Of a DNA stretch of 64,000 bases, positions 1 through 64,000 are shown piece by piece. The position numbers and the translations under genes are program-made. A model generated the notes under the pieces. That model was not told the origin of the DNA. It worked only from the letters and a program-made list of their open reading frames with translations, and made no database searches. Each line of letters starts with the position of its first letter. Positions within the stretch are counted from its first letter, which is position 1. Source of the stretch: Alentia gelatinosa (taxonomy: Eukaryota; Annelida; Polychaeta; Phyllodocida; Polynoidae); assembly GCA_950022655.1 (NCBI GenBank), contig OX465583.1:10127798-10191797 (forward strand), given 5' to 3'.

Positions 1-1047
1 ACTGACCCCCCTCCCTTGTAAGTAGGACGTTGGTACTGGAGAAAAGGAAGCCATCAACTCTTGGTCCATTATCAATCGACCGTGGACCAGCATCAACGCG
101 TCCCTCTCCTCCCCTCCCGTCCCATATCATTTTCTCCATGGCAGACAACCCCTCAAAATCTGCACAACAGCATGTATAGCACTCCCATACCTCAATGTAT
201 TGAGGACACAGCCCGTAGCACCCCCCTCGCAAACCCCAAGTACTCCACAGCTACGACAAGCAGTGTGTATCTTAAGTCATACCTGACAGAGATAGCATAC
301 ATAATATACCACAAATTTTCATGAATGAACACCCTTCATGTTAGGACGACTGACAACCTATCAATCATAATTTTAAAACCATAGTATGGCACCCTATCGC
401 CGAAGGAGTATCCCCTTTCAGTGTATACCACAGTGTATACCACACGCACCCGAGGTGTTTCCCCTCGGAGAAAGTAATATATATAATCAACATAGATATA
501 ATCAACATAGACAACTGCAACCTTTTTAATTAAGGTACCTCGACACATAACGATCTCACAAGCAAACCCAACCAACTCTCACCTCCTAATTTAAGTCGTT
601 AACATCTCTTATTCTATTAGCAGAAAATATGAAGCAGATCTTCAGCAAAGTGCATCCTTTCAAAACCACACCTTTGTGAGGCCGAACAGCATTAAACGTG
701 TATCATGACCTATAGGCTTGATATCAGACCTTTTGCAACCCTAACAATTAGTATAATACATCAAATCCATGGCAAAATTCTAGCAGTCTTTAACCAGAAC
801 TAGGAGGTCCTTCATCGATTCCTGCAAAGCAAATCATGTACAATACAGGCGTTTAGCACCTGGGAGGGAACAGCCTAACTCCCCTAGACCTATCAATCGA
901 CCGGCCACAGGGAGACGACGGCCTGACACGGGCTACTATCAACCGACCGTTTTACGTGTCTTGAAACCGCTCCCTAAGGCGTATCCATCATTCTCATAAC
1001 CTGTCGAGCAACTGAGTCAACCTTTCTCTCCAGTCCCTAAGGAGGTC
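1..1047. other. Non-coding flank of the retroelement-like unit
   Basis: No convincing gene is seen. The motif ATCAA(T/C)CGACCG occurs three times (near 71, 892 and 938). This may be 3' untranslated sequence of the minus-strand unit that starts at 1048, but no poly-A tail, terminal repeat or target duplication could be identified. No reverse transcriptase is encoded here on either strand. Confidence 0.4.
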
Positions 1048-1615
1048 CTAACCAGGGTGTATACCATCTGAATGTAACATGTCATAGTAAGATTTAACTT
1101 TGCCATTTCTGCGACAATGTACCATCCTTTGGAGCCATGGGGTGGGGACCGAGTTTGCCTGGTTTAGAGCAACTAAACCTTTATTAATGCCCGTTATCGC
1201 CTCATCAATGACGAGTTGTTTACGTTTCACCTCATCGTCATCGGCCGGCAAACCCGAGCAAGCAGCAAAGTCAAGACCCACTATTGGACCAAAAATGACT
1301 CTTGTGCATGGCAAGAGACCTTTCCATGCTGTGTTTGCCTCCTCTGCCTGTTGTAATACGTCTTTCACCTTTTCTTCCGTCGTCTGTCTGTATAAACTCA
1401 GATCCTTTCTCTTCCTTGATTTGATAGTCAAATTATTCACCCCTGCAACATCTATGTATGTGTGGTCCGGGAATTCTCTGGCAAATCTCATGGCCTGACT
1501 GACCGTGCATTGGAACGATGCTCCACTGGAGAAACAGACTATTTCTTGAGGGTCGTGAATCTGGTCCTGTAAAAAACCTGCCTCGGGAATCTGTAACCAC
1601 TACTAAGACCACCAT
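1048..1615 (-). pseudogene. SGNH/GDSL-esterase-like ORF, broken by a frameshift
   Basis: Two minus-strand reading frames together look like one SGNH-hydrolase-type domain. The upstream frame (ATG at 1615) has a block-I-like TDSRG near 1594-1580. The downstream frame (from about 1491) has a block-III-like GVNNLT at 1443-1426 and a block-V-like DGIHPG at 1068-1051, just before the stop. The frames differ by one position and must switch near 1490-1500, so this copy cannot make one protein without a frameshift. The ORF starts 59 bases after the stop of the NADAR ORF, in the same direction, suggesting one transcription unit. SGNH esterase domains are known in ORF1 proteins of CR1-like LINEs. The family assignment rests on three short motifs and their order; activity is unproven. 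Confidence 0.55.
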
Positions 1616-1674
1616 CCCGGATGGGGTAAGAGAGGGTGAGACGAAGCAACCGACAACCTTGAAACAAAACCAAG

Positions 1675-3372
1675 TTAAGAGCTGCCGTCCAAGTCTTTTA
1701 ACCGATCCTCGCTCCGCTTTTCCTCACTGTTCCTCGCTTGGTCTCCACTGACGTCATTAGACGGTGCTGGGATTTCATTCGGTGCTGGGATGTCATCAGG
1801 ATCTGCGGGGATCCCCCCGGTGACGTCATCAGATGGTGTGTAAGTTGACTGGCGCTTGGCGCAAGCGGATGATACATCCAAACTAGGCTGAGTCTGAAGC
1901 CTAGCCAGGTCCCGCCTGATGTCCATGAGTAGAAGGCCCAACTTATTGTGACCCGCTCCTCTAATTCCGTTGCGTGCCTCGTGCAATGTTAGGCCCCCAC
2001 CCCACTTTCTATCCCTGGTCGCCTCAACTAGCGTTAGGGAATCAGTCTGTAACAGGGCCTCCCTCAAGTCGACATTCTGACGGAACTTTTCGGTCACTAT
2101 CCTTTCAATCACCTGGTTCTCCTGTCGCTCCCAGGCCTGTGTGGGCAGTACTTCACCCGACACCCTCTTGATTTCGTACGGATTATGCAATGAGAGGATG
2201 CGGCTGACTCTGGTCTGGTCCCCGCAAATCTTGGCCTTAGAGGCTGCATAAGCCTGTTCCGCTGATGTGAATGCGCACCCGTCCAAATCTATCCTGCATT
2301 TGTAGAAGTTAGAAAGAGGCGCGTGGGGCCCTTGAAAGAAAACTGTTTTGTCCCTAATAACTGTAAAGGCCTTTTTAAGGGAAACATCATCGGGGAGCTT
2401 GTCAAGATCTTGGGCGCCATAAGTCAACCCTCCAATGACCACCCTGTCGCCACCTTGTACCACACGAGCCTGCCGGCCTAAACTATGTGCGTTATCAACT
2501 ACCGCTCGCAGGGTTGCTCTCTGCTGAGAAACTTCCTCTGGAAGTTCCTCAGAGATCCAAATAGATTTAGTCCCGTTGTGCTTAAGTAGCCTGCTTTTGT
2601 TACGAATAATCTCGATTTTGGCAGATTCATGAAGAAGGGTGATCCTGACAGGCCTGGGTTTCCTTCCCCCAACGTAAACACCGACTCTATGGACCAAATC
2701 TAGCTCCGTGGGGTGTAACCTAACCCCCGTAGCAGCAAAAACATCCAAGGCAGTGTTCCTAAGGTTCTCATACTTCTTTTCGGGTATGCCAGTCAAAATC
2801 AGGGATTTAGAGTTGAGTTTCCTCAACGTCTCCGTATCCTGCGAGCCAGCGGCGAGTGAGACAGACTTCGCCGCCTCCAACTCCCTAATTCGAGCCTCGA
2901 TGTCTGTCACTTTCTTTTGTTGGGAGCCTCTAGCCTTCTCCATCGAAATCCTGAGGTCGTCTCCATCAATATCAACCCTGCCTGTATACTCTTTGAGCAT
3001 TTCTATGTCATTCACTGCAACCTGTAACACCTCCTCAAGCTCTCCACACTTCCTTTCAAACAAGGCAGCCTGTTCCTTGTAATGAGCGTTCTCTGCTTCC
3101 ACTACAATGACTCTTTTAGTAAGGCTAAGCAAACTCTCCTTTACATTCTCTAGGTTGACAGAATGGGATACAACATCGTCTATAGAGTTCTGCCCCCCTT
3201 TTTTCCCCTTCTTCTTACCCTGGGATTTATCCGTGTTGCAACCCTGGGTACTGTCCATAGGCCTATCTGGTGTAGGTAGGCTCGGGAAATCTTCCGAGGC
3301 GATGCCATTCCTGGTTGCCGAGTTCCGAAGCTGTCGACCGTTCATCTCGCCTGTGTTCTCTATAGGCTTCAT
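1675..3372 (-). CDS. Retroelement ORF1-like protein: coiled coil, RNA-binding region, C-terminal NADAR domain
   Basis: An intact 565-residue ORF starting at the ATG at 3372. Residues 1-70 are polar and basic with a lysine-rich patch (about 52-60). About 75-185 is charged and heptad-like, probably a coiled coil. About 185-320 resembles the RRM/C-terminal region of L1-type ORF1 proteins (LILTGIPE, then a DLVHRVG segment). About 344-490 matches the NADAR (YbiA/DUF1768) family: FFQGPHAPLSNFY (345-357), SAEQAYAASKA (370-380), EATRDRKWGGG (450-460) and GHNKLGLLLMDIR (474-486). NADAR proteins cleave N-glycosidic bonds of ADP-ribose-type or riboflavin-pathway nucleotides. The tail after 495 is Asp/Pro-rich and low in complexity. 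The ORF has no stops although its neighbour is frameshifted. It could be a retrotransposon ORF1 or a captured gene; no reverse transcriptase lies in the window. Confidence 0.7.
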   Translation of the reverse strand: MKPIENTGEMNGRQLRNSATRNGIASEDFPSLPTPDRPMDSTQGCNTDKSQGKKKGKKGGQNSIDDVVSHSVNLENVKESLLSLTKRVIVVEAENAHYKEQAALFERKCGELEEVLQVAVNDIEMLKEYTGRVDIDGDDLRISMEKARGSQQKKVTDIEARIRELEAAKSVSLAAGSQDTETLRKLNSKSLILTGIPEKKYENLRNTALDVFAATGVRLHPTELDLVHRVGVYVGGRKPRPVRITLLHESAKIEIIRNKSRLLKHNGTKSIWISEELPEEVSQQRATLRAVVDNAHSLGRQARVVQGGDRVVIGGLTYGAQDLDKLPDDVSLKKAFTVIRDKTVFFQGPHAPLSNFYKCRIDLDGCAFTSAEQAYAASKAKICGDQTRVSRILSLHNPYEIKRVSGEVLPTQAWERQENQVIERIVTEKFRQNVDLREALLQTDSLTLVEATRDRKWGGGLTLHEARNGIRGAGHNKLGLLLMDIRRDLARLQTQPSLDVSSACAKRQSTYTPSDDVTGGIPADPDDIPAPNEIPAPSNDVSGDQARNSEEKRSEDRLKDLDGSS

Positions 3373-3560
3373 CAACCTGGACCAAACCGTCTCTCACCAG
3401 GCACACCAACTTCAAGAAAAAGAACACCAAGTTTCAAACTCGGACGTGTCCTGGGGGGGGGGGGGGGGGGAGTGCAGAAGACCTGATTTTCCTAATACCT
3501 GATGGACGCCGCCATTGTACAACCGGAAGTCTTGATTTCACAAAGTCTCATCAACCAGGC
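3373..3560. repeat. Upstream leader of the NADAR ORF with a poly-G tract
   Basis: Sequence upstream (minus-strand sense) of the NADAR ORF. It holds a G homopolymer of about 18 bases near 3453-3470, read as poly-C in the ORF's orientation. No promoter element is recognised. Confidence 0.4.
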
Positions 3561-6300
3561 ATGAGAATAAAATTTTGGAAGGCTGCTCTAACCCAGGAGT
3601 TGGGGGGGATTAAACCTGAGATAATTTAAGCCTCCATCAGCATGTCAAATGTTGCTGAAGGGTCTCCACCTGTATGATGCTTTCCGAACGCCCCCGCCTC
3701 GGGGTTGACAGAGATGCTATTTATAGCATTAGACCTGTCACTGAGAATCTCCCGCGTTTCTCGGCCGTTTCTGTATTAACACCCTTTGTTTGTGCATAAA
3801 AAAAGCACTTATGATCGGTATGTAGATGCTAAGATACCAACCGTTATACTCCCAGAGTCTGATGTCACAGTCTTGGATGTATTTAGGGCAAGGATTCAAG
3901 GTATTCACGTTGATAATGACGTAAAAAACGGCCGCCGATGTTAAGCACGTTCGTTACTCGCGGGCGCGTTCGGAAACTCCAATGCGTCCATTGTTGCCAA
4001 AGGGTCTCCTGCCATTACCGTTTAGCAGAGTTTACTAATCAGTGTTGCCTGCATGGTACTTCCGTTTTTGTCACTTTCCGAACGCCCTCACTTCTGGAAA
4101 GCTCAGAAAGGCAGTCTATTAATAGCCCACACGTTTGACAAGCTCCCGCTAGAACGGCCGTTCGGGTATTATCGCCCACTGGTGAAACTTGGCAACAAAG
4201 TTTTGCCTGTTTTGTATACAATACAGCATTATTATTCAAAACATTCCTTCCTACCACTGTCTGTAGTTCCAGTTGAGACTGTAAGTATGAAGCTTCAAGC
4301 TAATTCCGGAGATAATGACGTTAGAACGGCCGCCGAATTGAAACGTGTCTGTCGTAATCGCGGGTGCGTTCGGAAACTCTCCTATGTATATCTTTTTCAT
4401 CAAATTTCTTTTTTCAAAATTAGATTTTTAATTGAAGATATATGGCAACATATGATGCTTTCTAATTAGATTTTCAATTGAAAATATATATGGCGATGTA
4501 GTTATGATGTGATCCGCAAAGAATCTGGAGCAACGATTTCCACCTCGGGTCGCTGTTCTGTGATCTGCATAACGTGAAGCAGCGCCCCCTGGTGCCGGCT
4601 GAGCAGCTCAACCCCGGATTAGTTTGACAAAATGGCGGCTCGCTGATGAGTTTTCTTTTCCCTGGACTTTTTCCCCCAGGCTTGGAAATTCTTTCATGCT
4701 GACTGCAGACGAAAGTGACATTCATTCAGACACTTGTCATAATCAAATAATCCAAACAGTCATGCTTTTGTCAATATGATAAGCCATTGGCACATTTGGA
4801 AACTTCCATGCGTGAAAGTCAACGATCATTACTATATTTGTTGTGAATGTTATATTTAAGAGAGAAATCGACGATACACTACCCTTATATCTACAGATCT
4901 TACAATAAAAATGCATGATACATGTCTGTGGGTTTTTTTTGTATTATAGATATTTATCCCACCTGATCGTCGGCTGTTGCTTGTCTAAAGGGTGTGCTCC
5001 ACCAGGCCGATTTGTCACCCGATCAATTGTTCCTGGGCCCTGTAGAGGAAGCTCACGTATTGTAATTTATTTAATTCTGATAATAATAGTTTAATAAATG
5101 ACCATTTTCAAAGATTTGAGAAATTATGGGCCATCCGATGATGATCGGCGATTGTCTGGCTACAGAATCGGCTACCGTCGGTCCAGTGGAACACCCCCTT
5201 TAATTGACCAGGCAGTCATTGCAAGTTGAGATACATGAAGCAAAAACGTGACACTAACAGTCAATGTGTCTCTTCAATATAGAAACTTTGAAACAGTGAA
5301 GCTTTGAGCTATGAGTCTTGATACTCGTAGTCTTATGTACTTCACTTCCAACGTTACAAATCAAATGATATTCACTCCTCGCTGTGTACTTTCAACACTA
5401 ATTCAATGTATCGATATGCCCTGTGCATATCGATACATTGAATTAGTATTGAAAGTGTTAGTTTATGATAAAGGAGTGGTAATATATAAAAGGACCCATT
5501 GCAAATAGAAATTCAACTTATGATGGATGTGTTTGGTCATAGATTACAGAAAACCACAGACTTTCCAGTCAGAATTGAACCTTTGTGCATTTTACTTGAG
5601 TGAAACTCCTGCTTTTGCATGTACTCAATTAAAGGCTGATTCCACCAGCATAATGTCACACAAGGTCGGGCTGTGTCTTGTAGCACCTTGTTGCATCTTG
5701 ATGAATCGGGATGAATCTTGTAAGATCTGCTGTGCACTTGTCCCTATGTGGGTCGCCCATATTATCGCTCAAAGGGGACTATTCCTCTGCTACGATTCAA
5801 CCAGATATTCGCACACAGTTCATCCTGACCTGGCGAGTCATCAAATCGGGCATGATCGGGATGTATCGCTTGGTCCGGTGGAATCACCCTTAAAATCCAA
5901 CACATGTACAACATATGTGAAATGCATGTTTAGCTTTGTTGAGCGTGAGTGACACGCTCAGATACGTTGCCTAGTTTAGGGATAGGCAATGTATAGACTT
6001 TCAGCGTGCTGCAACAATAATCCCTTCACTATCTGCGTGCTAACTCTGTATTCGTGGGTGCCAGTGTCTTAGCCTTGGAGGCGTGCCCAGCTGTCCATGA
6101 CCAATCACTAGTCACCGAAATACCCACTGGTGATTTATATATTTGGACCTTACAAAGGTAACTGTAGAAGTAGCTGGTTGGCTGGCTGCCCTGCGGGTTA
6201 CATATAATGACCCATAGACTGAATAAAACCCAAACGTTATAATTGGTTTTATTCTATAATTCCACGCTCATTCATCAATGGTGAACATACCATTTGTTAT
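3561..6300. repeat. Repeat-rich non-coding stretch with direct repeats at 3650-4380
   Basis: No gene is supported. Segments near 3652-3700 and 4003-4090 share AAGGGTCTCC followed by TTTCCGAACGCCC. Segments near 3913-3979 and 4311-4379 share GATAATGACGT, CGGCCGCC and GCGTTCGGAAACTC. These look like parts of one diverged, partly inverted mobile element. The rest is AT-rich and featureless apart from the hairpin at 5388-5456. Confidence 0.45.
5388..5456. repeat. Near-perfect 31-bp-arm hairpin
   Basis: Arms 5388-5418 and 5426-5456 are inverse complements with one mismatch, around a 7-base loop. A second inverted pair, CACTCCT / AGGAGTG, lies outside the arms near 5373 and 5473 and lengthens the stem. 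The shape would suit a MITE remnant or a hairpin transcript; nothing shows that it is transcribed. Confidence 0.8.
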
Positions 6301-7580
6301 CTACCACATATAAAAAGTTAGAATTCTCCCGGATCGGCTTAGAGTTGCTCCCCCCACATAGAGAGACATAACCAGAACTATGCTGTTAGAGTGAAGTCAC
6401 ACAAGAGTGAGATTTCGTGGAGAGAAAAAAAACTCGAACCTATTCTTATATTTTATAGTTCTAACTCAGCTGTCTCTCCTATCTTGTTCCCTGTTAATTT
6501 GACCCTTGAGGACGCAGTTTTGCTCGTTGGTCGAAATCCACAGTTCCCTTCTTGTTCTACTGAGAGCGATGCGGTGGCGTCTCCTAGCGACAAAACCCTG
6601 AAGCACGCCCCTCCCCCTGGCGGCGGACTGCGGACACTGCGGTCGTGCCGTCGATAAATCCTAATTTCATTACAGTGTTTAACCTCGTAGGCGGGGTTCA
6701 TGGCGACCGCCACGCCCCCCGACGGCAGATGCAGCTAATACCACCTAATATCGCCTGGAATTCAATCAGAGTCGCTGGTAGCCGGCGACTGGAGCTACTC
6801 GACAAAAACTGCCTCGTCATCGGCTAGAAGACGATTAGGACCCGTCTCAATGAATGTTCGTCCTGTTATCATAACAGCCCAAAGGAGATGCTTGTGTACA
6901 CCACAGCCGCCTGTCCCCCGATGAACCACTGTTTTCCAATTTCTAATCTGAGAAACGAATAAAGAAGTTCTTACGTACATGCAGAAATATCTGGAATTTC
7001 CATTTCTGGATTCAGATATCTGATCTGAAGTTACCCAAAAAAATTTAACCGCAATGATTGTGGGATATGGCTCAAGGGTTTATGACTATACAACGACAGG
7101 AACTAGCTAACATCGGATCCTGTAAAACACACTGAATTATGGGGTGCCTCAATATGGTCTATAGCTTTAGCACTAAGCCTCGTTCTTACTGGCCTCCAGA
7201 AATGTTGTTTTGAATACGGGTATCTGCCGTTTTAGTGGGTTCACTTTGGCTTCCTATTTGCCTTGCTCATTTGGGACACTAGTATTGACCTACATTAACG
7301 TTTGCGATATAAGGATATTCATTAATGGATTCAGAAAATGGCCAAATCGCTCGTATAATGTCTAATGATAGCAACTCCTGTATAAGCCAAGATTCAACCC
7401 TTTTCCTGCAGCACCCAGTTCCCCTGCATGATTTGTTATGCAATTTGAGTAATCTAACTTGGCAACTGATGATATTTTGTTATACCAAATCAAAGGTCAA
7501 TATGGCTCTTATACTTTGTCAAAATTTCTTTTAATTGAAATAATTATTTTCTTATCCATTGAATTTTGTAAGTATCAAGG
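6301..7580. other. Non-coding, with one copy of a dispersed repeat
   Basis: No gene is recognised. About 6560-6720 is GC-rich. About 7160-7260 is a diverged copy of the dispersed repeat also at 9505-9795 and 45265-45555 (shared AAGCCTCGTTCTTACTGGCC and GGGTTCACTTTGGC). Confidence 0.45.
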
Positions 7581-7584
7581 ATAC

Positions 7585-7785
7585 CTGGAGGCATCATGCT
7601 GCAGTAGCCAGGGGAATGTCCGGAGGCATCATGCTGCCATAGTCAGGGAAATGCCTGCAGGCATCAAGCTGCCATAGCCAGGGGAATGCCTGCAGGCATC
7701 ATGCTGCCATAGCCAGGGGAATGCATGGAAGCATCATGCTGCCATAGCCAGGGGAATGCATGTAAGCATCATGCTGCAATTAAAG
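7585..7785. repeat. Minisatellite of about 35-37 bp, some six copies
   Basis: Tandem units carry GCATCATGCTGCCATAG and CAGGGGAATGC. Similar units with small internal palindromes lie just inside the left ends of the TTAA-flanked elements at 14760 and 57608, so this array probably belongs to the same family. Confidence 0.75.
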
Positions 7786-8547
7786 ACAAATGCAGTGCCC
7801 CCTGTGTCTACTAATTTCAACACTGGTGCTGCCATCTGGTTTCATGAAAATATAGCAGTTTCCCATAGACACCATAGCACTTACCTACTTCAGATGGCCT
7901 TCCCATAGAAATTAGCATGGTGACATTGTATTCTTTTTTAGCATTTTTCATTTGTAAATTTTCCCAACCATCATAATCTAGAATTACTTGAAGATAGCAA
8001 TAGAACATCAGTGTCATTTAGCAACATGATTGCTTTTTCCCATAGATACAAATAGTTTAGCACTTACCTATTAATATGGCCTTCCCATAGAAGTTAGCAT
8101 GGTGACATGCCAATATTGTCTATTTGCTGATATATAGACCCTCCAGAGGTTACCAAACTCCCTATTATCGCCCAGGGTAAATACAAGTTCCGCTCGCGAC
8201 TGGCTGGCCACACCACGACCACATGAAACATAGTTTTCCAATTTATATTTGGAGAAACTGAATATAATTTTGGATATACATATAGAAATAACTGAAATTT
8301 TCATTTCTGGCATCGGATTTCCAATTTGAAGATTTATAAAAACAGTTAAACTGCAATAATTGTGGGTTACGGTTCAAGGGTCTATCACCATACAAGGTTG
8401 GCAACCAGCGACCACCAGAACTTGTAAATAGACTTAATTATGGGATACCTCAGCAGGGCCTATGGAACTTATATTATCCTGAGTTATTTGCAAAACTCAA
8501 TAGAATTTAGAAATCACCCAACTACCAGCATTTGTCTTTAAAGGGTT
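7785..8547. mobile_element. Probable diverged piggyBac-like non-autonomous element (one clear end)
   Basis: The right side ends in CATTTGTCTTTAAAGGG followed by TTAA (8544-8547). A partial inverse, TTAAAGACAAATGCAG, lies near 7783-7797. Inside, two similar blocks (near 7850-7925 and 8035-8105) share AGCACTTACCTA and TTCCCATAGAA(A/G)TTAGCATGGTGACAT. The left end is degenerate, so the boundary is approximate. Confidence 0.4.
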
Positions 8548-8915
8548 AAAGGTGGCCGGGCGGTACATCTCCACGCGACGCTCGTAATGTGGGGCAGTAG
8601 AGTAGGTGGCGCTCCCTGGTGGACGGCCGGTCAACGACGCGCTGATAAATGGCAGACCTGATTGGTATTTATTAGCGGACATGTTGGGCACCAGCGAACG
8701 GACGGTGCGGTGTCGCCTCTAGGTGTGTCCCTCGTTAGTTTGCAGTGCAGCCGTTTGGCTGTAGATGGCGCTCTGGTGCGGCAGGCGTGGGAGATTGGCT
8801 GCCAACTCTGTCTCCACTCTGTTCTGACTAAGAGGTTGGTCGAGTTAAAACCCAGATCGTGTCCTCTCATTCCCACTTTCGGACCGAGATGGGTTTTGAG
8901 AGCATTTAACACTTA
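8548..8915. other. Short GC-rich, CpG-containing island
   Basis: This segment is clearly richer in G, C and CpG than its surroundings and has no convincing ORF. It could be a promoter or non-coding first exon of the plus-strand choline transporter gene, but no core promoter motif, start codon or splice donor ties it to that gene. It may equally be part of a repeat. Confidence 0.25.
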
Positions 8916-10093
8916 ACATCAAGAAATATCCACAGCTTACTAAATTGTTATTAAAGGCCGACAAAAACTATGGCCAGACCTATTTTGCCACTACAAATAC
9001 TACAACTCGGGTTTTTTCCTTTAGCATAGATATCTTGAATGCACCTGGACCAAGACTAAAGAATATGGTGAAACAGTTATAAAAACCCACATGTATGCAG
9101 CACATAGCTATTGTGCTATAAAGGCAGCCATCTTGCCCCCTATGCCATCCAAAACACAAGATGGCGGGACCAATTATCAGTGGATTTTATCCAAAATAGT
9201 TTTTGGGGTTTGCCATAGAGGGATTTTAGCCTTGTCTCAATAGTATCTATATATCATAACAACTGATAACAGTGGTTGCCCCTGACTGGGCACAATAACA
9301 CTACCTTACAAAATCCTGGCAGATGGCAGAACTAGCAATCACTCTGTGCCTAATACCCAAAATATCACCTCCATCAGGTGTGGCTGTGTGGTGCAAGCCT
9401 CCTCCTGTGCCTGCAAGTCAGAGCATCTTGTGTACATGGATAGAACTCAGTACCCAGTTGCCTTTCCAGTGACGGCTGTTTTGTATGAGCAGTGCGTTCC
9501 CCATCGAGACGCTCAGTACTTTGACTATGTAGGTTCGAGATTATATGTGTCATTCTCCAATCTTTTAGATCCATATTTTTGATAAACTTAACAACTGTCA
9601 TCGTAGCTATAAGACAGAGTTATTCAAAGACGATAGTAGTGAACTACACTTCAAAAGTAACAAACGAGACCAAAAACAAAAGTCTAGCCTCAAAGCCCCA
9701 TAGGTTTAGCAATAAGCCTCGTTCTTACTGGCCACTGAAACGGTGTTTTGTGAATGGGTATCTGTGGTTTCAGCGAGTTCACTTTGGCTCCCTATTCATT
9801 TCATGCTTAAATCAAAGTGTTTTACATAAATACCGCAATTTCAGTTTAGAATTTGGTAAATATGTAAATATTAAGCCAGGCACCTACATGGCTATGAATC
9901 AAAATTACTACACCGTAGCCTTGTCGGAAGGTTAGAAATTTTGGTGTTCTAGAGTGGGAGTGTGCTAAACTAAATTACCATATTCTCACTGTGACTAAAG
10001 GTTGTGTCGTAGTGGGTCAGAGTGTGTCAGAACACTTGTTTAGTGTGTCGGGAGCTCAGTGGGTTCAGGCCTTAAATCTTAGACATATCTAAG
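8916..10093. repeat. Non-coding, with dispersed repeat copy at 9505-9795
   Basis: No gene is recognised. About 9505-9795 aligns by eye almost throughout with 45265-45555, from CTATGTAGGTTCGAG through the AAGCCTCGTTCTTACTGGCC block to TTCACTTTGGCTCCCTAT. The family is an interspersed repeat with no coding capacity here. Confidence 0.6.
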
Positions 10094-10396
10094 TAAGGCC
10101 TGGCGTCCACCTACTACGATAGAAATTTAGCCCTACTGATATGGCGCCAATACAAAAAGTAAATATCGGAGACAGATCGGGAAGGTGCAAAATCGTAGAC
10201 ATATGTCTAGACATGCCAATCCACCACGCATTGTATGGGGTTTTTATCGGTGTCTAATCGCAGAAACGTGGTCAACTGCCCCGATATTATGTGACCTTAG
10301 TAGGTGATATTAGGTGACGCGATTTTGATTTTTTATCGGAAGGTGCATCGTAGACCATTTCGGAGCCATATCGTAGTAGGTGGACGCCGGGCCTAA
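10094..10396. mobile_element. PIF/Harbinger-like MITE, copy 1 (297 bp, TAA target duplication)
   Basis: Element 10097-10393 has inverted ends: GGCCTGGCGTCCACC at the left and the inverse of GGCCCGGCGTCCACC at the right, continuing through CTACTACGAT. It is flanked by TAA at 10094-10096 and 10394-10396. A 3-bp TWA target duplication with GG-starting inverted ends is typical of PIF/Harbinger. It encodes no transposase, so it is non-autonomous. Copy 2 lies at 20352-20633. Confidence 0.85.
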
Positions 10397-12368
10397 GCAG
10401 TATATCGGACGAGATAAATGCCTTACAGTCTAACCTTTTGTCTCCAGCATACATGCGTCATGTGGAGATAATAATCAATGACAAGGACTGACAAGAGAAC
10501 ATTTCTAATAATGAGCCCAATTCCAAAGCGGCCCATTGATATCAAACTATGGCCGTCATCGTTTGCCACTCTCCCAGCAGATCTTTTATGGTGCTAGCGC
10601 TAATCTCTGCCTCAACCCAATGATGCTATGCGGTGGTTCTCTGAGTATCCCCTAAGGACAGGGGTAACCAGCTAACATTTCGGATTCAAAACAAAGCATC
10701 TGTCAAAAGTTATGAAACTCAAACAACTCATATATTATGAGTTGGGAATTATAGGAATTGTTAGATGAGCTTCACAGACAATTCAGCATTTTCTTGTTCA
10801 GCTTTAAACCACTTTATAATGTGAATCAACATTTGATTAGACTGCCCCTTCTTATGAGTACATGTGTCATGTTGACAAACAAAACCTTGCAACACATTTT
10901 TTTTTTTTATTTTTTTTTTTATTTTTTTTTTTTTTATTCATTCAACATAAGACAGTACAATCACCCTCATTCGGGCGTTCTTCCTTGGGTCGTCTTGGAA
11001 CATATATACAGAAGTACAGGACAGACAAAACAAAATTACAGACAATACAGGACATCACAGGTCATTGGTTGCCACGCCATCATCACCACTATTAACCCTT
11101 ATTGATATAGTACCATGTATCTGCAGTATTTAGATTTGCGGGTGTAAATCGGTTTGTTGTTCAGTACGGATTCGATTGGAGGGGCGGTTTCAGTTGTAAT
11201 ATAGTTTAGTGTCTAGTGTCGGGTCATATGACTCCTTTTTTCTAAACGTTTAGACCTTATTAATCCCCACCGGGTCAGGTAAGTTTGCTGCTATGAACAT
11301 AGATATAAGTATAAGTATAGGTGGGTCATATGACTCCTTTACTGTTCTTAATTTAAATGTGCCATTAAGTGCTTTCCAGTGAAGAAAGTAATCCCTATGC
11401 CTATGTCTGATTTGATATAAAACAAAGTACAGAAATGAGTGTATTTTATTCATTACATAAACATGTGCACCTCTATTTGCAAGTAGAACACAAAATAATA
11501 CCCAAAGTGCTAAGAATGTAGGATATCTTAATAACTGGCGTATGGGCCAGATTTGCGCCCAAACAGGCAGGTTGGTGCAGAGATATATGCAGCCAAAGGA
11601 AGTAGAGCTCAGAATCTCTGCTAGGAGAGCGATCGTTTGCGTCTTACAAATCCCCCTATTGTCGCCCACTTCCGCTTCCGGTCTCGTTAAGGACCTTATT
11701 GTGATTGCTCATACAGCTTCCTTAGACCTGCTCCACTTTTGTCAAGTGAAAGAATTTCCTTTACAATTGGCTCTTTCCATGGCTACGAATGCTATTGAGG
11801 GCTACAGACCAGTTGTAGTCATTCTAAAGATTTCCTAATTTCTCCTGCTGCTCTATAATGTGAAGAATGAAGGGTAATTTGGTGCTTTAGTAGCCTTAAT
11901 GTAATTGCAGTCTTAATTTTACAATATGATAGACTTATGGACAAGGATGAAACCTTATCGTAATGAGCTATGAGTATAAAGTATTTCAGTATTTAAGTAA
12001 GTATATATCAAGTATATTCATGTCTACAATGGATTTGAATCATTACGGTTATGGTACAATGAGCTTTTCAATGAGGACTTTGTATGCCAGCGATGAGAAT
12101 GATCTATCAGGGTAAAAACGAGGAATTAGTATCAAATAGTTTACTCTTGACTGTATATCCTTTTCTGTTTTTTCTCTCTCTTTTTTGTTGAAGCAGTTTT
12201 ATTTGAATCTTCAGTAAATAATCTAGATATCCTTACGCGTGCACTACATTGAAGTACAGGTGCATGTGTGAGGCAAGGCGTCCATTGAAGTACAGTCTCA
12301 TGTATTACAAGGGTTGACCAGATTTACATACTGCTTCTTTCCACCTCTTTCTTTTCTTTTGACTGTAA
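10397..12368. other. Non-coding, with the 3' end of a minus-strand retroposon
   Basis: No gene is recognised and no N-terminal choline transporter exon was found. A T-rich tract at about 10897-10936 followed by TTCATTCAACATAAGACAG and CGGGCGTTCTTCC resembles the minus-strand 3' end and poly-A tail of a SINE or LINE; a related end lies at 42571-42650. Confidence 0.45.
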
Positions 12369-12546
12369 AGTAAAACCCCGCTTAAGGGCCCACCCTCCAC
12401 ACCGAGCAGAATACCCCTTAAGCGGGGTGTCCCTTTAAGCGGGGTTAAAATAAACTGAATAAAGATTTCTGTTCTGAGCAAATTGTCCCCTTAAGCGGGG
12501 TGTCCCCTTAAGCTTCGAGGTGCCCCAGAACCTGGGTTTTACTGTA
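12369..12546. mobile_element. Pogo/Tigger-like MITE
   Basis: The left end reads TAAAACCCCGCTTAAGGG and the right end CCTGGGTTTTACTGTA. Repeated CCCCTTAAGCGGGG blocks lie inside. A longer relative with clear TACAGTAAAACCCC / TTTTACTATA-like ends is at 57553-58235. Ends of the CAGTAAAACC type with TA flanks are typical of pogo/Tigger-class Tc1/mariner elements. The last 68 bases of this copy were carried into the 120-bp tandem duplication that follows. Confidence 0.6.
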
Positions 12547-12718
12547 AATCTTACTTTATATTAATCATTGTTTCGTTTTATTTTTTTCAGCAATGTGGCA
12601 AATTGCCCCCTTAAGCGGGGTGTCCCCTTAAGTTCCGAGGCGCCCCAGAATCTGGGTTTTACTGTAGATCTTGCTCTATATTAATCATTGTTTCGTCTTA
12701 CTCTTTTCAGCCACGTGG
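12479..12718 (+). repeat. 120-bp tandem duplication spanning a splice acceptor
   Basis: Copy 1 is 12479-12598 and copy 2 is 12599-12718, in exact 120-base register. Each copy contains the MITE end, the pyrimidine tract, CAG and the first eight exon bases (CAATGTGG in copy 1, CCACGTGG in copy 2). The second acceptor (exon at 12711) starts the real exon. The copy-1 acceptor, with a longer T tract, would read Ala-Met-Trp and then run to a TAA stop 12 codons later. Confidence 0.9.
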
Positions 12719-12818
12719 GTGGGCGGCGGTTACATTAACGGAACGGCGGAGATGATTTTCTCCTCTGGCCTCATCTGGTGCCAGGCCCCGTTCGGTTACG
12801 CCCTCAGCCTCGTCTTCG
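12711..12818 (+). CDS. SLC5A7: High-affinity choline transporter, exon encoding [12 protein letters not shown]
   Basis: First visible exon of a SLC5A7/CHT1 orthologue, the Na+- and Cl--dependent transporter that returns choline to cholinergic nerve endings for acetylcholine synthesis. Together the seven exons encode about 536 residues; human CHT1 has 580, so only the N-terminal exon of some 58 residues is missing. This 108-base exon reads (A)[16 protein letters not shown] and continues to SLVF(G), matching the most conserved part of the family around the early transmembrane helices. It starts after TTTTCAG (12704-12710) with two bases of an Ala codon and ends before GTGAGT with one base of a Gly codon. 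The acceptor lies in a 120-bp tandem duplication. No upstream exon with a start Met was found between 3.5 and 12.7 kb. Confidence 0.93.
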
Positions 12819-13299
12819 GTGAGTCTCAATCATAACTCAATACGCGAAAATAAGGTTTCATTTTAGGGCGCGTAAACAAACTGATTATGGAAGTTTATTA
12901 CCCACCTATTACGGAGTCTCCATAGGAAACTTATAAGGCACCTGGAATTAGATACTCGGAGATTCTGGCATGTCAGAATCTCCTGCAGGAGATTCCGGAA
13001 AAAAAGTCCCTGCCAAAATGAGGTCAATTCATAATGTACTTCAAAATAAGTTTATTTGATGTTCATTCAATATTACTTAGTTATAATCAGTCACAATAAT
13101 CTCATTTACCATCAGAAATCACTGTCAGAAAAGGTTTTGCAGACCAAAAACCCAGAAAAATAGCGAACTATATTACAGGCGTATGCATACACCGAATTAC
13201 CACCATGCTTAACAATGCTGTGGCGTTATGGTGTAATCTGGAACTTTACGTACTTATTTGGCAATAAAAATGTTATTAATCTTGTAGGTGGGTAATAAA

Positions 13300-13444
13300 C
13301 ACAATAACGACTTGTTTTGTTTACGAGTGTCCGCAATCTCCTCGTAGTTGACGACGTAATATCCTCGCTAATCGCTCGGATATTACTACGCGTCAACTAC
13401 TCGGAGATTACGGTCACTCGTACACAAAACCAGTCGTTATTGTG
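13300..13444. repeat. Foldback hairpin with arms of about 65 bp
   Basis: CACAATAACGAC at 13300 is matched by GTCGTTATTGTG ending at 13444. Most of the sequence between pairs as well, including the TACGAGTG, AATCTCC, GTAGTTGACG and CGTAATATCC blocks and their inverses. The centre is CTCGCTAATCGCTCGG, resembling the loops of the other foldback elements in the window. Confidence 0.8.
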
Positions 13445-13620
13445 TATATATCTGTGCAAATAAAAATACACCAAGGCTGCGCTGCATCTGACACCATACC
13501 ACAGGCTGCAGCATCTGTATCTCATCAAATGGGGTGCAAATGCTGTACTCAGTATACAATGGCTCCACAGTAAATTCACAGTAAAGTCTACAAGGAGACT
13601 TTGACCAATCAGATCAAATT

Positions 13621-13694
13621 GTGATGGTGGATAAAAATACAACATTACCATGATTTTAAAATCATGGTAATGTTGTATTTTTATCCACCATCAC
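13621..13694. repeat. Perfect 74-bp palindrome with no loop
   Basis: Positions 13621-13657 are the exact inverse complement of 13658-13694, with the centre at TTTT|AAAA. There is no spacer and no mismatch. The pairing stops being perfect just outside. Confidence 0.95.
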
Positions 13695-13806
13695 CAAGTA
13701 GTGTGTATAAATAAACCTCTTTAATTTCTTTTGTCGAAATTCCAAGTGTACATGCATTGTCCCTGTTTTGCTATGATTTCTCACCACGTTTTAACGTACT
13801 TTGCAG

Positions 13807-13962
13807 GAGGCCTGTTCTTTGCCAACAAGATGAGAACGGAAGGTTACGTCACCATGCTGGATCCCTTCCAGCGGAAGTACGGAGAGCGCATGGGCGGGTT
13901 ACTCTACATCCCGGCGCTGCTCGGGGAAGTCTTCTGGTCGGCCGCCATCTTGTCCGCGCTCG
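13807..13962 (+). CDS. SLC5A7: Choline transporter exon encoding [21 protein letters not shown]
   Basis: A 156-base exon following TTGCAG. It completes a Gly codon and encodes [20 protein letters not shown], then a [19 protein letters not shown] segment and SAAILSAL, closely matching CHT1 from other animals. It ends before GTCAGT with one base of a Gly codon. Splice phases agree with both neighbours. This stretch includes an intracellular loop and a transmembrane helix of the sodium-symporter fold. Confidence 0.95.
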
Positions 13963-14004
13963 GTCAGTTCTCACCACTTTTTTATTTTTTTTTATTCAAA
14001 TAAC

Positions 14005-14265
14005 TATGCATGTTGTTTTTTTTGTTGTTTTTTTTTGGGCAATTTTTATTAGGGAATATTGTATGTTCACAATCACCGAATTCGGCTACGGCCGTTCTTC
14101 CACTCGGGCCCTTGCCCTGACCCCTCATTCTAATGGCGGATGTTTAACCGAATGGGCGGTGGGTACCATTTTTGTGTAAGTCTTTGGTATGACCCGTCCA
14201 GGGTTTGAACCCACGACCTCCCATGCTCGAGGCGAACACCCCTACCACTTGGCCACCGAGCTTGG
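14005..14265 (-). mobile_element. tRNA-derived SINE
   Basis: On the minus strand the sequence starts with a tRNA-like head near 14262-14195, with box A GGCCAAGTGGTAGGGGTG and box B GGGTTCAAACCC. A non-tRNA body follows and ends in an A-rich tail (T-rich on the plus strand near 14008-14037). The head does not fold as a clean tRNA gene, so it is a retroposon and not a tRNA. Confidence 0.75.
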
Positions 14266-14417
14266 TGAGGTACTTATATAGAACGACCTGACAATGCTGT
14301 ACCAGCTAGAAACCGAGGTGATAATGTACGCTTTGTACGGAACTAGGCGTTAAACTTCAATTCAGGGATTAGTATGAAACATCACATAATGAGTCAGGTT
14401 GACAATAACATTTAAGT

Positions 14418-14755
14418 AGGATTCACACGTAGCGACTCTCGTACCTGAGACTGGTGTACTTCACACTTTTCCCCTAGTCTCAGACAATTTTTGGTTGGTA
14501 CAAAAGTCTCATGGCAAAGTGCTTTAATCAGTCTCAAGGAAAAATGGCAAATTTGATCCACATGGGAGGACACACCTGGTACATAATCTCAGACATAGTC
14601 ACAGTAAGCACTGACCCTGGCACTCAAGTACCTTTGAGGTGAGGTGTGTTACAAACATGCAATCATGCTTGCTGGCCTCCTATTGGCTAGAGCAGGTACT
14701 TAGTCGCAGCAGATCCATTCGTCTCACCAAAATGTCCCTAGAAATTTTAAACCTG
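14418..14755. repeat. Dispersed repeat (relative at 32020-32290)
   Basis: Shares AGGATTCACA(C/T)GTAG, TTTTCCCC(T)AGTCT, GGACAATTTTT, GACACACCTGGTA and GGTACTTAGTC in order with about 32020-32290. Both copies are non-coding. Its right side abuts the TTAA-flanked MITE. Confidence 0.6.
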
Positions 14756-15134
14756 TTAACCCTTTAAGGACGCATGGTGCCTGAAGGCATCACCACGCTA
14801 AAGATGCATGATGCCTGGAGGCATCACCGCACTAAAGACGCATGATGCCTTGAGGCATCATTGTCCCAATATTAAAAAATGTTGAAAAATGTTTTAACAA
14901 AGAAATAATAGAGCAATATTCATCAAATCTTCAGAAAATGTAGATATAATATCATATTTAGTATTTCTATTAAAAAGAAATAAAATATTTATGATTATGT
15001 ATCCTATTGCATGATTACAAACTTTGATATCAGTTTTAACTATTATGTGGCTGTCCTGTAGCCAGACAAACTGCCACCAGTATCCGTCCTAATGGGAGTA
15101 GCTAGACCCCAGGCAGCCGTCCTTAAAGGGTTAA
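14756..15134. mobile_element. piggyBac-like MITE (371 bp, TTAA flanks)
   Basis: Element 14760-15130 begins CCCTTTAAGGACG and ends CGTCCTTAAAGGG, a 13-bp perfect inverted terminal repeat. It is flanked by TTAA at 14756-14759 and 15131-15134. TTAA duplication with CCC-starting ends is the piggyBac signature. Just inside the left end are about three imperfect 36-bp units, each with a GATGCCTGGAGGCATC-like palindrome. No transposase is encoded. Confidence 0.88.
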
Positions 15135-15747
15135 GAATCAAAATCCTATGAGATTCTGTACCATTTTTAGGGGTAAATGTCACCAAGGATTGTAGGAGAA
15201 AAGGGAAATGGAACCCTACAATTAAGACAAAGGAATTGTGTTCGAGTACAGAATCTCAGAAGGATTTGTCTCAAACAAACATCCTGTGAAGCACATGAAT
15301 CCCATCATGTGAATCCTACGTTATTAAAGCATGCTTATACGTACTATATACGTTGCTCATTTTGCATAAAGGTTAGAGTGGTCACAAAGGGTTCCAGAGT
15401 ACTGGAAAGACACTATCCCTTCATTATATGTGTGCTACTCACTCTGCTACTGGCAAAGGAGTAGGGTGCCAGTGATTCAGTATATTAGAAGCTTGCCCAA
15501 CTGACCATGACCAATTACTGGTGCTTGATATATTTGGATACTAGACTGAGGCAGTTGAAGAGATGCTAAGTTGACAGGGTGCAAGTGGGTAACAGAGAAG
15601 GATCCATACACTGAATGTAATCCAAACCTTCCATTTGTTTTTATTTATAATTGCACGCTCATTCATCAATGATGAACATACTATAAATTTGCCCCTAGTT
15701 CTACAAGTGGTAACTGCCACATTGCAGTATCATGATTATTAGAAACC

Positions 15748-16136
15748 AAACGAGAATTAGCCTTGTCAATTTGTATGCCACGATGGGCAGGTTGTGTATT
15801 ACTGCACGAGGCGTTAGCCGAGTGTAGTGAGTAACAGACGTGACAAGAGTGGTATAAACATTGAGAAGGCTAAATCAAGTTTGGTTTCGTATTTATCTTA
15901 CCCCGTATCACCGATATACAGAGAATATTTTGTAATCATCCATGTTAGTAGCGTGTTGATACTCATCAGGATGGCCACATTTATCAATGCTGCCGGATCT
16001 ATTTTCGTTATCTGGTCCCTGATTGGTCCGTTGTTTTTATTCACCTCGGTGCATAAGTAACACTTTATTCAACGCTCCATCAATTACATTGAGTCAATGT
16101 TATACCTATGGCGTTTTTTATCAGGGGTAGGATGAA
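15748..16136. mobile_element. Foldback element with bracket TTATCTTACCCC...GGGGTAGGAT
   Basis: A long imperfect hairpin (about 15748-15890) has loop GAGGCGTTAGCCGAGTG and arms containing AACCAAACGAG, TTAGCCTTGTCAAT and TGTATGCCAC. It is followed by TTATCTTACCCC and, at 16115-16136, CAGGGGTAGGATGAA, preceded by CCTATGGCG. The same hairpin arms occur in the opposite direction at 55983-56150. Confidence 0.65.
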
Positions 16137-16210
16137 TGTGGATTCTGTCCCCTACATTTCTCCTTCTCCAACAAAAGTTTAACCTCTTCTTACTTTTCTT
16201 TATCAAACAG

Positions 16211-16359
16211 GAGCCACGCTCTCGGTCATCATTGACATCGACAACACAACAGCAGTAATTTGCTCAGCATTCATCGCCATCGCTTATACATTGTTTGGTG
16301 GCCTCTACTCGGTCGCTTATACTGATGTCATTCAACTCTTCTGTATCTTTGTTGGTTTG
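16211..16359 (+). CDS. SLC5A7: Choline transporter exon encoding [21 protein letters not shown]
   Basis: A 149-base exon after CAAACAG. It encodes (G)[16 protein letters not shown] and then [20 protein letters not shown] and [10 protein letters not shown], a near match to the CHT1 segment around the central transmembrane helices, where [11 protein letters not shown] is diagnostic of the family. It ends in phase 0 before GTAAGT. Confidence 0.95.
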
Positions 16360-17189
16360 GTAAGTATCGTTTTACTATAGGACTAAAGAAGAAACCAACA
16401 AGTTTTGGTCAAAGTCGCCGTTCTTCACGAGTTTGATGCGGAGTGATGTGAACGAGGCGACAGCCGAGTGAATATCACGTAGCATTCAAACGAGTTGGAG
16501 AACGACTTCTTTGACCAAAACGAGTTGCTTTCTGTATTTATCTCACCCCTGTACACACTTAAAGAATGCACAACACACAGGATATTAACCGTGGAGAACG
16601 AACTGCAATACTTGTAGGGGCATGGAGAACGAGTTCCCCATGTTAAGCCTATGGACATTTATTCCAGGGGTGAGATAAAGACAGGTAATGTTCACTGGGT
16701 GCCTCCATTCTGCCCCCCCGAGTATGTGTTCTTCACTACTGGAGGTAATAAAGTAGGTGCTCTTCACTACTGGAGGTGCAAAAGTAAGTGGGTGATAATA
16801 GGCCACAGTCACAATTCTGGCCAGTTATATGTGTTTAGAGGCTTTCATGTGAGAAAAATACATGTCCTGGGTTTCATCTTTTAGTCAATGTAGAAAAACG
16901 GGGCTTTTCTTCCAACCACGAAATTTTGTGCAAACCTCAAAATCAAAAACTTCATTTTTAGGTCATCCTACCCTGGAATGGGTATAGAGAGACAAGGGAA
17001 TCATGGTAGAACTTTGAAAGCCAGTTGAATTCAATGAGAATAAAGAGCCACAGCACATTTTCTGTCCCCTGAATGGGGGTGCCATCCGCACATGCTAGCT
17101 TTTGACCCAATGTGAAGCCTATGTTTTTTATTAGGGGTAGGATAAAGCATACTGTATCACCTTTATCTGCATCCTTGTTTTCCTTGCAG
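16360..17189 (+). other. Choline transporter intron containing a foldback element
   Basis: From GTAAGT at 16360 to CTTGCAG at 17183-17189. Besides the foldback element at 16384-16679, a lone half-bracket TTAGGGGTAGGATAAAG preceded by GAAGCCTATG ends near 17147. Confidence 0.85.
16384..16679. mobile_element. Foldback element with bracket TTATCTCACCCC...GGGGTGAGATAA
   Basis: Hairpin arms (AACAAGTTTTGGTCAAAGTC / GACTTTGACCAAAACGAGTT type) surround the loop GAGGCGACAGCCGAGTG near 16449. Then come TTATCTCACCCC at 16538 and, at 16644-16679, TTAAGCCTATGG followed by CAGGGGTGAGATAA. The same family recurs inside each 1.6 kb tandem unit (51183-51493, 52807-53117, 54433-54743) and, diverged, at 27955-28263 and 39895-40208. 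Confidence 0.75.
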
Positions 17190-17339
17190 TGGCTGTCTGT
17201 GCCCTTCGCGTTAACCAACCCGATCGTGAGCGATATTAGGGTGAACGCCACAGACTGGGTGGGAGAACTGGAAGTGAAAGACATAGGCGTGTGGCTCGAC
17301 ACTGGCCTCCTGCTCGTCTTCGGCGGTATCCCTTGGCAG
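17190..17339 (+). CDS. SLC5A7: Choline transporter exon encoding WLSVPFALTNPIVSDI
   Basis: A 150-base, phase-0 exon between TTGCAG and GTAAAT. It encodes WLSVPFALTNPIVSDIRVNA, a variable extracellular stretch (TDWVGELEVKD) with an N-linked glycosylation sequon NAT, then WLDTGLLLVFGGIPWQ. The GGIPWQ end is shared with CHT1 from other animals. The next exon continues VYFQRVLSS. Confidence 0.95.
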
Positions 17340-18264
17340 GTAAATACATATTTTTGTTTTTTTTAGTAGTATCTCTCATGGAAATGAGTTGTTCGGATGC
17401 ATCACGCTGCAACATGTATATACAAGGTAGCACACATAGATACAGTGTCATCAAAAAATTTAGTAACATATACATAAATGCTCAACCTTTTTTTTTTTTT
17501 TTTTTTTTTTTTAATGCATCCTGGATATGGCTAGGTCGTACACACGTAAATGTTCTACTATTACGTTTTTTAAGGTCGGATGTTTCAGAGTAATTCTTTA
17601 TAATGTGGAGACCCACTCTCTATTCCCGACATATACACAAGAGTACTAATTTGAGTTGGAAAATAAAAGCCATGGAATTCAAAGATATGCTTTGCACTCA
17701 TATATTAGCTCATTTCTATCTGGCTATTTTCTGCCCAAATTGAAATCCGCTACTATCTCTGATGGTTTTTTTATTATTATCATTATCATTATTATTATTA
17801 TCATCATCATTATTACTATTATTATTATTATTATATATTCGCTAATGGTTCAAATTAGAAAACAGGGCTATCTAACATAAGTTCAAGTTGATATTCAAAG
17901 TCCCATGAGTATTACATGTAATAGTGATAAATGTGGATAGCAACATTAAAAACAACAATCATGGACAGTAGTGACAATTATGTATTGAGATTGGCGAATG
18001 GTATTAGCAGTCGAGACTTAGATCACATTCGTCACATATCCACATGAATTATCGACAATGTATTTATACTTAACGTTCAACCAATCCAATGGCTAACAAT
18101 ATGATAACATAATTGTTAGGTACATGGATGAAGACCTGGATTTTCAGGTACTATGAAATAAGCAGGAAAGTTTCAATATGATAAGTTTAAACATTTTAGG
18201 TTAAGCTACCCTAATACATGTGTAAACCTATGGATAATTGTTTTTAATAAAATATTATTATTTT
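17340..18264 (+). other. First part of a choline transporter intron; simple repeats
   Basis: It contains a T tract (about 17483-17511), an ATT/ATC microsatellite (about 17768-17835) and otherwise unique AT-rich sequence. The rest of this intron (18265-19797) is the 72-bp minisatellite. Confidence 0.8.
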
Positions 18265-19797
18265 GAAGGTGTATTTCCATTTTAGTGGTGTTTGACCGTG
18301 TGTAAGTGTCTCAAATCAATGAGCTGTTTCTCCGTTGAAGGTGTATTTCCATTTTAGTGGTGTTTGACCGTGTGTAAGTGTCTCAAATCAATGAGCTGTT
18401 TCTCCGTTGAAGGTGTATTTCCATTTTAGTGGTGTTTGACCGTGTGTAAGTGTCTTAAATCAATGAGCTGTTTATCCGTTTTAGGTGTATTTCCGTTTTA
18501 GTGTTGTTTGACCATGTGTATGTGTCTAAAATCAATGAGCTGTTTCTCCGTTGAAGGTGTATTTCCATTTTAGTGGTGTTTGACCATGTGTATGTGTCTC
18601 AAATCAATGAGCTGTTTCTCCGTTGAAGGTGTATTTCCATTTTAGTGGTGTTTGACCATGTGCAAGTGTCTCAAATCAATGAGCTGTTTCTCCGATGAAG
18701 GTGTATTTCCGTTTTAGTGGTGTTTGACCGTGTGTAAGTGTCTCAAGTCAATGAACTGTTTCTCCGTTTAAGGTGTATTTCCGTTTTAGTGTTGTTTGAC
18801 TAGGGGTAAGTGTCTCAAATCAATGAGCTGTTTCTCCGTTGAAGGTATATTTCCATTTTAGTAGTGTTTGACCGTGTGTAAGTGTCTCAAATCAATGAGC
18901 TGTTTCTCCGTTTAAGGTGTATTTCCGTTTTAGTGTTGTTTGACTAGGGGTAAGTGTCTCAAATCAATGAGCTGTTTCTCCGTTGAAGGTATATTTCCAT
19001 TTTAGTAGTGTTTGACTAGGTGTAAGTGTCTCAAATCAATGAGCTGTTTCTCCGTTGAAGGTGTATTTCCGTTTTAGTGGTGTTTGACCAAGTGTAAGTG
19101 TCTCAAATCAATCATCTGTTTCTCCGTTGAAGGTGTATTTCCGTTTTAGTGGTGTTTGACCGTGTGTAAGTGTCTCAAATCAATCATCTGATTCTCTATT
19201 TAAGGTGTATTTTGTTTTAAGGTGTATTTCCGTTTTAGTGGTGTTTGACCGTGTGTAAGTGTCTCAAATCAATGAGCTGTTTCTCCGTTGAAGGTGTATT
19301 TCCGTTTTAGTGTTGTTTGACCATGTGTATGTGTCTCAAATCAATGAGCTGTTTCTCCGTTGAAGGTGTATTTCCGTTTTAGTGGTGTTTGACCGTGTGT
19401 AAGTGTCTCAAATCAATGAGCTGTTTCTCCGTTGAAGGTGTATTTCCGTTTTAGTGGTGTTTGACCGTGTGTAAGTGTCTCAAATCAATGAGCTGTTTCT
19501 CCGTTGAAGGTGTATTTCCGTTTTAGTGGTGTTTGACCGTGTGTAAGTGTCTCAAATCAATGAGCTGTTTCTCCGTTGAAGGTGTATTTCCGTTTTAGTG
19601 GTGTTTGACCGTGTGTAAGTGTCTCAAATCAATGAGCTGTTTCTCCGTTGAAGGTGTATTTCCGTTTTAGTGGTGTTTGACCGTGTGTAAGTGTCTCAAA
19701 TCAATGAGCTGTTTCTCCGTTGAAGGTGTATTTCCGTTTTAGTGGTGTTTGACCAGTTATAAGTGTCTCAAATCAATGATCTGATTCTCTATTTAAG
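18265..19797 (+). repeat. 72-bp minisatellite, about 21 copies, each carrying a splice-acceptor/exon-start copy
   Basis: Starts at 18265 and 18337 set the 72-base period, and 1533 bases hold 21 units plus a partial unit near 19205-19220. Each unit contains AAGGTGTATTTCC, which is the sequence across the real intron/exon junction at 19797|19798 (AAG|GTGTATTTCC), then GTTTTAGTGGTGTTTGACC and TGTGTAAGTGTCTC. The array therefore runs up to the exon and its last unit is the functional acceptor. The native acceptor context GATTCTCTATTTAAG occurs again at 19189-19204. Splicing to an inner copy would encode VYFRFSGV and then a TGA stop. Most units also hold a GTAAGT donor-like hexamer. Confidence 0.93.
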
Positions 19798-19927
19798 GTG
19801 TATTTCCAACGCGTGCTGTCGTCCAAGTCGGCGGTGCGTGCTCAGCTGCTGTCCTACATCGCCGCGGGGGGCTGTATCATCATGGCCGTGCCCGCCGTCC
19901 TCATTGGTGCTATCGCCAGGAACGCAG
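19798..19927 (+). CDS. SLC5A7: Choline transporter exon encoding [18 protein letters not shown]
   Basis: A 130-base exon encoding [20 protein letters not shown] and then [20 protein letters not shown], ending with one base of an Asp codon before GTAATG. It is a clear CHT1 match (YFQRVLSS and AIPAILIGAI-like segments). Its acceptor, TCTCTATTTAAG, has a weak pyrimidine tract and is the last of about 21 near-identical copies in the array upstream. Confidence 0.95.
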
Positions 19928-20723
19928 GTAATGCTTCTGCTGATTCAGAGAATTTATTATCCATCGTAAACAAAGACCCCATTGAAAATGTACCGGGCCA
20001 CGACCCATCATATAAAACCTGTCAGATACCATATTCAAATCTGTTGCCCCTATTGTTTTATTACCCATCATATACAAAGACACCATTGAAAATGTATGGG
20101 GACTCAGTAAACCATGACTCATTATACAAAACCTGTCAGATACCATAACCATGGTATACGGATTCAAATCCGTGGTGAACAGCTTCAGAGCTATGGTATA
20201 TGGGAAAATAGTCCCCTTGTGCGATAGAGCAAAGAAAAACATGAAATATTGTAGATTTTTTAGTTCTCCTAAAAGCCCATTTCCTTTGGCCGTCACCGAT
20301 CTACAGTCAGGAACCACCGATGAACCGATGATCGGTTTGCCAAAAGGTTTAGGCCTGGCGTCCAACTACTACGATAGAAATTTAGACCTACCAATATGGC
20401 ACCGATACAAAAAGCAAATATCAGAGACATATCGGGAAGGTGCAAAATCGTAGACACATGTCTAGACATGCCAATCCACCACGCATCGTGAGGGGTTTTT
20501 TTTCAGTGCTTAATCCCAGAAACGTGGTCAACTGCCCCGATATTAGGTGACCTTCCGACGCGATTTTGATTTTCATCGGGAGGTGCATCGAAGACCATAT
20601 CGGAGCAATATCGTAGTAGGTGGACGCCGGGCCTTATGAAAATAAAAGTATGACCTTTATATACTCCTTCACCTGATGACCTTGACTCTAACCCGTGTTT
20701 TCCCTCTCCATCTCGGCTCACAG
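19928..20723 (+). other. Choline transporter intron with two or three MITE copies
   Basis: From GTAATG to CTCACAG at 20717-20723. About 19965-20240 belongs to a dispersed, partly palindromic family (AAACCTGTCAGATACCATA, GGTATAC, GGAAAATAGTCCC) also seen at about 30550-31080, 41600-41720 and 61815-61860. About 20255-20340 resembles the left part of the element at 21626-21820. The second PIF/Harbinger-like MITE follows. Confidence 0.75.
20349..20636. mobile_element. PIF/Harbinger-like MITE, copy 2 (282 bp, TTA target duplication)
   Basis: Element 20352-20633 begins GGCCTGGCGTCCAACTACTACG and ends with CGTAGTAGGTGGACGCCGGGCC, flanked by TTA at 20349-20351 and 20634-20636. It is colinear with copy 1 at 10097-10393; copy 1 carries a short extra AGTAGGTGATATTAGGTGA-type repeat near its right side. 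Confidence 0.85.
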
Positions 20724-20938
20724 ACTGGAACGAGACGGAGTGGGGGCGCCCCGACATCCCTCCAGATGACCAAAAGCTTATTTTACCGATGGTCATGCAG
20801 CACTTGTGTCCCGCCTGGGTGTCCTTCATTGGTCTGGGCGCCGTGTCGGCCGCCGTCATGTCGTCCGCAGACTCCTCTGTACTCTCAGCCAGCTCCATGT
20901 TCGCCCGCAACGTGTACAAACTCATATTCAGACAAAAG
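20724..20938 (+). CDS. SLC5A7: Choline transporter exon encoding [19 protein letters not shown]
   Basis: A 215-base exon encoding (D)[58 protein letters not shown] and [29 protein letters not shown] is one of the best-conserved CHT1 segments. NET is a potential N-glycosylation sequon in the extracellular loop. The exon ends in phase 0 at AAAAG|GTGAGC. Its last 27 bases plus the donor are the unit of the tandem array that follows. Confidence 0.95.
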
Positions 20939-21603
20939 GTGAGCATTATATACGTGTACAAACTCATATTCAGACAAAAGGTGAGCATTATATACAACAT
21001 GTACAAACTCATATTCAGACAAAAGGTGAGCATTATATATGTGTACAAACTCATATTCAGACAAAAGGTGAGCACTATATACGTGTACAAACTCATATTC
21101 AGAGAAAAGGTGAGCATTATATACACCATGTACAAACTCATATTCAGACAAAAGGTGAGCCGTATATATATGTGTACAAATTTATATTCAGACAAAAGGT
21201 GAGTATTATATATGTGTACAAACTCATATTCAGACAAAAGGTAAGCAATATATACAACGTGTACAAACTCATATTCAGACAAAAGGTAAGCAGTATATAT
21301 ACGTGTAGAAACTCATATTCAGATGAAAGGTAAGCAATATATACGTGTACAAACTCATATTCAGACAAAAGGTAAGCATTATATACAACGTGTACAAACT
21401 CATATTCAGACAAAAGGTGAGCATTATATATACAATGTATACAAACTCATATTCAGACAAAAGGTGAGCATTATATATATAATGTGTACAAACTCATATT
21501 CAAACAAAAGGTGAGCAGTATATATATGTAACGTGTACAAACTCACATTCAGACAAAAAGTAAGCATTATATACGTGTACAAAACTCATATTCAGACAAA
21601 AGA
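20912..21603 (+). repeat. Tandem array of about 16 exon-end/splice-donor units
   Basis: Units of 42-49 bp start at 20912, 20954, 20999, 21041, 21083, 21128, 21172, 21214, 21259, 21303, 21345, 21390, 21437, 21484, 21533 and 21575. Each repeats the last 27 exon bases (encoding VYKLIFRQK) followed by GTGAGC, GTGAGT or GTAAGC and a short ATATA-rich spacer. Unit 1 is the real exon end. Steps from unit 1 to unit 6 are 42, 45, 42, 42 and 45, all multiples of three, and the frame stays open, so donors 2-6 would add 14- or 15-residue repeats. A 44-base step between units 6 and 7 breaks the frame; a stop occurs at 21200-21202. Confidence 0.93.
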
Positions 21604-21621
21604 TCAGTATGGAATCAGAGC

Positions 21622-21824
21622 TTAAGGCCCCTGTCCATTGGCCAACGAAAACGGTGTAGATCTCTTGAGTTCTCCTAAAAGCCCATTTATATTTTGCTTC
21701 AGCTGTGCTAAAGGTTCGTCAGTGGTTCCTGACTGTAGCGCGTTGACAGGCAATGGAAAGAAGCTATTAGGAGAACTAAAAAAAATCAACAACGTTTTTG
21801 TCGGTCAATGGAAACGGGCCTTAA
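21622..21824. mobile_element. Short TIR element with TTAA flanks (195 bp)
   Basis: Element 21626-21820 begins GGCCCCTGTCCATTGGCCAACG and ends with the diverged inverse, CGGTCAATGGAAACGGGCC. Both flanks are TTAA (21622-21625, 21821-21824), though a 3-bp TWA duplication cannot be excluded. Inner inverted blocks GTTCTCCTAAAAGC / TATTAGGAGAAC are also present. The left inner part recurs near 20255-20340. Confidence 0.7.
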
Positions 21825-22164
21825 GTTTCCCTCGTATACAAAGCCTGAATTAAAAATGTTCAAGTTTAAATTCCATGTTAATGTCTTGTCTTCTCTCTGA
21901 AATCCTGGCCGCTGATTGGTCAATTGCATATGACGCATATATATCATCTCGCATTGACTCCACCACGGTCATGTTGTAGTATTGTCACTTTACCGGGGTG
22001 ATTGTTATGTTGTGTTTTTTCAATGTTTTAGGGGTTTTTAACTATATTTATTGACCATAAATATGACATTCAATGTACATACACATTGATCTTCCATATC
22101 ATTGGTCTCTTTATTATTCAGGAAAAAAATAACAGATCTTCCACTGCTATAATGGTTGAATAAT

Positions 22165-22446
22165 ATGAAGAGACGTCACGAGTTTGAGTCTGAGTTTATT
22201 TATGCCACGCATTTTGTTGGCTCTATAATTTCACGAGTCGAAGACAAGTGACATTAAGGAGCCAACAAGATGAGTGGCATAAATAAGCTCAAACTCAAAC
22301 AAGTGGCGTCTAGATTTTATCCTACCCCATTTCCATATTTTCTCAGTATCAGAAAGTAGTGGCATAAACAACACTTTATGTCACACCCGTGACATAAACA
22401 AATCCCATGTTAAGCCTATGGCGTTTTTTATTAGGGGTAGGATAAA
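22165..22446. mobile_element. Foldback element with bracket TTATCCTACCCC...GGGGTAGGATAA
   Basis: Hairpin arms contain CACGAGTTTGAGTCTGAG, TTTATTTATGCCAC and TTTTGTTGGCTC and their inverses, around loop CACGAGTCGAAGACAAGTG. The bracket starts TTATCCTACCCC at 22318 and ends TTAGGGGTAGGATAAA at 22446, with TTAAGCCTATGGCG just before. An inverted relative lies at 48450-48730. Confidence 0.75.
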
Positions 22447-22478
22447 GGTTATTCCTATGGCTAAACTAGTACCAGGGA

Positions 22479-22735
22479 CCTGTTTCCCTAGTTTTGTGAC
22501 ATGTCTAGATGATGTCTGTGACACCATACAGACAGATTGGGGTTCACTAACTTTGTGATAACACAAGTAGGCTTGAGTTTCGCTTGTTGCGAACGGTACA
22601 TCGCCAACTGTGACACGACATGTGACATTTGATGTGACATGCGTTATGCGTTATGTGACTTTCTTTTGTCCGTTCTTGCTTGCACTGTTGGTGCCGCTTC
22701 TCATGTCTGTCTAGCATTTTTGTCATGAAACTAGT
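22479..22735. mobile_element. TIR element, diverged copy (relative at 25078-25347)
   Basis: Starts GGGACCTGTTTCCCTAG and ends near TCATGAAACTAGTGAGA, with an internal CATGTCTAGATG and a palindromic ACACCATACAGACA segment. It aligns by eye along its length with 25078-25347, whose ends are better preserved. Confidence 0.6.
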
Positions 22736-22808
22736 GAGATAAAATCCTGTATTGTATTATTTTCTGACGATGAACTAAATGAACCTCTCTGTATTTCACC
22801 GTTCACAG

Positions 22809-23510
22809 GCATCGGAACGCGAAGTGATCTGGGTGATGCGCGTGGGAATATTCGGCGTGGGAATCCTGGCTACGGTGATGGGCATCACCATCACCACCAT
22901 CTACGGCCTGTGGTACCTGTGTGCCGACCTCGTCTATGTCATCCTCTTCCCGCAACTGGTGTCGGTGGTGCACCTCCGAGACACGAACACTTACGGCTCT
23001 CTGGCCGGCTACGTTATAGGCTTGGCCTTCCGGATGATGGGAGGCGAGCCGCTCATATTCCTCCCCGCCATTATCAAGTACCCGGGCTACGATGAGGAGA
23101 ACAACATCCAAGAGTTCCCCTTCAAGACCCTGTGCATGCTTGTGAGCTTTTCCTTCATCCTGATCGCCTCCTACGCAACCAAGTATATCTTCGAGAACGG
23201 ACTCTTACCCAAGCACTATGATATCTTCATGTGCGTGGTAAATATTCCCGATGAGGTGATCGCCCTCAAGGAACACTCCAATGGCCACCATGAGGATGAT
23301 GTGGAGAGTGAGTTAACGTCGCTTAATGCTAAGAAGACAGAGTCCAACGGTCAAATCAACCCCGCACTCAAGTTCTCCCAGAAGGAGCTCCTAGAGCCTG
23401 GACCTCCAGGGCAGGGGCATGAGAACAAGGGACTGGAGGTCACTCCTACCATGGAGGAACCCCCTCCGAGGCCCCCAGAGTATAACAGTGATTACACGAC
23501 TGGATTGTAA
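22809..23510 (+). CDS. SLC5A7: Choline transporter, last coding exon
   Basis: A 702-base exon encoding the last 233 residues and a TAA stop. It reads [20 protein letters not shown], then a [20 protein letters not shown] block, [20 protein letters not shown] and [12 protein letters not shown], all typical of the C-terminal transmembrane helices of CHT1. After the last helix (about [14 protein letters not shown]) comes a cytoplasmic tail of about 100 residues rich in acidic and polar residues. It contains SQKELLEPG and ends [22 protein letters not shown] fits a PPxY ligand for Nedd4-type WW domains; vertebrate CHT1 is reported to be controlled by Nedd4-2. The last three residues, T-G-L, fit a class I PDZ ligand. 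Both tail motifs are sequence matches only. AATAAA at 23936 is a possible polyadenylation signal. Confidence 0.95.
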
Positions 23511-23960
23511 CCGATTGTTTCGTTGTGTTTATGTTTTTAATGTGTTAACATGAGAGAAACGTGTCTCCGTTAGTCGTTGACAGTGATGCTGGTACTGGAG
23601 ATAGCAGACAGGGTTATGGTCGCTAAGGGCTGCTGGAACCAGAGGGCCAGCAGTACTTCTGTTGGTGTTTCTACAAGAAGAGTGGAAGAGGATGTTAAAA
23701 TGGCCGATTCGCTCATCTTATTACTTCTGGTTCCAGGCATGGGAACAGGGCAGAACCGATACACAGGTTTGGTTTATGTGTGTGAGGAATAGTCGCAGAT
23801 TTATCATCGTTGTTGCTAGAAATGACCGGATTGGATTGCGTACATCGTAGGGACAATTGTGTTGTCGAATGGGAGTCAACGGTGACTGAACGTATTAGTG
23901 TTCCAAACGTGGAACGAACACTCTCTATTCTGGAGCAATAAAGGTACTTGAGTGGAACAA
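23511..23960 (+). other. SLC5A7: Probable 3' untranslated region of the choline transporter gene
   Basis: Follows the stop codon without a recognisable repeat. The first canonical AATAAA is at 23936-23941. The true mRNA end cannot be fixed from sequence alone. Confidence 0.5.
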
Positions 23961-25877
23961 TTATCATTTAGGATTCACTTTAAAGATGGATATATAGCAA
24001 GTTAATAAGATCGTCGAAAAGACAGGAAATTTGTAGTCAGAGAACAGGTACGCCCGACATTTGGATATCCCAGTAGAAAGAAACTATTAACCACATCGTT
24101 AGGTTAGTGACAAGTAGCAGCACCAAGAGTTCTCGTAGGTGGCCCAATCAAAAGCCAATGAAATGTAAGACTGTGTACTATAAGATGCAAGGCCAATCCT
24201 TACCAAAACGGGAATGAAATCTGTATTTAACGCTGGATTGAAGATCTCTCGGGATGAAACTTGCCAGAAAGGTCAGTAGCAAAGACCTCGATATGGTTGA
24301 TATGCAGTGTGTTCAGTTTAAACAGAAAAGGATACATAGGTTGGGTTATCTGATGATAAAAAGGAGGGGAATGTTTGAGTGGGGTACTTGTGGCACTTGG
24401 GACCTGTATAGTTAGTGTCCTTAACCCATTGCAGTCTTATAGTGTATCTATGCATTGGTTTAAAAGAGGAGCAGTAGAGTATGTTATTTATGATTATAAT
24501 TTCTGGGTGTTTTCTTGAAGCAGGCAGTGGTCACAGCAAACTATTATGTACCTATAAAAACGAAGTATGTCATTTTCCCCGTGCCAGCGAGAATACTGCA
24601 TAGTCCCATGTGCCGCCAGTTACCAACACAATGGCCGAAGATCGTGTAGTATTTGTTGAAAAGGAAACGTGCATATTTCGAACCGAAATATCTGAGTGTC
24701 GCTGAATTCTGAGCTCTGAGCTGAAATCTGGAAAATAGGGTGAAGCGTATTTCTAGATTAGAGAATGATGACATCTGCCGTGCTTACTGCCGAAACTTTT
24801 TGTGACAAATGCAAATAATAAGTTTTGAAATGATATCATTATAAATATTTACTCGGTAGGCCAAGTATGTAACGATACTTTATATTGAGGCGCAAACACA
24901 TTTACCTGGGCCATGTAGTGACCTTGAAAATCTCAAGACTAACCCGCAATACGGAATTCAGGAACACATAAAGTTTCTCAAGATAAGATTAGGATTAGCT
25001 GTGGCGACGTATTACTTAGACACCTACGTAGCCATGTTCGTATGACATGGACATTGCATACCTGTTTACTGCAACCAGGGACCTGTTTCACTAGTTTCAT
25101 GACATGTCTAGATGGCGTCTGTGACACCATACAGACATATTGGTTTCGTGACAACACAAGTAGCGCTGGCACAAGTGGCGCTGTAGTGTCACTGTTCACA
25201 ACACCGACATTGTGACACAACATGCAACAATAGATGTGACATGCGTTATGAAACGTGACTTCGTTTTGTCCATTCTTGCTTGCACTGTTGGTGCCGCTTT
25301 TCATGTCTGTCTAACACTGTTGTCACGAAACTAGTGAAACAGGTCCCAGTAGATGGGAGAAGATGTAGGAGAAAGGCTGGGCAGTGTTCCGAGTCCCATT
25401 GTAGTTCGGTAGATGTAGGGACAGATGCCAAATGATGCTGCTAGGACACTAGAAGGACACAGTGACACATGTCATGCTGTCCCTGGGGAATGATGTTGAT
25501 ATTGTTAAATTTCAAACATTAGGTACTGTTTCTCTCCAGTCAGAGACAGACCAGAGGTGCTTTGAGCTTGCTGAGATACATTTGAGCTACGGCTGGCAGA
25601 ACTTGCCTCAGTGTTCGTCCTAACAGTTAAATGGCAATAAAAAGTAATAATTATAATGATGAGAACATGTACATACTTAATGTCCACGATACCATGTGTA
25701 GATACTACTATGACACACGAACATGTATAAGTGTACACATGACCACATGTATATCCGTACATTAAAATGGGACTCACTGTAATATTGTTGATATAAACTG
25801 TGTATAGATATCATGTCCAATATATCGACAGAGCAGGAATGCATGTAGTTGCCGGATGAATCAGACTAGCTGAGATG
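23961..25877. other. Intergenic stretch containing one TIR element
   Basis: No gene is recognised on either strand. The only structured part is the TIR element at 25078-25347. Confidence 0.6.
25078..25347. mobile_element. MITE with 27-bp near-perfect inverted ends
   Basis: The left end, GGGACCTGTTTCACTAGTTT then CATGACA, is the inverse complement of the right end, TGTCACGAAACTAGTGAAAC then AGGTCCC, with one mismatch. No clear target duplication is seen, so the superfamily is not assigned. No coding capacity. Its relative at 22479 lies in the choline transporter intron. Confidence 0.8.
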
Positions 25878-27954
25878 ATACCTACATGTAAATAAATATA
25901 TCTAATGAATATATAGGAAGTAACGAAACAGGTAGAGCATGGTAGTTGTACTAGCAAAAATCGAGTGTTGAGTGTTAACTGTTCAACTGTCAATATAGAG
26001 TAACACTATACCACTGTGATCGGTCCACCATAATGGTTTGTTGGTTACAGGTATCGAGTAAAGTAAATATATATATATATATTATAGATGTTGCATCGAT
26101 GCTGTTAGAACATAGAAAGACTATTCTGTATAGCTACATAGGTATCCAAACACCATGCAGTACGCTGCTTTGTTTATAAAGGGTCTGAAGCAGATATTAT
26201 ATTATTACAGAGATGTAGGATGTAAAGAAGCTTATTTAGGAGTCAGATTATTAGGCATATGGTTGACAGAATTAAGATTGTATTGTGAGGCATTATGTGA
26301 AATTTATGTTAATCAACATTATGAATGATAAATTGTTCCTCCGAAACATACATTCTAATAAAGTGTATGGGGAGCCCATTGAGAGTCGAGGTTTGCTCTT
26401 CACAAACGACTGCTACTTCATGTGAAAATATTCTACGAAAAAAACTTCCCCTGTTAGGATTCTGATAGACCTGTTTTCACAAAATGCCTCACATTATGTA
26501 GTGCAGTGAAATTAATTCTAATGCAATAATAGATGAACAACACAGTATAGACAAATACTGGAGAACTCAACACAAAACGAACTCAGCCCATAAAAAACTT
26601 GACCCATTAGATGAACCGGACCTGTAATGAACTCAACCCATTTTAAATCTTCCCAACTCAAGTATCTTGCTAGAACTGTGGATAAATACTACATTCAGTA
26701 GGAAGTATGTTATCTTGGCCTAAAATTTGGTCTCCTCTGGGGAAGAAAACAAAAAAGAAACCCTTCCCCTAAACCCAATTCTTAACTTTAACCCTAACCC
26801 TAAACATAACTGGACTTATTTTTCAAATCCGCTAGTTTATCTGTCTATAAGCTAACTAGTCAGATATTTCCTTCTATATTAAATTGTCTTATCTTTAGCA
26901 TCTGAAATGGGTCAAGTACTCAAATTGAATTCTCCAAAACAGGTCAAGTTCTCCTGACAACTACGAGTAGAGTTCGTTTCAGGCCGAGTTCTCCAGGAAC
27001 CATATAGACTTCCGTCGTGAAGCCCATAATGGCCAGACTGTGATTCCCGTAAGGTGTGCATTGAATTGTAAACGACGTCACTTTATTTTGTTTATAATCT
27101 GCTTATCGAATGTGTCTGGTTGCGAAAGGAAATGAACTACTTAAGGAAAATCAATAATGTTAAAGATTTTTTAAAAGGCTATATTTGGAATTATTTTTGA
27201 ATAATCCTAAAAAGTAAAAAAGAAAGATACCTAGAATTATACTTTCCAATATTTCAAGTGTAGGTACACTGATTCTGACACCATTGTGGTCATGAAGATA
27301 CATTCTTAGATACTGAGGGGGGCATCCAGACAATTACAAAGTTTTACAGGAATTTGCTGCTCATTTACCTTTAGCTTGACGTAAAGGGGACATTCCACAG
27401 CACCCTTACTTTATGTAATATTGTCAACCTTTTCATTAATTCGAGCTACATATATAGGTTGAGATGCTGCTAATTTTCCATTCATTATGATTACTGATTG
27501 CTCAATCCAGAACATTCCTTGGGTATTTCGATGTATAATACAACTGTCTCTATACCCTATGTTGCTTATCTCAATAATGATAATAATGTTGGTGTCTTAG
27601 TTAAATGTCTAACCGGAAACATCTATGGGATATGGTATTAATAACTACAAGGGAATTGAAATAAATACAACAGTTATGAAGAACATTGGTCTCTTCATTG
27701 GAAATGTCAACATATTCTTTTATAATGAATCTATCATGTCGACTTTAATTATAGTAGTGGCAAACCTATGGTGCCACATACTGAAATAGTGATAAAACAG
27801 GACAAACTAATTTGCACTATATTAGTGCATGCTAAAAAAAGAGTCGACTGATCATCAGCATCGTTTTGATGAGATATACATAATTCATCGGCAAACAACG
27901 CAGCGGCCAACTCCCTTTGATTCAGATCATACTAATAGATAAACTTGATTAAGC

Positions 27955-28263
27955 GTGGATAATAAAGAAGAAACCAGCAAGTTTCGGTCACAGTCATCTT
28001 TCTTCATAGAGTTTGAATGCAGAGCCATATGAATGAGGTGACAGCCTGGTGAATATTGCAAAGCATTCAAATGATATTGAGGTGGACGACTGTGACCAAA
28101 ACAAGTTGCTTTCTGTTTTTATCTCACCCCTGTATACACTAAATGAACTGATATTTCCAAGACGTCATCACCCATTAAGTATTAGTACTAATACTTGAAG
28201 GACAATTGAGAACGATTTCATGACGTTAAGCCTATGGGATAGAATTACCAGGGGTGAGATAAT
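27955..28263. mobile_element. Foldback element within copy A
   Basis: Hairpin arms (AAGAAACCAGCAAGTTTCGGTC / GACTGTGACCAAAACAAG type) surround GAGGTGACAGCCTGGTG. They are followed by a TTATCTCACCCC-like bracket near 28119 and GTTAAGCCTATGGG with CAGGGGTGAGATAAT ending at 28263. Its paralogue in copy B is 39895-40208, so the insertion predates the segmental duplication. Confidence 0.7.
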
Positions 28264-30549
28264 AGGCAGTCCTTGATAAGCAGTCGAGTGGTTTAGCACT
28301 GCCTTGGTAATGCTGGGTGGAGAAACTGTAAGGCCACATGTCTTTGTAGAGAGGTCACCTGAAGATGGTTAAGGCAATTGAACAGCCATGCATATAAACA
28401 AAGGGGGTTGGCAAGTATCTGGTGTGAGGAGTATGTGACACACGCTTCACGCAAGTCATCTCAAACCCATGGTGCCTAAAACATGAGAGTTGTGTTTATC
28501 AATTGAAGTACCCCAATCAGACCTGGCCCTCTAAATTGGTAGAAAACCAGACAATTGTCGATATTTGTAGAATACTATCACCCATAAAACTTTGACTTGT
28601 CCATGAAACATTCAAATAAAATTACAGTAAACAGACTGAATAACTGTAGTTTGTTGCTGTCCAGATCTCATTACACATGTTATTTATGTAGTGTCTTAGG
28701 TATGCACCACATGATACACGACATCCACATTATCGAGACGACTGTAGATCTTCATTTGTTTCACACTATTGGGTTACCTCTAAATCATAGCCTCTAGGGT
28801 ATTTATCAACAAGGTTGCCTTGTGTACAGAAGTTAACATGGCTACATACAAAACCATTCCATTTGATTCAATTTCTCCTAGTTATTCACATCTGTTTACC
28901 TGTTTGTGGTGGAGCTAAGAAGTTCAAAGGTCCAGCCGACTGAGTGTCTTTCAGCAAAGGCTATGTTGATGATTGGTTGGTTGTATGTTAAGACTATGGT
29001 TAATTAATGGTAGTTGCTCTATTCTTTGTTAATCTATAATGTAGATGGTGCACATGATAATTGTTCACTCTTAGATCTAGATCCATTGTTAAAAGGCTTT
29101 CATGTTACATCGACCACTTGGTTAAGTGCGACGGTGATGGACAGTTTATTTTTCCTGCTGTATTTAATTATTTCATCTCATTTTCTGGTCACAAGTAAAA
29201 CAAAACAGCCCCTTGGCCACAACTGTTGTTACCATAATAATTATTACGACCCTTGACCAGTGCAGGGCCACTGGTCCCCATGGAAACGTGTGTGATGCAA
29301 TAATGAGTGTGTAGGACGGTAGGTGTCGTGCGTGTATAACTGTGAACCCCGATCTTCATCTAGGATACAGTCTTGATCTGTGTATAGATCTGTCATAGTC
29401 TTATTGGTAGCGACTGCACAATGAAACAAGAGTAAAGCGCTGACTCAGTGAGGAGTCTCTTAAACTATGTATTATTAGTAAGTACCATGAACAAGTGGTG
29501 TAGGTTTTAGGCGAGTTTGTACAGTCTGTGACAAAGAGTCTATAAACTACACAGAGATTGGTGTGTGATTAAAGGATAGAGGCTGACACCACTGTGTATC
29601 ACTGGTCAGCATCAGGCAAATACTATCTACGTGCGACGTAAGTAGACAGCAGGTGTATATTTTTATCCAATAGGGGCACAAGTACAATATCCTCTACAGT
29701 TAAGCATCGATGCAATAATGTTGTACACAATATGTCCAACCAGGTAATCATTTTACCAGTCACCACTAATGGGCAGTGGCCAATAAACCTGACAGAAGAA
29801 AATGCAATGCTCAGATAGACATATGCATGACAAATATGTGTTTTGCCTTTTGACTTATTTGTAGACTTAACCCATCAAGCATTAAAGGAAATATATATAA
29901 TAATTATCAGTTGGAAAATTAAGAATTCACACAATTCTATAAATTAGGCTTTCTATCAAACATTATAGTCGTAAATATCTTACTTCTCATTTTAGTGTCA
30001 TAGAATTCTACATGATATGTCTTCTGTCAAGCATTAGAGACAATGTATGTTATTCAAAATTTATCATTGACAGAATAATAGATAAATAAAATCATACAGG
30101 CAAGCAAAGTGCTGGTTGCACTGGACTAATGGTTCATCATATATATCACTATATGAATATCATAAAGTGATACAAATCTCAACGAATCCTTTGGACATGG
30201 TCAGAGGACATGGTGGGTAGGGCCAGAAACTATCTTTTAAAAATGTGGGCACGCTTCCAGTGCCAGCTACACTATACAATTTTTTCATTCAGATCTTTTT
30301 TATGATCCCACCAGTTCTCCATTTTTAGCATTTTTCCAGTCACTTAAGTGACCATACATCTGTCAATTTGAAATTAAAGTTCTACATATATATGCATCTA
30401 TAGCAAGTAATTGATTCATCCTTCAAATGGAATAGAAACATACATAGATTTATGCCCAGGCGTCATCAGAGTACTCCCTAATGCCTATGTTTTAACCCCT
30501 CCATTTGGTGGACTTCTGCGTTGTTTATATTCATCCATTGTGAACACAG

Positions 30550-31080
30550 TTAATTTCTTTATATAAAACCTGTCAGATACCATAACTCTGGTATACTGAT
30601 TGAAAACTGTGATATAAGGCCTCAAAGCCATTGTTTACATAGACAATAATTAATGGTTTTGTGAACAGGTGGCCGTAAACCACTCAAGGTTGTAGTAATA
30701 CATGAGCACTAGCCAGTGTATTACGATGTCATCCTTGAGTGGTTTACAGAGGTCCCTGTCCACATTACCATCGTTTGTTGCATTTAATATCCATCTTTTT
30801 GAATAAACCAAACCTAGTAATTGCTATATAAAAGGGTATAACAAAAGGGACTATTTCTTTGCTCTATAGCACAAAGGGGCTAATTTTCCCATATACCATG
30901 ATTTTGAGGCCGTAAACCACAGATTTTAAGCTGTATACCACAGTTATGGTATCTGACAGGTTTTACATAATGGGTGGTGGTTTAAGAAGTCCCCATATAT
31001 TTTTAATGGGGTCTTTGTTTACGATGAATAATAGGGAAAAATAGTTCCTTTCAGCTATAGAGCAAAGAAACAATCCCTAG
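30550..31080. repeat. Large imperfect palindrome of the CTGTCAGATACC family
   Basis: AAAACCTGTCAGATACCATAAC at the left is inverted by GTTATGGTATCTGACAGGTTTT at about 30945-30966. An inner inverted pair CCGTAAACCACTCAAG / CTTGAGTGGTTTAC sits near 30670-30750. Related, shorter sequences lie at 19965-20240 and 41600-41720. Confidence 0.65.
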
Positions 31081-31962
31081 TTTTATACTTTTTAATAAGG
31101 CAACTACTTTGTTTGATATATTCGAAAAGATGGATAATAAATGTAATGGGTGATGGGTCACTCTGTAAACCACTGAAAGTTGATGTCTTAACACACTCGC
31201 TAATGCTCATGTATTACTGCACATCAACCTTGCATGGGTTACGGCTGTCTATCCACAAAACCATTGTTATTGTCTATTTATCTAATTGCCAAAAGTTCTA
31301 TGCTCTTCTGGTGATTGCCATTTGATGGAAGTGTTGGCGTTGGTATATTAGTACCAGTGTATTATCTTATTATTTTGAAGAGAATGGCTTCCAAAGTAAC
31401 TGATTGATGCATAGGTGCAGGTTAGGGGAACTGGTAAGGGAAATAGACAATAGCCTTGACTTTACCTGGCAGGGAGGCAGGCATCTGTTGAAAAATCTAT
31501 GCCTACAAAAGTACATGGTACAAGGAGACCTCGTATGAAAGTTATATTAATGATATTCAAGCTCGATCGCTATGACTTGCTCTAGCTGACAGAAGGTTGT
31601 CGAAATGTGTCAAATAAAGCTAACGGTATTAGCTAACTTTTCATGTAATAGCCTAAATTATTAAACAGGCCCCAGGAATGCTGGGGGTCATTGAATAAAT
31701 TATGACAGTGAAAGGACAGGGTACAAGGAGACCTTGTATGAGGGTTATTGTTCAATAGTATTAAAGCTCGTTCAGCTAGTACTGTTCTACCAGGTCGTCC
31801 ATAAGTATTGAATAAAGTTGACCCACGTTGTCCCTGGGTATAGTCTCATCACATCCTACCTTGTCATTAAAATGAAGACAAGACCAACAAACTGACTGTA
31901 GGATGATAGATCCACTGAAGGGTGATGATTCCTCGACACAAGAAGAGGTACCTGGAAGAGAC

Positions 31963-33383
31963 TCTAGCAAGGGCCAGAGGTAAGCAAATGCTAACTTCAG
32001 CATGCAATAACCTCTTAAGCAGGATTCACATGTAGAGACTAATGTACCTGAGATATACTTTACACCTTTTCCCCAGTCTTGGACAATTTTTACTTTGGGG
32101 ATTCACATGGGATGACACACCTGGTAAAAAGTTCCTGAGAAGACTCAAGTATCCCTGAGGTATGTAAAAAGACATGTGATCCTGATTGCTTGCTTCCTAT
32201 GGACTAGGTTGGGTACTTAGTCTTCAACTCAGCATTGGGTACATTTGTCTCACCAAAATTCCAAAATTCATGCTTTCAATTTGAGTAACTTATACCATTT
32301 GCCAGTAGCACTATTCTGGAAATCATATCTGCCAGAACAGGATAATATTTTAGTTAAAACTAGTGTGAAGCAAATAGAACTTGATTATCAGTGCACTTTA
32401 TAATTATCATCTTTTGATTTCTTGGCAGTAGAGTATGTCAGGTTTTGTCACTAAAATTGACAGTATACCTTTACTTAGTCTTTTCTTTAAACAAGGAAGT
32501 AGATATTCTAATCTTCTCAAATAAAGATAACATTGTCTGTACTTGCCACTAAAGGGGCGTCATCATAGACAACGTCATAAGACTATCGTATGTGTTACTT
32601 TTGGGAAACTTTGTAATTTGCCGTCATAGTTAGTTAGAGGCCATCCATAAAGTATGTATGCAGGAAGGAGGGATGGGGTGGACTAAATGCATACACAAGT
32701 GTACAGGGGGAGGGAGGGGGTTAAGAGCTTGATTTTCCATATGCATGCATACAAAATTTATATGGGGATAAGCATAAACTGGTTTCCCAGGTAGCCGCTA
32801 GGGGGCACGACGGCAAAATACCCGCAGGGATAGCCCAATGGATATACCTGATTTTGGAAACCTCTGATAGCGCATGCGTGGGCTATATACCATGAATTAA
32901 CAAGATGGCATGTGTGACCGATTCAAAGGCAAGACCAAACTGTGACTACACTGTCAATATATAGGAAGATTTAAGATAACATATCTAGTTCGAAAATGAT
33001 TCAATACAATGTTTTCTTTGTATTTGAGTATTAAAACCATACTGACAGTCGATCCCTGAGCAAGATACACTCTCACAGTTAATTGTCAAGCGCCTGCGGT
33101 TGGAACGATGGCAGCTGGAATGCTAGTAGGTTGGTGATTAGGTTGGTTGGTGGTTAGACAAGTTGGAATGTAAGCAGGTTAGAGGTAAGCATGTTAGTTG
33201 GAAGGAAAGTTTAATGTGAGCAAACTGCAGTGGGAGAGGGGTAGCTAGGATGGTGGGTTGGTAGGTTGGAATATGAGCTGGCGATTTTGGGACATGTGCG
33301 GGGCTTCAGTCAGAGACTATATGGCCGGCGCACACCTGGCAACTTTTTTCCTTGAGATATATGCTTGAGCCTTTGTGGCGAAA
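31963..33383. other. Spacer between the two duplication copies
   Basis: Contains the dispersed repeat copy at about 32020-32290 (relative at 14418-14755) and a GGTTGG-rich stretch near 33105-33270. No gene is recognised. Confidence 0.5.
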
Positions 33384-33855
33384 ATACCTACATGTAAAAA
33401 ACTATATCTATGAATATAAAGGAAGTAACAAAACAGGTAGAACATGGTAGTTGTACTAGCAAAAATCGAGTTGAGTGCTAACTTTTCAACTGTCAATATA
33501 GAGTAACACTATACCACTGTGATCGGTCCACCATAATGGTTTGTTTGTTGCAGGTATCAAGTCATTACCCTATCCCCGGATAAAAGTAGAGAAGCAGTAG
33601 CTGGGAGAATAAAATTTTATTGAATTTTATGGATAAAATTATGTCGACCTTACTGGACGATGATATTAATATGTAATATGGATATGAATGGTAAGTAATA
33701 TTACATAATGGTAATTGACATGTATAATAAAGGTCAATTAATATAAGTATAAAATATGATATACAATACAGTAGTATGAAAAATACGTAGGTAATTGTAT
33801 ATATGAATGAAATAGCCAAGAGCCAATATATGGAGAGGGGGGTGGGGTAAAGTTT

Positions 33856-34701
33856 TTAAGAGGTATTGTTGAGGGACATAATCAGGGCTTGATTCACAGC
33901 AGAGGCATCAGTGTCCTTGATGTATGTCCGGTGGGCGTTAGACTTCCAGCCCCCGTACCGCTGTATGGCGAGTTCCGGCATACCGGCCTGGAATGCCTGC
34001 GTCGCGGCAGCCTTCCGGAGGCTGTGGAGGGTATATGTAGGGGGCTGGTTTGCCGCCTGGAGGAGTGACTTCCATTCCCTGGACAGTGTCCTGGTCGTGA
34101 GGATCTCTCCGTTCTCCAGGCTGAGGAATGGAGCCGTAGGGTCGGCCGTAGGTGCGGCCGCGATCATGGTCCGGATGGCCCGTACCGGGCAGGAGGACGG
34201 TTCGGGGGAGGCTCGTATCACGACTGTCTTTTCCTCCCCCGCCCTTTGCATGTTCTTCGCGGCTTTGACCCTTATCGATGCTTGAGTGGGCGTGACGACC
34301 ACGTCTCGGCGTGACAGGAGTCGCGCCGGGTCGTACTTTGCCGTAGACGGTGGGGCCACTTCGCTTTGCCGCAGGGCGGCAAAGTAGATAATCAGAACCG
34401 CGGCCCTCAGTCCGATGTGCATCGGGGAGTCCGTGAGGGCCGTGAGGGCCGCTCTGAAGACGTCCATTGGGACCGGAGGCTTGACGTTGGGATGGTACTC
34501 CTTGTTCCGTCTCATTGCATCCAGTGCGCGCCTCACCCGGAAGTCCTCGGTTGCCGCGACATCGCCGCCCGTGAGCCAGAGGTGCAACCGGACGTGCGAC
34601 AGCTGATTCGCGACCGTCGCAGGCGAGGGGGCGTGGCCCGCGACGTACTCTAGGTACGCCGTGGTGAAGGACACTGTGGGTTTCTGGGGGTCGGCGCCCA
34701 T
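33856..34701 (-). CDS. Retrotransposon tyrosine recombinase
   Basis: A 281-residue ORF from the ATG at 34701; the open frame extends upstream to about 34850 and there adds a SAM-like N-terminal segment (ANQRSAVSTYLAFCRR), so the true protein is probably longer. The catalytic set of the tyrosine recombinase family is present in order: Arg111 (ALRQSEV), Lys near 149, His226-x-x-Arg229 (HSLRKAAAT), Trp252 (YGGWKS) and nucleophile Tyr260 (HRTYIKD). It would integrate the circular DNA copy by site-specific-type recombination in place of a DDE integrase. It overlaps the RT/RNase H ORF in another frame, as is usual in DIRS-like elements. No stop breaks it. Confidence 0.88.
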   Translation of the reverse strand: MGADPQKPTVSFTTAYLEYVAGHAPSPATVANQLSHVRLHLWLTGGDVAATEDFRVRRALDAMRRNKEYHPNVKPPVPMDVFRAALTALTDSPMHIGLRAAVLIIYFAALRQSEVAPPSTAKYDPARLLSRRDVVVTPTQASIRVKAAKNMQRAGEEKTVVIRASPEPSSCPVRAIRTMIAAAPTADPTAPFLSLENGEILTTRTLSREWKSLLQAANQPPTYTLHSLRKAAATQAFQAGMPELAIQRYGGWKSNAHRTYIKDTDASAVNQALIMSLNNTS

Positions 34702-36040
34702 CCTCCGGCAAAAGGCTAGGTAGGTCGAGACGGCACTCCGCTGGTTCGCGACCGTTCCGGGGGCACGCGCCTCGCACTGCCGCGCAGATGCCCTCGTCTG
34801 GAGTGATCGTAGCGCCGGATCTGCAGGCGAGACGGAGAACGGGGTAGAAAGAAGTGTGTGTACATGGGATCACTTCAACGAGAGAATGATAATTTATATA
34901 ATTAACGGCCGTGATGAAGTCTCTCGAGGTCAGGTGGGCTCGGCTGAGGGCGTCTGCTACGGTGTTAAGCACCCCCGGAACGTGCGTGTACATGAACTCC
35001 ACCTGGAGTCTGGCTTGTACCGTCCAGGCCTGGCGGGCACACTCGGCGAGGACCGGATTCCTGGCACGCCCCAACCTGAGTGCCTGGACGGTTCCCATGT
35101 TATCGCAATACACTTCCACACGAGTGCCTCGGTCGCGGTCCGTGAGGAAAGTGCACATTGCGTAGACCGTATTTAGGGCCTCAAGCTCGGCGATACAGTT
35201 CACGGGGTCTACCAAGGGGCAGACCCTTCCGCAGTAGTAGTATCTCCCATCCGTGCCCCCTACTCCGCTGAGGCACGCGTCCACGATGATACATCTGGTA
35301 GGAGGCCCTCGAGGTATCAGGGCATGGCCGTTCCATCCCTCGGCGAACCGCAGGAACCACTGGAGGTCCTGCCGCATCTCCGAGTTGACGTTGATGTAGT
35401 ATCCGGCCATGCCCCGGAGGGCCTCGAGCAATTTGCTGACGAACGGTCGGGCTGGCCGTATACATTTTGCCACGTGTAGGACCCGACCGAGGACCGACTG
35501 CAGTTGTCGTTTCGTCAGCGAGCGTTTGGTTGAGACAGCCCTCACGTGCTCCCGCACTTCCTGTAGTTTGTCCCGCGGGATACTGAGGGACATATCCACG
35601 GAGTTTATGACTATCCCTAGCCACGTCACAACCCGGCTCGGGGGCTGTGCCTTTTCCCGGGCCTCGGGGAGGCCCAGCTCCCTGAACAGCTCTCGCGCTG
35701 TCTCGAAGTCGGCGGCCGCCTTGTCGGCCGACGGGGAGAGGATAATAAGGTCGTCCAGGTACATCGCGGCATCGACCCCCTTCTGGTCGAGGATCTTGAC
35801 GATGGCATCTGCTACACACTGCATGTGGTAGGAGGAGGCGCGGGCACCGAACGGCATGGCCGTATCGCAGTAGTACCCCTCCCCCCACGCGAAGCAGAGC
35901 AGAGGCCAGTCGAGGGGGTCGCACCGGAAGTTCTTATACGCCCGCGCGATGTCGATCGTGGACATATAACTCCCCGGCCCCGAGGCCACCAGGCGACCAT
36001 CGACGGTCGGGAGGCCATGTTCTCTCTCTTCACCGTACAC
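33938..36040 (-). CDS. Retrotransposon reverse transcriptase and RNase H (main part)
   Basis: An open frame of about 700 codons. The first 210 residues are the palm and thumb of a reverse transcriptase, with DIARAY (about 30), MPFGARAS (62-69) and catalytic YLDD (94-97). RNase H follows, with the acidic set Asp254 (VDACLSG), Glu285 or 287 (AELEAL), Asp313 (CDNMGT) and Asp363 (VADALSR). Real coding probably ends near 34840; further on this frame is an arginine-rich shadow of the recombinase ORF. The frame's N-terminal RT part lies upstream (36047-36832) in the same frame, separated by one TAA. Confidence 0.85.
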   Translation of the reverse strand: MYGEEREHGLPTVDGRLVASGPGSYMSTIDIARAYKNFRCDPLDWPLLCFAWGEGYYCDTAMPFGARASSYHMQCVADAIVKILDQKGVDAAMYLDDLIILSPSADKAAADFETARELFRELGLPEAREKAQPPSRVVTWLGIVINSVDMSLSIPRDKLQEVREHVRAVSTKRSLTKRQLQSVLGRVLHVAKCIRPARPFVSKLLEALRGMAGYYINVNSEMRQDLQWFLRFAEGWNGHALIPRGPPTRCIIVDACLSGVGGTDGRYYYCGRVCPLVDPVNCIAELEALNTVYAMCTFLTDRDRGTRVEVYCDNMGTVQALRLGRARNPVLAECARQAWTVQARLQVEFMYTHVPGVLNTVADALSRAHLTSRDFITAVNYINYHSLVEVIPCTHTSFYPVLRLACRSGATITPDEGICAAVRGACPRNGREPAECRLDLPSLLPEDGRRPPETHSVLHHGVPRVRRGPRPLACDGRESAVARPVAPLAHGRRCRGNRGLPGEARTGCNETEQGVPSQRQASGPNGRLQSGPHGPHGLPDAHRTEGRGSDYLLCRPAAKRSGPTVYGKVRPGATPVTPRRGRHAHSSIDKGQSREEHAKGGGGKDSRDTSLPRTVLLPGTGHPDHDRGRTYGRPYGSIPQPGERRDPHDQDTVQGMEVTPPGGKPAPYIYPPQPPEGCRDAGIPGRYAGTRHTAVRGLEV

Positions 36041-36046
36041 AGAGTT

Positions 36047-36832
36047 TTACACGATGTAGCTGTTCACGCTGGATTCCTTGGGGTACGTCATATCCATGAT
36101 AACGCGGCGATCAGACGTACCCCGTAGACCGTACGGGTGAAAGGGGGGATCCTCGAACGGACCCATGAGGTTGGAATGCCCCTTCTCCTTGTCAATGAAT
36201 CTCGCTATCTGGTCCGGGTATCCCGTGGCACTGGGGTGGTTGGGCACCCCCCGCGTGTCGGTAACCGGGCCGGCGTACCCCAGAGGGAATCCGAACCTAA
36301 CGAAATCCATGAGTTCCTCCTTTCCGGGGATACCCGAGAGGTATCGGATCCAGACTGGGATGTTGAGATCAGTAGGGATCTCGATACGGGCCCCGAGGGC
36401 GTTGGGCATCCCCGTGCGCCGCACCCGGTCGTAGATATCGGCGTGTCCCGGCGGCCCGGGGGCGGAGAAGTGGGGCCAGTGGGCCCGCCTATGTCCGGCG
36501 AACGTGCCGGGGTCGGCCCGGACTCCGGGAGTGGGAATACCTGTCTCGCAGAACTCCCTAACGGCATCGAAGTCGATTCGTAGATTATCGTTGCCGTCCT
36601 CCCGGGGCAATTGCCGAGCCAATTGCTCCACATCCCCGCTGTCGCCCCTATACACGGGAGTGTATTCCTCAGGGGGCGGGGATTTCTGCTTGCGTGAGTC
36701 CCCCACGTGCTCGGCACACTGTGTTGTTGTCACGTGGGGTGTGACGTCACGGGTCGTGCACTCCTTGACCGGGTCGCCCTCGCTGAGTGCACTCGTACCT
36801 GGGGCGAGAGGTGTTACACGCGCCACACTCAC
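36047..36832 (-). pseudogene. N-terminal part of the reverse transcriptase ORF, ended by an in-frame stop
   Basis: A frame of 261 codons containing FGFPLGYAG, NHPSATGYPDQIARFIDKE, GPFEDPPFHPYG and RRVIMDMTYPKESSVN, the fingers-side start of DIRS-type reverse transcriptases. It ends at TAA (36047-36049), and the same frame then continues straight into the RT palm. A single nonsense codon thus splits the RT domain; if it is real and not a sequencing error, this copy makes no full polymerase without readthrough. The frame starts with GTG overlapping the Gag stop by four bases, so translation of this ORF must begin in another way. Confidence 0.8.
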
Positions 36833-37923
36833 TCGCGGGGCACGTCCGGTCCGTTTTTTGAAGCCGTTGGTTGTTGTTTCTGCACTCCTGAGAGGTCGGT
36901 GGTGCGCAGCGTGTGCCCGGCCTGCGGCATCCGGCGTGGGGCAGGTGCGGATGTTGGTGCAGCGCTCTCATACCCGCCACCGTACAACAGCTTCCTGTTG
37001 CACGCGTGTATAGAGTGCGTGCACATCCTGCCGACCGAATCACAAAATGAGCACACATGCACCCATTTGATCCCGCCATCTTGGTGGCCGTTCCGCTGTC
37101 GACACCCCCTCTCCGAGTTGAATGCCCGGCAGGGCAGCTCCCGTCCTCCGGCCTTGCCCGTGTCCTGGCCGTCGTGCACCGTCGTGGTCGCCGTCATCGC
37201 GAGCCGGACACGCTCGTCCTGTATGCGCACATGGTCGGACCAGTAAATCCTCCCGGCCTCGACCTGGTCAAAAATGAACTGGGACCAACGCCTGACTCCG
37301 GCCCACGGCCGAGTCTGGGCATCGATCGACACCTGGGACAGGTGGCGATACATGTCCCTCCTGTCGTCCTCGGGGACCGCCCGGTGGTCCTCCATCATTA
37401 CCAGAAACGCGCTTACATATTCCATGGGGCCGAGCGTTCCCCTGACCTCGAGCCTCTGGTTCACGGTGAAGAGGCCCTCGCGTTCCACATACATGTAAGG
37501 TTTGGACAATAATCTAATGGTATGGAGATCAGAACTAAACCTACCGGCCGTGCGGTCGTGTCGTAGTCCCTCACGGTCGAGTTCTTTCTGGAGGAGCTCG
37601 TCTGGGAGGTACCGGTCGCGAAGTTGACGGGGTGCCGGGAGACGGGATGCTTGATCGTTGGCCCAGTCCCTGGTCCGGTCCTCCGCGACGGTGGCCTCTC
37701 TAACGGTCGCCGGCTGAGATGCCCTCGATGGTGATTTTGCCCGTTGAAGTCCTTTTATCGCCTCGAGTATCAGCGCGACATTGCCCTCCAGAGCCGTTAT
37801 TCTCAACGTCTTGACGTTTTCGTTCGACGGCTGTGTCGATCCCCTCAGTGTGGCCTCGGACCCTGCGGCCGCCTCCGGTGCCTGGGACGTGCTAGGCACG
37901 GGCGTGTTCCTCGTATTAGGCAT
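36829..37923 (-). CDS. Retrotransposon Gag-like protein
   Basis: A 364-residue ORF from the ATG at 37923. The N-terminal 100 residues are polar and probably disordered. The middle (about 105-250) is mostly helical and would be the capsid-like part. The C-terminal part has a Cys/His cluster (Cys about 265, 274, 291, 294, 301 and 308; His about 289, 303 and 306) starting PCRAFNSERGC and containing HVCSFCD, which resembles the zinc-binding region of DIRS-type Gag proteins. It ends at TGA 36829-36831, overlapping the RT frame. It is the first ORF of the element, and no internal stop is present. Confidence 0.75.
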   Translation of the reverse strand: MPNTRNTPVPSTSQAPEAAAGSEATLRGSTQPSNENVKTLRITALEGNVALILEAIKGLQRAKSPSRASQPATVREATVAEDRTRDWANDQASRLPAPRQLRDRYLPDELLQKELDREGLRHDRTAGRFSSDLHTIRLLSKPYMYVEREGLFTVNQRLEVRGTLGPMEYVSAFLVMMEDHRAVPEDDRRDMYRHLSQVSIDAQTRPWAGVRRWSQFIFDQVEAGRIYWSDHVRIQDERVRLAMTATTTVHDGQDTGKAGGRELPCRAFNSERGCRQRNGHQDGGIKWVHVCSFCDSVGRMCTHSIHACNRKLLYGGGYESAAPTSAPAPRRMPQAGHTLRTTDLSGVQKQQPTASKNGPDVPRE

Positions 37924-38361
37924 TTCCACTTCTTTCTATCGTTCTATCGCCCTCTTATCATGTGTATGGGGTGCTGGCCTATACTCGGGGAGTATTGGGC
38001 TGCGAGCACGTGCCAAGGAGACGAAAAAAGGTGCTGTAGTACGTGCGTACTGTAGAGCGGGTGGAGAAGAAGTGAGGCCGGGGTACGGACCGGGCTGTAC
38101 CACGTGACCTCGTGGTATGTGTGAAAGCCGCGAGGGGGCAGGAGGGGCGCCCGTGAGGCGCGGTAGAGGGGGACACCGGGGAGGCAATGATTACCCCTGA
38201 GCAATGCCCATGGGTTTACAATTATATAGAACGTGTAGAATCTTTGCTGTCGGATGGGTTTCCGAGCCTCAGATGTCTGACAGCGTGTTGGTTCGGCGTC
38301 ATTTCGATGAGAAAAAATTTCTTTATATATATATTTTTTTTAATTATATAGAATGCCCTGA

Positions 38362-38476
38362 CCATGCTGTACAAGTCACAGAACGAGATGGTAATTTACG
38401 GTTTGTACAGAATGAGGCATTTATGCCGAGTTCTGTACAAACCGTAAATAATCATCTGTGACTTGCACAAGCATGG
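38362..38476. repeat. 115-bp imperfect palindrome near the right end of the retrotransposon
   Basis: CCATGCTGTACAAGTCACAG at the left is inverted by CTGTGACTTGCACAAGCATGG at the right. The inner pair ATTTACGGTTTGTACAGAA / TTCTGTACAAACCGTAAAT is perfect, around a short GGCATTT-type centre. It may be part of the element's leader or a nested MITE. A related unpaired sequence lies near 14270-14345. Confidence 0.8.
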
Positions 38477-39894
38477 TTGGACGTTATACATTTACTATAT
38501 ACCCCCAAATTTTTTTTAAATCATTGATTTCATTTGGCATAACAACCAATATTTTGATAAACATGTATGGGAAGGTAGTCCATATTTTCCTTACGGACCA
38601 GTGGTCTGTACAGTATTTTTACGTTCTATGGCGAAACGGTGTGTATTTACAGTATATACAGCATGGGTATATAGTAAATATATATATATATTATAGATGT
38701 TGCATTGATGCTGTTAGAACATAGAAAGACTATTCTGTATAGCTACATAGGTATCCAAACACCATGCAGTACGCTGCTTTGTTTATAAAGGGTCTGAAGC
38801 AGATATTATATTATTACAGAGATGTAGGCTATGAAGATGCTTATTCAGGAGTCGGATTATTAGGCATATGGTTGACAGAATTATGATTGTCTTGTGAGAT
38901 ATTATGTGAAATTTATGTTAACTGACACTATAAATGATACCTTATTCCTTCAAAACATACATTCTAACCGAGTGTATGTGGAGCCCATTGAGAGTTTGCT
39001 CTTCACAAAAATATACTACTTTATATGAATATATTCTACAAAAAAGACTTGCCCTGTTAGGATTCCTCAATGCCTCACACTATGTAACACAGTGAAATTA
39101 ATTCCAATGCAATGATAGATGAAGGACATAGTATTGACTTCCGTTGTGATGCCCTTGATGGTCAGACTGGGATTCTCATAAGGTGTAAATTGAATTGAAA
39201 AAGAAAAGAACTGCTTGGGGAAAATCATGTTAAAGATTGTTCAAAAAGGCTAAAATTATCATTGAATAATCCAAAAACAATTTTTTTTAAATATAGAACT
39301 ATACTTTCGAATATTTCAAGTGTGGGTACAGTCATTCTGACACAATTGTGGTTATGAAGATACATTCTTAGATACTGAAGGGGCATCCAGACAATTTTAC
39401 AGTTTAACAGGTATTTGCTGCTCATTAACCTTTAGCTTGACATAAAGGGAACATTCCATGGCACCCTTATTTTATGGAATATCATCAACCTTTTCATTAA
39501 TTCAAGTGACATATATGGGTTGAGGTGCTGCTTATTTTCCATTCATAATGATTACTGATTGCTCAATCCAGAACATTCCTTAGGTATTTCAATGTACAAT
39601 ACAACTGTCTCTATACCCTATGGTCATTGGTCTCTTCATTGGAAATGTCAACATGTTCTTTTATAATGAATCTATCATGTCGACTATAATCATAGTAGTG
39701 TCCAACCTATGGTGCAACGGGCTGAAATATTGATAAAACAGGGCAAACCTATTTGCACTATATTAGTGCATGCTGAAAAGAAGGAGTTGACTGGTCATCA
39801 GCATCATTTTGATGACTATACATAATTCATCGTCAAACAATGCAGCAACCAACTCCATTTGATTCAGTTCATACTCATAGATGAACTTGATTAA

Positions 39895-40208
39895 GTATGG
39901 ACAATAAAGAAGAAACCAACAAGTTTTGGTCACAGTTGTCTTTCTCCATAGAGTTTGAATGCAGAGTGATATGAATGATGCAACAGCCTAATGAATATTA
40001 CAAAGCATTCAAATGATATCGAGATTGATGTTTTTGACTAAAACAAGTTGCTTTCTATATTTATCTCACCTGTATACATACACTAATTGAACTGATGTGT
40101 GCAAGATATCAAATCCCATTGAGTATTGGTACTAATACTTGAAGGACCATTGATAATAATTTAATGATGTAAAACCTATGGGACGAAATTACCAGGGGTG
40201 AGATAATG
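39895..40208. mobile_element. Foldback element within copy B
   Basis: Paralogue of 27955-28263, with the same AAGAAACCAACAAGTTTTGGTC arm and closing CAGGGGTGAGATAAT. It is more eroded: the loop is GATGCAACAGCCTAATG and the left bracket is TTATCTCACCTG. Confidence 0.65.
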
Positions 40209-42570
40209 GGCAGTCCTTGATAAGAAGTCCAATGGTTTAGTACTGCCTTGGAAATGCTAGGTAGAGAATCTGTATGGCTGCTTGTCTTCGTGGGGAGATC
40301 ACCTAAAGATGGTCAAGATGATTTAATAGCCATGCATATAAACAAAGGGGATTGGCAAGTATCTGGTGTGAGGAGTATGTGACACACTTTTCATGCAAGT
40401 CATCGCGAACCTATGGTGCCTAAAACATGAGAGTTGTGTTTATCAATTGAAATGTTCCTTTATACATCCTGAAGAACGCGAATCTGACCTGGCCCTCTAA
40501 ATAGGTAGACTATCAGACAACTGTTGATATTTGTAGAATATTATCACCCACAAAACGTTGACTTGTCTCATTTTCTGGTGACAAGTTAAACCAAACAGTA
40601 CGATCTTCATCTAGGACACAGTCTTGATCTATGAATAGATCTGTCATAGTCTTATTGGTAGTGACTGCACACTACAGTGTATCACTGGTCAGCATCGGGC
40701 AAATACTATCTATGTGCAATGTAAGTAGACAGCAGGTGTATATTTTTATCAAATAGGGGCACACATACAATATCCTCTACAGTTAAGCATCGATGCAATA
40801 GTGTTGTACACAATATGTCCAACATGGTAATCATTTTACCAGTCACCACTAATGGGCAGTGGCCAATGAACCTGACAGAAGGAAATGCAATGCTCAGAAG
40901 AAAATGCTTAACAAATATGTGTTTTGTCTTTTGACTTATTCGTCGACTTAACCAATCAAGCATTAAAGGAAATATATGGTAATTATCCCTTGGAAAATTA
41001 AGAATTCACACAATTCTAAAAATTAGGTTTTCTAGTTGCAAATATCTTACTCTTATTTGATTATCGTAGAATTCTATATGATGTGTCCTCTGTTAAGCAT
41101 TAGAGACAATGTATGTTATTCAGAATTGATTAATGACAGAATAATAGATTCTTTCATTTAAAGTATCATGCATGCTATATGAAATCATTCAGGCAAGTGG
41201 ACATGGTGAGTAGTGCTAGAAACTATCATAAAGAAAATTTGGGCATGCTTCAACTGCCTGCTACACTATATGATTTTTTCAGATTTTTTTACTATCCCAT
41301 CAGTTCTTCATTTCGGCAGGTTTTGGCATACATTGGTCACACAGTGGAAGCTGTATAAGTCTAGTCACCAAGCAACCAACAAAGACATTCTAGTCACTCA
41401 AGTGCCCATACAACTGTTAATTTTAAATTAAAGTTCTGCATATGCATCTATAGCAAGTGATTGATTCATCCTTCAAATAGAATAGAAACATACATAGATT
41501 TATGCCCAGGCTCCCTAAATGCCTATGATTAAAACCCTCCATTTGGTGGCCTTGTCGTTTATATTCATCCAGTGTGAACCCAGTGAATTTCTATATATTA
41601 AAGGTGTCAGATACCATAACTTTGGTATACAGATTGAAATCTGTCGCATACGGCCTCAAAGCCATTGTATGCGGGAAAATAGTCCTTTAGGGCTACATAA
41701 CAAAGAAATAGTCCCAAGTGTTATACTCTTTAATAAGGCAACTACTGGGTTTAATATATTTGAAAAGATGGATAATTAATGGTTTTGTGGACAGGCGGCT
41801 CTGTAAACCACTCAAAGTTGACGTTGTAACACACTCGCTAGCACTCGCGTGTTACTATGCATCAACCTTTCATGGGTTACAGCTGCCTATCCACAAAACC
41901 ATCGTTTATTATTTATTCATTCAATAGCCAAACGTCCATGATCTTCTGGTGATAGCCATTTAATTGAAGTATTGGTGTTGGCATATTAGTACCAGTGAAT
42001 CATCTTATTGTTTTGAAGAGAATGGCTTCCACAGAAACTGATTTATGCATAGGTGCAGGTAAGGGGAACTGGTAAGGGGATCAGGCAAAAGCCTTGACTT
42101 TACCTGGCAGGGAGGAAGGGGTCTGTAGAATAATTTATCTCACCCCAGATATTTTTTCTCCATAGACCTAACATTGGAAACTCGTATCTAACACCCATTA
42201 GATATTTAGGAAATATATCCAATGGGGGATAATGTCACAAATGTTAGCCCATTAGTCAATATTAAGGGTGAGATAAATTCAGAAACCCATTCAAGTTTAG
42301 GGTCAATTGTGAATTACTACGTGATTCAAACTCGATGGGATACGAGCTCAGACCCTAAACTTTCATGGGTTTCCTCTATAGTATGCCTAGGAAAGTACAG
42401 TGTACAAGGAGACCTTGTACGTATCATTTAAGGATATTCAAGCTTGTTCGCTAGATTGAATAAAGTTGACTGACATCGTTCCTGGGTCATGTTGGCGTAC
42501 AGAAACAGGTTTACAAGTAATAGCCTAAATCATTCAAGAAGGCCCAGGAACGAATCGCATCTCATCACAT

Positions 42571-43297
42571 TTTTTTTTTTTTTTTTTTTTTTATATTCAA
42601 GAAGACAAATACATTCGCCTCATTTGGGCGTTCTTCCATGTAGTCGTACAGAGAGGTAAACAGATAATTAGATAAACATAACATTGCTTCTGATCATTGA
42701 TCTTATTCATTTTAGAGTACTCTGGACTGATAATCCATTATATATTATTACTCATAACATATTGTAGTGATATTTATCGGGGGACACAAGACCCGACGAG
42801 CAGATCCGGTTTATATGACGACAGGTTTTATTAATCCGTATGAACGTACACAGTGTTACCGCTCTCCGGCGGTGCCTAGCCTTTATATAGCACACATCCA
42901 CAGGGGAGAACTGAGTGGGCTGATTAGGGCGACCTGGGGGTGTCCTCGCTCGATAAGCGGGAGCACCAGAATGAATCCAACCGCCTCAGGGGCCCTCCTT
43001 ATATAGGGCGCCCCACTGACGTCACAGGCTTGAGAGCGCGGCGAGGCGCCTCCTCCCGGGAGGCGCCCGTACTACGCGTAACCCTCCTCCGGAGACCGCT
43101 GCCCGCGATCCCCTATTATCGCCACACTATATACAGACATAATTATGTATTAATACAGTAGGTGGGCATTAAGGATAGTACACTAATAATTACATATATT
43201 AGTTAATACCGATCAGTATTATACCTTATTGGAGAGAGATTCAATAAGGCTATTTTAAGTTTAACCGACGTCATATGACAGCCTGTATTTTAAAAAT
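42571..43297 (-). mobile_element. Insertion in copy B with poly-A end and a GC-rich promoter-like block
   Basis: Copy A reads CTCATCACATCCTACC across this site (31846-31861). Copy B has CTCATCACAT at 42561-42570, then about 727 extra bases, then ATCCTACC. The insert begins with a T tract (42571-42592) and a retroposon 3' end like the one at 10897. Its GC-rich half carries, on the minus strand, TGACGTCA (43017-43024) about 13 bases upstream of CCTATATAAGG (43007-42997), then an AATAAA-type signal near 42830. That is a compact promoter/terminator arrangement like an LTR. It may be a composite of two insertions. Confidence 0.5.
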
Positions 43298-43688
43298 ATC
43301 CTACCTTCCTATTAAAATCATAGCAACACCAACAAGTTGACTGTAGGATGACACTCACTGAAGAGTGAGAGATCCACTGAAAGGTGATAATTCCTCATCA
43401 CAAAAAGAAGTACCCAGCAAAGACTTTTTAAAATTTATTTTTCAACAGCAAGGTGTCTTCTGCTGAAGCAGGTACAATTATCACCTCTAATACCACGAAT
43501 ACAAACATCTGAGTACATATACTGGTTCCAGTGCGATATACAATATCTGCACCCCATTGGGGACTTTAAATGATAGATGATATGAAGAGGTAATGAAGTG
43601 AATTAGACGACACTATATCTCTACGTAAAAGGATGTTCTTCATTCGCCTCTTATAAATACCAATACTGCTTCGCTGTAGCTCACCAGG

Positions 43689-44601
43689 CAGTGGCGTCAG
43701 AATAGGGGGGGGCAGGGGGGGGCGACTGCCCCCCCCCCCCCCCCACTTTTTTGCCAGCCCAAAAAAGTCAGAAGCTTAAAATTTTACTCAAACGTGTGTA
43801 AAACCTGTCTTGACTTTTCAGCATAGAAAGTCTGACTCTTTAGCGTGCAATGATGGCTAGGTCCTGACTTTTCACCGTGGAAAAGTGTCAAAGTCTGACT
43901 CTTTAGCGTGCAATAATGGCTAAGCCCTGACTCTTCAACATGGAAAAGTGTCTAAGTCTGACTCTTTAGCATGCAATGATGGCTATGCCCTGACTCTTCA
44001 AAGTGGAAAAGTGGAAAAGTCTGACTTTTTAGTATGCAATGAAGGCTAGGTCTTGACTTTTCACCGTGGAAAAGTGTCAAAGTCTGACTCTTTAGCGTGC
44101 AATGATGGCTAAGCCCTGACTTTTCACCGTGGAAAAGTGTCAAAGTCTGACTTTTTAGCATGCAATGATGGCTAGGTCCTGACTTTTCACCGTGAGAAAG
44201 TGTCAAAGTCTGACTCTTTAGCGAGCAATGATGGCTAGGTCCTAACTTTTCACCGTGGAAAAGTGTCAAAGTCTGACTTTTTAGCGAGCAATTATGGCTA
44301 GGTCCTGACTCTTCACCATGGAAAAGTGTCAAAGTCTGACTTTTTAGCGTGCAATGATGGCTAAGCCCTGACTTTTCACCATGGAAAAGTGTCAAAGTCT
44401 GACCATTTAGCATGCAATGATGGCTAGGTCTTGACTTTTAACTGTGGAAGAGTGTCAAAGTCTCACTTTCGCAGACTTTCCGCAGATTCACAGTAAATCC
44501 AGAGGAACAGGCAAATGTCTGATTTCATACCAAGAAAAAAGTCAGCAATTTTTCAGTTCGCCCCCCCCCCCCCCCACTTTCAAAACGTTCTGACGCCCCT
44601 G
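43689..44601. mobile_element. TIR element carrying a minisatellite
   Basis: The left end CAGTGGCGTCAGAA and the right end TTCTGACGCCCCTG are inverse complements with one mismatch. Next to each is a G/C homopolymer run (about 43707-43744 and 44564-44577). CAGNGGCG-type ends are common in hAT elements, but a clean 8-bp target duplication was not seen. Almost the whole interior is a 63-bp tandem repeat. Confidence 0.65.
43830..44462. repeat. 63-bp minisatellite, about ten copies
   Basis: Units begin GTCTGACTCTTTAGCGTGCA and contain ATGATGGCTAGGTCCTGACT and TTCACCGTGGAAAAGTGTC. Because 63 is a multiple of three, one minus-strand frame stays open and reads as a 21-residue repeat (LKSQTLTLFHGEKSG...). 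There is no sign that it is translated. Confidence 0.92.
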
Positions 44602-44743
44602 CACCGTCTTGGTTATTCCAGGCTTTCATACCTCAAAGGGCTTTTCCTCAAAAAAATTGTATTAGGTCTACGCATTTTTATTACACGTTATGTTCCCCCT
44701 GTGTATGTGGATTACTGATAACATCAAGATATTTGGTAAAATT

Positions 44744-44806
<63 letters not shown>

Positions 44807-46269
44807 TAAAATATTGTCTACGTTCTGAATGTAGGTGGCGCTGCCAATGAAGCAGGAGTTGGGAAAAGTCAGGAGACAAATCTGCTTAAGCATCGTTCAC
44901 CACAGCAGGAGGTGGTTTGGTGAAAAACTCTAAGTTTTTTTATGAATTTAAAAACTGAAGGATATTAAATTCCGTTCTTGTCCATTCTTTTGGGGGAGAT
45001 TATTTGTTCTATCTTTCCTGACAAATGCAGATTTTTTAATTATTACTATAAGAAAAATTGATATATGATTTTGACAGACACATTTCTGATACATTATTGA
45101 CTTTTTCAAGATTATGTAGAAATATACTTAAAAGTGAAAGGAAGTGTCCTGGTGGCCCTCCCAGCAGGGGGTTGGAACCAGAGGGTAGGGGCCTACATAT
45201 AGGGAGTCAAAGTGAACCCGCTCCAACCACAGATAGCCGGTCACAAAATACCATTTCCGGATATAGGCGCACAGTGCTTTAACTATGTAGGTTCGAGATT
45301 ATATGTGTCATTCTCCAATCTTTTAGATCCATATTTTTCATAAACTTAACAACTGTCATCATAGCTTTGAGACAGAGTTATTCAGAGACGATAGTAGTAA
45401 ACAACACTTCGAAAGTAACAAACTAGACCCAAAACAAAAGTCTAGCCTCAAAGCCCCATAGGTTTAGCACTAAGCCTCGTTCTTACTGGCCACCGGAAAT
45501 GGTATTTCGTAAACGGGTATCTGTGGTTTCAGCGGGTTCACTTTGGCTCCCTATCGCATGAGATGAAATATAACCTGTCATATTCAAAACCTTATCTTTC
45601 AGTACATTTCAGATGTAAGTCAAGCAAATCTAAACTGGCTTAGTTCACCTATTAAAAGAATTGAATAAACTGGATGTAATTTCTATTTTACTCATTCTAG
45701 AATTATAATGAATTACAGAGAACAAGTTTTGCCTGATAATTGACCACTCTCCCAGCAGATCTTTCGCGGCACCATCGCGGCCGCAGGAAGTAGAGCGCAG
45801 GATCTCTGCTTGGAGAGCGATAATTGACAATATTTAAAAATCACCAGGTGGTGCCACTGAGTATTGTAAGATATGCCTTTAAAGATGACAGGCCTTTTAG
45901 GCTGCTTCACAGTCCCTGCACTGGCAACCTGGAGAGATACGCAAAGTTATCGTAGCTCAGCGCAGACAGGGGTTGGTTGCCAACCTACACAAGCTTGTAG
46001 TACGGCCAACTCACCAGAAGATATCTTTCATGTTTCAATCTCAGTAGAATGGTTCCACTGTGTGCCTCCGAGCCGTCCGTGAAAAAACTCCCCCTGTATG
46101 AGCCCCTGGCGGTTCGGGCTCGTACTACAGTACTACAGTTTGAGAGCACCTGGCGTCTCGGGACGGTACTACAGTGTGACCTAGACTGGTTCCCTGTCAA
46201 CAATGCTGTCGCTGATACCCGTCGCTCCTTATCAATGGTGGCGCAGCTGGTTGAAACCAGCTGAGAGAG
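44602..46269. other. Intergenic stretch upstream of the GOLM gene
   Basis: Contains a TA microsatellite (44749-44803), a dispersed repeat copy (45265-45555) and a short AGCAGATCTTTCGCGG / GAGCGCAGGATCTCTGC repeat near 45755-45820 that recurs diverged near 10575, 11600 and 58530. No gene is recognised. Confidence 0.6.
44749..44803. repeat. TA microsatellite
   Basis: About 27 uninterrupted TA dinucleotides. Confidence 0.98.
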
Positions 46270-46473
46270 GATCTTTCACACTGCATCGCTCGAGTAACTT
46301 ACGGTACTCTGAGCGATAACCTGAGCGGCGTAGTGTATGAATCTTTTCGTGGATCTTTTCGTGATCTGGAGCGGCCTCGTAGGGGCTAAACTTCCGCAAT
46401 CCGCCCTCCCACCTCGCCCCAGAGTTGTGTTCTGCTGGCTTGGACTGCGTTTAGACGGGACCCGACTTGAAAA
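46270..46473 (+). promoter_or_regulatory. Probable promoter and 5' untranslated region of the GOLM gene
   Basis: GC- and CpG-richer than the surroundings, with several GAGCGG and CCGCCCTCCC segments. It directly precedes the GOLM start codon at 46474 (context AAAAATGG). No TATA box or defined start site is seen, so the boundaries are approximate. Confidence 0.4.
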
Positions 46474-46860
46474 ATGGCTGCAAACTCGCATGGGCGAGGC
46501 CAAATGAGGCCACATAACGCTGGGCGAACGCCGTCTTTCGTAGTGTTTGGTCTCATGCTTGTCATTGGTATATTAGGATTCAACTACTGGAATGTCTCCA
46601 CCAAAAACGCAATGTTAGCAAAAGAGGTGAACGAAAGTCGAGACCGAATCCGAATAGCTGCCGTGAAGAAACTGGCCATGGAGAAACGAAACGACGCACT
46701 CATGCAGAAAGTGCGAGACAGTGATATAGAGTTGGATCGTCAGCGAACTTTAGGAAATACCAAACATGAAGAGATAGAGACTTTGAAAAGACAAGTGGAT
46801 ACAAAACAGGAAGAGGCTGCATTTCACAAGACGGAAAAAGAGCAAGCCAAGACAGAGTTG
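46474..46860 (+). CDS. Golgi membrane protein GOLM1/GOLM2-like, exon 1
   Basis: Start of a type II Golgi membrane protein of the GOLM1 (GP73) / GOLM2 (CASC4) family. The 129 residues begin with a short basic cytoplasmic tail (1-20, MAANSHGRGQMRPHNAGRTP). One signal-anchor helix follows (about 21-39, SFVVFGLMLVIGILGFNYW); its LGFNYW end is also the family's hallmark in vertebrates. About 40-129 is a charged coiled coil (KEVNESRDRIRIAAVKKL and on), expected in the Golgi lumen. The exon ends in phase 0 before GTATGT. In-frame exons follow at 56963, 59361, 60929 and 62653, giving about 524 residues up to the stop at 63587; human GOLM proteins have 400-435. The exact orthologue (GOLM1 or GOLM2) cannot be decided. 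Confidence 0.85.
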
Positions 46861-48449
46861 GTATGTAATGAGGCTAGATCTCGTAGAGATATCGATCTCG
46901 TCTAAATCATGGCATTTTCATTAGCTTTAATGATGTTATTTACCACGTTTCACCTATCATTGGTAAAAGGAAATTCCGGCCACCCGAGGAAAAGGTCACA
47001 TAATATAGTTGTTACAAAGCAAGGCACCCCCACACCCTCGCCAACTGACATTAGTATCTGAGGGCTGAGTTATTTAGACATCTCTACAGCAGCTGAGGTG
47101 GCAGTCATGCTTCGCTGAACACAGTGAGGAAACCAAAACCAAATCAAATACAATTTTCTGTATACGCCTATATTGACGAATTAAGCGGCTAATGAATAAA
47201 TTGGAGTCAATAATATCTGAATCGGCCAGTTATATCTGTCTAAAAACGAATGGTATGTAGCATCGTAGGCCTATTCCCGGTGCCCATGATTCAAACAACG
47301 GCACTCACATAGAGTGATACACATAGTTGTGATATGGTTTCTATCATATTACTCTCACATGCACGTACATGTAGATATAGTTCATTTGAATTGCAATTGT
47401 GAAAATTTGTATTTAAAGAAATGATAATATAATAATAAAAACAATAATAATGGACGGTACAGTAAAGGACGTGGAGACTTGATGAAGTAGGGTGGGGTAC
47501 CTAAGTTATATCATTTAATAAATGTGGTAGGCCTACAAGTAGACTTGCTCAAGTCTTTGTTTATGAGCATTCATTGAATGATTTTAAAATCAAAAGCAGG
47601 ATAATGTATATTGCAGTATTACTGGTGCAGTAATCACCACGAGGAGGGATTGGATAGGTGGAGGGTTTCAGGGACTGAAGCCACTCTAGCCATAGAACTA
47701 GATCTAGATAGTGTCTAGTTCTATGCTCTAGCCAACATGCTGTAGGCCCTACACCTACACAGCTCACAATTTTCATTTCAAGGATATATCTAAATTTAGA
47801 TATATTCTACAAACACATGAAATAGCCAAACGCAATAATTAAAAATGAAATTTGAGCATTCAATTATAAATTGATTACAAGTAAAAGGTTTGGGTTACAT
47901 TCAGTCTATGGATAGTTTTCTGTAACCCACTTGCACCAAGTCAACTTGCCCATTCTGCAACTGTCTAGGATCCAAACATCAATCACCAGTGGGTCAATGA
48001 GCTATTTCGGTCTTGAGTGATTGCTCATGGTCAGCTGGGCAAGCCTCTAAGACACTGACACACTGGCCCTCTGCTCTTTTCACAATATCCCAGTGATAGC
48101 ACGCAGTTTTAATGATCCCGCGTAACCACGTTTCATTTGGGCTGAGGTTTTAGATCAACACAACAGAAAAAAAAGGTTCAAATCATATCCATTATGCCAC
48201 TCATAAGCAACTATTTACGTACGTGATAATTAGGAAAAATAAAATAAAATTACCCAATTGCCCTGCAACAGTATTTCGTAGATCATCTTCTTAGTTAGAG
48301 ATTAAAATTAGTGTGACGTGGCTATAACATATCTACTACAATGGGGGGGGGGGATTTTAGTTAGAGATTTAAGTCTTACAGTCAGGAGTTTCCCAAACTA
48401 TGGGCGGTTGGAGGTTCCTTAACGTGCCTGGTTTATAATGAACCTAGGT

Positions 48450-48730
48450 TTTATCCTACCCCTAATAAAAAACGTCATAGGCTTAACATGGGATTTGTTT
48501 ATGTCACGGGTGTGACATAAAGTGTTGTTTATGCCACTACTTTCTGATACTGAAAAAATATAGAAACGGGGTAGGATAAAATCTAGACGTCACTCGTTTT
48601 AGCCTGAGTTAATTTATGCCACTCATTTTGTTGGCTCCGTAAAGTCACTCGTCATCGACTCGTGAAATTATGGAGCCAACAAAATGCGTGGCATAAATAA
48701 ACTCAGACTCAAACTTGTGATGTCTCTTGA
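48450..48730. mobile_element. Foldback element, inverted relative of 22165-22446
   Basis: TTATCCTACCCCTAATAAAA at 48450, then CATAGGCTTAACATGGG, then GGGGTAGGATAAA ending at 48580, followed by the hairpin (48580-48730). Its arms carry TTTATGCCACTCATTTTGTTGGC and inverse, around CACTCGTCATCGACTCGTG. The order is the mirror image of the copy at 22165. Confidence 0.75.
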
Positions 48731-48784
48731 TAGTATATGCATAACAGTTGGGTCTATAAACTATGGACACCTAAATGATTATAT

Positions 48785-49110
48785 AGAACTGCATCGAGAA
48801 TCGTATAAATAGACAATACTCCACGAGTTTGGATGTGCCCAAATCGTCATCGAGGCGAAACCGAGTGACGATTATGGCACATCCAAACGAGTGGAGTATT
48901 GTCAATTTTATGATTTGAGTGCGGTTCTGGATTTATCTCACCCCTTTCTATGATGTTAGATAGTATCAAAATATCAGAATAGCTCGAATATACCTAGCGA
49001 ATTCACTACGCCACGACTGTGGCGTAGTATTGTCACTTTACGGGGGTGATCGTTGAGTATTTTTTCCTAATGTTATTTCGATGGCGAAGCTTGTACCAGG
49101 GGTGAGATAA
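48785..49110. mobile_element. Foldback element with GAGGCGAAACCGAGTG loop
   Basis: Hairpin arms GACAATACTCCACGAG, TTTGGATGTGCC and their inverses surround CGAGGCGAAACCGAGTG near 48850. Then TTATCTCACCCC at 48933 and CAGGGGTGAGATAA ending at 49110. The copy at 61437-61782 is the same subfamily. Confidence 0.78.
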
Positions 49111-49679
49111 TAACTAGAAATATACGTCCTGCGTTAGTTCCTGCAGAGAATCTCCATGCGGCCGTACGCTTCATACCAGGCAGATAGAGAGACCACCTGG
49201 TGCTCAATTTATAGATTACACAAATATCATTTTGATTAGATATTAATCCGGCAATATAATACTGGCTTGCCCTTCCATTGTGGCATACGAGCTGAAGTGG
49301 TCTATGAATGCCTGGTCAGGAAACGCGAAGCACCACAGGTCAGGCAAGAAGGAAGATTTGCGTGATGTTTATCTGTAACTATGGCACTATTGATCCACAC
49401 TGGCCGATGACTCTCAGATGAGGAGGAGGGGTTATGTTGGTGCTCGAGCCCTCGTATTTGTAGCGTGACGAACGTCACCTGTTGTGGTGATTGTTGTCGA
49501 AAACGTAGACAAAAAGCACAATTATTCTATTTTATAAGAATGGTGCAGTGTGGGTTACTCCATGGAAAAACTTACAATTGGAGTCTCAGAACGAAAAAGA
49601 GACAAAGTCGCTATTTGCTGAAAAGGACCTTTTTTTTTTCTTTTTTTTTTTTTAATAAAATACAGATAGTTATTTATAA

Positions 49680-49820
49680 TTATCTCACCCCTGCCTTTTT
49701 ACTCCATAGACTTTACATTGAGAACTGGTATCCAACGCCCGTTGAGTATTTAGAAATACTCAATGGGGGATTATGTCACAAAGGTTAACCCATTAATCAA
49801 TGTGAATGTTGAGATAAATT
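49680..49820. repeat. Bracket element without a hairpin
   Basis: TTATCTCACCCCTG at 49680 and a closing GTTGAGATAAAT near 49810, with CCATAGACTTTACATTG inside. A similar hairpin-less copy lies at about 42137-42276 in duplication copy B, and a short one at 50343-50404. Confidence 0.55.
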
Positions 49821-50410
49821 CAGAAACCTGTTCAGGTTTATGCTCAGATCTCGATCCCATCTCATTTGAATTACTATGTAATTCATGCAGCTTCGTCCTG
49901 TGAATTACAACGCGATTCAAACTACATGGGATACGAGCCCTGACCGTAAACTGAGAGCTGGCTTTTTAATCCTGACTATGAATCGCGATGCGCTGGAAAC
50001 GATCACTATTAACGATAGCCACGACTATGAAACACTCCCCAGATTATATGTAACATAAATATTTAATATTTGGTGGCAAACATTTGATGACACAAAAGAA
50101 CTTTACCATATGGGGCGTTTTCAAGACATCAATAAATATATTCCTGAATCTTAGTTTAAATTATCATATATTTTGTTCTTTTCTTTTTAAATCTAAGTCT
50201 AAATTCATTAACATGGACAAGGAGATTGGCGAATGTTTTTCTCTTAGTTACCACGACACAATTGTAACAAAGGAGCTCATACTGTTGTGGACTAAAGTAT
50301 TGACTTATATGTATGATGTCGACCACTTCACATATATTTTCTAATTTATCTCAACCCTGGTTCCCTATGTTAAGCCTATGGACATATATTCCAGGGTGAG
50401 ATAATATTAG

Positions 50411-50553
50411 GAAACGTCCTTACTGTGGACGAAACGGTTCCTGTTTGAGGTCAGTCGTCGCTTTCATACTGCCTGACGCCATAAGCGGAATGCAGTATGA
50501 AATCAACGACTGACCGAGAAGAGGAACCGTTTCGTCCACAGTAAGGACGTTTG
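50411..50553. repeat. Long hairpin with arms of about 65 bp
   Basis: GAAACGTCCTTACTGTGGAC at the left is inverted by GTCCACAGTAAGGACGTTTGC at the right. The inner blocks GAAACGGTTCCT, GGTCAGTCGTCG and TTTCATACTGC also pair. The centre is CTGACGCCATAAGCGGAA. Confidence 0.85.
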
Positions 50554-50707
50554 CTTATTATTATATGCCTTAAATCGACAAAATAACCCGACAATTTAAT
50601 GACTCATCAAGTCACACTCACAGTGGGCACGAACATAATTATTACTGCACCCCTAGCAGTGGGCAGTATTTCATAGACATTCGCTCACAGGTATATAAGA
50701 ATATAGA

Positions 50708-50853
50708 GAAACAGGCTTACTGTTTCCGTACGGATAAAATATGCGGTAAAATCGGCGATCAGATGAACCGATGCCGGAGGCAGAGGTTCATCTGATCGCC
50801 GATTTTACCAAGTATTTTATCCGTACGGAGACAGTCAGCCTGTTTCTCTATTA
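50708..50853. repeat. Long hairpin at the head of the tandem triplication
   Basis: TAGAGAAACAGGCTTACTGT at the left is inverted by a segment ending GTCAGCCTGTTTCTCTA. The inner blocks CCGTACGGATAAAATA and GGTAAAATCGGCGATCAGATGAAC also pair. The centre is CGATGCCGGAGGCAGAGG. Its left arm is unique to copy 1 of the triplication. Confidence 0.88.
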
Positions 50854-53800
50854 TTTTATACCTTAAAATATCCGATTTCTAACCTTGCTTCTGGGGGAGA
50901 TTTTGGATTTTGCCGCCGTACATGCCCCATACGCCACATATGCCACGTGTCACCTAGGTGTCGTACGGATATACATACGACATGGGTAGGAGCGGGCCGT
51001 ATGTGTAGGATATACTACCACAGGTATATAATAATAGTCTACAGTCACTATATGGTGTAGTAGTCTGTTCAGAAACTCGACCGTGGTGTTGTCAACCATC
51101 AGCAGTGGCTAACGACAGAGTGAACCAGTCAGTGTGTTCCGTCGTTGCCTGCCTCTTTTCTGTGTCAACGCTATTTGAACCCCTGGCGAGTACTAAAGAA
51201 GAAACCAACAAGTTTTGGTCAAAGTCATCGTTCTCCACGAGTTTGATGCGGAGGAGTATGAACGAGGCAACAGCCAAGTGAATATCACATATCATTCAAA
51301 CGAGTTGGAGAACAGCGACTTTGACCAAAACGAGTTGCTTTCTGTATTTATCTCACCCCAGTACACACTAAAAGAAAAATGGACAACACACAGGCTATAG
51401 ACCATGGAGAACGGACTGCAATACTTGTAGAGGCATAGAGAACGAGTTCCCAATGTTAAGCCTATGGACATTTATTTCAGGGGTGAGATAATACAGTCTA
51501 CAGTCACTATATGGTGTAGTAGTCTGTTCAGAAACTCGACCGTGGTGTTGTCCATACTCGCCATCAACCATCAGCAGTGGCTAACGACAATGGAAAACCA
51601 GCCAATGTGTTGGGTTGTTGCCCGCCTCTAGTCTGTGTCAACACTCTTTGAGTCCCTGTCGAGTACAGACCAGGGATGGAAGTTTGTTGAAAATGTTAAA
51701 AATTATGGAAACCCCGGAATTTCGAGATTTAATTCAGGCTTCCTCTTTTTTTTTTTCTTTTTTTTTTTTGTCGGTTAGGATTAGAAGTGTATTACGCCTC
51801 GTATTTTAAATCAATTTTTCATAGTTTAAAAAAAGTTTAAAATTCATCGATATTTACACAACGGCAGCACTGAGCATCGGGAGGCACCGGGTGTTATTAG
51901 ACCGTGAACACAGCTGGTGCAGCTGCCGACAAATAGTCCGCTAAATGATAGAATAACCGTGTTCTCAAATGGTATTGATTTATAGCTATTCTATTGACAG
52001 GTAATGTTATAAATACAGCTGGTTCTTTTTCAAAGTTAAAACTTTCCGATATTGTGCTCAGTCCCAACTCTCATCCCTGAGAGACGTACGCTGGACTCCT
52101 CTGCCTCTCCATGGAAGCCTTACAACAGGAGAGGTGACCAGCGTGGTACACACAGGCGCCCACCTAACCTCTTTTTTTTTCCACCAGTTTACTTTGGACT
52201 GATTACCGCGTTAATAAAGTGAAGTCAATCTCACTTAATTATTGTACGCAGACTGAAGATTCAATTAGATGAAACCGCCATACATAGCTTCAAAATCACA
52301 GTGCTTTTTTTATGCATTTTGAGCTACCCTGTAAGTTGTCAACACTGTCCTGACATGGACTGTAATTACCAATCTGTTCACCCTCTTAGTCACCTTACCT
52401 CCGGCATCGGTTCATCTGATCGCCGATTTTACCGCATATTTTATCCGTACGGAGACAGTCAGCCTGTTTCTCTATTATTTTATACCTTAAAATATCCGAT
52501 TTCTAACCTTGCTTCTGGGGGAGATTTTGGATTTTGCCGCCGTACATGCCCCATACGCCACATATGCCACGTGTCACCTAGGTGTCGTACGGATATACAT
52601 ACGACATGGGTAGGAGCGGGCCGTATGTGTAGGATATACTACCACAGGTATATAATAATAGTCTACAGTCACTATATGGTGTAGTAGTCTGTTCAGAAAC
52701 TCGACCGTGGTGTTGTCAACCATCAGCAGTGGCTAACGACAGAGTGAACCAGTCAGTGTGTTCCGTCGTTGCCTGCCTCTTTTCTGTGTCAACGCTATTT
52801 GAACCCCTGGCGAGTACTAAAGAAGAAACCAACAAGTTTTGGTCAAAGTCATCGTTCTCCACGAGTTTGATGCGGAGGAGTATGAACGAGGCAACAGCCA
52901 AGTGAATATCACATATCATTCAAACGAGTTGGAGAACAGCGACTTTGACCAAAACGAGTTGCTTTCTGTATTTATCTCACCCCAGTACACACTAAAAGAA
53001 AAATGGACAACACACAGGCTATAGACCATGGAGAACGGACTGCAATACTTGTAGAGGCATAGAGAACGAGTTCCCAATGTTAAGCCTATGGACATTTATT
53101 TCAGGGGTGAGATAATACAGTCTACAGTCACTATATGGTGTAGTAGTCTGTTCAGAAACTCGACCGTGGTGTTGTCCATACTCGCCATCAACCATCAGCA
53201 GTGGCTAACGACAATGGAAAACCAGCCAATGTGTTGGGTTGTTGCCCGCCTCTAGTCTGTGTCAACACTCTTTGAGTCCCTGTCGAGTACAGACCAGGGA
53301 TGGAAGTTTGTTGAAAATGTTAAAAATTATGGAAACCCCGGAATTTCGAGATTTAATTCAGGCTTCCTCTTTTTTTTTTTCTTTTTTTTTTTTTGTCGGT
53401 TAGGATTAGAAGTGTATTACGCCTCGTATTTTAAATCAATTTTTCATAGTTTAAAAAAAGTTTAAAATTCATCGATATTTACACAACGGCAGCACTGAGC
53501 ATCGGGAGGCACCGGGTGTTATTAGACCGTGAACACAGCTGGTGCAGCTGCCGACAAATAGTCCGCTAAATGATAGAATAACCGTGTTCTCAAATGGTAT
53601 TGATTTATAGCTATTCTATTGACAGGTAATGTTATAAATACAGCTGGTTCTTTTTCAAAGTTAAAACTTTCCGATATTGTGCTCAGTCCCAACTCTCATC
53701 CCTGAGAGACGTACGCTGGACTCCTCTGCCTCTCCATGGAAGCCTTACAACAGGAGAGGTGACCAGCGTGGTACACACAGGCGCCCACCTAACCTCTTTT

Positions 53801-55654
53801 TTTTTTCCACCAGTTTACTTTGGACTGATTACCGCGTTAATAAAGTGAAGTCAATCTCACTTAATTATTGTACGCAGACTGAAGATTCAATTAGATGAAA
53901 CCGCCATACATAGCTTCAAAATCACAGTGCTTTTTTTATGCATTTTGAGCTACCCTGTAAGTTGTCAACACTGTCCTGACATGGACTGTAATTACCAATC
54001 TGTTCACCCTCTTAGTCACCTTACCTCCGGCATCGGTTCATCTGATCGCCGATTTTACCGCATATTTTATCCGTACGGAGACAGTCAGCCTGTTTCTCTA
54101 TTATTTTATACCTTAAAATATCCGATTTCTAACCTTGCTTCTGGGGGAGATTTTGGATTTTGCCGCCGTACATGCCCCATACGCCACATATGCCACGTGT
54201 CACCTAGGTGTCGTACGGATATACATACGACATGGGTAGGAGCGGGCCGTATGTGTAGGATATACTACCACAGGTATATAATAATAGTCTACAGTCACTA
54301 TATGGTGTAGTAGTCTGTTCAGAAACTCGACCGTGGTGTTGTCAACCATCAGCAGTGGCTAACGACAGAGTGAACCAGTCAGTGTGTTCCGTCGTTGCCT
54401 GCCTCTTTTCTGTGTCAACGCTATTTGAACCCCTGGCGAGTACTAAAGAAGAAACCAACAAGTTTTGGTCAAAGTCATCGTTCTCCACGAGTTTGATGCG
54501 GAGGAGTATGAACGAGGCAACAGCCAAGTGAATATCACATATCATTCAAACGAGTTGGAGAACAGCGACTTTGACCAAAACGAGTTGCTTTCTGTATTTA
54601 TCTCACCCCAGTACACACTAAAAGAAAAATGGACAACACACAGGCTATAGACCATGGAGAACGGACTGCAATACTTGTAGAGGCATAGAGAACGAGTTCC
54701 CAATGTTAAGCCTATGGACATTTATTTCAGGGGTGAGATAATACAGTCTACAGTCACTATATGGTGTAGTAGTCTGTTCAGAAACTCGACCGTGGTGTTG
54801 TCCATACTCGCCATCAACCATCAGCAGTGGCTAACGACAATGGAAAACCAGCCAATGTGTTGGGTTGTTGCCCGCCTCTAGTCTGTGTCAACACTCTTTG
54901 AGTCCCTGTCGAGTACAGACCAGGGATGGAAGTTTGTTGAAAATGTTAAAAATTATGGAAACCCCGGAATTTCGAGATTTAATTCAGGCTTCCTCTTTTT
55001 TTTTTTCTTTTTTTTTTTTTGTCGGTTAGGATTAGAAGTGTATTACGCCTCGTATTTTAAATCAATTTTTCATAGTTTAAAAAAAGTTTAAAATTCATCG
55101 ATATTTACACAACGGCAGCACTGAGCATCGGGAGGCACCGGGTGTTATTAGACCGTGAACACAGCTGGTGCAGCTGCCGACAAATAGTCCGCTAAATGAT
55201 AGAATAACCGTGTTCTCAAATGGTATTGATTTATAGCTATTCTATTGACAGGTAATGTTATAAATACAGCTGGTTCTTTTTCAAAGTTAAAACTTTCCGA
55301 TATTGTGCTCAGTCCCAACTCTCATCCCTGAGAGACGTACGCTGGACTCCTCTGCCTCTCCATGGAAGCCTTACAACAGGAGAGGTGACCAGCGTGGTAC
55401 ACACAGGCGCCCACCTAACCTCTTTTTTTTTTCCACCAGTTTACTTTGGACTGATTACCGCGTTAATAAAGTGAAGTCAATCTCACTTAATTATTGTACG
55501 CAGACTGAAGATTCAATTAGATGAAACCGCCATACATAGCTTCAAAATCACAGTGCTTTTTTTATGCATTTTGAGCTACCCTGTAAGTTGTCAACACTGT
55601 CCTGACATGGACTGTAATTACCAATCTGTTCACCCTCTTAGTCACCTTACCTCC
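50774..55654 (+). repeat. Three tandem 1.62-1.63 kb units
   Basis: Copy 1 is about 50774-52397, copy 2 is 52398-54023 and copy 3 is 54024-55649 plus the closing CCTCC. Copies 2 and 3 are in exact 1626-base register and appear identical by eye; copy 1 differs slightly in T-tract length and at its start. Each unit contains a foldback element (51183-51493 and equivalents), a T tract interrupted by one C and a short GC-rich segment. Several small ORFs are repeated with the unit, but none resembles a known protein. Such high identity means either a very recent expansion or an assembly duplication. Confidence 0.92.
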
Positions 55655-55850
55655 TCGTGGTGCAGAACGGATATGCTTGTACGCAAGCATAACAAAGGCG
55701 ACCGGGGTGGGGAGTTGGCTCAGTGGTAAAGAGCACTGGACTTTGTTGATTTGAGTTCCACTGCAGCCGCTTTTCTCCTTCACCCCCCGCATTGGTAGAC
55801 TTACTGCTATATCAAAGGCCAATCCTTCTCATACCATGCGTTATGCGTTG
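55655..55850 (+). mobile_element. tRNA-derived SINE, copy 1
   Basis: A leader AACGGATATGCTTGTACGCA is followed by a tRNA-like head (GGGGAGTTGGCTCAGTGGTA, AAGAGCACTGGACTT), a degenerate box B and a tail with TTTTCTCCTTCACCCCC, TGGTAGACTTACTGC and TCATACCATG. The anticodon arm is damaged. It is related to 59613-59850. Confidence 0.7.
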
Positions 55851-55982
55851 GATAAAGTGTTATTTATGAACCGAGGTGAAAAAAAACGGACCAATCAGGG
55901 ACGAGATAACGAAAGTAGATCCGGCAGCATTGATAACAACTAACATGGATAATTACAAATATTGTTTTTAATCGGTGAGATG

Positions 55983-56150
55983 GGGTAGGATAAATACGAA
56001 ACCGAACTCAAGTTAGCCTTGTCAATGTTTATACCACACTGGTCAGGTTTGCTACTCACTAAACTCAGCTAACGCCTCGTGTAGTAATACACAACCTGTC
56101 CGTCGTGGCATAAACATTGACAAGGCTAACTCTCGTTTGGTTTCTACTAA
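55983..56150. repeat. Foldback hairpin, inverted relative of 15748-15890
   Basis: GGGGTAGGATAAA at 55983 is followed by arms CGAAACCGAACTC, AGTTAGCCTTGTCAATGTTTA and inverses, around CTCAGCTAACGCCTCGTG. The arms match those at 15748 in the opposite direction. The other bracket end is not evident. Confidence 0.6.
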
Positions 56151-56962
56151 TTATTCATCATCTTCCATTATAGGATTGCTCATCCGAACTAGTTTACAAC
56201 ACCTCAAAGGTGTTATCCAGAGTCTTGTAATAGTTCCATGAAAAATCTACCGTTACCTCTAGGTTAAGTTGGCCACACTATAGGCTTAGTCTGGCACCAG
56301 AGCAAATGCCAGGGGCAGTTCATGAATATGCAAATAGGAACGGTATGTGTGGTGGCTAAAACTCAAGAGAATACAATGTGCGTTTGCAGCGTGATTTAGG
56401 GACCAGCGCAACTTGCGCCATTGTAAAATGGTGGAGGCTGTCAGAGGCTCATCTCAGGGCAGTGAGATCTGAAAACTACAGTACTAAATTTAGTGTTTAG
56501 TCTGATTAGAAACAAATCATAAGAGAAAAGGTATATCTGGATATAAAAGACCTACAAAAAAGAACAGTTGGTTTGGGTTTTTCTTCACACGAGAACCTTA
56601 CTCTCGTAGTATTTCAATCTCCATGGACATGTCTGGTTCTGTCTGTCTGTATGTGGGGAAGCAACTCCAAGCAGATATTCTCAAAATGTGTTTTTTTTAT
56701 ATGATATAGGTAATAAGATAATGAATGTAGTAGGTGTCTGGTGTATTGAACTTGTTTCCATTATTTTCTTTGACTTTGAAAAAAACAAATGTCTTAAAAA
56801 TCCCAAAGACTGGTCAGCAGAGTTATAAATGCCATGTACTGTGCCCATGGTCATTCAGTACAATAGGGGCGTATTATTCTAATCTGATTTACCTTGTGAA
56901 CCTTCCGCAGTTCAGATAGAAAACCTAACAATAATAGATTATAATTGATTCCCATTTTGTAG

Positions 56963-57017
56963 GACCAGTGTAAACAAGAAAAGAGTGATCAGGAAAGGAT
57001 AGCAGCCCAGTCAAAAC
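56963..57017 (+). CDS. GOLM-like gene, exon 2
   Basis: A 55-base exon between TTTTGTAG and GTAAGT. It encodes DQCKQEKSDQERIAAQSK plus one base of an Arg codon, continuing the coiled coil of exon 1. Phase 0 at the start and one spare base at the end agree with exons 1 and 3. Confidence 0.75.
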
Positions 57018-57552
57018 GTAAGTACTGAATTTTGTTTGTATCATTATTTTATTGTCAACATCTGACAGGAGTCAGTTCTTCATATATATATATTTTTTTT
57101 TAGAGAGCTTTATAATTCATCCTGTGAGTACAGTTCTTCCATGAATAGTTTGAGATTGTAACCAGGGCTGGTAACCCTGTAAAGTATAACATTGGATAAA
57201 TTGGTAAATGACGAAAACAACAAAATGCTATTCACCAACAATCAGTATGTACCGCTGTACGACGATGATTAACTTGTTGAATATGTTGAAATATAAGACA
57301 CTACTAGTACATTGAACTATTGACTGGCCCTGAAGCCTACTGAAAACAGGGGTAACGTATCCCTACGTAGTGAACTCCAGAATAAATAATAAACTCAAAA
57401 AAAAAATTAAAAAATTGATATGATGAGAGAGGGTACTGGTATTAGCTAGTAAAACGTCAGTGCCAACAAAGCCAGGTAAGTCACAAGTAGAAACACGTAG
57501 ACCTGTTGTGCATTCCGTCCGTCGTAGCCACTGAGGTACATCCAGATATATA

Positions 57553-58235
57553 CAGTAAAACCCCGCTTAAGGGGATACCCTCCGTTCTTAACAAAGAGTC
57601 CCCTTAACCCTTTCTGGCAGGGGAATGCCATATGGCATTCCCCTGGCCATGGCAGGACAAGGCCATATGGCATTCCCCTGGCCATGGCAGGACAATGCCA
57701 TATGGCATTCCTCTAGCCATGGCAGGACAATGCCATATGGCATTCCCGTGACCATGGAAGAACAATGCAGTATTTGTTCCTTTGTAACTCTTTGAAAAGT
57801 TATCCCAGTGTTATAAAAATTACATGATATATATGGCTAAGTGTTGCCAGTGATTCTCTTAAATATTGTAAAGTTCTGATAAAAATACAGATTTGCTGAA
57901 AATTTTTAATTTGTAAATTCTTTTAACAACATTGACTACAAAAGCCGGCATTACAAACATTACAATTGGTTCTGGTGCCTGCTGTAGTATGGGTACATGT
58001 TGAATGGTGTGTAGCTCTTGAAGGGTTAAGCGGGGTGTTCCCCATAGCAGGGTTTTCAGTCTGTTGATGGATAGGCTATGTAGAACATAATGTACAGTAA
58101 ATTTAAGCGGGGTTAAAATAAACTAAATAGGAATTTCTGTTCTGAGAAAACCGTCCCCTTAAGCGGGTAGTGCCCTTAAGCGAGGTGTCCCAGAAGCCCT
58201 TAAATGAGGTGTCCCAGAACCAGGGCTTTACTATA
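57553..58235. mobile_element. Pogo/Tigger-like MITE interrupted by a piggyBac-like MITE
   Basis: The outer element starts TACAGTAAAACCCCGCTTAA (57551) and ends CAGGGCTTTACTATA (58235), with repeated CCTTAAGCGGG blocks. It aligns with 12369-12546 when the inner insert is removed. TA flanks both sides. Confidence 0.7.
57604..58029. mobile_element. piggyBac-like MITE nested in the pogo-like MITE (418 bp, TTAA flanks)
   Basis: Element 57608-58025 starts CCCTTTCTGGCAGG and ends GAGCTCTTGAAGGG-like sequence (AAGGG at 58021-58025). It is flanked by TTAA at 57604-57607 and 58026-58029. Removing it restores CCCCTTAAGCGGGGTGT, a motif repeated in the outer element, which proves the insertion site. Just inside the left end are three or four 34-36-bp units (AATGCCATATGGCATTCCCC, CCATGGCAGGAC). 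Confidence 0.88.
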
Positions 58236-59360
58236 TATCACGGTATACAGGTGATACTATAGACTTGCTCAAGTCTTTGATTATGAACATTCATTAAATG
58301 ATTAAAGGAAATTGGAATACAATTCATTATACTATGTATCCCTCTCTGACTGGCCCATGAATCAAATACTTGTCCACTCTGACCAGAATCTCCTGTTTAT
58401 GACCCCAAGCCACATCCTGTAACCCTACACTCCCTCCTACCCCTCCCCCACCCCTCCTTCAGTTCACTGGCCGCCTGTGTTGCTATAGCAATAAATTTCG
58501 CTATAATTCGGGGTATCAATGTCCAAGCAGATATTCTGACCAGTAGCTCAGGACCTCTGCTTGGGGAGTGTGGCGCAAAATCGCGCCAGTCTACGCGGCC
58601 GTTTATGGATGAGACCAGTCCCTGTGTCACTCAGAAGGGGTGGAGGGGTAATGGCATGGAATCGAGGTTAAAACAAACTCTTGATAGAGGGAAAATTTAT
58701 GTTCCAAGCAAATTGACCCCTTAAGCATGGTGTCCGGGAAGCGGGGTTTTAATGTAGGTGAATATCTCCACGTAGTTACATCCGCTTTTCATGATTAAAA
58801 ACAAAACATTGTGATCTTATCATTCTTTTCTCGTCAGAACTTCTTTATGGATTTATGTTGCCGCGATGGTTTTTTTTTCTTTTAATGTTACACCATCTTC
58901 TTTTTTTATTTTTTTATTTCACATATAATTCACCTAAGATAGGTGGTCTTCCATTATAAGAATACAGAGTCCGGACTATTTACAAATAACAGTGTAGTAA
59001 AGTACAAATCACAAAAATTACATGAGATAATAATAAGTGAGTAAATTTAGTTAGCAAAACATGAAAAATGAATTCTGGCACTTGCAGACCAGAGTAACTG
59101 ACATTATGAGCAATAAAGTAATAATGAGTATGTATGGGATGTAAAGTACATTACCAAGGGCAGTATCCAATTGACCAATTTAGTTACAGAGAGTCATAGA
59201 TTCTTTTTTTAATTTATTTAAGAAACAGTGCATATTATGTCATAAAGTCTTAATGGTTCAACAAGAAAATACACAGTAGTGAAACGATTCATTCTGCAAC
59301 ACGTTTAGAGTTGTTTTAATCATAGATAGTTTATGTATGAGTAAAACTCTCGTTTTTCAG

Positions 59361-59430
59361 GAGACAAGGAAGATTGTGATGTGAAACTTGCGACAGCAGA
59401 AGAAAAAAACAACATCGGCAAGCCACAAAC
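59361..59430 (+). CDS. GOLM-like gene, exon 3
   Basis: A 70-base exon between TTTTTCAG and GTGAGT. It completes an Arg codon and encodes DKEDCDVKLATAEEKNNIGK and PQ, then two bases of a Thr codon. It continues the charged luminal stem. The phases fit exons 2 and 4. Confidence 0.78.
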
Positions 59431-59507
59431 GTGAGTGTGCCAATTCATTAGACATTCTGTATTCCTCCAATCAAGTTTTGATTTGATATGAAGCGACGTC
59501 CGTTCCT

Positions 59508-59850
59508 TTGCTAATGCTACCTTGAGTGACTGCAGCCACTCTTCTCCTTCACCCCCAGCAGTGGTAGATTTACTGCTTTATCAAAGGCCAATCGTTCCCA
59601 TACCATGTCTATGTGGTGTGGTGCAGACCGGATATGCTTGCACACAAGCATAACAAAAGCGACCAGGATGGGTGGGGAGTTAGCTCAGTGGTAAAGAGCA
59701 CTGGACTTGTAATCCCAAGCTTGTCAACTTTGTTGAGTCGGGTCCCACTACAGCCACTTTTCTCCTTCACCCCCAGCAGTGGTAGATTTACTGCTATATC
59801 AAAGGTCAATCCTTTTCATACCATGTCTATGTGGTGTGGGAAGTAAAAGA
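59508..59850 (+). mobile_element. tRNA-derived SINE, partial dimer
   Basis: About 59514-59612 is the tail of one copy (CTCCTTCACCCCCAGCAG, GGTAGATTTACTGC, CATACCATGTCTATGTGG). A second copy, about 59613-59850, has a leader GACCGGATATGCTTGCACAC, a head GGGGAGTTAGCTCAGTGGTA with loop CTTGTAA (anticodon TGT, Thr-like) and box-B-like GAGTCGGGTCCCA. The head has an extra insert and would not make a functional tRNA. Confidence 0.75.
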
Positions 59851-60381
59851 ACTCTCACCTCGGTAAATGTGGAGGGGTGAGATTTCTACCTAAATTCATT
59901 AGATAGATTCGATCACCACCCTAGTGGTTTAAAAGAACCTTGAGAAAGTCTGGTAAGAACCTGTAATGGTTAACCGGACGTTAAATCAAACCGATCAACC
60001 AACCATCAAAGAACTGTCCACCGTAACCATTTACACTGTGATGTCATCCCTGCTCTCCCTGGGTTGCCAGGTGAAATGCCTGGGAACTACTGACATACGG
60101 CGCACCCGGGTTGCTAGGCTATGAGACGCGCAGCCAAGAGCGTATTCTGTACGTCCAATGAGAAAGGACGACGCAAAAAGAATGAACCAATCGCATGAGG
60201 GGAAGGGAACCAGCGCAAAGCTGAAGTCCGGGTTGAAAATGTGGCGGGAGTTCACTCGTGGTCGCAAACTCAATAGAGGGCTGCGTATATTGTTGGGTCG
60301 TAATTCGAGAATTAAATCAATTAAAGCCATGAATGATATGTCGATCTTGACCCCCTGGACACATGACGAAAAGTCCAACTA

Positions 60382-60830
60382 TTGTGCTTAATGTTCAAAT
60401 ATAAAAACTACCCAGACTGGATCGACTCAACTGCTAGAAAAACAAGAACCCGGAAAAAGACCTTATTTAAAATATCAACTATGCGCTGTGCCACTGTTTT
60501 CAACAGTCCGTATCAAAGAGCAGCCAGAGCCTGGAATGCATTGGATGAAAAAACTCAAAATATTATAGATAAAGAGACTTTCAAAAAGCAAATCAAAATG
60601 GAATTAAGAAACTAGGTAAATAACTGTAACAAACCATGATTGACTGATAACCCAACTTCACATCTCATCAACCCCTTTTTTTACTCTCTTTTTGCTTTCT
60701 TATTATCTTTACTGAAAACCGATGTAACTGTGCGTTGCTTCTATGTATGATTTGCTGTTCATTATGACGTGCCTGAAAAACTTAACAATTGTTGAGAGGC
60801 ACTGACAATAAAAAAAATATATATAAAAAA
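60382..60830 (+). mobile_element. 3' end of a non-LTR retrotransposon (CR1/Jockey-like)
   Basis: The short frame ending at 60615 reads TARKTRTRKKTLFKI, then YQRAARAWNALDEKTQN and a FKKQIKMEL end, resembling the extreme C-terminus of CR1/Jockey-type LINE polymerases (R-rich, then WNAL, then FKK). About 200 bases of 3' untranslated sequence follow, closing with GAGGCACTGACAATAAAAAA. The rest of the element is absent, so it is a 5'-truncated insertion. Confidence 0.6.
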
Positions 60831-60928
60831 AAGTAATTAACTATTTGATGATTTGGGTGTTCGTTTCACACATATAAACGACAATGTTTCTGTTTTATGA
60901 GTAATTGTGATGTGTTTTTTGCCTTTAG

Positions 60929-61054
60929 GGACTGCTCTGCTCTGGTCAGGGGTGAACGACTCCGTGTTTTGAATGCCGTCTACAGGAATCTGGGTGTGAA
61001 TGCCGTCACGGTCTTACAGAAGGCGGGCATCAACAATGAGATGAACGTCAGGCA
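60929..61054 (+). CDS. GOLM-like gene, exon 4
   Basis: A 126-base exon between GCCTTTAG and GTAAGT. It completes a Thr codon and encodes DCSALVRGERLRVLNAVYRN and LGVNAVTVLQKAGINNEMNV, then RQ. It is the most structured, least charged part of the luminal region. Phases fit exons 3 and 5. Confidence 0.8.
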
Positions 61055-61436
61055 GTAAGTTACTTAAATATACAGGGATGCAAGTTCGCCGACAATTGAC
61101 GGAAATCAGAAATTTCTGCATCTTGAAATATGATCATTAACAAAGTATGAAAATCATAAAATAAAACTAAATTCCAAGAATTTATAAACCTCCATAGGCC
61201 GTTAGCATTGACACACACCCCGGGGAAACCGGCACAGTCAGTACTTTGGCGGCAGTTAAACGCGCCAAGGGCCGTTGACACTGCCGTCAGAGTTCCGTCA
61301 AGTGCCGAACTTTTGTTTGACCCCCCCCCCCCCCCCCCCCCCCCACCCCGAATACGCCCCAGTTTTTTTGGGTTTTTTGTTGTTTCCGACTTTTTCATCA
61401 GTCCCGACTTTCATCCCTGAATATAGAACCTGATCG

Positions 61437-61782
61437 ATAATCATATAAATACACAATACTCCACGAGTTTGGATGCTGCACAATTGTCGCCAAGGCAAAG
61501 CCGAATCACAATTACAGGGCATCCAGACCAGTGAAGTATTGTGTCTTTATGATTCAAGTGCAGTTCTGGATTTATCTCACCCCTTTCACTGACATTAAAT
61601 AGCATCACAATATCAGAATATTTCGAGTCACTTAGCAAATCCAGTTGGTCAATAGCGTATGACGTCATCTTACATTCACTCCACCATGGCCATGGTATAG
61701 TATTGTCACTTTACGGGGATGATCGTTGAGTATTTTTTCTTTCGTTATTCCTATGGCTAGACTTGTACCAGGGTTGAGATAA
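61437..61782. mobile_element. Foldback element, same subfamily as 48785-49110
   Basis: Arms ACACAATACTCCACGAG, TTTGGATGC and inverses surround CAAGGCAAAGCCGAATC. Then TTATCTCACCCCTTTCACTG and a closing CCAGGGTTGAGATAATG. Confidence 0.72.
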
Positions 61783-62229
61783 TGACCACAACCAGTCTTC
61801 CTATATCATCTTTTATTATTATCCGTCATATACAAAGTCCCCATTGAAATTATATCACAAAGCCATCACCTGCTGATTTTTTTTTATTGAAGGTGGTATT
61901 TTATGACAGTTGTGTCAAAACTCGTGTATATGCAACAAGTGTCATTCAATACCATCCTCAAAAGCAATTTCAAGAGTTATTCTTTTTGTGATATAATCTA
62001 CGCAAATTCATTTAAAAAAAATGTATATTACAGAAAGACATGTCCGATACTTCATCTTATGATAAGCTGTCCATATTCCTGGAGATGTTCTAATTATCAC
62101 TGTCACCTATTTGCCTTTGAATTTTTGTTAAATTTATTGTCCTTTCTCCATAACAGAAGCTCTTCTGGGCAATAAGTCGAGTCCCTCCAACAACCGTGAT
62201 ACATACAATATGGTCATACAGTCATTCAG

Positions 62230-62613
62230 TATTACCGTAAAACTGGATGAGTTTTAATCTTGGCCACCGTATGCCACGACTGGAGTTCGGCATAGTGACT
62301 TCATGAGGTGAAGCCGAGTGAAGTCCAGAGCCAAAACTCCAGGAGTGGCATGTGGCGGCCAAGATTAAAACGAATCAAGTTTTGATTTTATCCTACCCCG
62401 TCTCCTCGATTTTGGAATATTACGTGATAACAATGCTGTATGTCACTAGTGGCATATAAAACTCCGTATGCCAGTCAGCGTGGCATACAGAAACTCAAAA
62501 AAATTTCCGATTGGAAACTGAACAGAACAAGTTCAGGACCAAACAGTGAGAAATTGCCAATATATAAACTCAATGTTAAGCCTATGGGATTTTATATTAG
62601 GGGTAGGATAAAC
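62230..62613. mobile_element. Foldback element with GAGGTGAAGCCGAGTG loop
   Basis: Arms GAGTTTTAATCTTGGCC, TATGCCAC, GGAGTT and inverses surround GAGGTGAAGCCGAGTG near 62305. Then TTATCCTACCCC at 62388, GTTAAGCCTATGGG and TTAGGGGTAGGATAAAC ending at 62613. It ends only about 30 bases before the exon 5 acceptor. Confidence 0.75.
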
Positions 62614-62652
62614 ACAATTGATGCACATTAATAATAATTGGTTTCTTACCAG

Positions 62653-63589
62653 GCCTGGACTTCCAAATGCCGGTGGTGCAGGCCAGTTTGACAATACTGC
62701 AAACCCAGTGAGGAATGTGGCGTTTAATCAAGTAACTGTCGGCGTACCCGCGCGAGGTAGCTTCCCGCAATATACCCAACAGGCGAATGCCGAGATACTG
62801 ACCCATCAGCCACAACAACCGCCGCAGTTCGTACAGCGTCGGGACAACTATCAACAAGGCCAACAGTTCCAAGGTCAACAACAGCCACAGCAGCAACAGC
62901 CACAGCAACAACAGCAGCAGCCACAACAGCAACAACAACAACACATGACTACTCCACGATTTCAAGATCAGCAACAGCAACGTTTAGATACTCCCATAAA
63001 GGATTCGAACAAGTTTGGAGTTCCTCCCCAGCAGACGGGCGCTTCTCTAGACCAAGGACAGCGTCAACAGCAACCCGTGCAGGCCCAACTCCCCAACACC
63101 AATTATGGTGTCAGCAACCAAGGTCTGTCCAACGTTAACACTGCCACCAACTCTTCTTCTACCCAGCAGCAGTTAACGCCAATGGGGAACTTCACTTCCA
63201 CTAAACCTCCGCTGCCTGCCCCGTCAGGCTTAAACAAAACGGCCCCACCACCACCACCACCGCTTGACCCTATGTCACTCAATACAGGCACTTCGCTGCT
63301 CGCAAACCGAACTGGTTCTCTGGCAACAGCAAACCAGTCCGACAGCTCCCCCCTGACAGGGAACAACACAAAAACCGCTAATTCTACCTCCAAAGTCTCC
63401 AGGCTCGCAAGTATTTTTAACAAATTGCAGAAGTTTGCGCCAGGTGGTGTGTCAGAAACGAATGGCACGGCTTTGGGGAATTCTGAGAATACCAGGAGTG
63501 ATCTTGGAGGAGCTGCAGTTGGGGTGAACACTAGTAAAACTAGCATGCCTACCGGGGTGCAGGGCAATAGTACGGGTATGTATCTCTAG
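62653..63589 (+). CDS. GOLM-like gene, exon 5 (possibly last exon)
   Basis: Completes a Gln codon and encodes PGLPNAGGAGQFDNTANPVR, then a glutamine-rich stretch (about 62845-62950, CAG/CAA mixed), a Pro/Thr/Ser/Asn-rich segment with PPPPPPL and many N-x-S/T sequons, then SRLASIFNKLQKFAPGG. The open frame ends at TAG 63587-63589 after GNSTGMYL. A GTATGT donor-like site at 63576 just before the stop means the exon could instead be spliced onward beyond the window. Vertebrate GOLM tails are acidic; a poly-Gln tail is a difference. If the stop is used the protein has about 524 residues. Confidence 0.75.
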
Positions 63590-64000
63590 CGACCAAAGCC
63601 CGAGTGACACTATTGAGTGGCATATAGACAGATAGGCAAATGAAGCTAACATAGACTGACATTTTTTTTTTTTTTTAAATTAGACTGACATTTTCAGTAA
63701 TATATCTAATATAGAATAACGTAGTATCATGTCCTAACTCCATGCTTAATCGTTTTCACTTATTTCGGATGCATTCAGTCTCACTAATATAGATTTTGCT
63801 TTGTGGCTGCTTACTCTTGTTTCGACAAACAAAATTGCACCCTTTCCTGTCTAAAGGCACCAATAGAGTTACTCTGGGTTTCGTCAAGCAATGTTACCTA
63901 TAGAACGATTAGTTAGAACGCTGATAAAGTAAGTAAAATAGTCATTTTTTCATAAGTTGGATTTCTGGTAGATTTATAAGTATAAGTATGTAATTCAGAC
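63590..64000 (+). other. 3' untranslated region or next GOLM intron
   Basis: No ORF is supported. A T tract lies at 63662-63676, flanked on both sides by TAGACTGACATTTT, a short direct repeat that looks like an insertion or slippage scar. Confidence 0.5.

Follow-up and report, generated by a model that had tools for sequence, protein, structure and literature searches.

The window, by which is meant the whole stretch of 64,000 nucleotides that was analysed, contains on its plus strand a gene for a high-affinity choline transporter (SLC5A7/CHT). Seven exons, numbered 2 to 8, and six introns were modelled between 12711 and 23510, in line with a match to human CHT1. The exons (exon 2, 12711-12818; exon 3, 13807-13962; exon 4, 16211-16359; exon 5, 17190-17339; exon 6, 19798-19927; exon 7, 20724-20938; exon 8, 22809-23510) join into one clean frame of 535 amino acids, and all of the introns are GT-AG. 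Residues 1-447 of the predicted protein matched human CHT1 (8j74) with an E-value of 5e-182, which upholds the choline transporter assignment made in an earlier note on this DNA. A tblastn search for exon 1, which would encode about 58 residues, using the starts of four relatives, returned nothing convincing within the window.

A protein search found 4658 relatives of the transporter, of which 120 were listed; these include many invertebrate transporters, the top two by E-value coming from Capitella (69% identity) and Lamellibrachia (74%), and Branchiostoma was absent among their named rows. Placement was assessed in two protein trees, one of 47 rows (45 of the 120 listed relatives, the window protein and the human protein) and one of 24 rows, neither of which holds a lancelet sequence. 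In the 47-row, lancelet-free tree, the window transporter joined four named annelids and two other rows with a support of 99/87, and the same grouping plus one further row received 97/95. The 24-row tree, likewise sampled without lancelets, joined it to the same four annelids and two rows with a support of 95/91. In these trees the transporter was placed beside the named annelids rather than within them, and a position outside the annelid set was not firmly rejected in the 24-row tree (AU p 0.068). Human and gar, the only named deuterostomes in the trees, both lie on long branches. From these comparisons, a fair statement would be that the affinity of the transporter is annelid or close to the annelids. 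A lancelet source, considered at first in view of the lancelet repeats discussed below, is made unlikely by the protein search and by these lancelet-free trees.

Several other elements share the window. On the minus strand, a 572-amino-acid open frame (1675-3393) carries a NADAR domain (PF08719), and its four relatives, at no more than 32% identity, all carry NADAR, as if it had been taken up by a mobile element. Also on the minus strand, open frames at 33856-37935 contain a reverse transcriptase and a phage-integrase-family (tyrosine recombinase) domain; the protein of this element, which is presumably a retroelement of the DIRS or Ngaro type, has relatives of up to 58% identity among the 120 listed of 200. 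Three short arrays whose 34-35 bp units carry a GGCATCA or GGCATTCC core (7584-7777 and 14765-14860, identified by TRF, and 57615-57768, identified by eye) resemble the insides of dispersed elements, and a 63-bp array of 10 copies (43827-44467) is open on its minus strand for 161 codons from stop to stop. A second gene, with five exons in one open frame (46474-63589), which we take to be GOLM1/CASC4-like, was used for comparison.

Three of the 13 transporter junctions in view lie within tandem repeats that span the junction. The earlier note had claimed that three splice junctions of this one gene had each become a tandem repeat, namely the acceptors at 12711 and 19798 and the donor at 20939; TRF found all three arrays, and together with the gene model it places them at these sites. 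The acceptor of exon 2 (12710|12711) lies in a plus-strand duplication at 12478-12718 (120 bp x 2.0 by TRF), whose two copies are 89% identical and each end in 8 exon bases. The unit junction reads CAG|CC and is without AG|GT. The 5' part of the 120-bp unit belongs to a short dispersed repeat at about 12366-12546 (ends set by eye) that has CCCCTTAAGCGGGG motifs and inverted ends and to which, by blastn, stretches at 57551-57583, 58102-58239, and 58660-58735 are related.

The acceptor of exon 6 (19797|19798) lies in a plus-strand array at 18263-19807, reported by TRF as 72 bp and multiples, that consists of 21 units, 20 of 72 bp and one of 89 bp (19133-19221), plus the true exon start. The 72-bp unit takes in the first 10 bases of exon 6 (GTGTATTTCC). 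The array holds 23 boundary copies once the start of exon 6 itself and a partial copy within the 89-bp unit are included, and all of them read AG|GT (22 by script and one, at which the script was one base off, by eye). Unit comparison revealed that the 89-bp unit has the stretch CTGATTCTCTATTTAAG in common with the exon-adjacent unit (19726-19797), and that five consecutive 72-bp units (19366-19725) are identical, probably representing the most recent expansion.

At the donor of exon 7 (20938|20939), a plus-strand array runs from 20908/20910 to 21602 (42 bp x 15.7 and multiples by TRF) and repeats the exon end in 16 copies spaced 42-48 bp apart, with 29-31 exon bases in each unit. The steps were parsed as 42, 45, 42, 42, 45, 44, 42, 45, 44, 42, 45, 47, 47, 48, and 44, the last two of which may err by one since copy 15 was parsed one base off. 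The donor reads AAG|GT in 14 of the 16 copies and AAA|GT in copy 15, while copy 16 lacks GT, so that GT is kept by 15 copies (14 by script, with copy 15 read one base off). Of the exon bases per unit claimed earlier, 8, 10, and 27, the first two held and the third measured 29-31. The earlier statement that the arrays begin or finish precisely at the junctions did not hold, since they extend 8-31 bases into the exons. The claim that all periods are multiples of three proved roughly right and is only approximate, because one unit has 89 bp and the donor array has irregular steps that include 44 and 47.

Enrichment of boundary copies was assessed at 21 junctions of the two genes, each compared over at most 1500 bases of its own intron with 100 approximate dinucleotide shuffles. 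Exactly the three array junctions (3/21) beat 100 of 100 shuffles, with scores of 61, 87, and 130 against shuffle maxima of 27, 29, and 27. The remaining 18 junctions showed no excess of boundary copies, 3 to 99 of 100 shuffles being equally good, and none of the eight junctions of the second gene had such copies. It is unlikely that minisatellites are simply common in these introns and that three of them happened onto the junctions of a gene that drew attention because of them, a reading for which the wealth of tandem repeats in the window (41 TRF rows, many overlapping), the picking of one gene among many, and the absence of boundary copies from the neighbouring gene all speak. Against it, when arrays 241, 1545, and 691 bp long were placed at random, with up to 30 exon bases allowed to be covered, the chance of lying across a junction was only about 2-9% per array depending on the span: 0.047, 0.085, and 0.067 within 12478-23510; 0.041, 0.090, and 0.060 with a start at 11000; and 0.019, 0.016, and 0.022 with a start at base 1. 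Furthermore, all three distinct TRF arrays scoring above 300 in the transporter gene sit at junctions. The product of the chances for 12478-23510 is about 3e-4, and because the gene was chosen for its striking look, the true surprise is smaller than this figure suggests. Three long arrays at junctions nevertheless exceed random placement, and tolerance alone may therefore not explain their location.

Variation among the units bears both on how the arrays turn over and on whether they are real. Mean unit identity in the two long arrays is 0.914 (72-bp array) and 0.859 (donor array). In the unit alignments of these arrays, 25 of 51 columns are variable in one and 40 of 89 in the other, gap columns included. 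These differences among most units, along with the 89% identity of the 120-bp copies, make it very improbable that the arrays were inflated or invented by the assembler. The five identical 72-bp units and a three-fold 1.6-kb repeat found by blastn at 50779-55654 are nonetheless the kind of place where assemblers fail, and the draft BflGb6 mirage of the lancelet, a minisatellite lying across an exon-intron boundary, was judged to be aberrantly assembled, according to the excerpted text of that report (PMC3087553). The internal variation, larger TRF periods of two or three units (216, 87, and 131), and the run of five identical units look like what ordinary minisatellite turnover would produce. 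In the 72-bp array, the exon-adjacent unit is diverged, with an identity of 0.858 against a range of 0.897-0.947 in 19 of the other units and 0.721 in the 89-bp unit, and the intron-side edge unit is undiverged (0.943); of the 15 units compared in the donor array, the one next to the exon has diverged least (0.896). Because divergence is seen at one edge only and is lowest next to the exon in the donor array, edge divergence is not a general feature. Unit identity showed no fall with distance in either long array (permutation p 0.31 and 0.73), a flat relationship that a plain neighbour-copying model does not predict.

Sequence kinship among the arrays was not observed. Their units are unrelated to one another, and blastn matched the 72-bp and 42/45-bp units nowhere else in the window. 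A mobile element as the common source of all three was considered and is unsupported: the units are dissimilar, two of them have no further match in the window, and a dispersed repeat contributes to the 120-bp unit alone. Where a shared mechanism or tolerance had been suggested for the three arrays, tolerance is the best-supported idea and a shared sequence found no backing.

The possible use of the extra copies in splicing differs between the arrays. In-frame stops occur within nine codons downstream of the upstream acceptors of the 72-bp array in 18 of 18 tested (of 22), and the upstream acceptor of the 120-bp repeat, read by eye, also meets a stop. Within the 72-bp array (18263-19797), 19 of the 21 units also carry a donor-like GTAAGT or GTATGT, which would make each of them a potential small cryptic exon containing a stop. 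The absence of the inner GTAAGT from the exon-adjacent 72-bp unit was considered as possibly meaningful and dropped, as one other unit lacks it too. At the exon-7 donor, the first six copies keep the full frame, adding 0, 14, 29, 43, 57, and 72 residues, and the frame is lost from copy 7 onward. Hence, the multiple-of-three spacing, which had been pointed out earlier, carries little weight for the 72-bp array given its 18 of 18 early stops, whereas in the donor array it leaves five extra donors in frame. Copies 8-11 read GTAAGC and copy 7 reads GTGAGT; the exon-side donor is not the strongest by eye, and with inner donors that look equal or better, position rather than strength would presumably have to decide.

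The in-frame donors raise the question of whether the donor array is in use, with alternative donors adding 14, 29, 43, 57, or 72 residues in frame to one loop of the protein to give a set of transporter lengths, perhaps through AG|GT sites doubling as donor and acceptor, the situation described for human UBC. We regard this as quite unlikely. All of donors 1-6 maintain a full-length frame, the exon-6 acceptor array offers AG|GT at 23 sites, and the AAG|GT of 14 of the 16 donors is the core of dual-specific splice sites as described in the accessible part of the relevant study (PMC10809524); there is also a parallel in the lancelet PGBD5 gene, where, in the portion of the report consulted, a gene prediction takes 108-bp repeats as an exon without RNA support (PMC3902484). 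However, the frame is gone from copy 7 on, chance alone would leave one frame of a 42-bp unit open in an estimated 1 in 6 cases or so, the 18 tested upstream sites of the acceptor array all lead to early stops, and alignment of human CHT1 and four relatives showed no insert at the position of the donor array. A broader proposal, that boundary minisatellites are general in animals and provide reserve splice sites here, with five in-frame donors lengthening a loop by steps of 14-15 residues and repeat number both tuning the isoforms and protecting against a lost main donor, is improbable.

The recurrence of AG|GT at most unit junctions of the two long arrays also recalls tandem genomic duplication, which partial texts describe as a recognised route of intron gain (PMC3443670) and which, in the form of lancelet mirages, has been proposed as a source of new introns (PMC3087553). 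Under such an origin, duplication of an AGGT-bearing exon piece would have made the introns themselves, and by coordinates the 72-bp array does take up 1535 of the 2458 bases between exons 5 and 6. The donor array occupies only 664 of the 1870 bases of the intron after exon 7, though, both introns hold other sequence besides, and the exon-2 unit reads CAG|CC instead of AG|GT, leaving this origin a very slim chance.

The preferred reading, to which we assign a probability of roughly 0.7, is that these are three independent boundary minisatellites of the type called mirages in lancelets, grown across the junctions and tolerated there. The anatomy of the arrays is a matter of direct observation; their history, their tolerance, and splicing at the exon-side copy are inferred. 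A short tandem duplication would first have covered an intron end with the exon start next to it or, at the donor, an exon end with the intron start, after which two of the three arrays would have grown by slippage or unequal exchange. The extra copies would fall inside the intron, and because the copy against the exon body keeps a complete splice signal, such a duplication would be nearly harmless, allowing arrays to accumulate through tolerance. In keeping with this, joining the exons at the exon-side copies yields a transporter that aligns without gaps at the array junctions to its animal relatives. The arrays are thus likely to be tolerated rather than functional. This reading is favoured by the exon bases within junction-spanning units, by the restriction of copies to 3 of the 21 junctions, by the dissimilarity of the three units, by the signs of minisatellite turnover, by the diverged exon-adjacent 72-bp unit, and by the published mirages; divergence at one edge only, the lack of decay in identity with distance, clustering at junctions beyond random placement, and an exon-side donor that by eye is not the strongest count against it.

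Related structures have been described in humans and earthworms, here as given in the portions of the literature that were consulted. Variable internal tandem repeats of human duplicated genes are likewise minisatellites at exon-intron boundaries, and these change transcripts and can make new introns (PMC2812944). Dual-specific splice sites are enriched in human tandem-repeat genes, and the AGGT arrays of UBC resemble the long transporter arrays in having AG|GT at most unit junctions; however, UBC units are coding and variably spliced, while the 72-bp units carry in-frame stops (PMC10809524). In the intron-18 VNTR of ABCA7, as in the donor array, each unit starts with a donor dinucleotide and the array adjoins exons, but the ABCA7 unit has 25 bp and is out of frame, and its length correlates with exon skipping in people (PMC5954066), unlike the transporter array, which is in frame for the first copies. 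Intron gain by tandem genomic duplication shares with these arrays a tandem duplication carrying AGGT (PMC3443670). Earthworm metallothionein genes contain first-intron minisatellites, and another metallothionein clone has tandem exon duplications and inversions that are absent from its transcript (PMC12783039); these repeats may be kin to the transporter arrays. The annelid literature surveyed, mostly titles and the starts of abstracts, contained no report of a junction-spanning array.

The closest counterparts are the mirages of lancelets, known here from partial texts of two reports. The name, credited to work on Adh3, denotes minisatellites across exon-intron boundaries, which occur in Adh3, the globins BflGb6 and BflGb9, and troponin C (PMC3087553, PMC3902484). 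Splicing is apparently undisturbed in the globins (PMC3087553), and published mirages in general are reported or suggested not to disturb the mRNA (PMC3087553, PMC3902484). PGBD5, which has been likened to mirages, holds two such repeats, and its gene prediction uses part of one (two 108-bp units) as an exon that the authors omit (PMC3902484). The transporter arrays resemble these cases in that each unit joins an intron end to an exon start or vice versa, AG or GT is preserved in many copies (in both long arrays here), and unit lengths vary, those reported from lancelets ranging from 10 to 160 bp. Units that cross an exon-intron boundary and include exon bases (8, 10, and 29-31) are found at 3 of the 21 junctions. 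In BflGb6, the edge copies escape homogenisation (PMC3087553), which is matched by the exon-adjacent 72-bp unit (0.858) and not by the intron edge of that array or the exon edge of the donor array. The transporter further differs in having three arrays in one gene, compared with two in PGBD5, with 16-23 boundary copies in the long ones, and in grouping with annelids by protein, the lancelet cases being cephalochordate.

The view that such junction arrays are unusual is accordingly only partly correct, as they form a known class in lancelets, PGBD5 has two, and human duplicated genes have boundary repeats, at least in the excerpts consulted; three junction-spanning arrays in one gene, in a transporter that groups with annelids, may be new. 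A transporter with 23 AG|GT acceptor copies and 15 GT donors in a row offers a natural test of spliceosome choice, namely of how one is picked among nearly equal neighbouring sites. Should the animal be an annelid, the range of junction-spanning minisatellites would extend well beyond the lancelets from which they have been described. The transporter arrays are a confirmed and well-formed example of this known type of structure.
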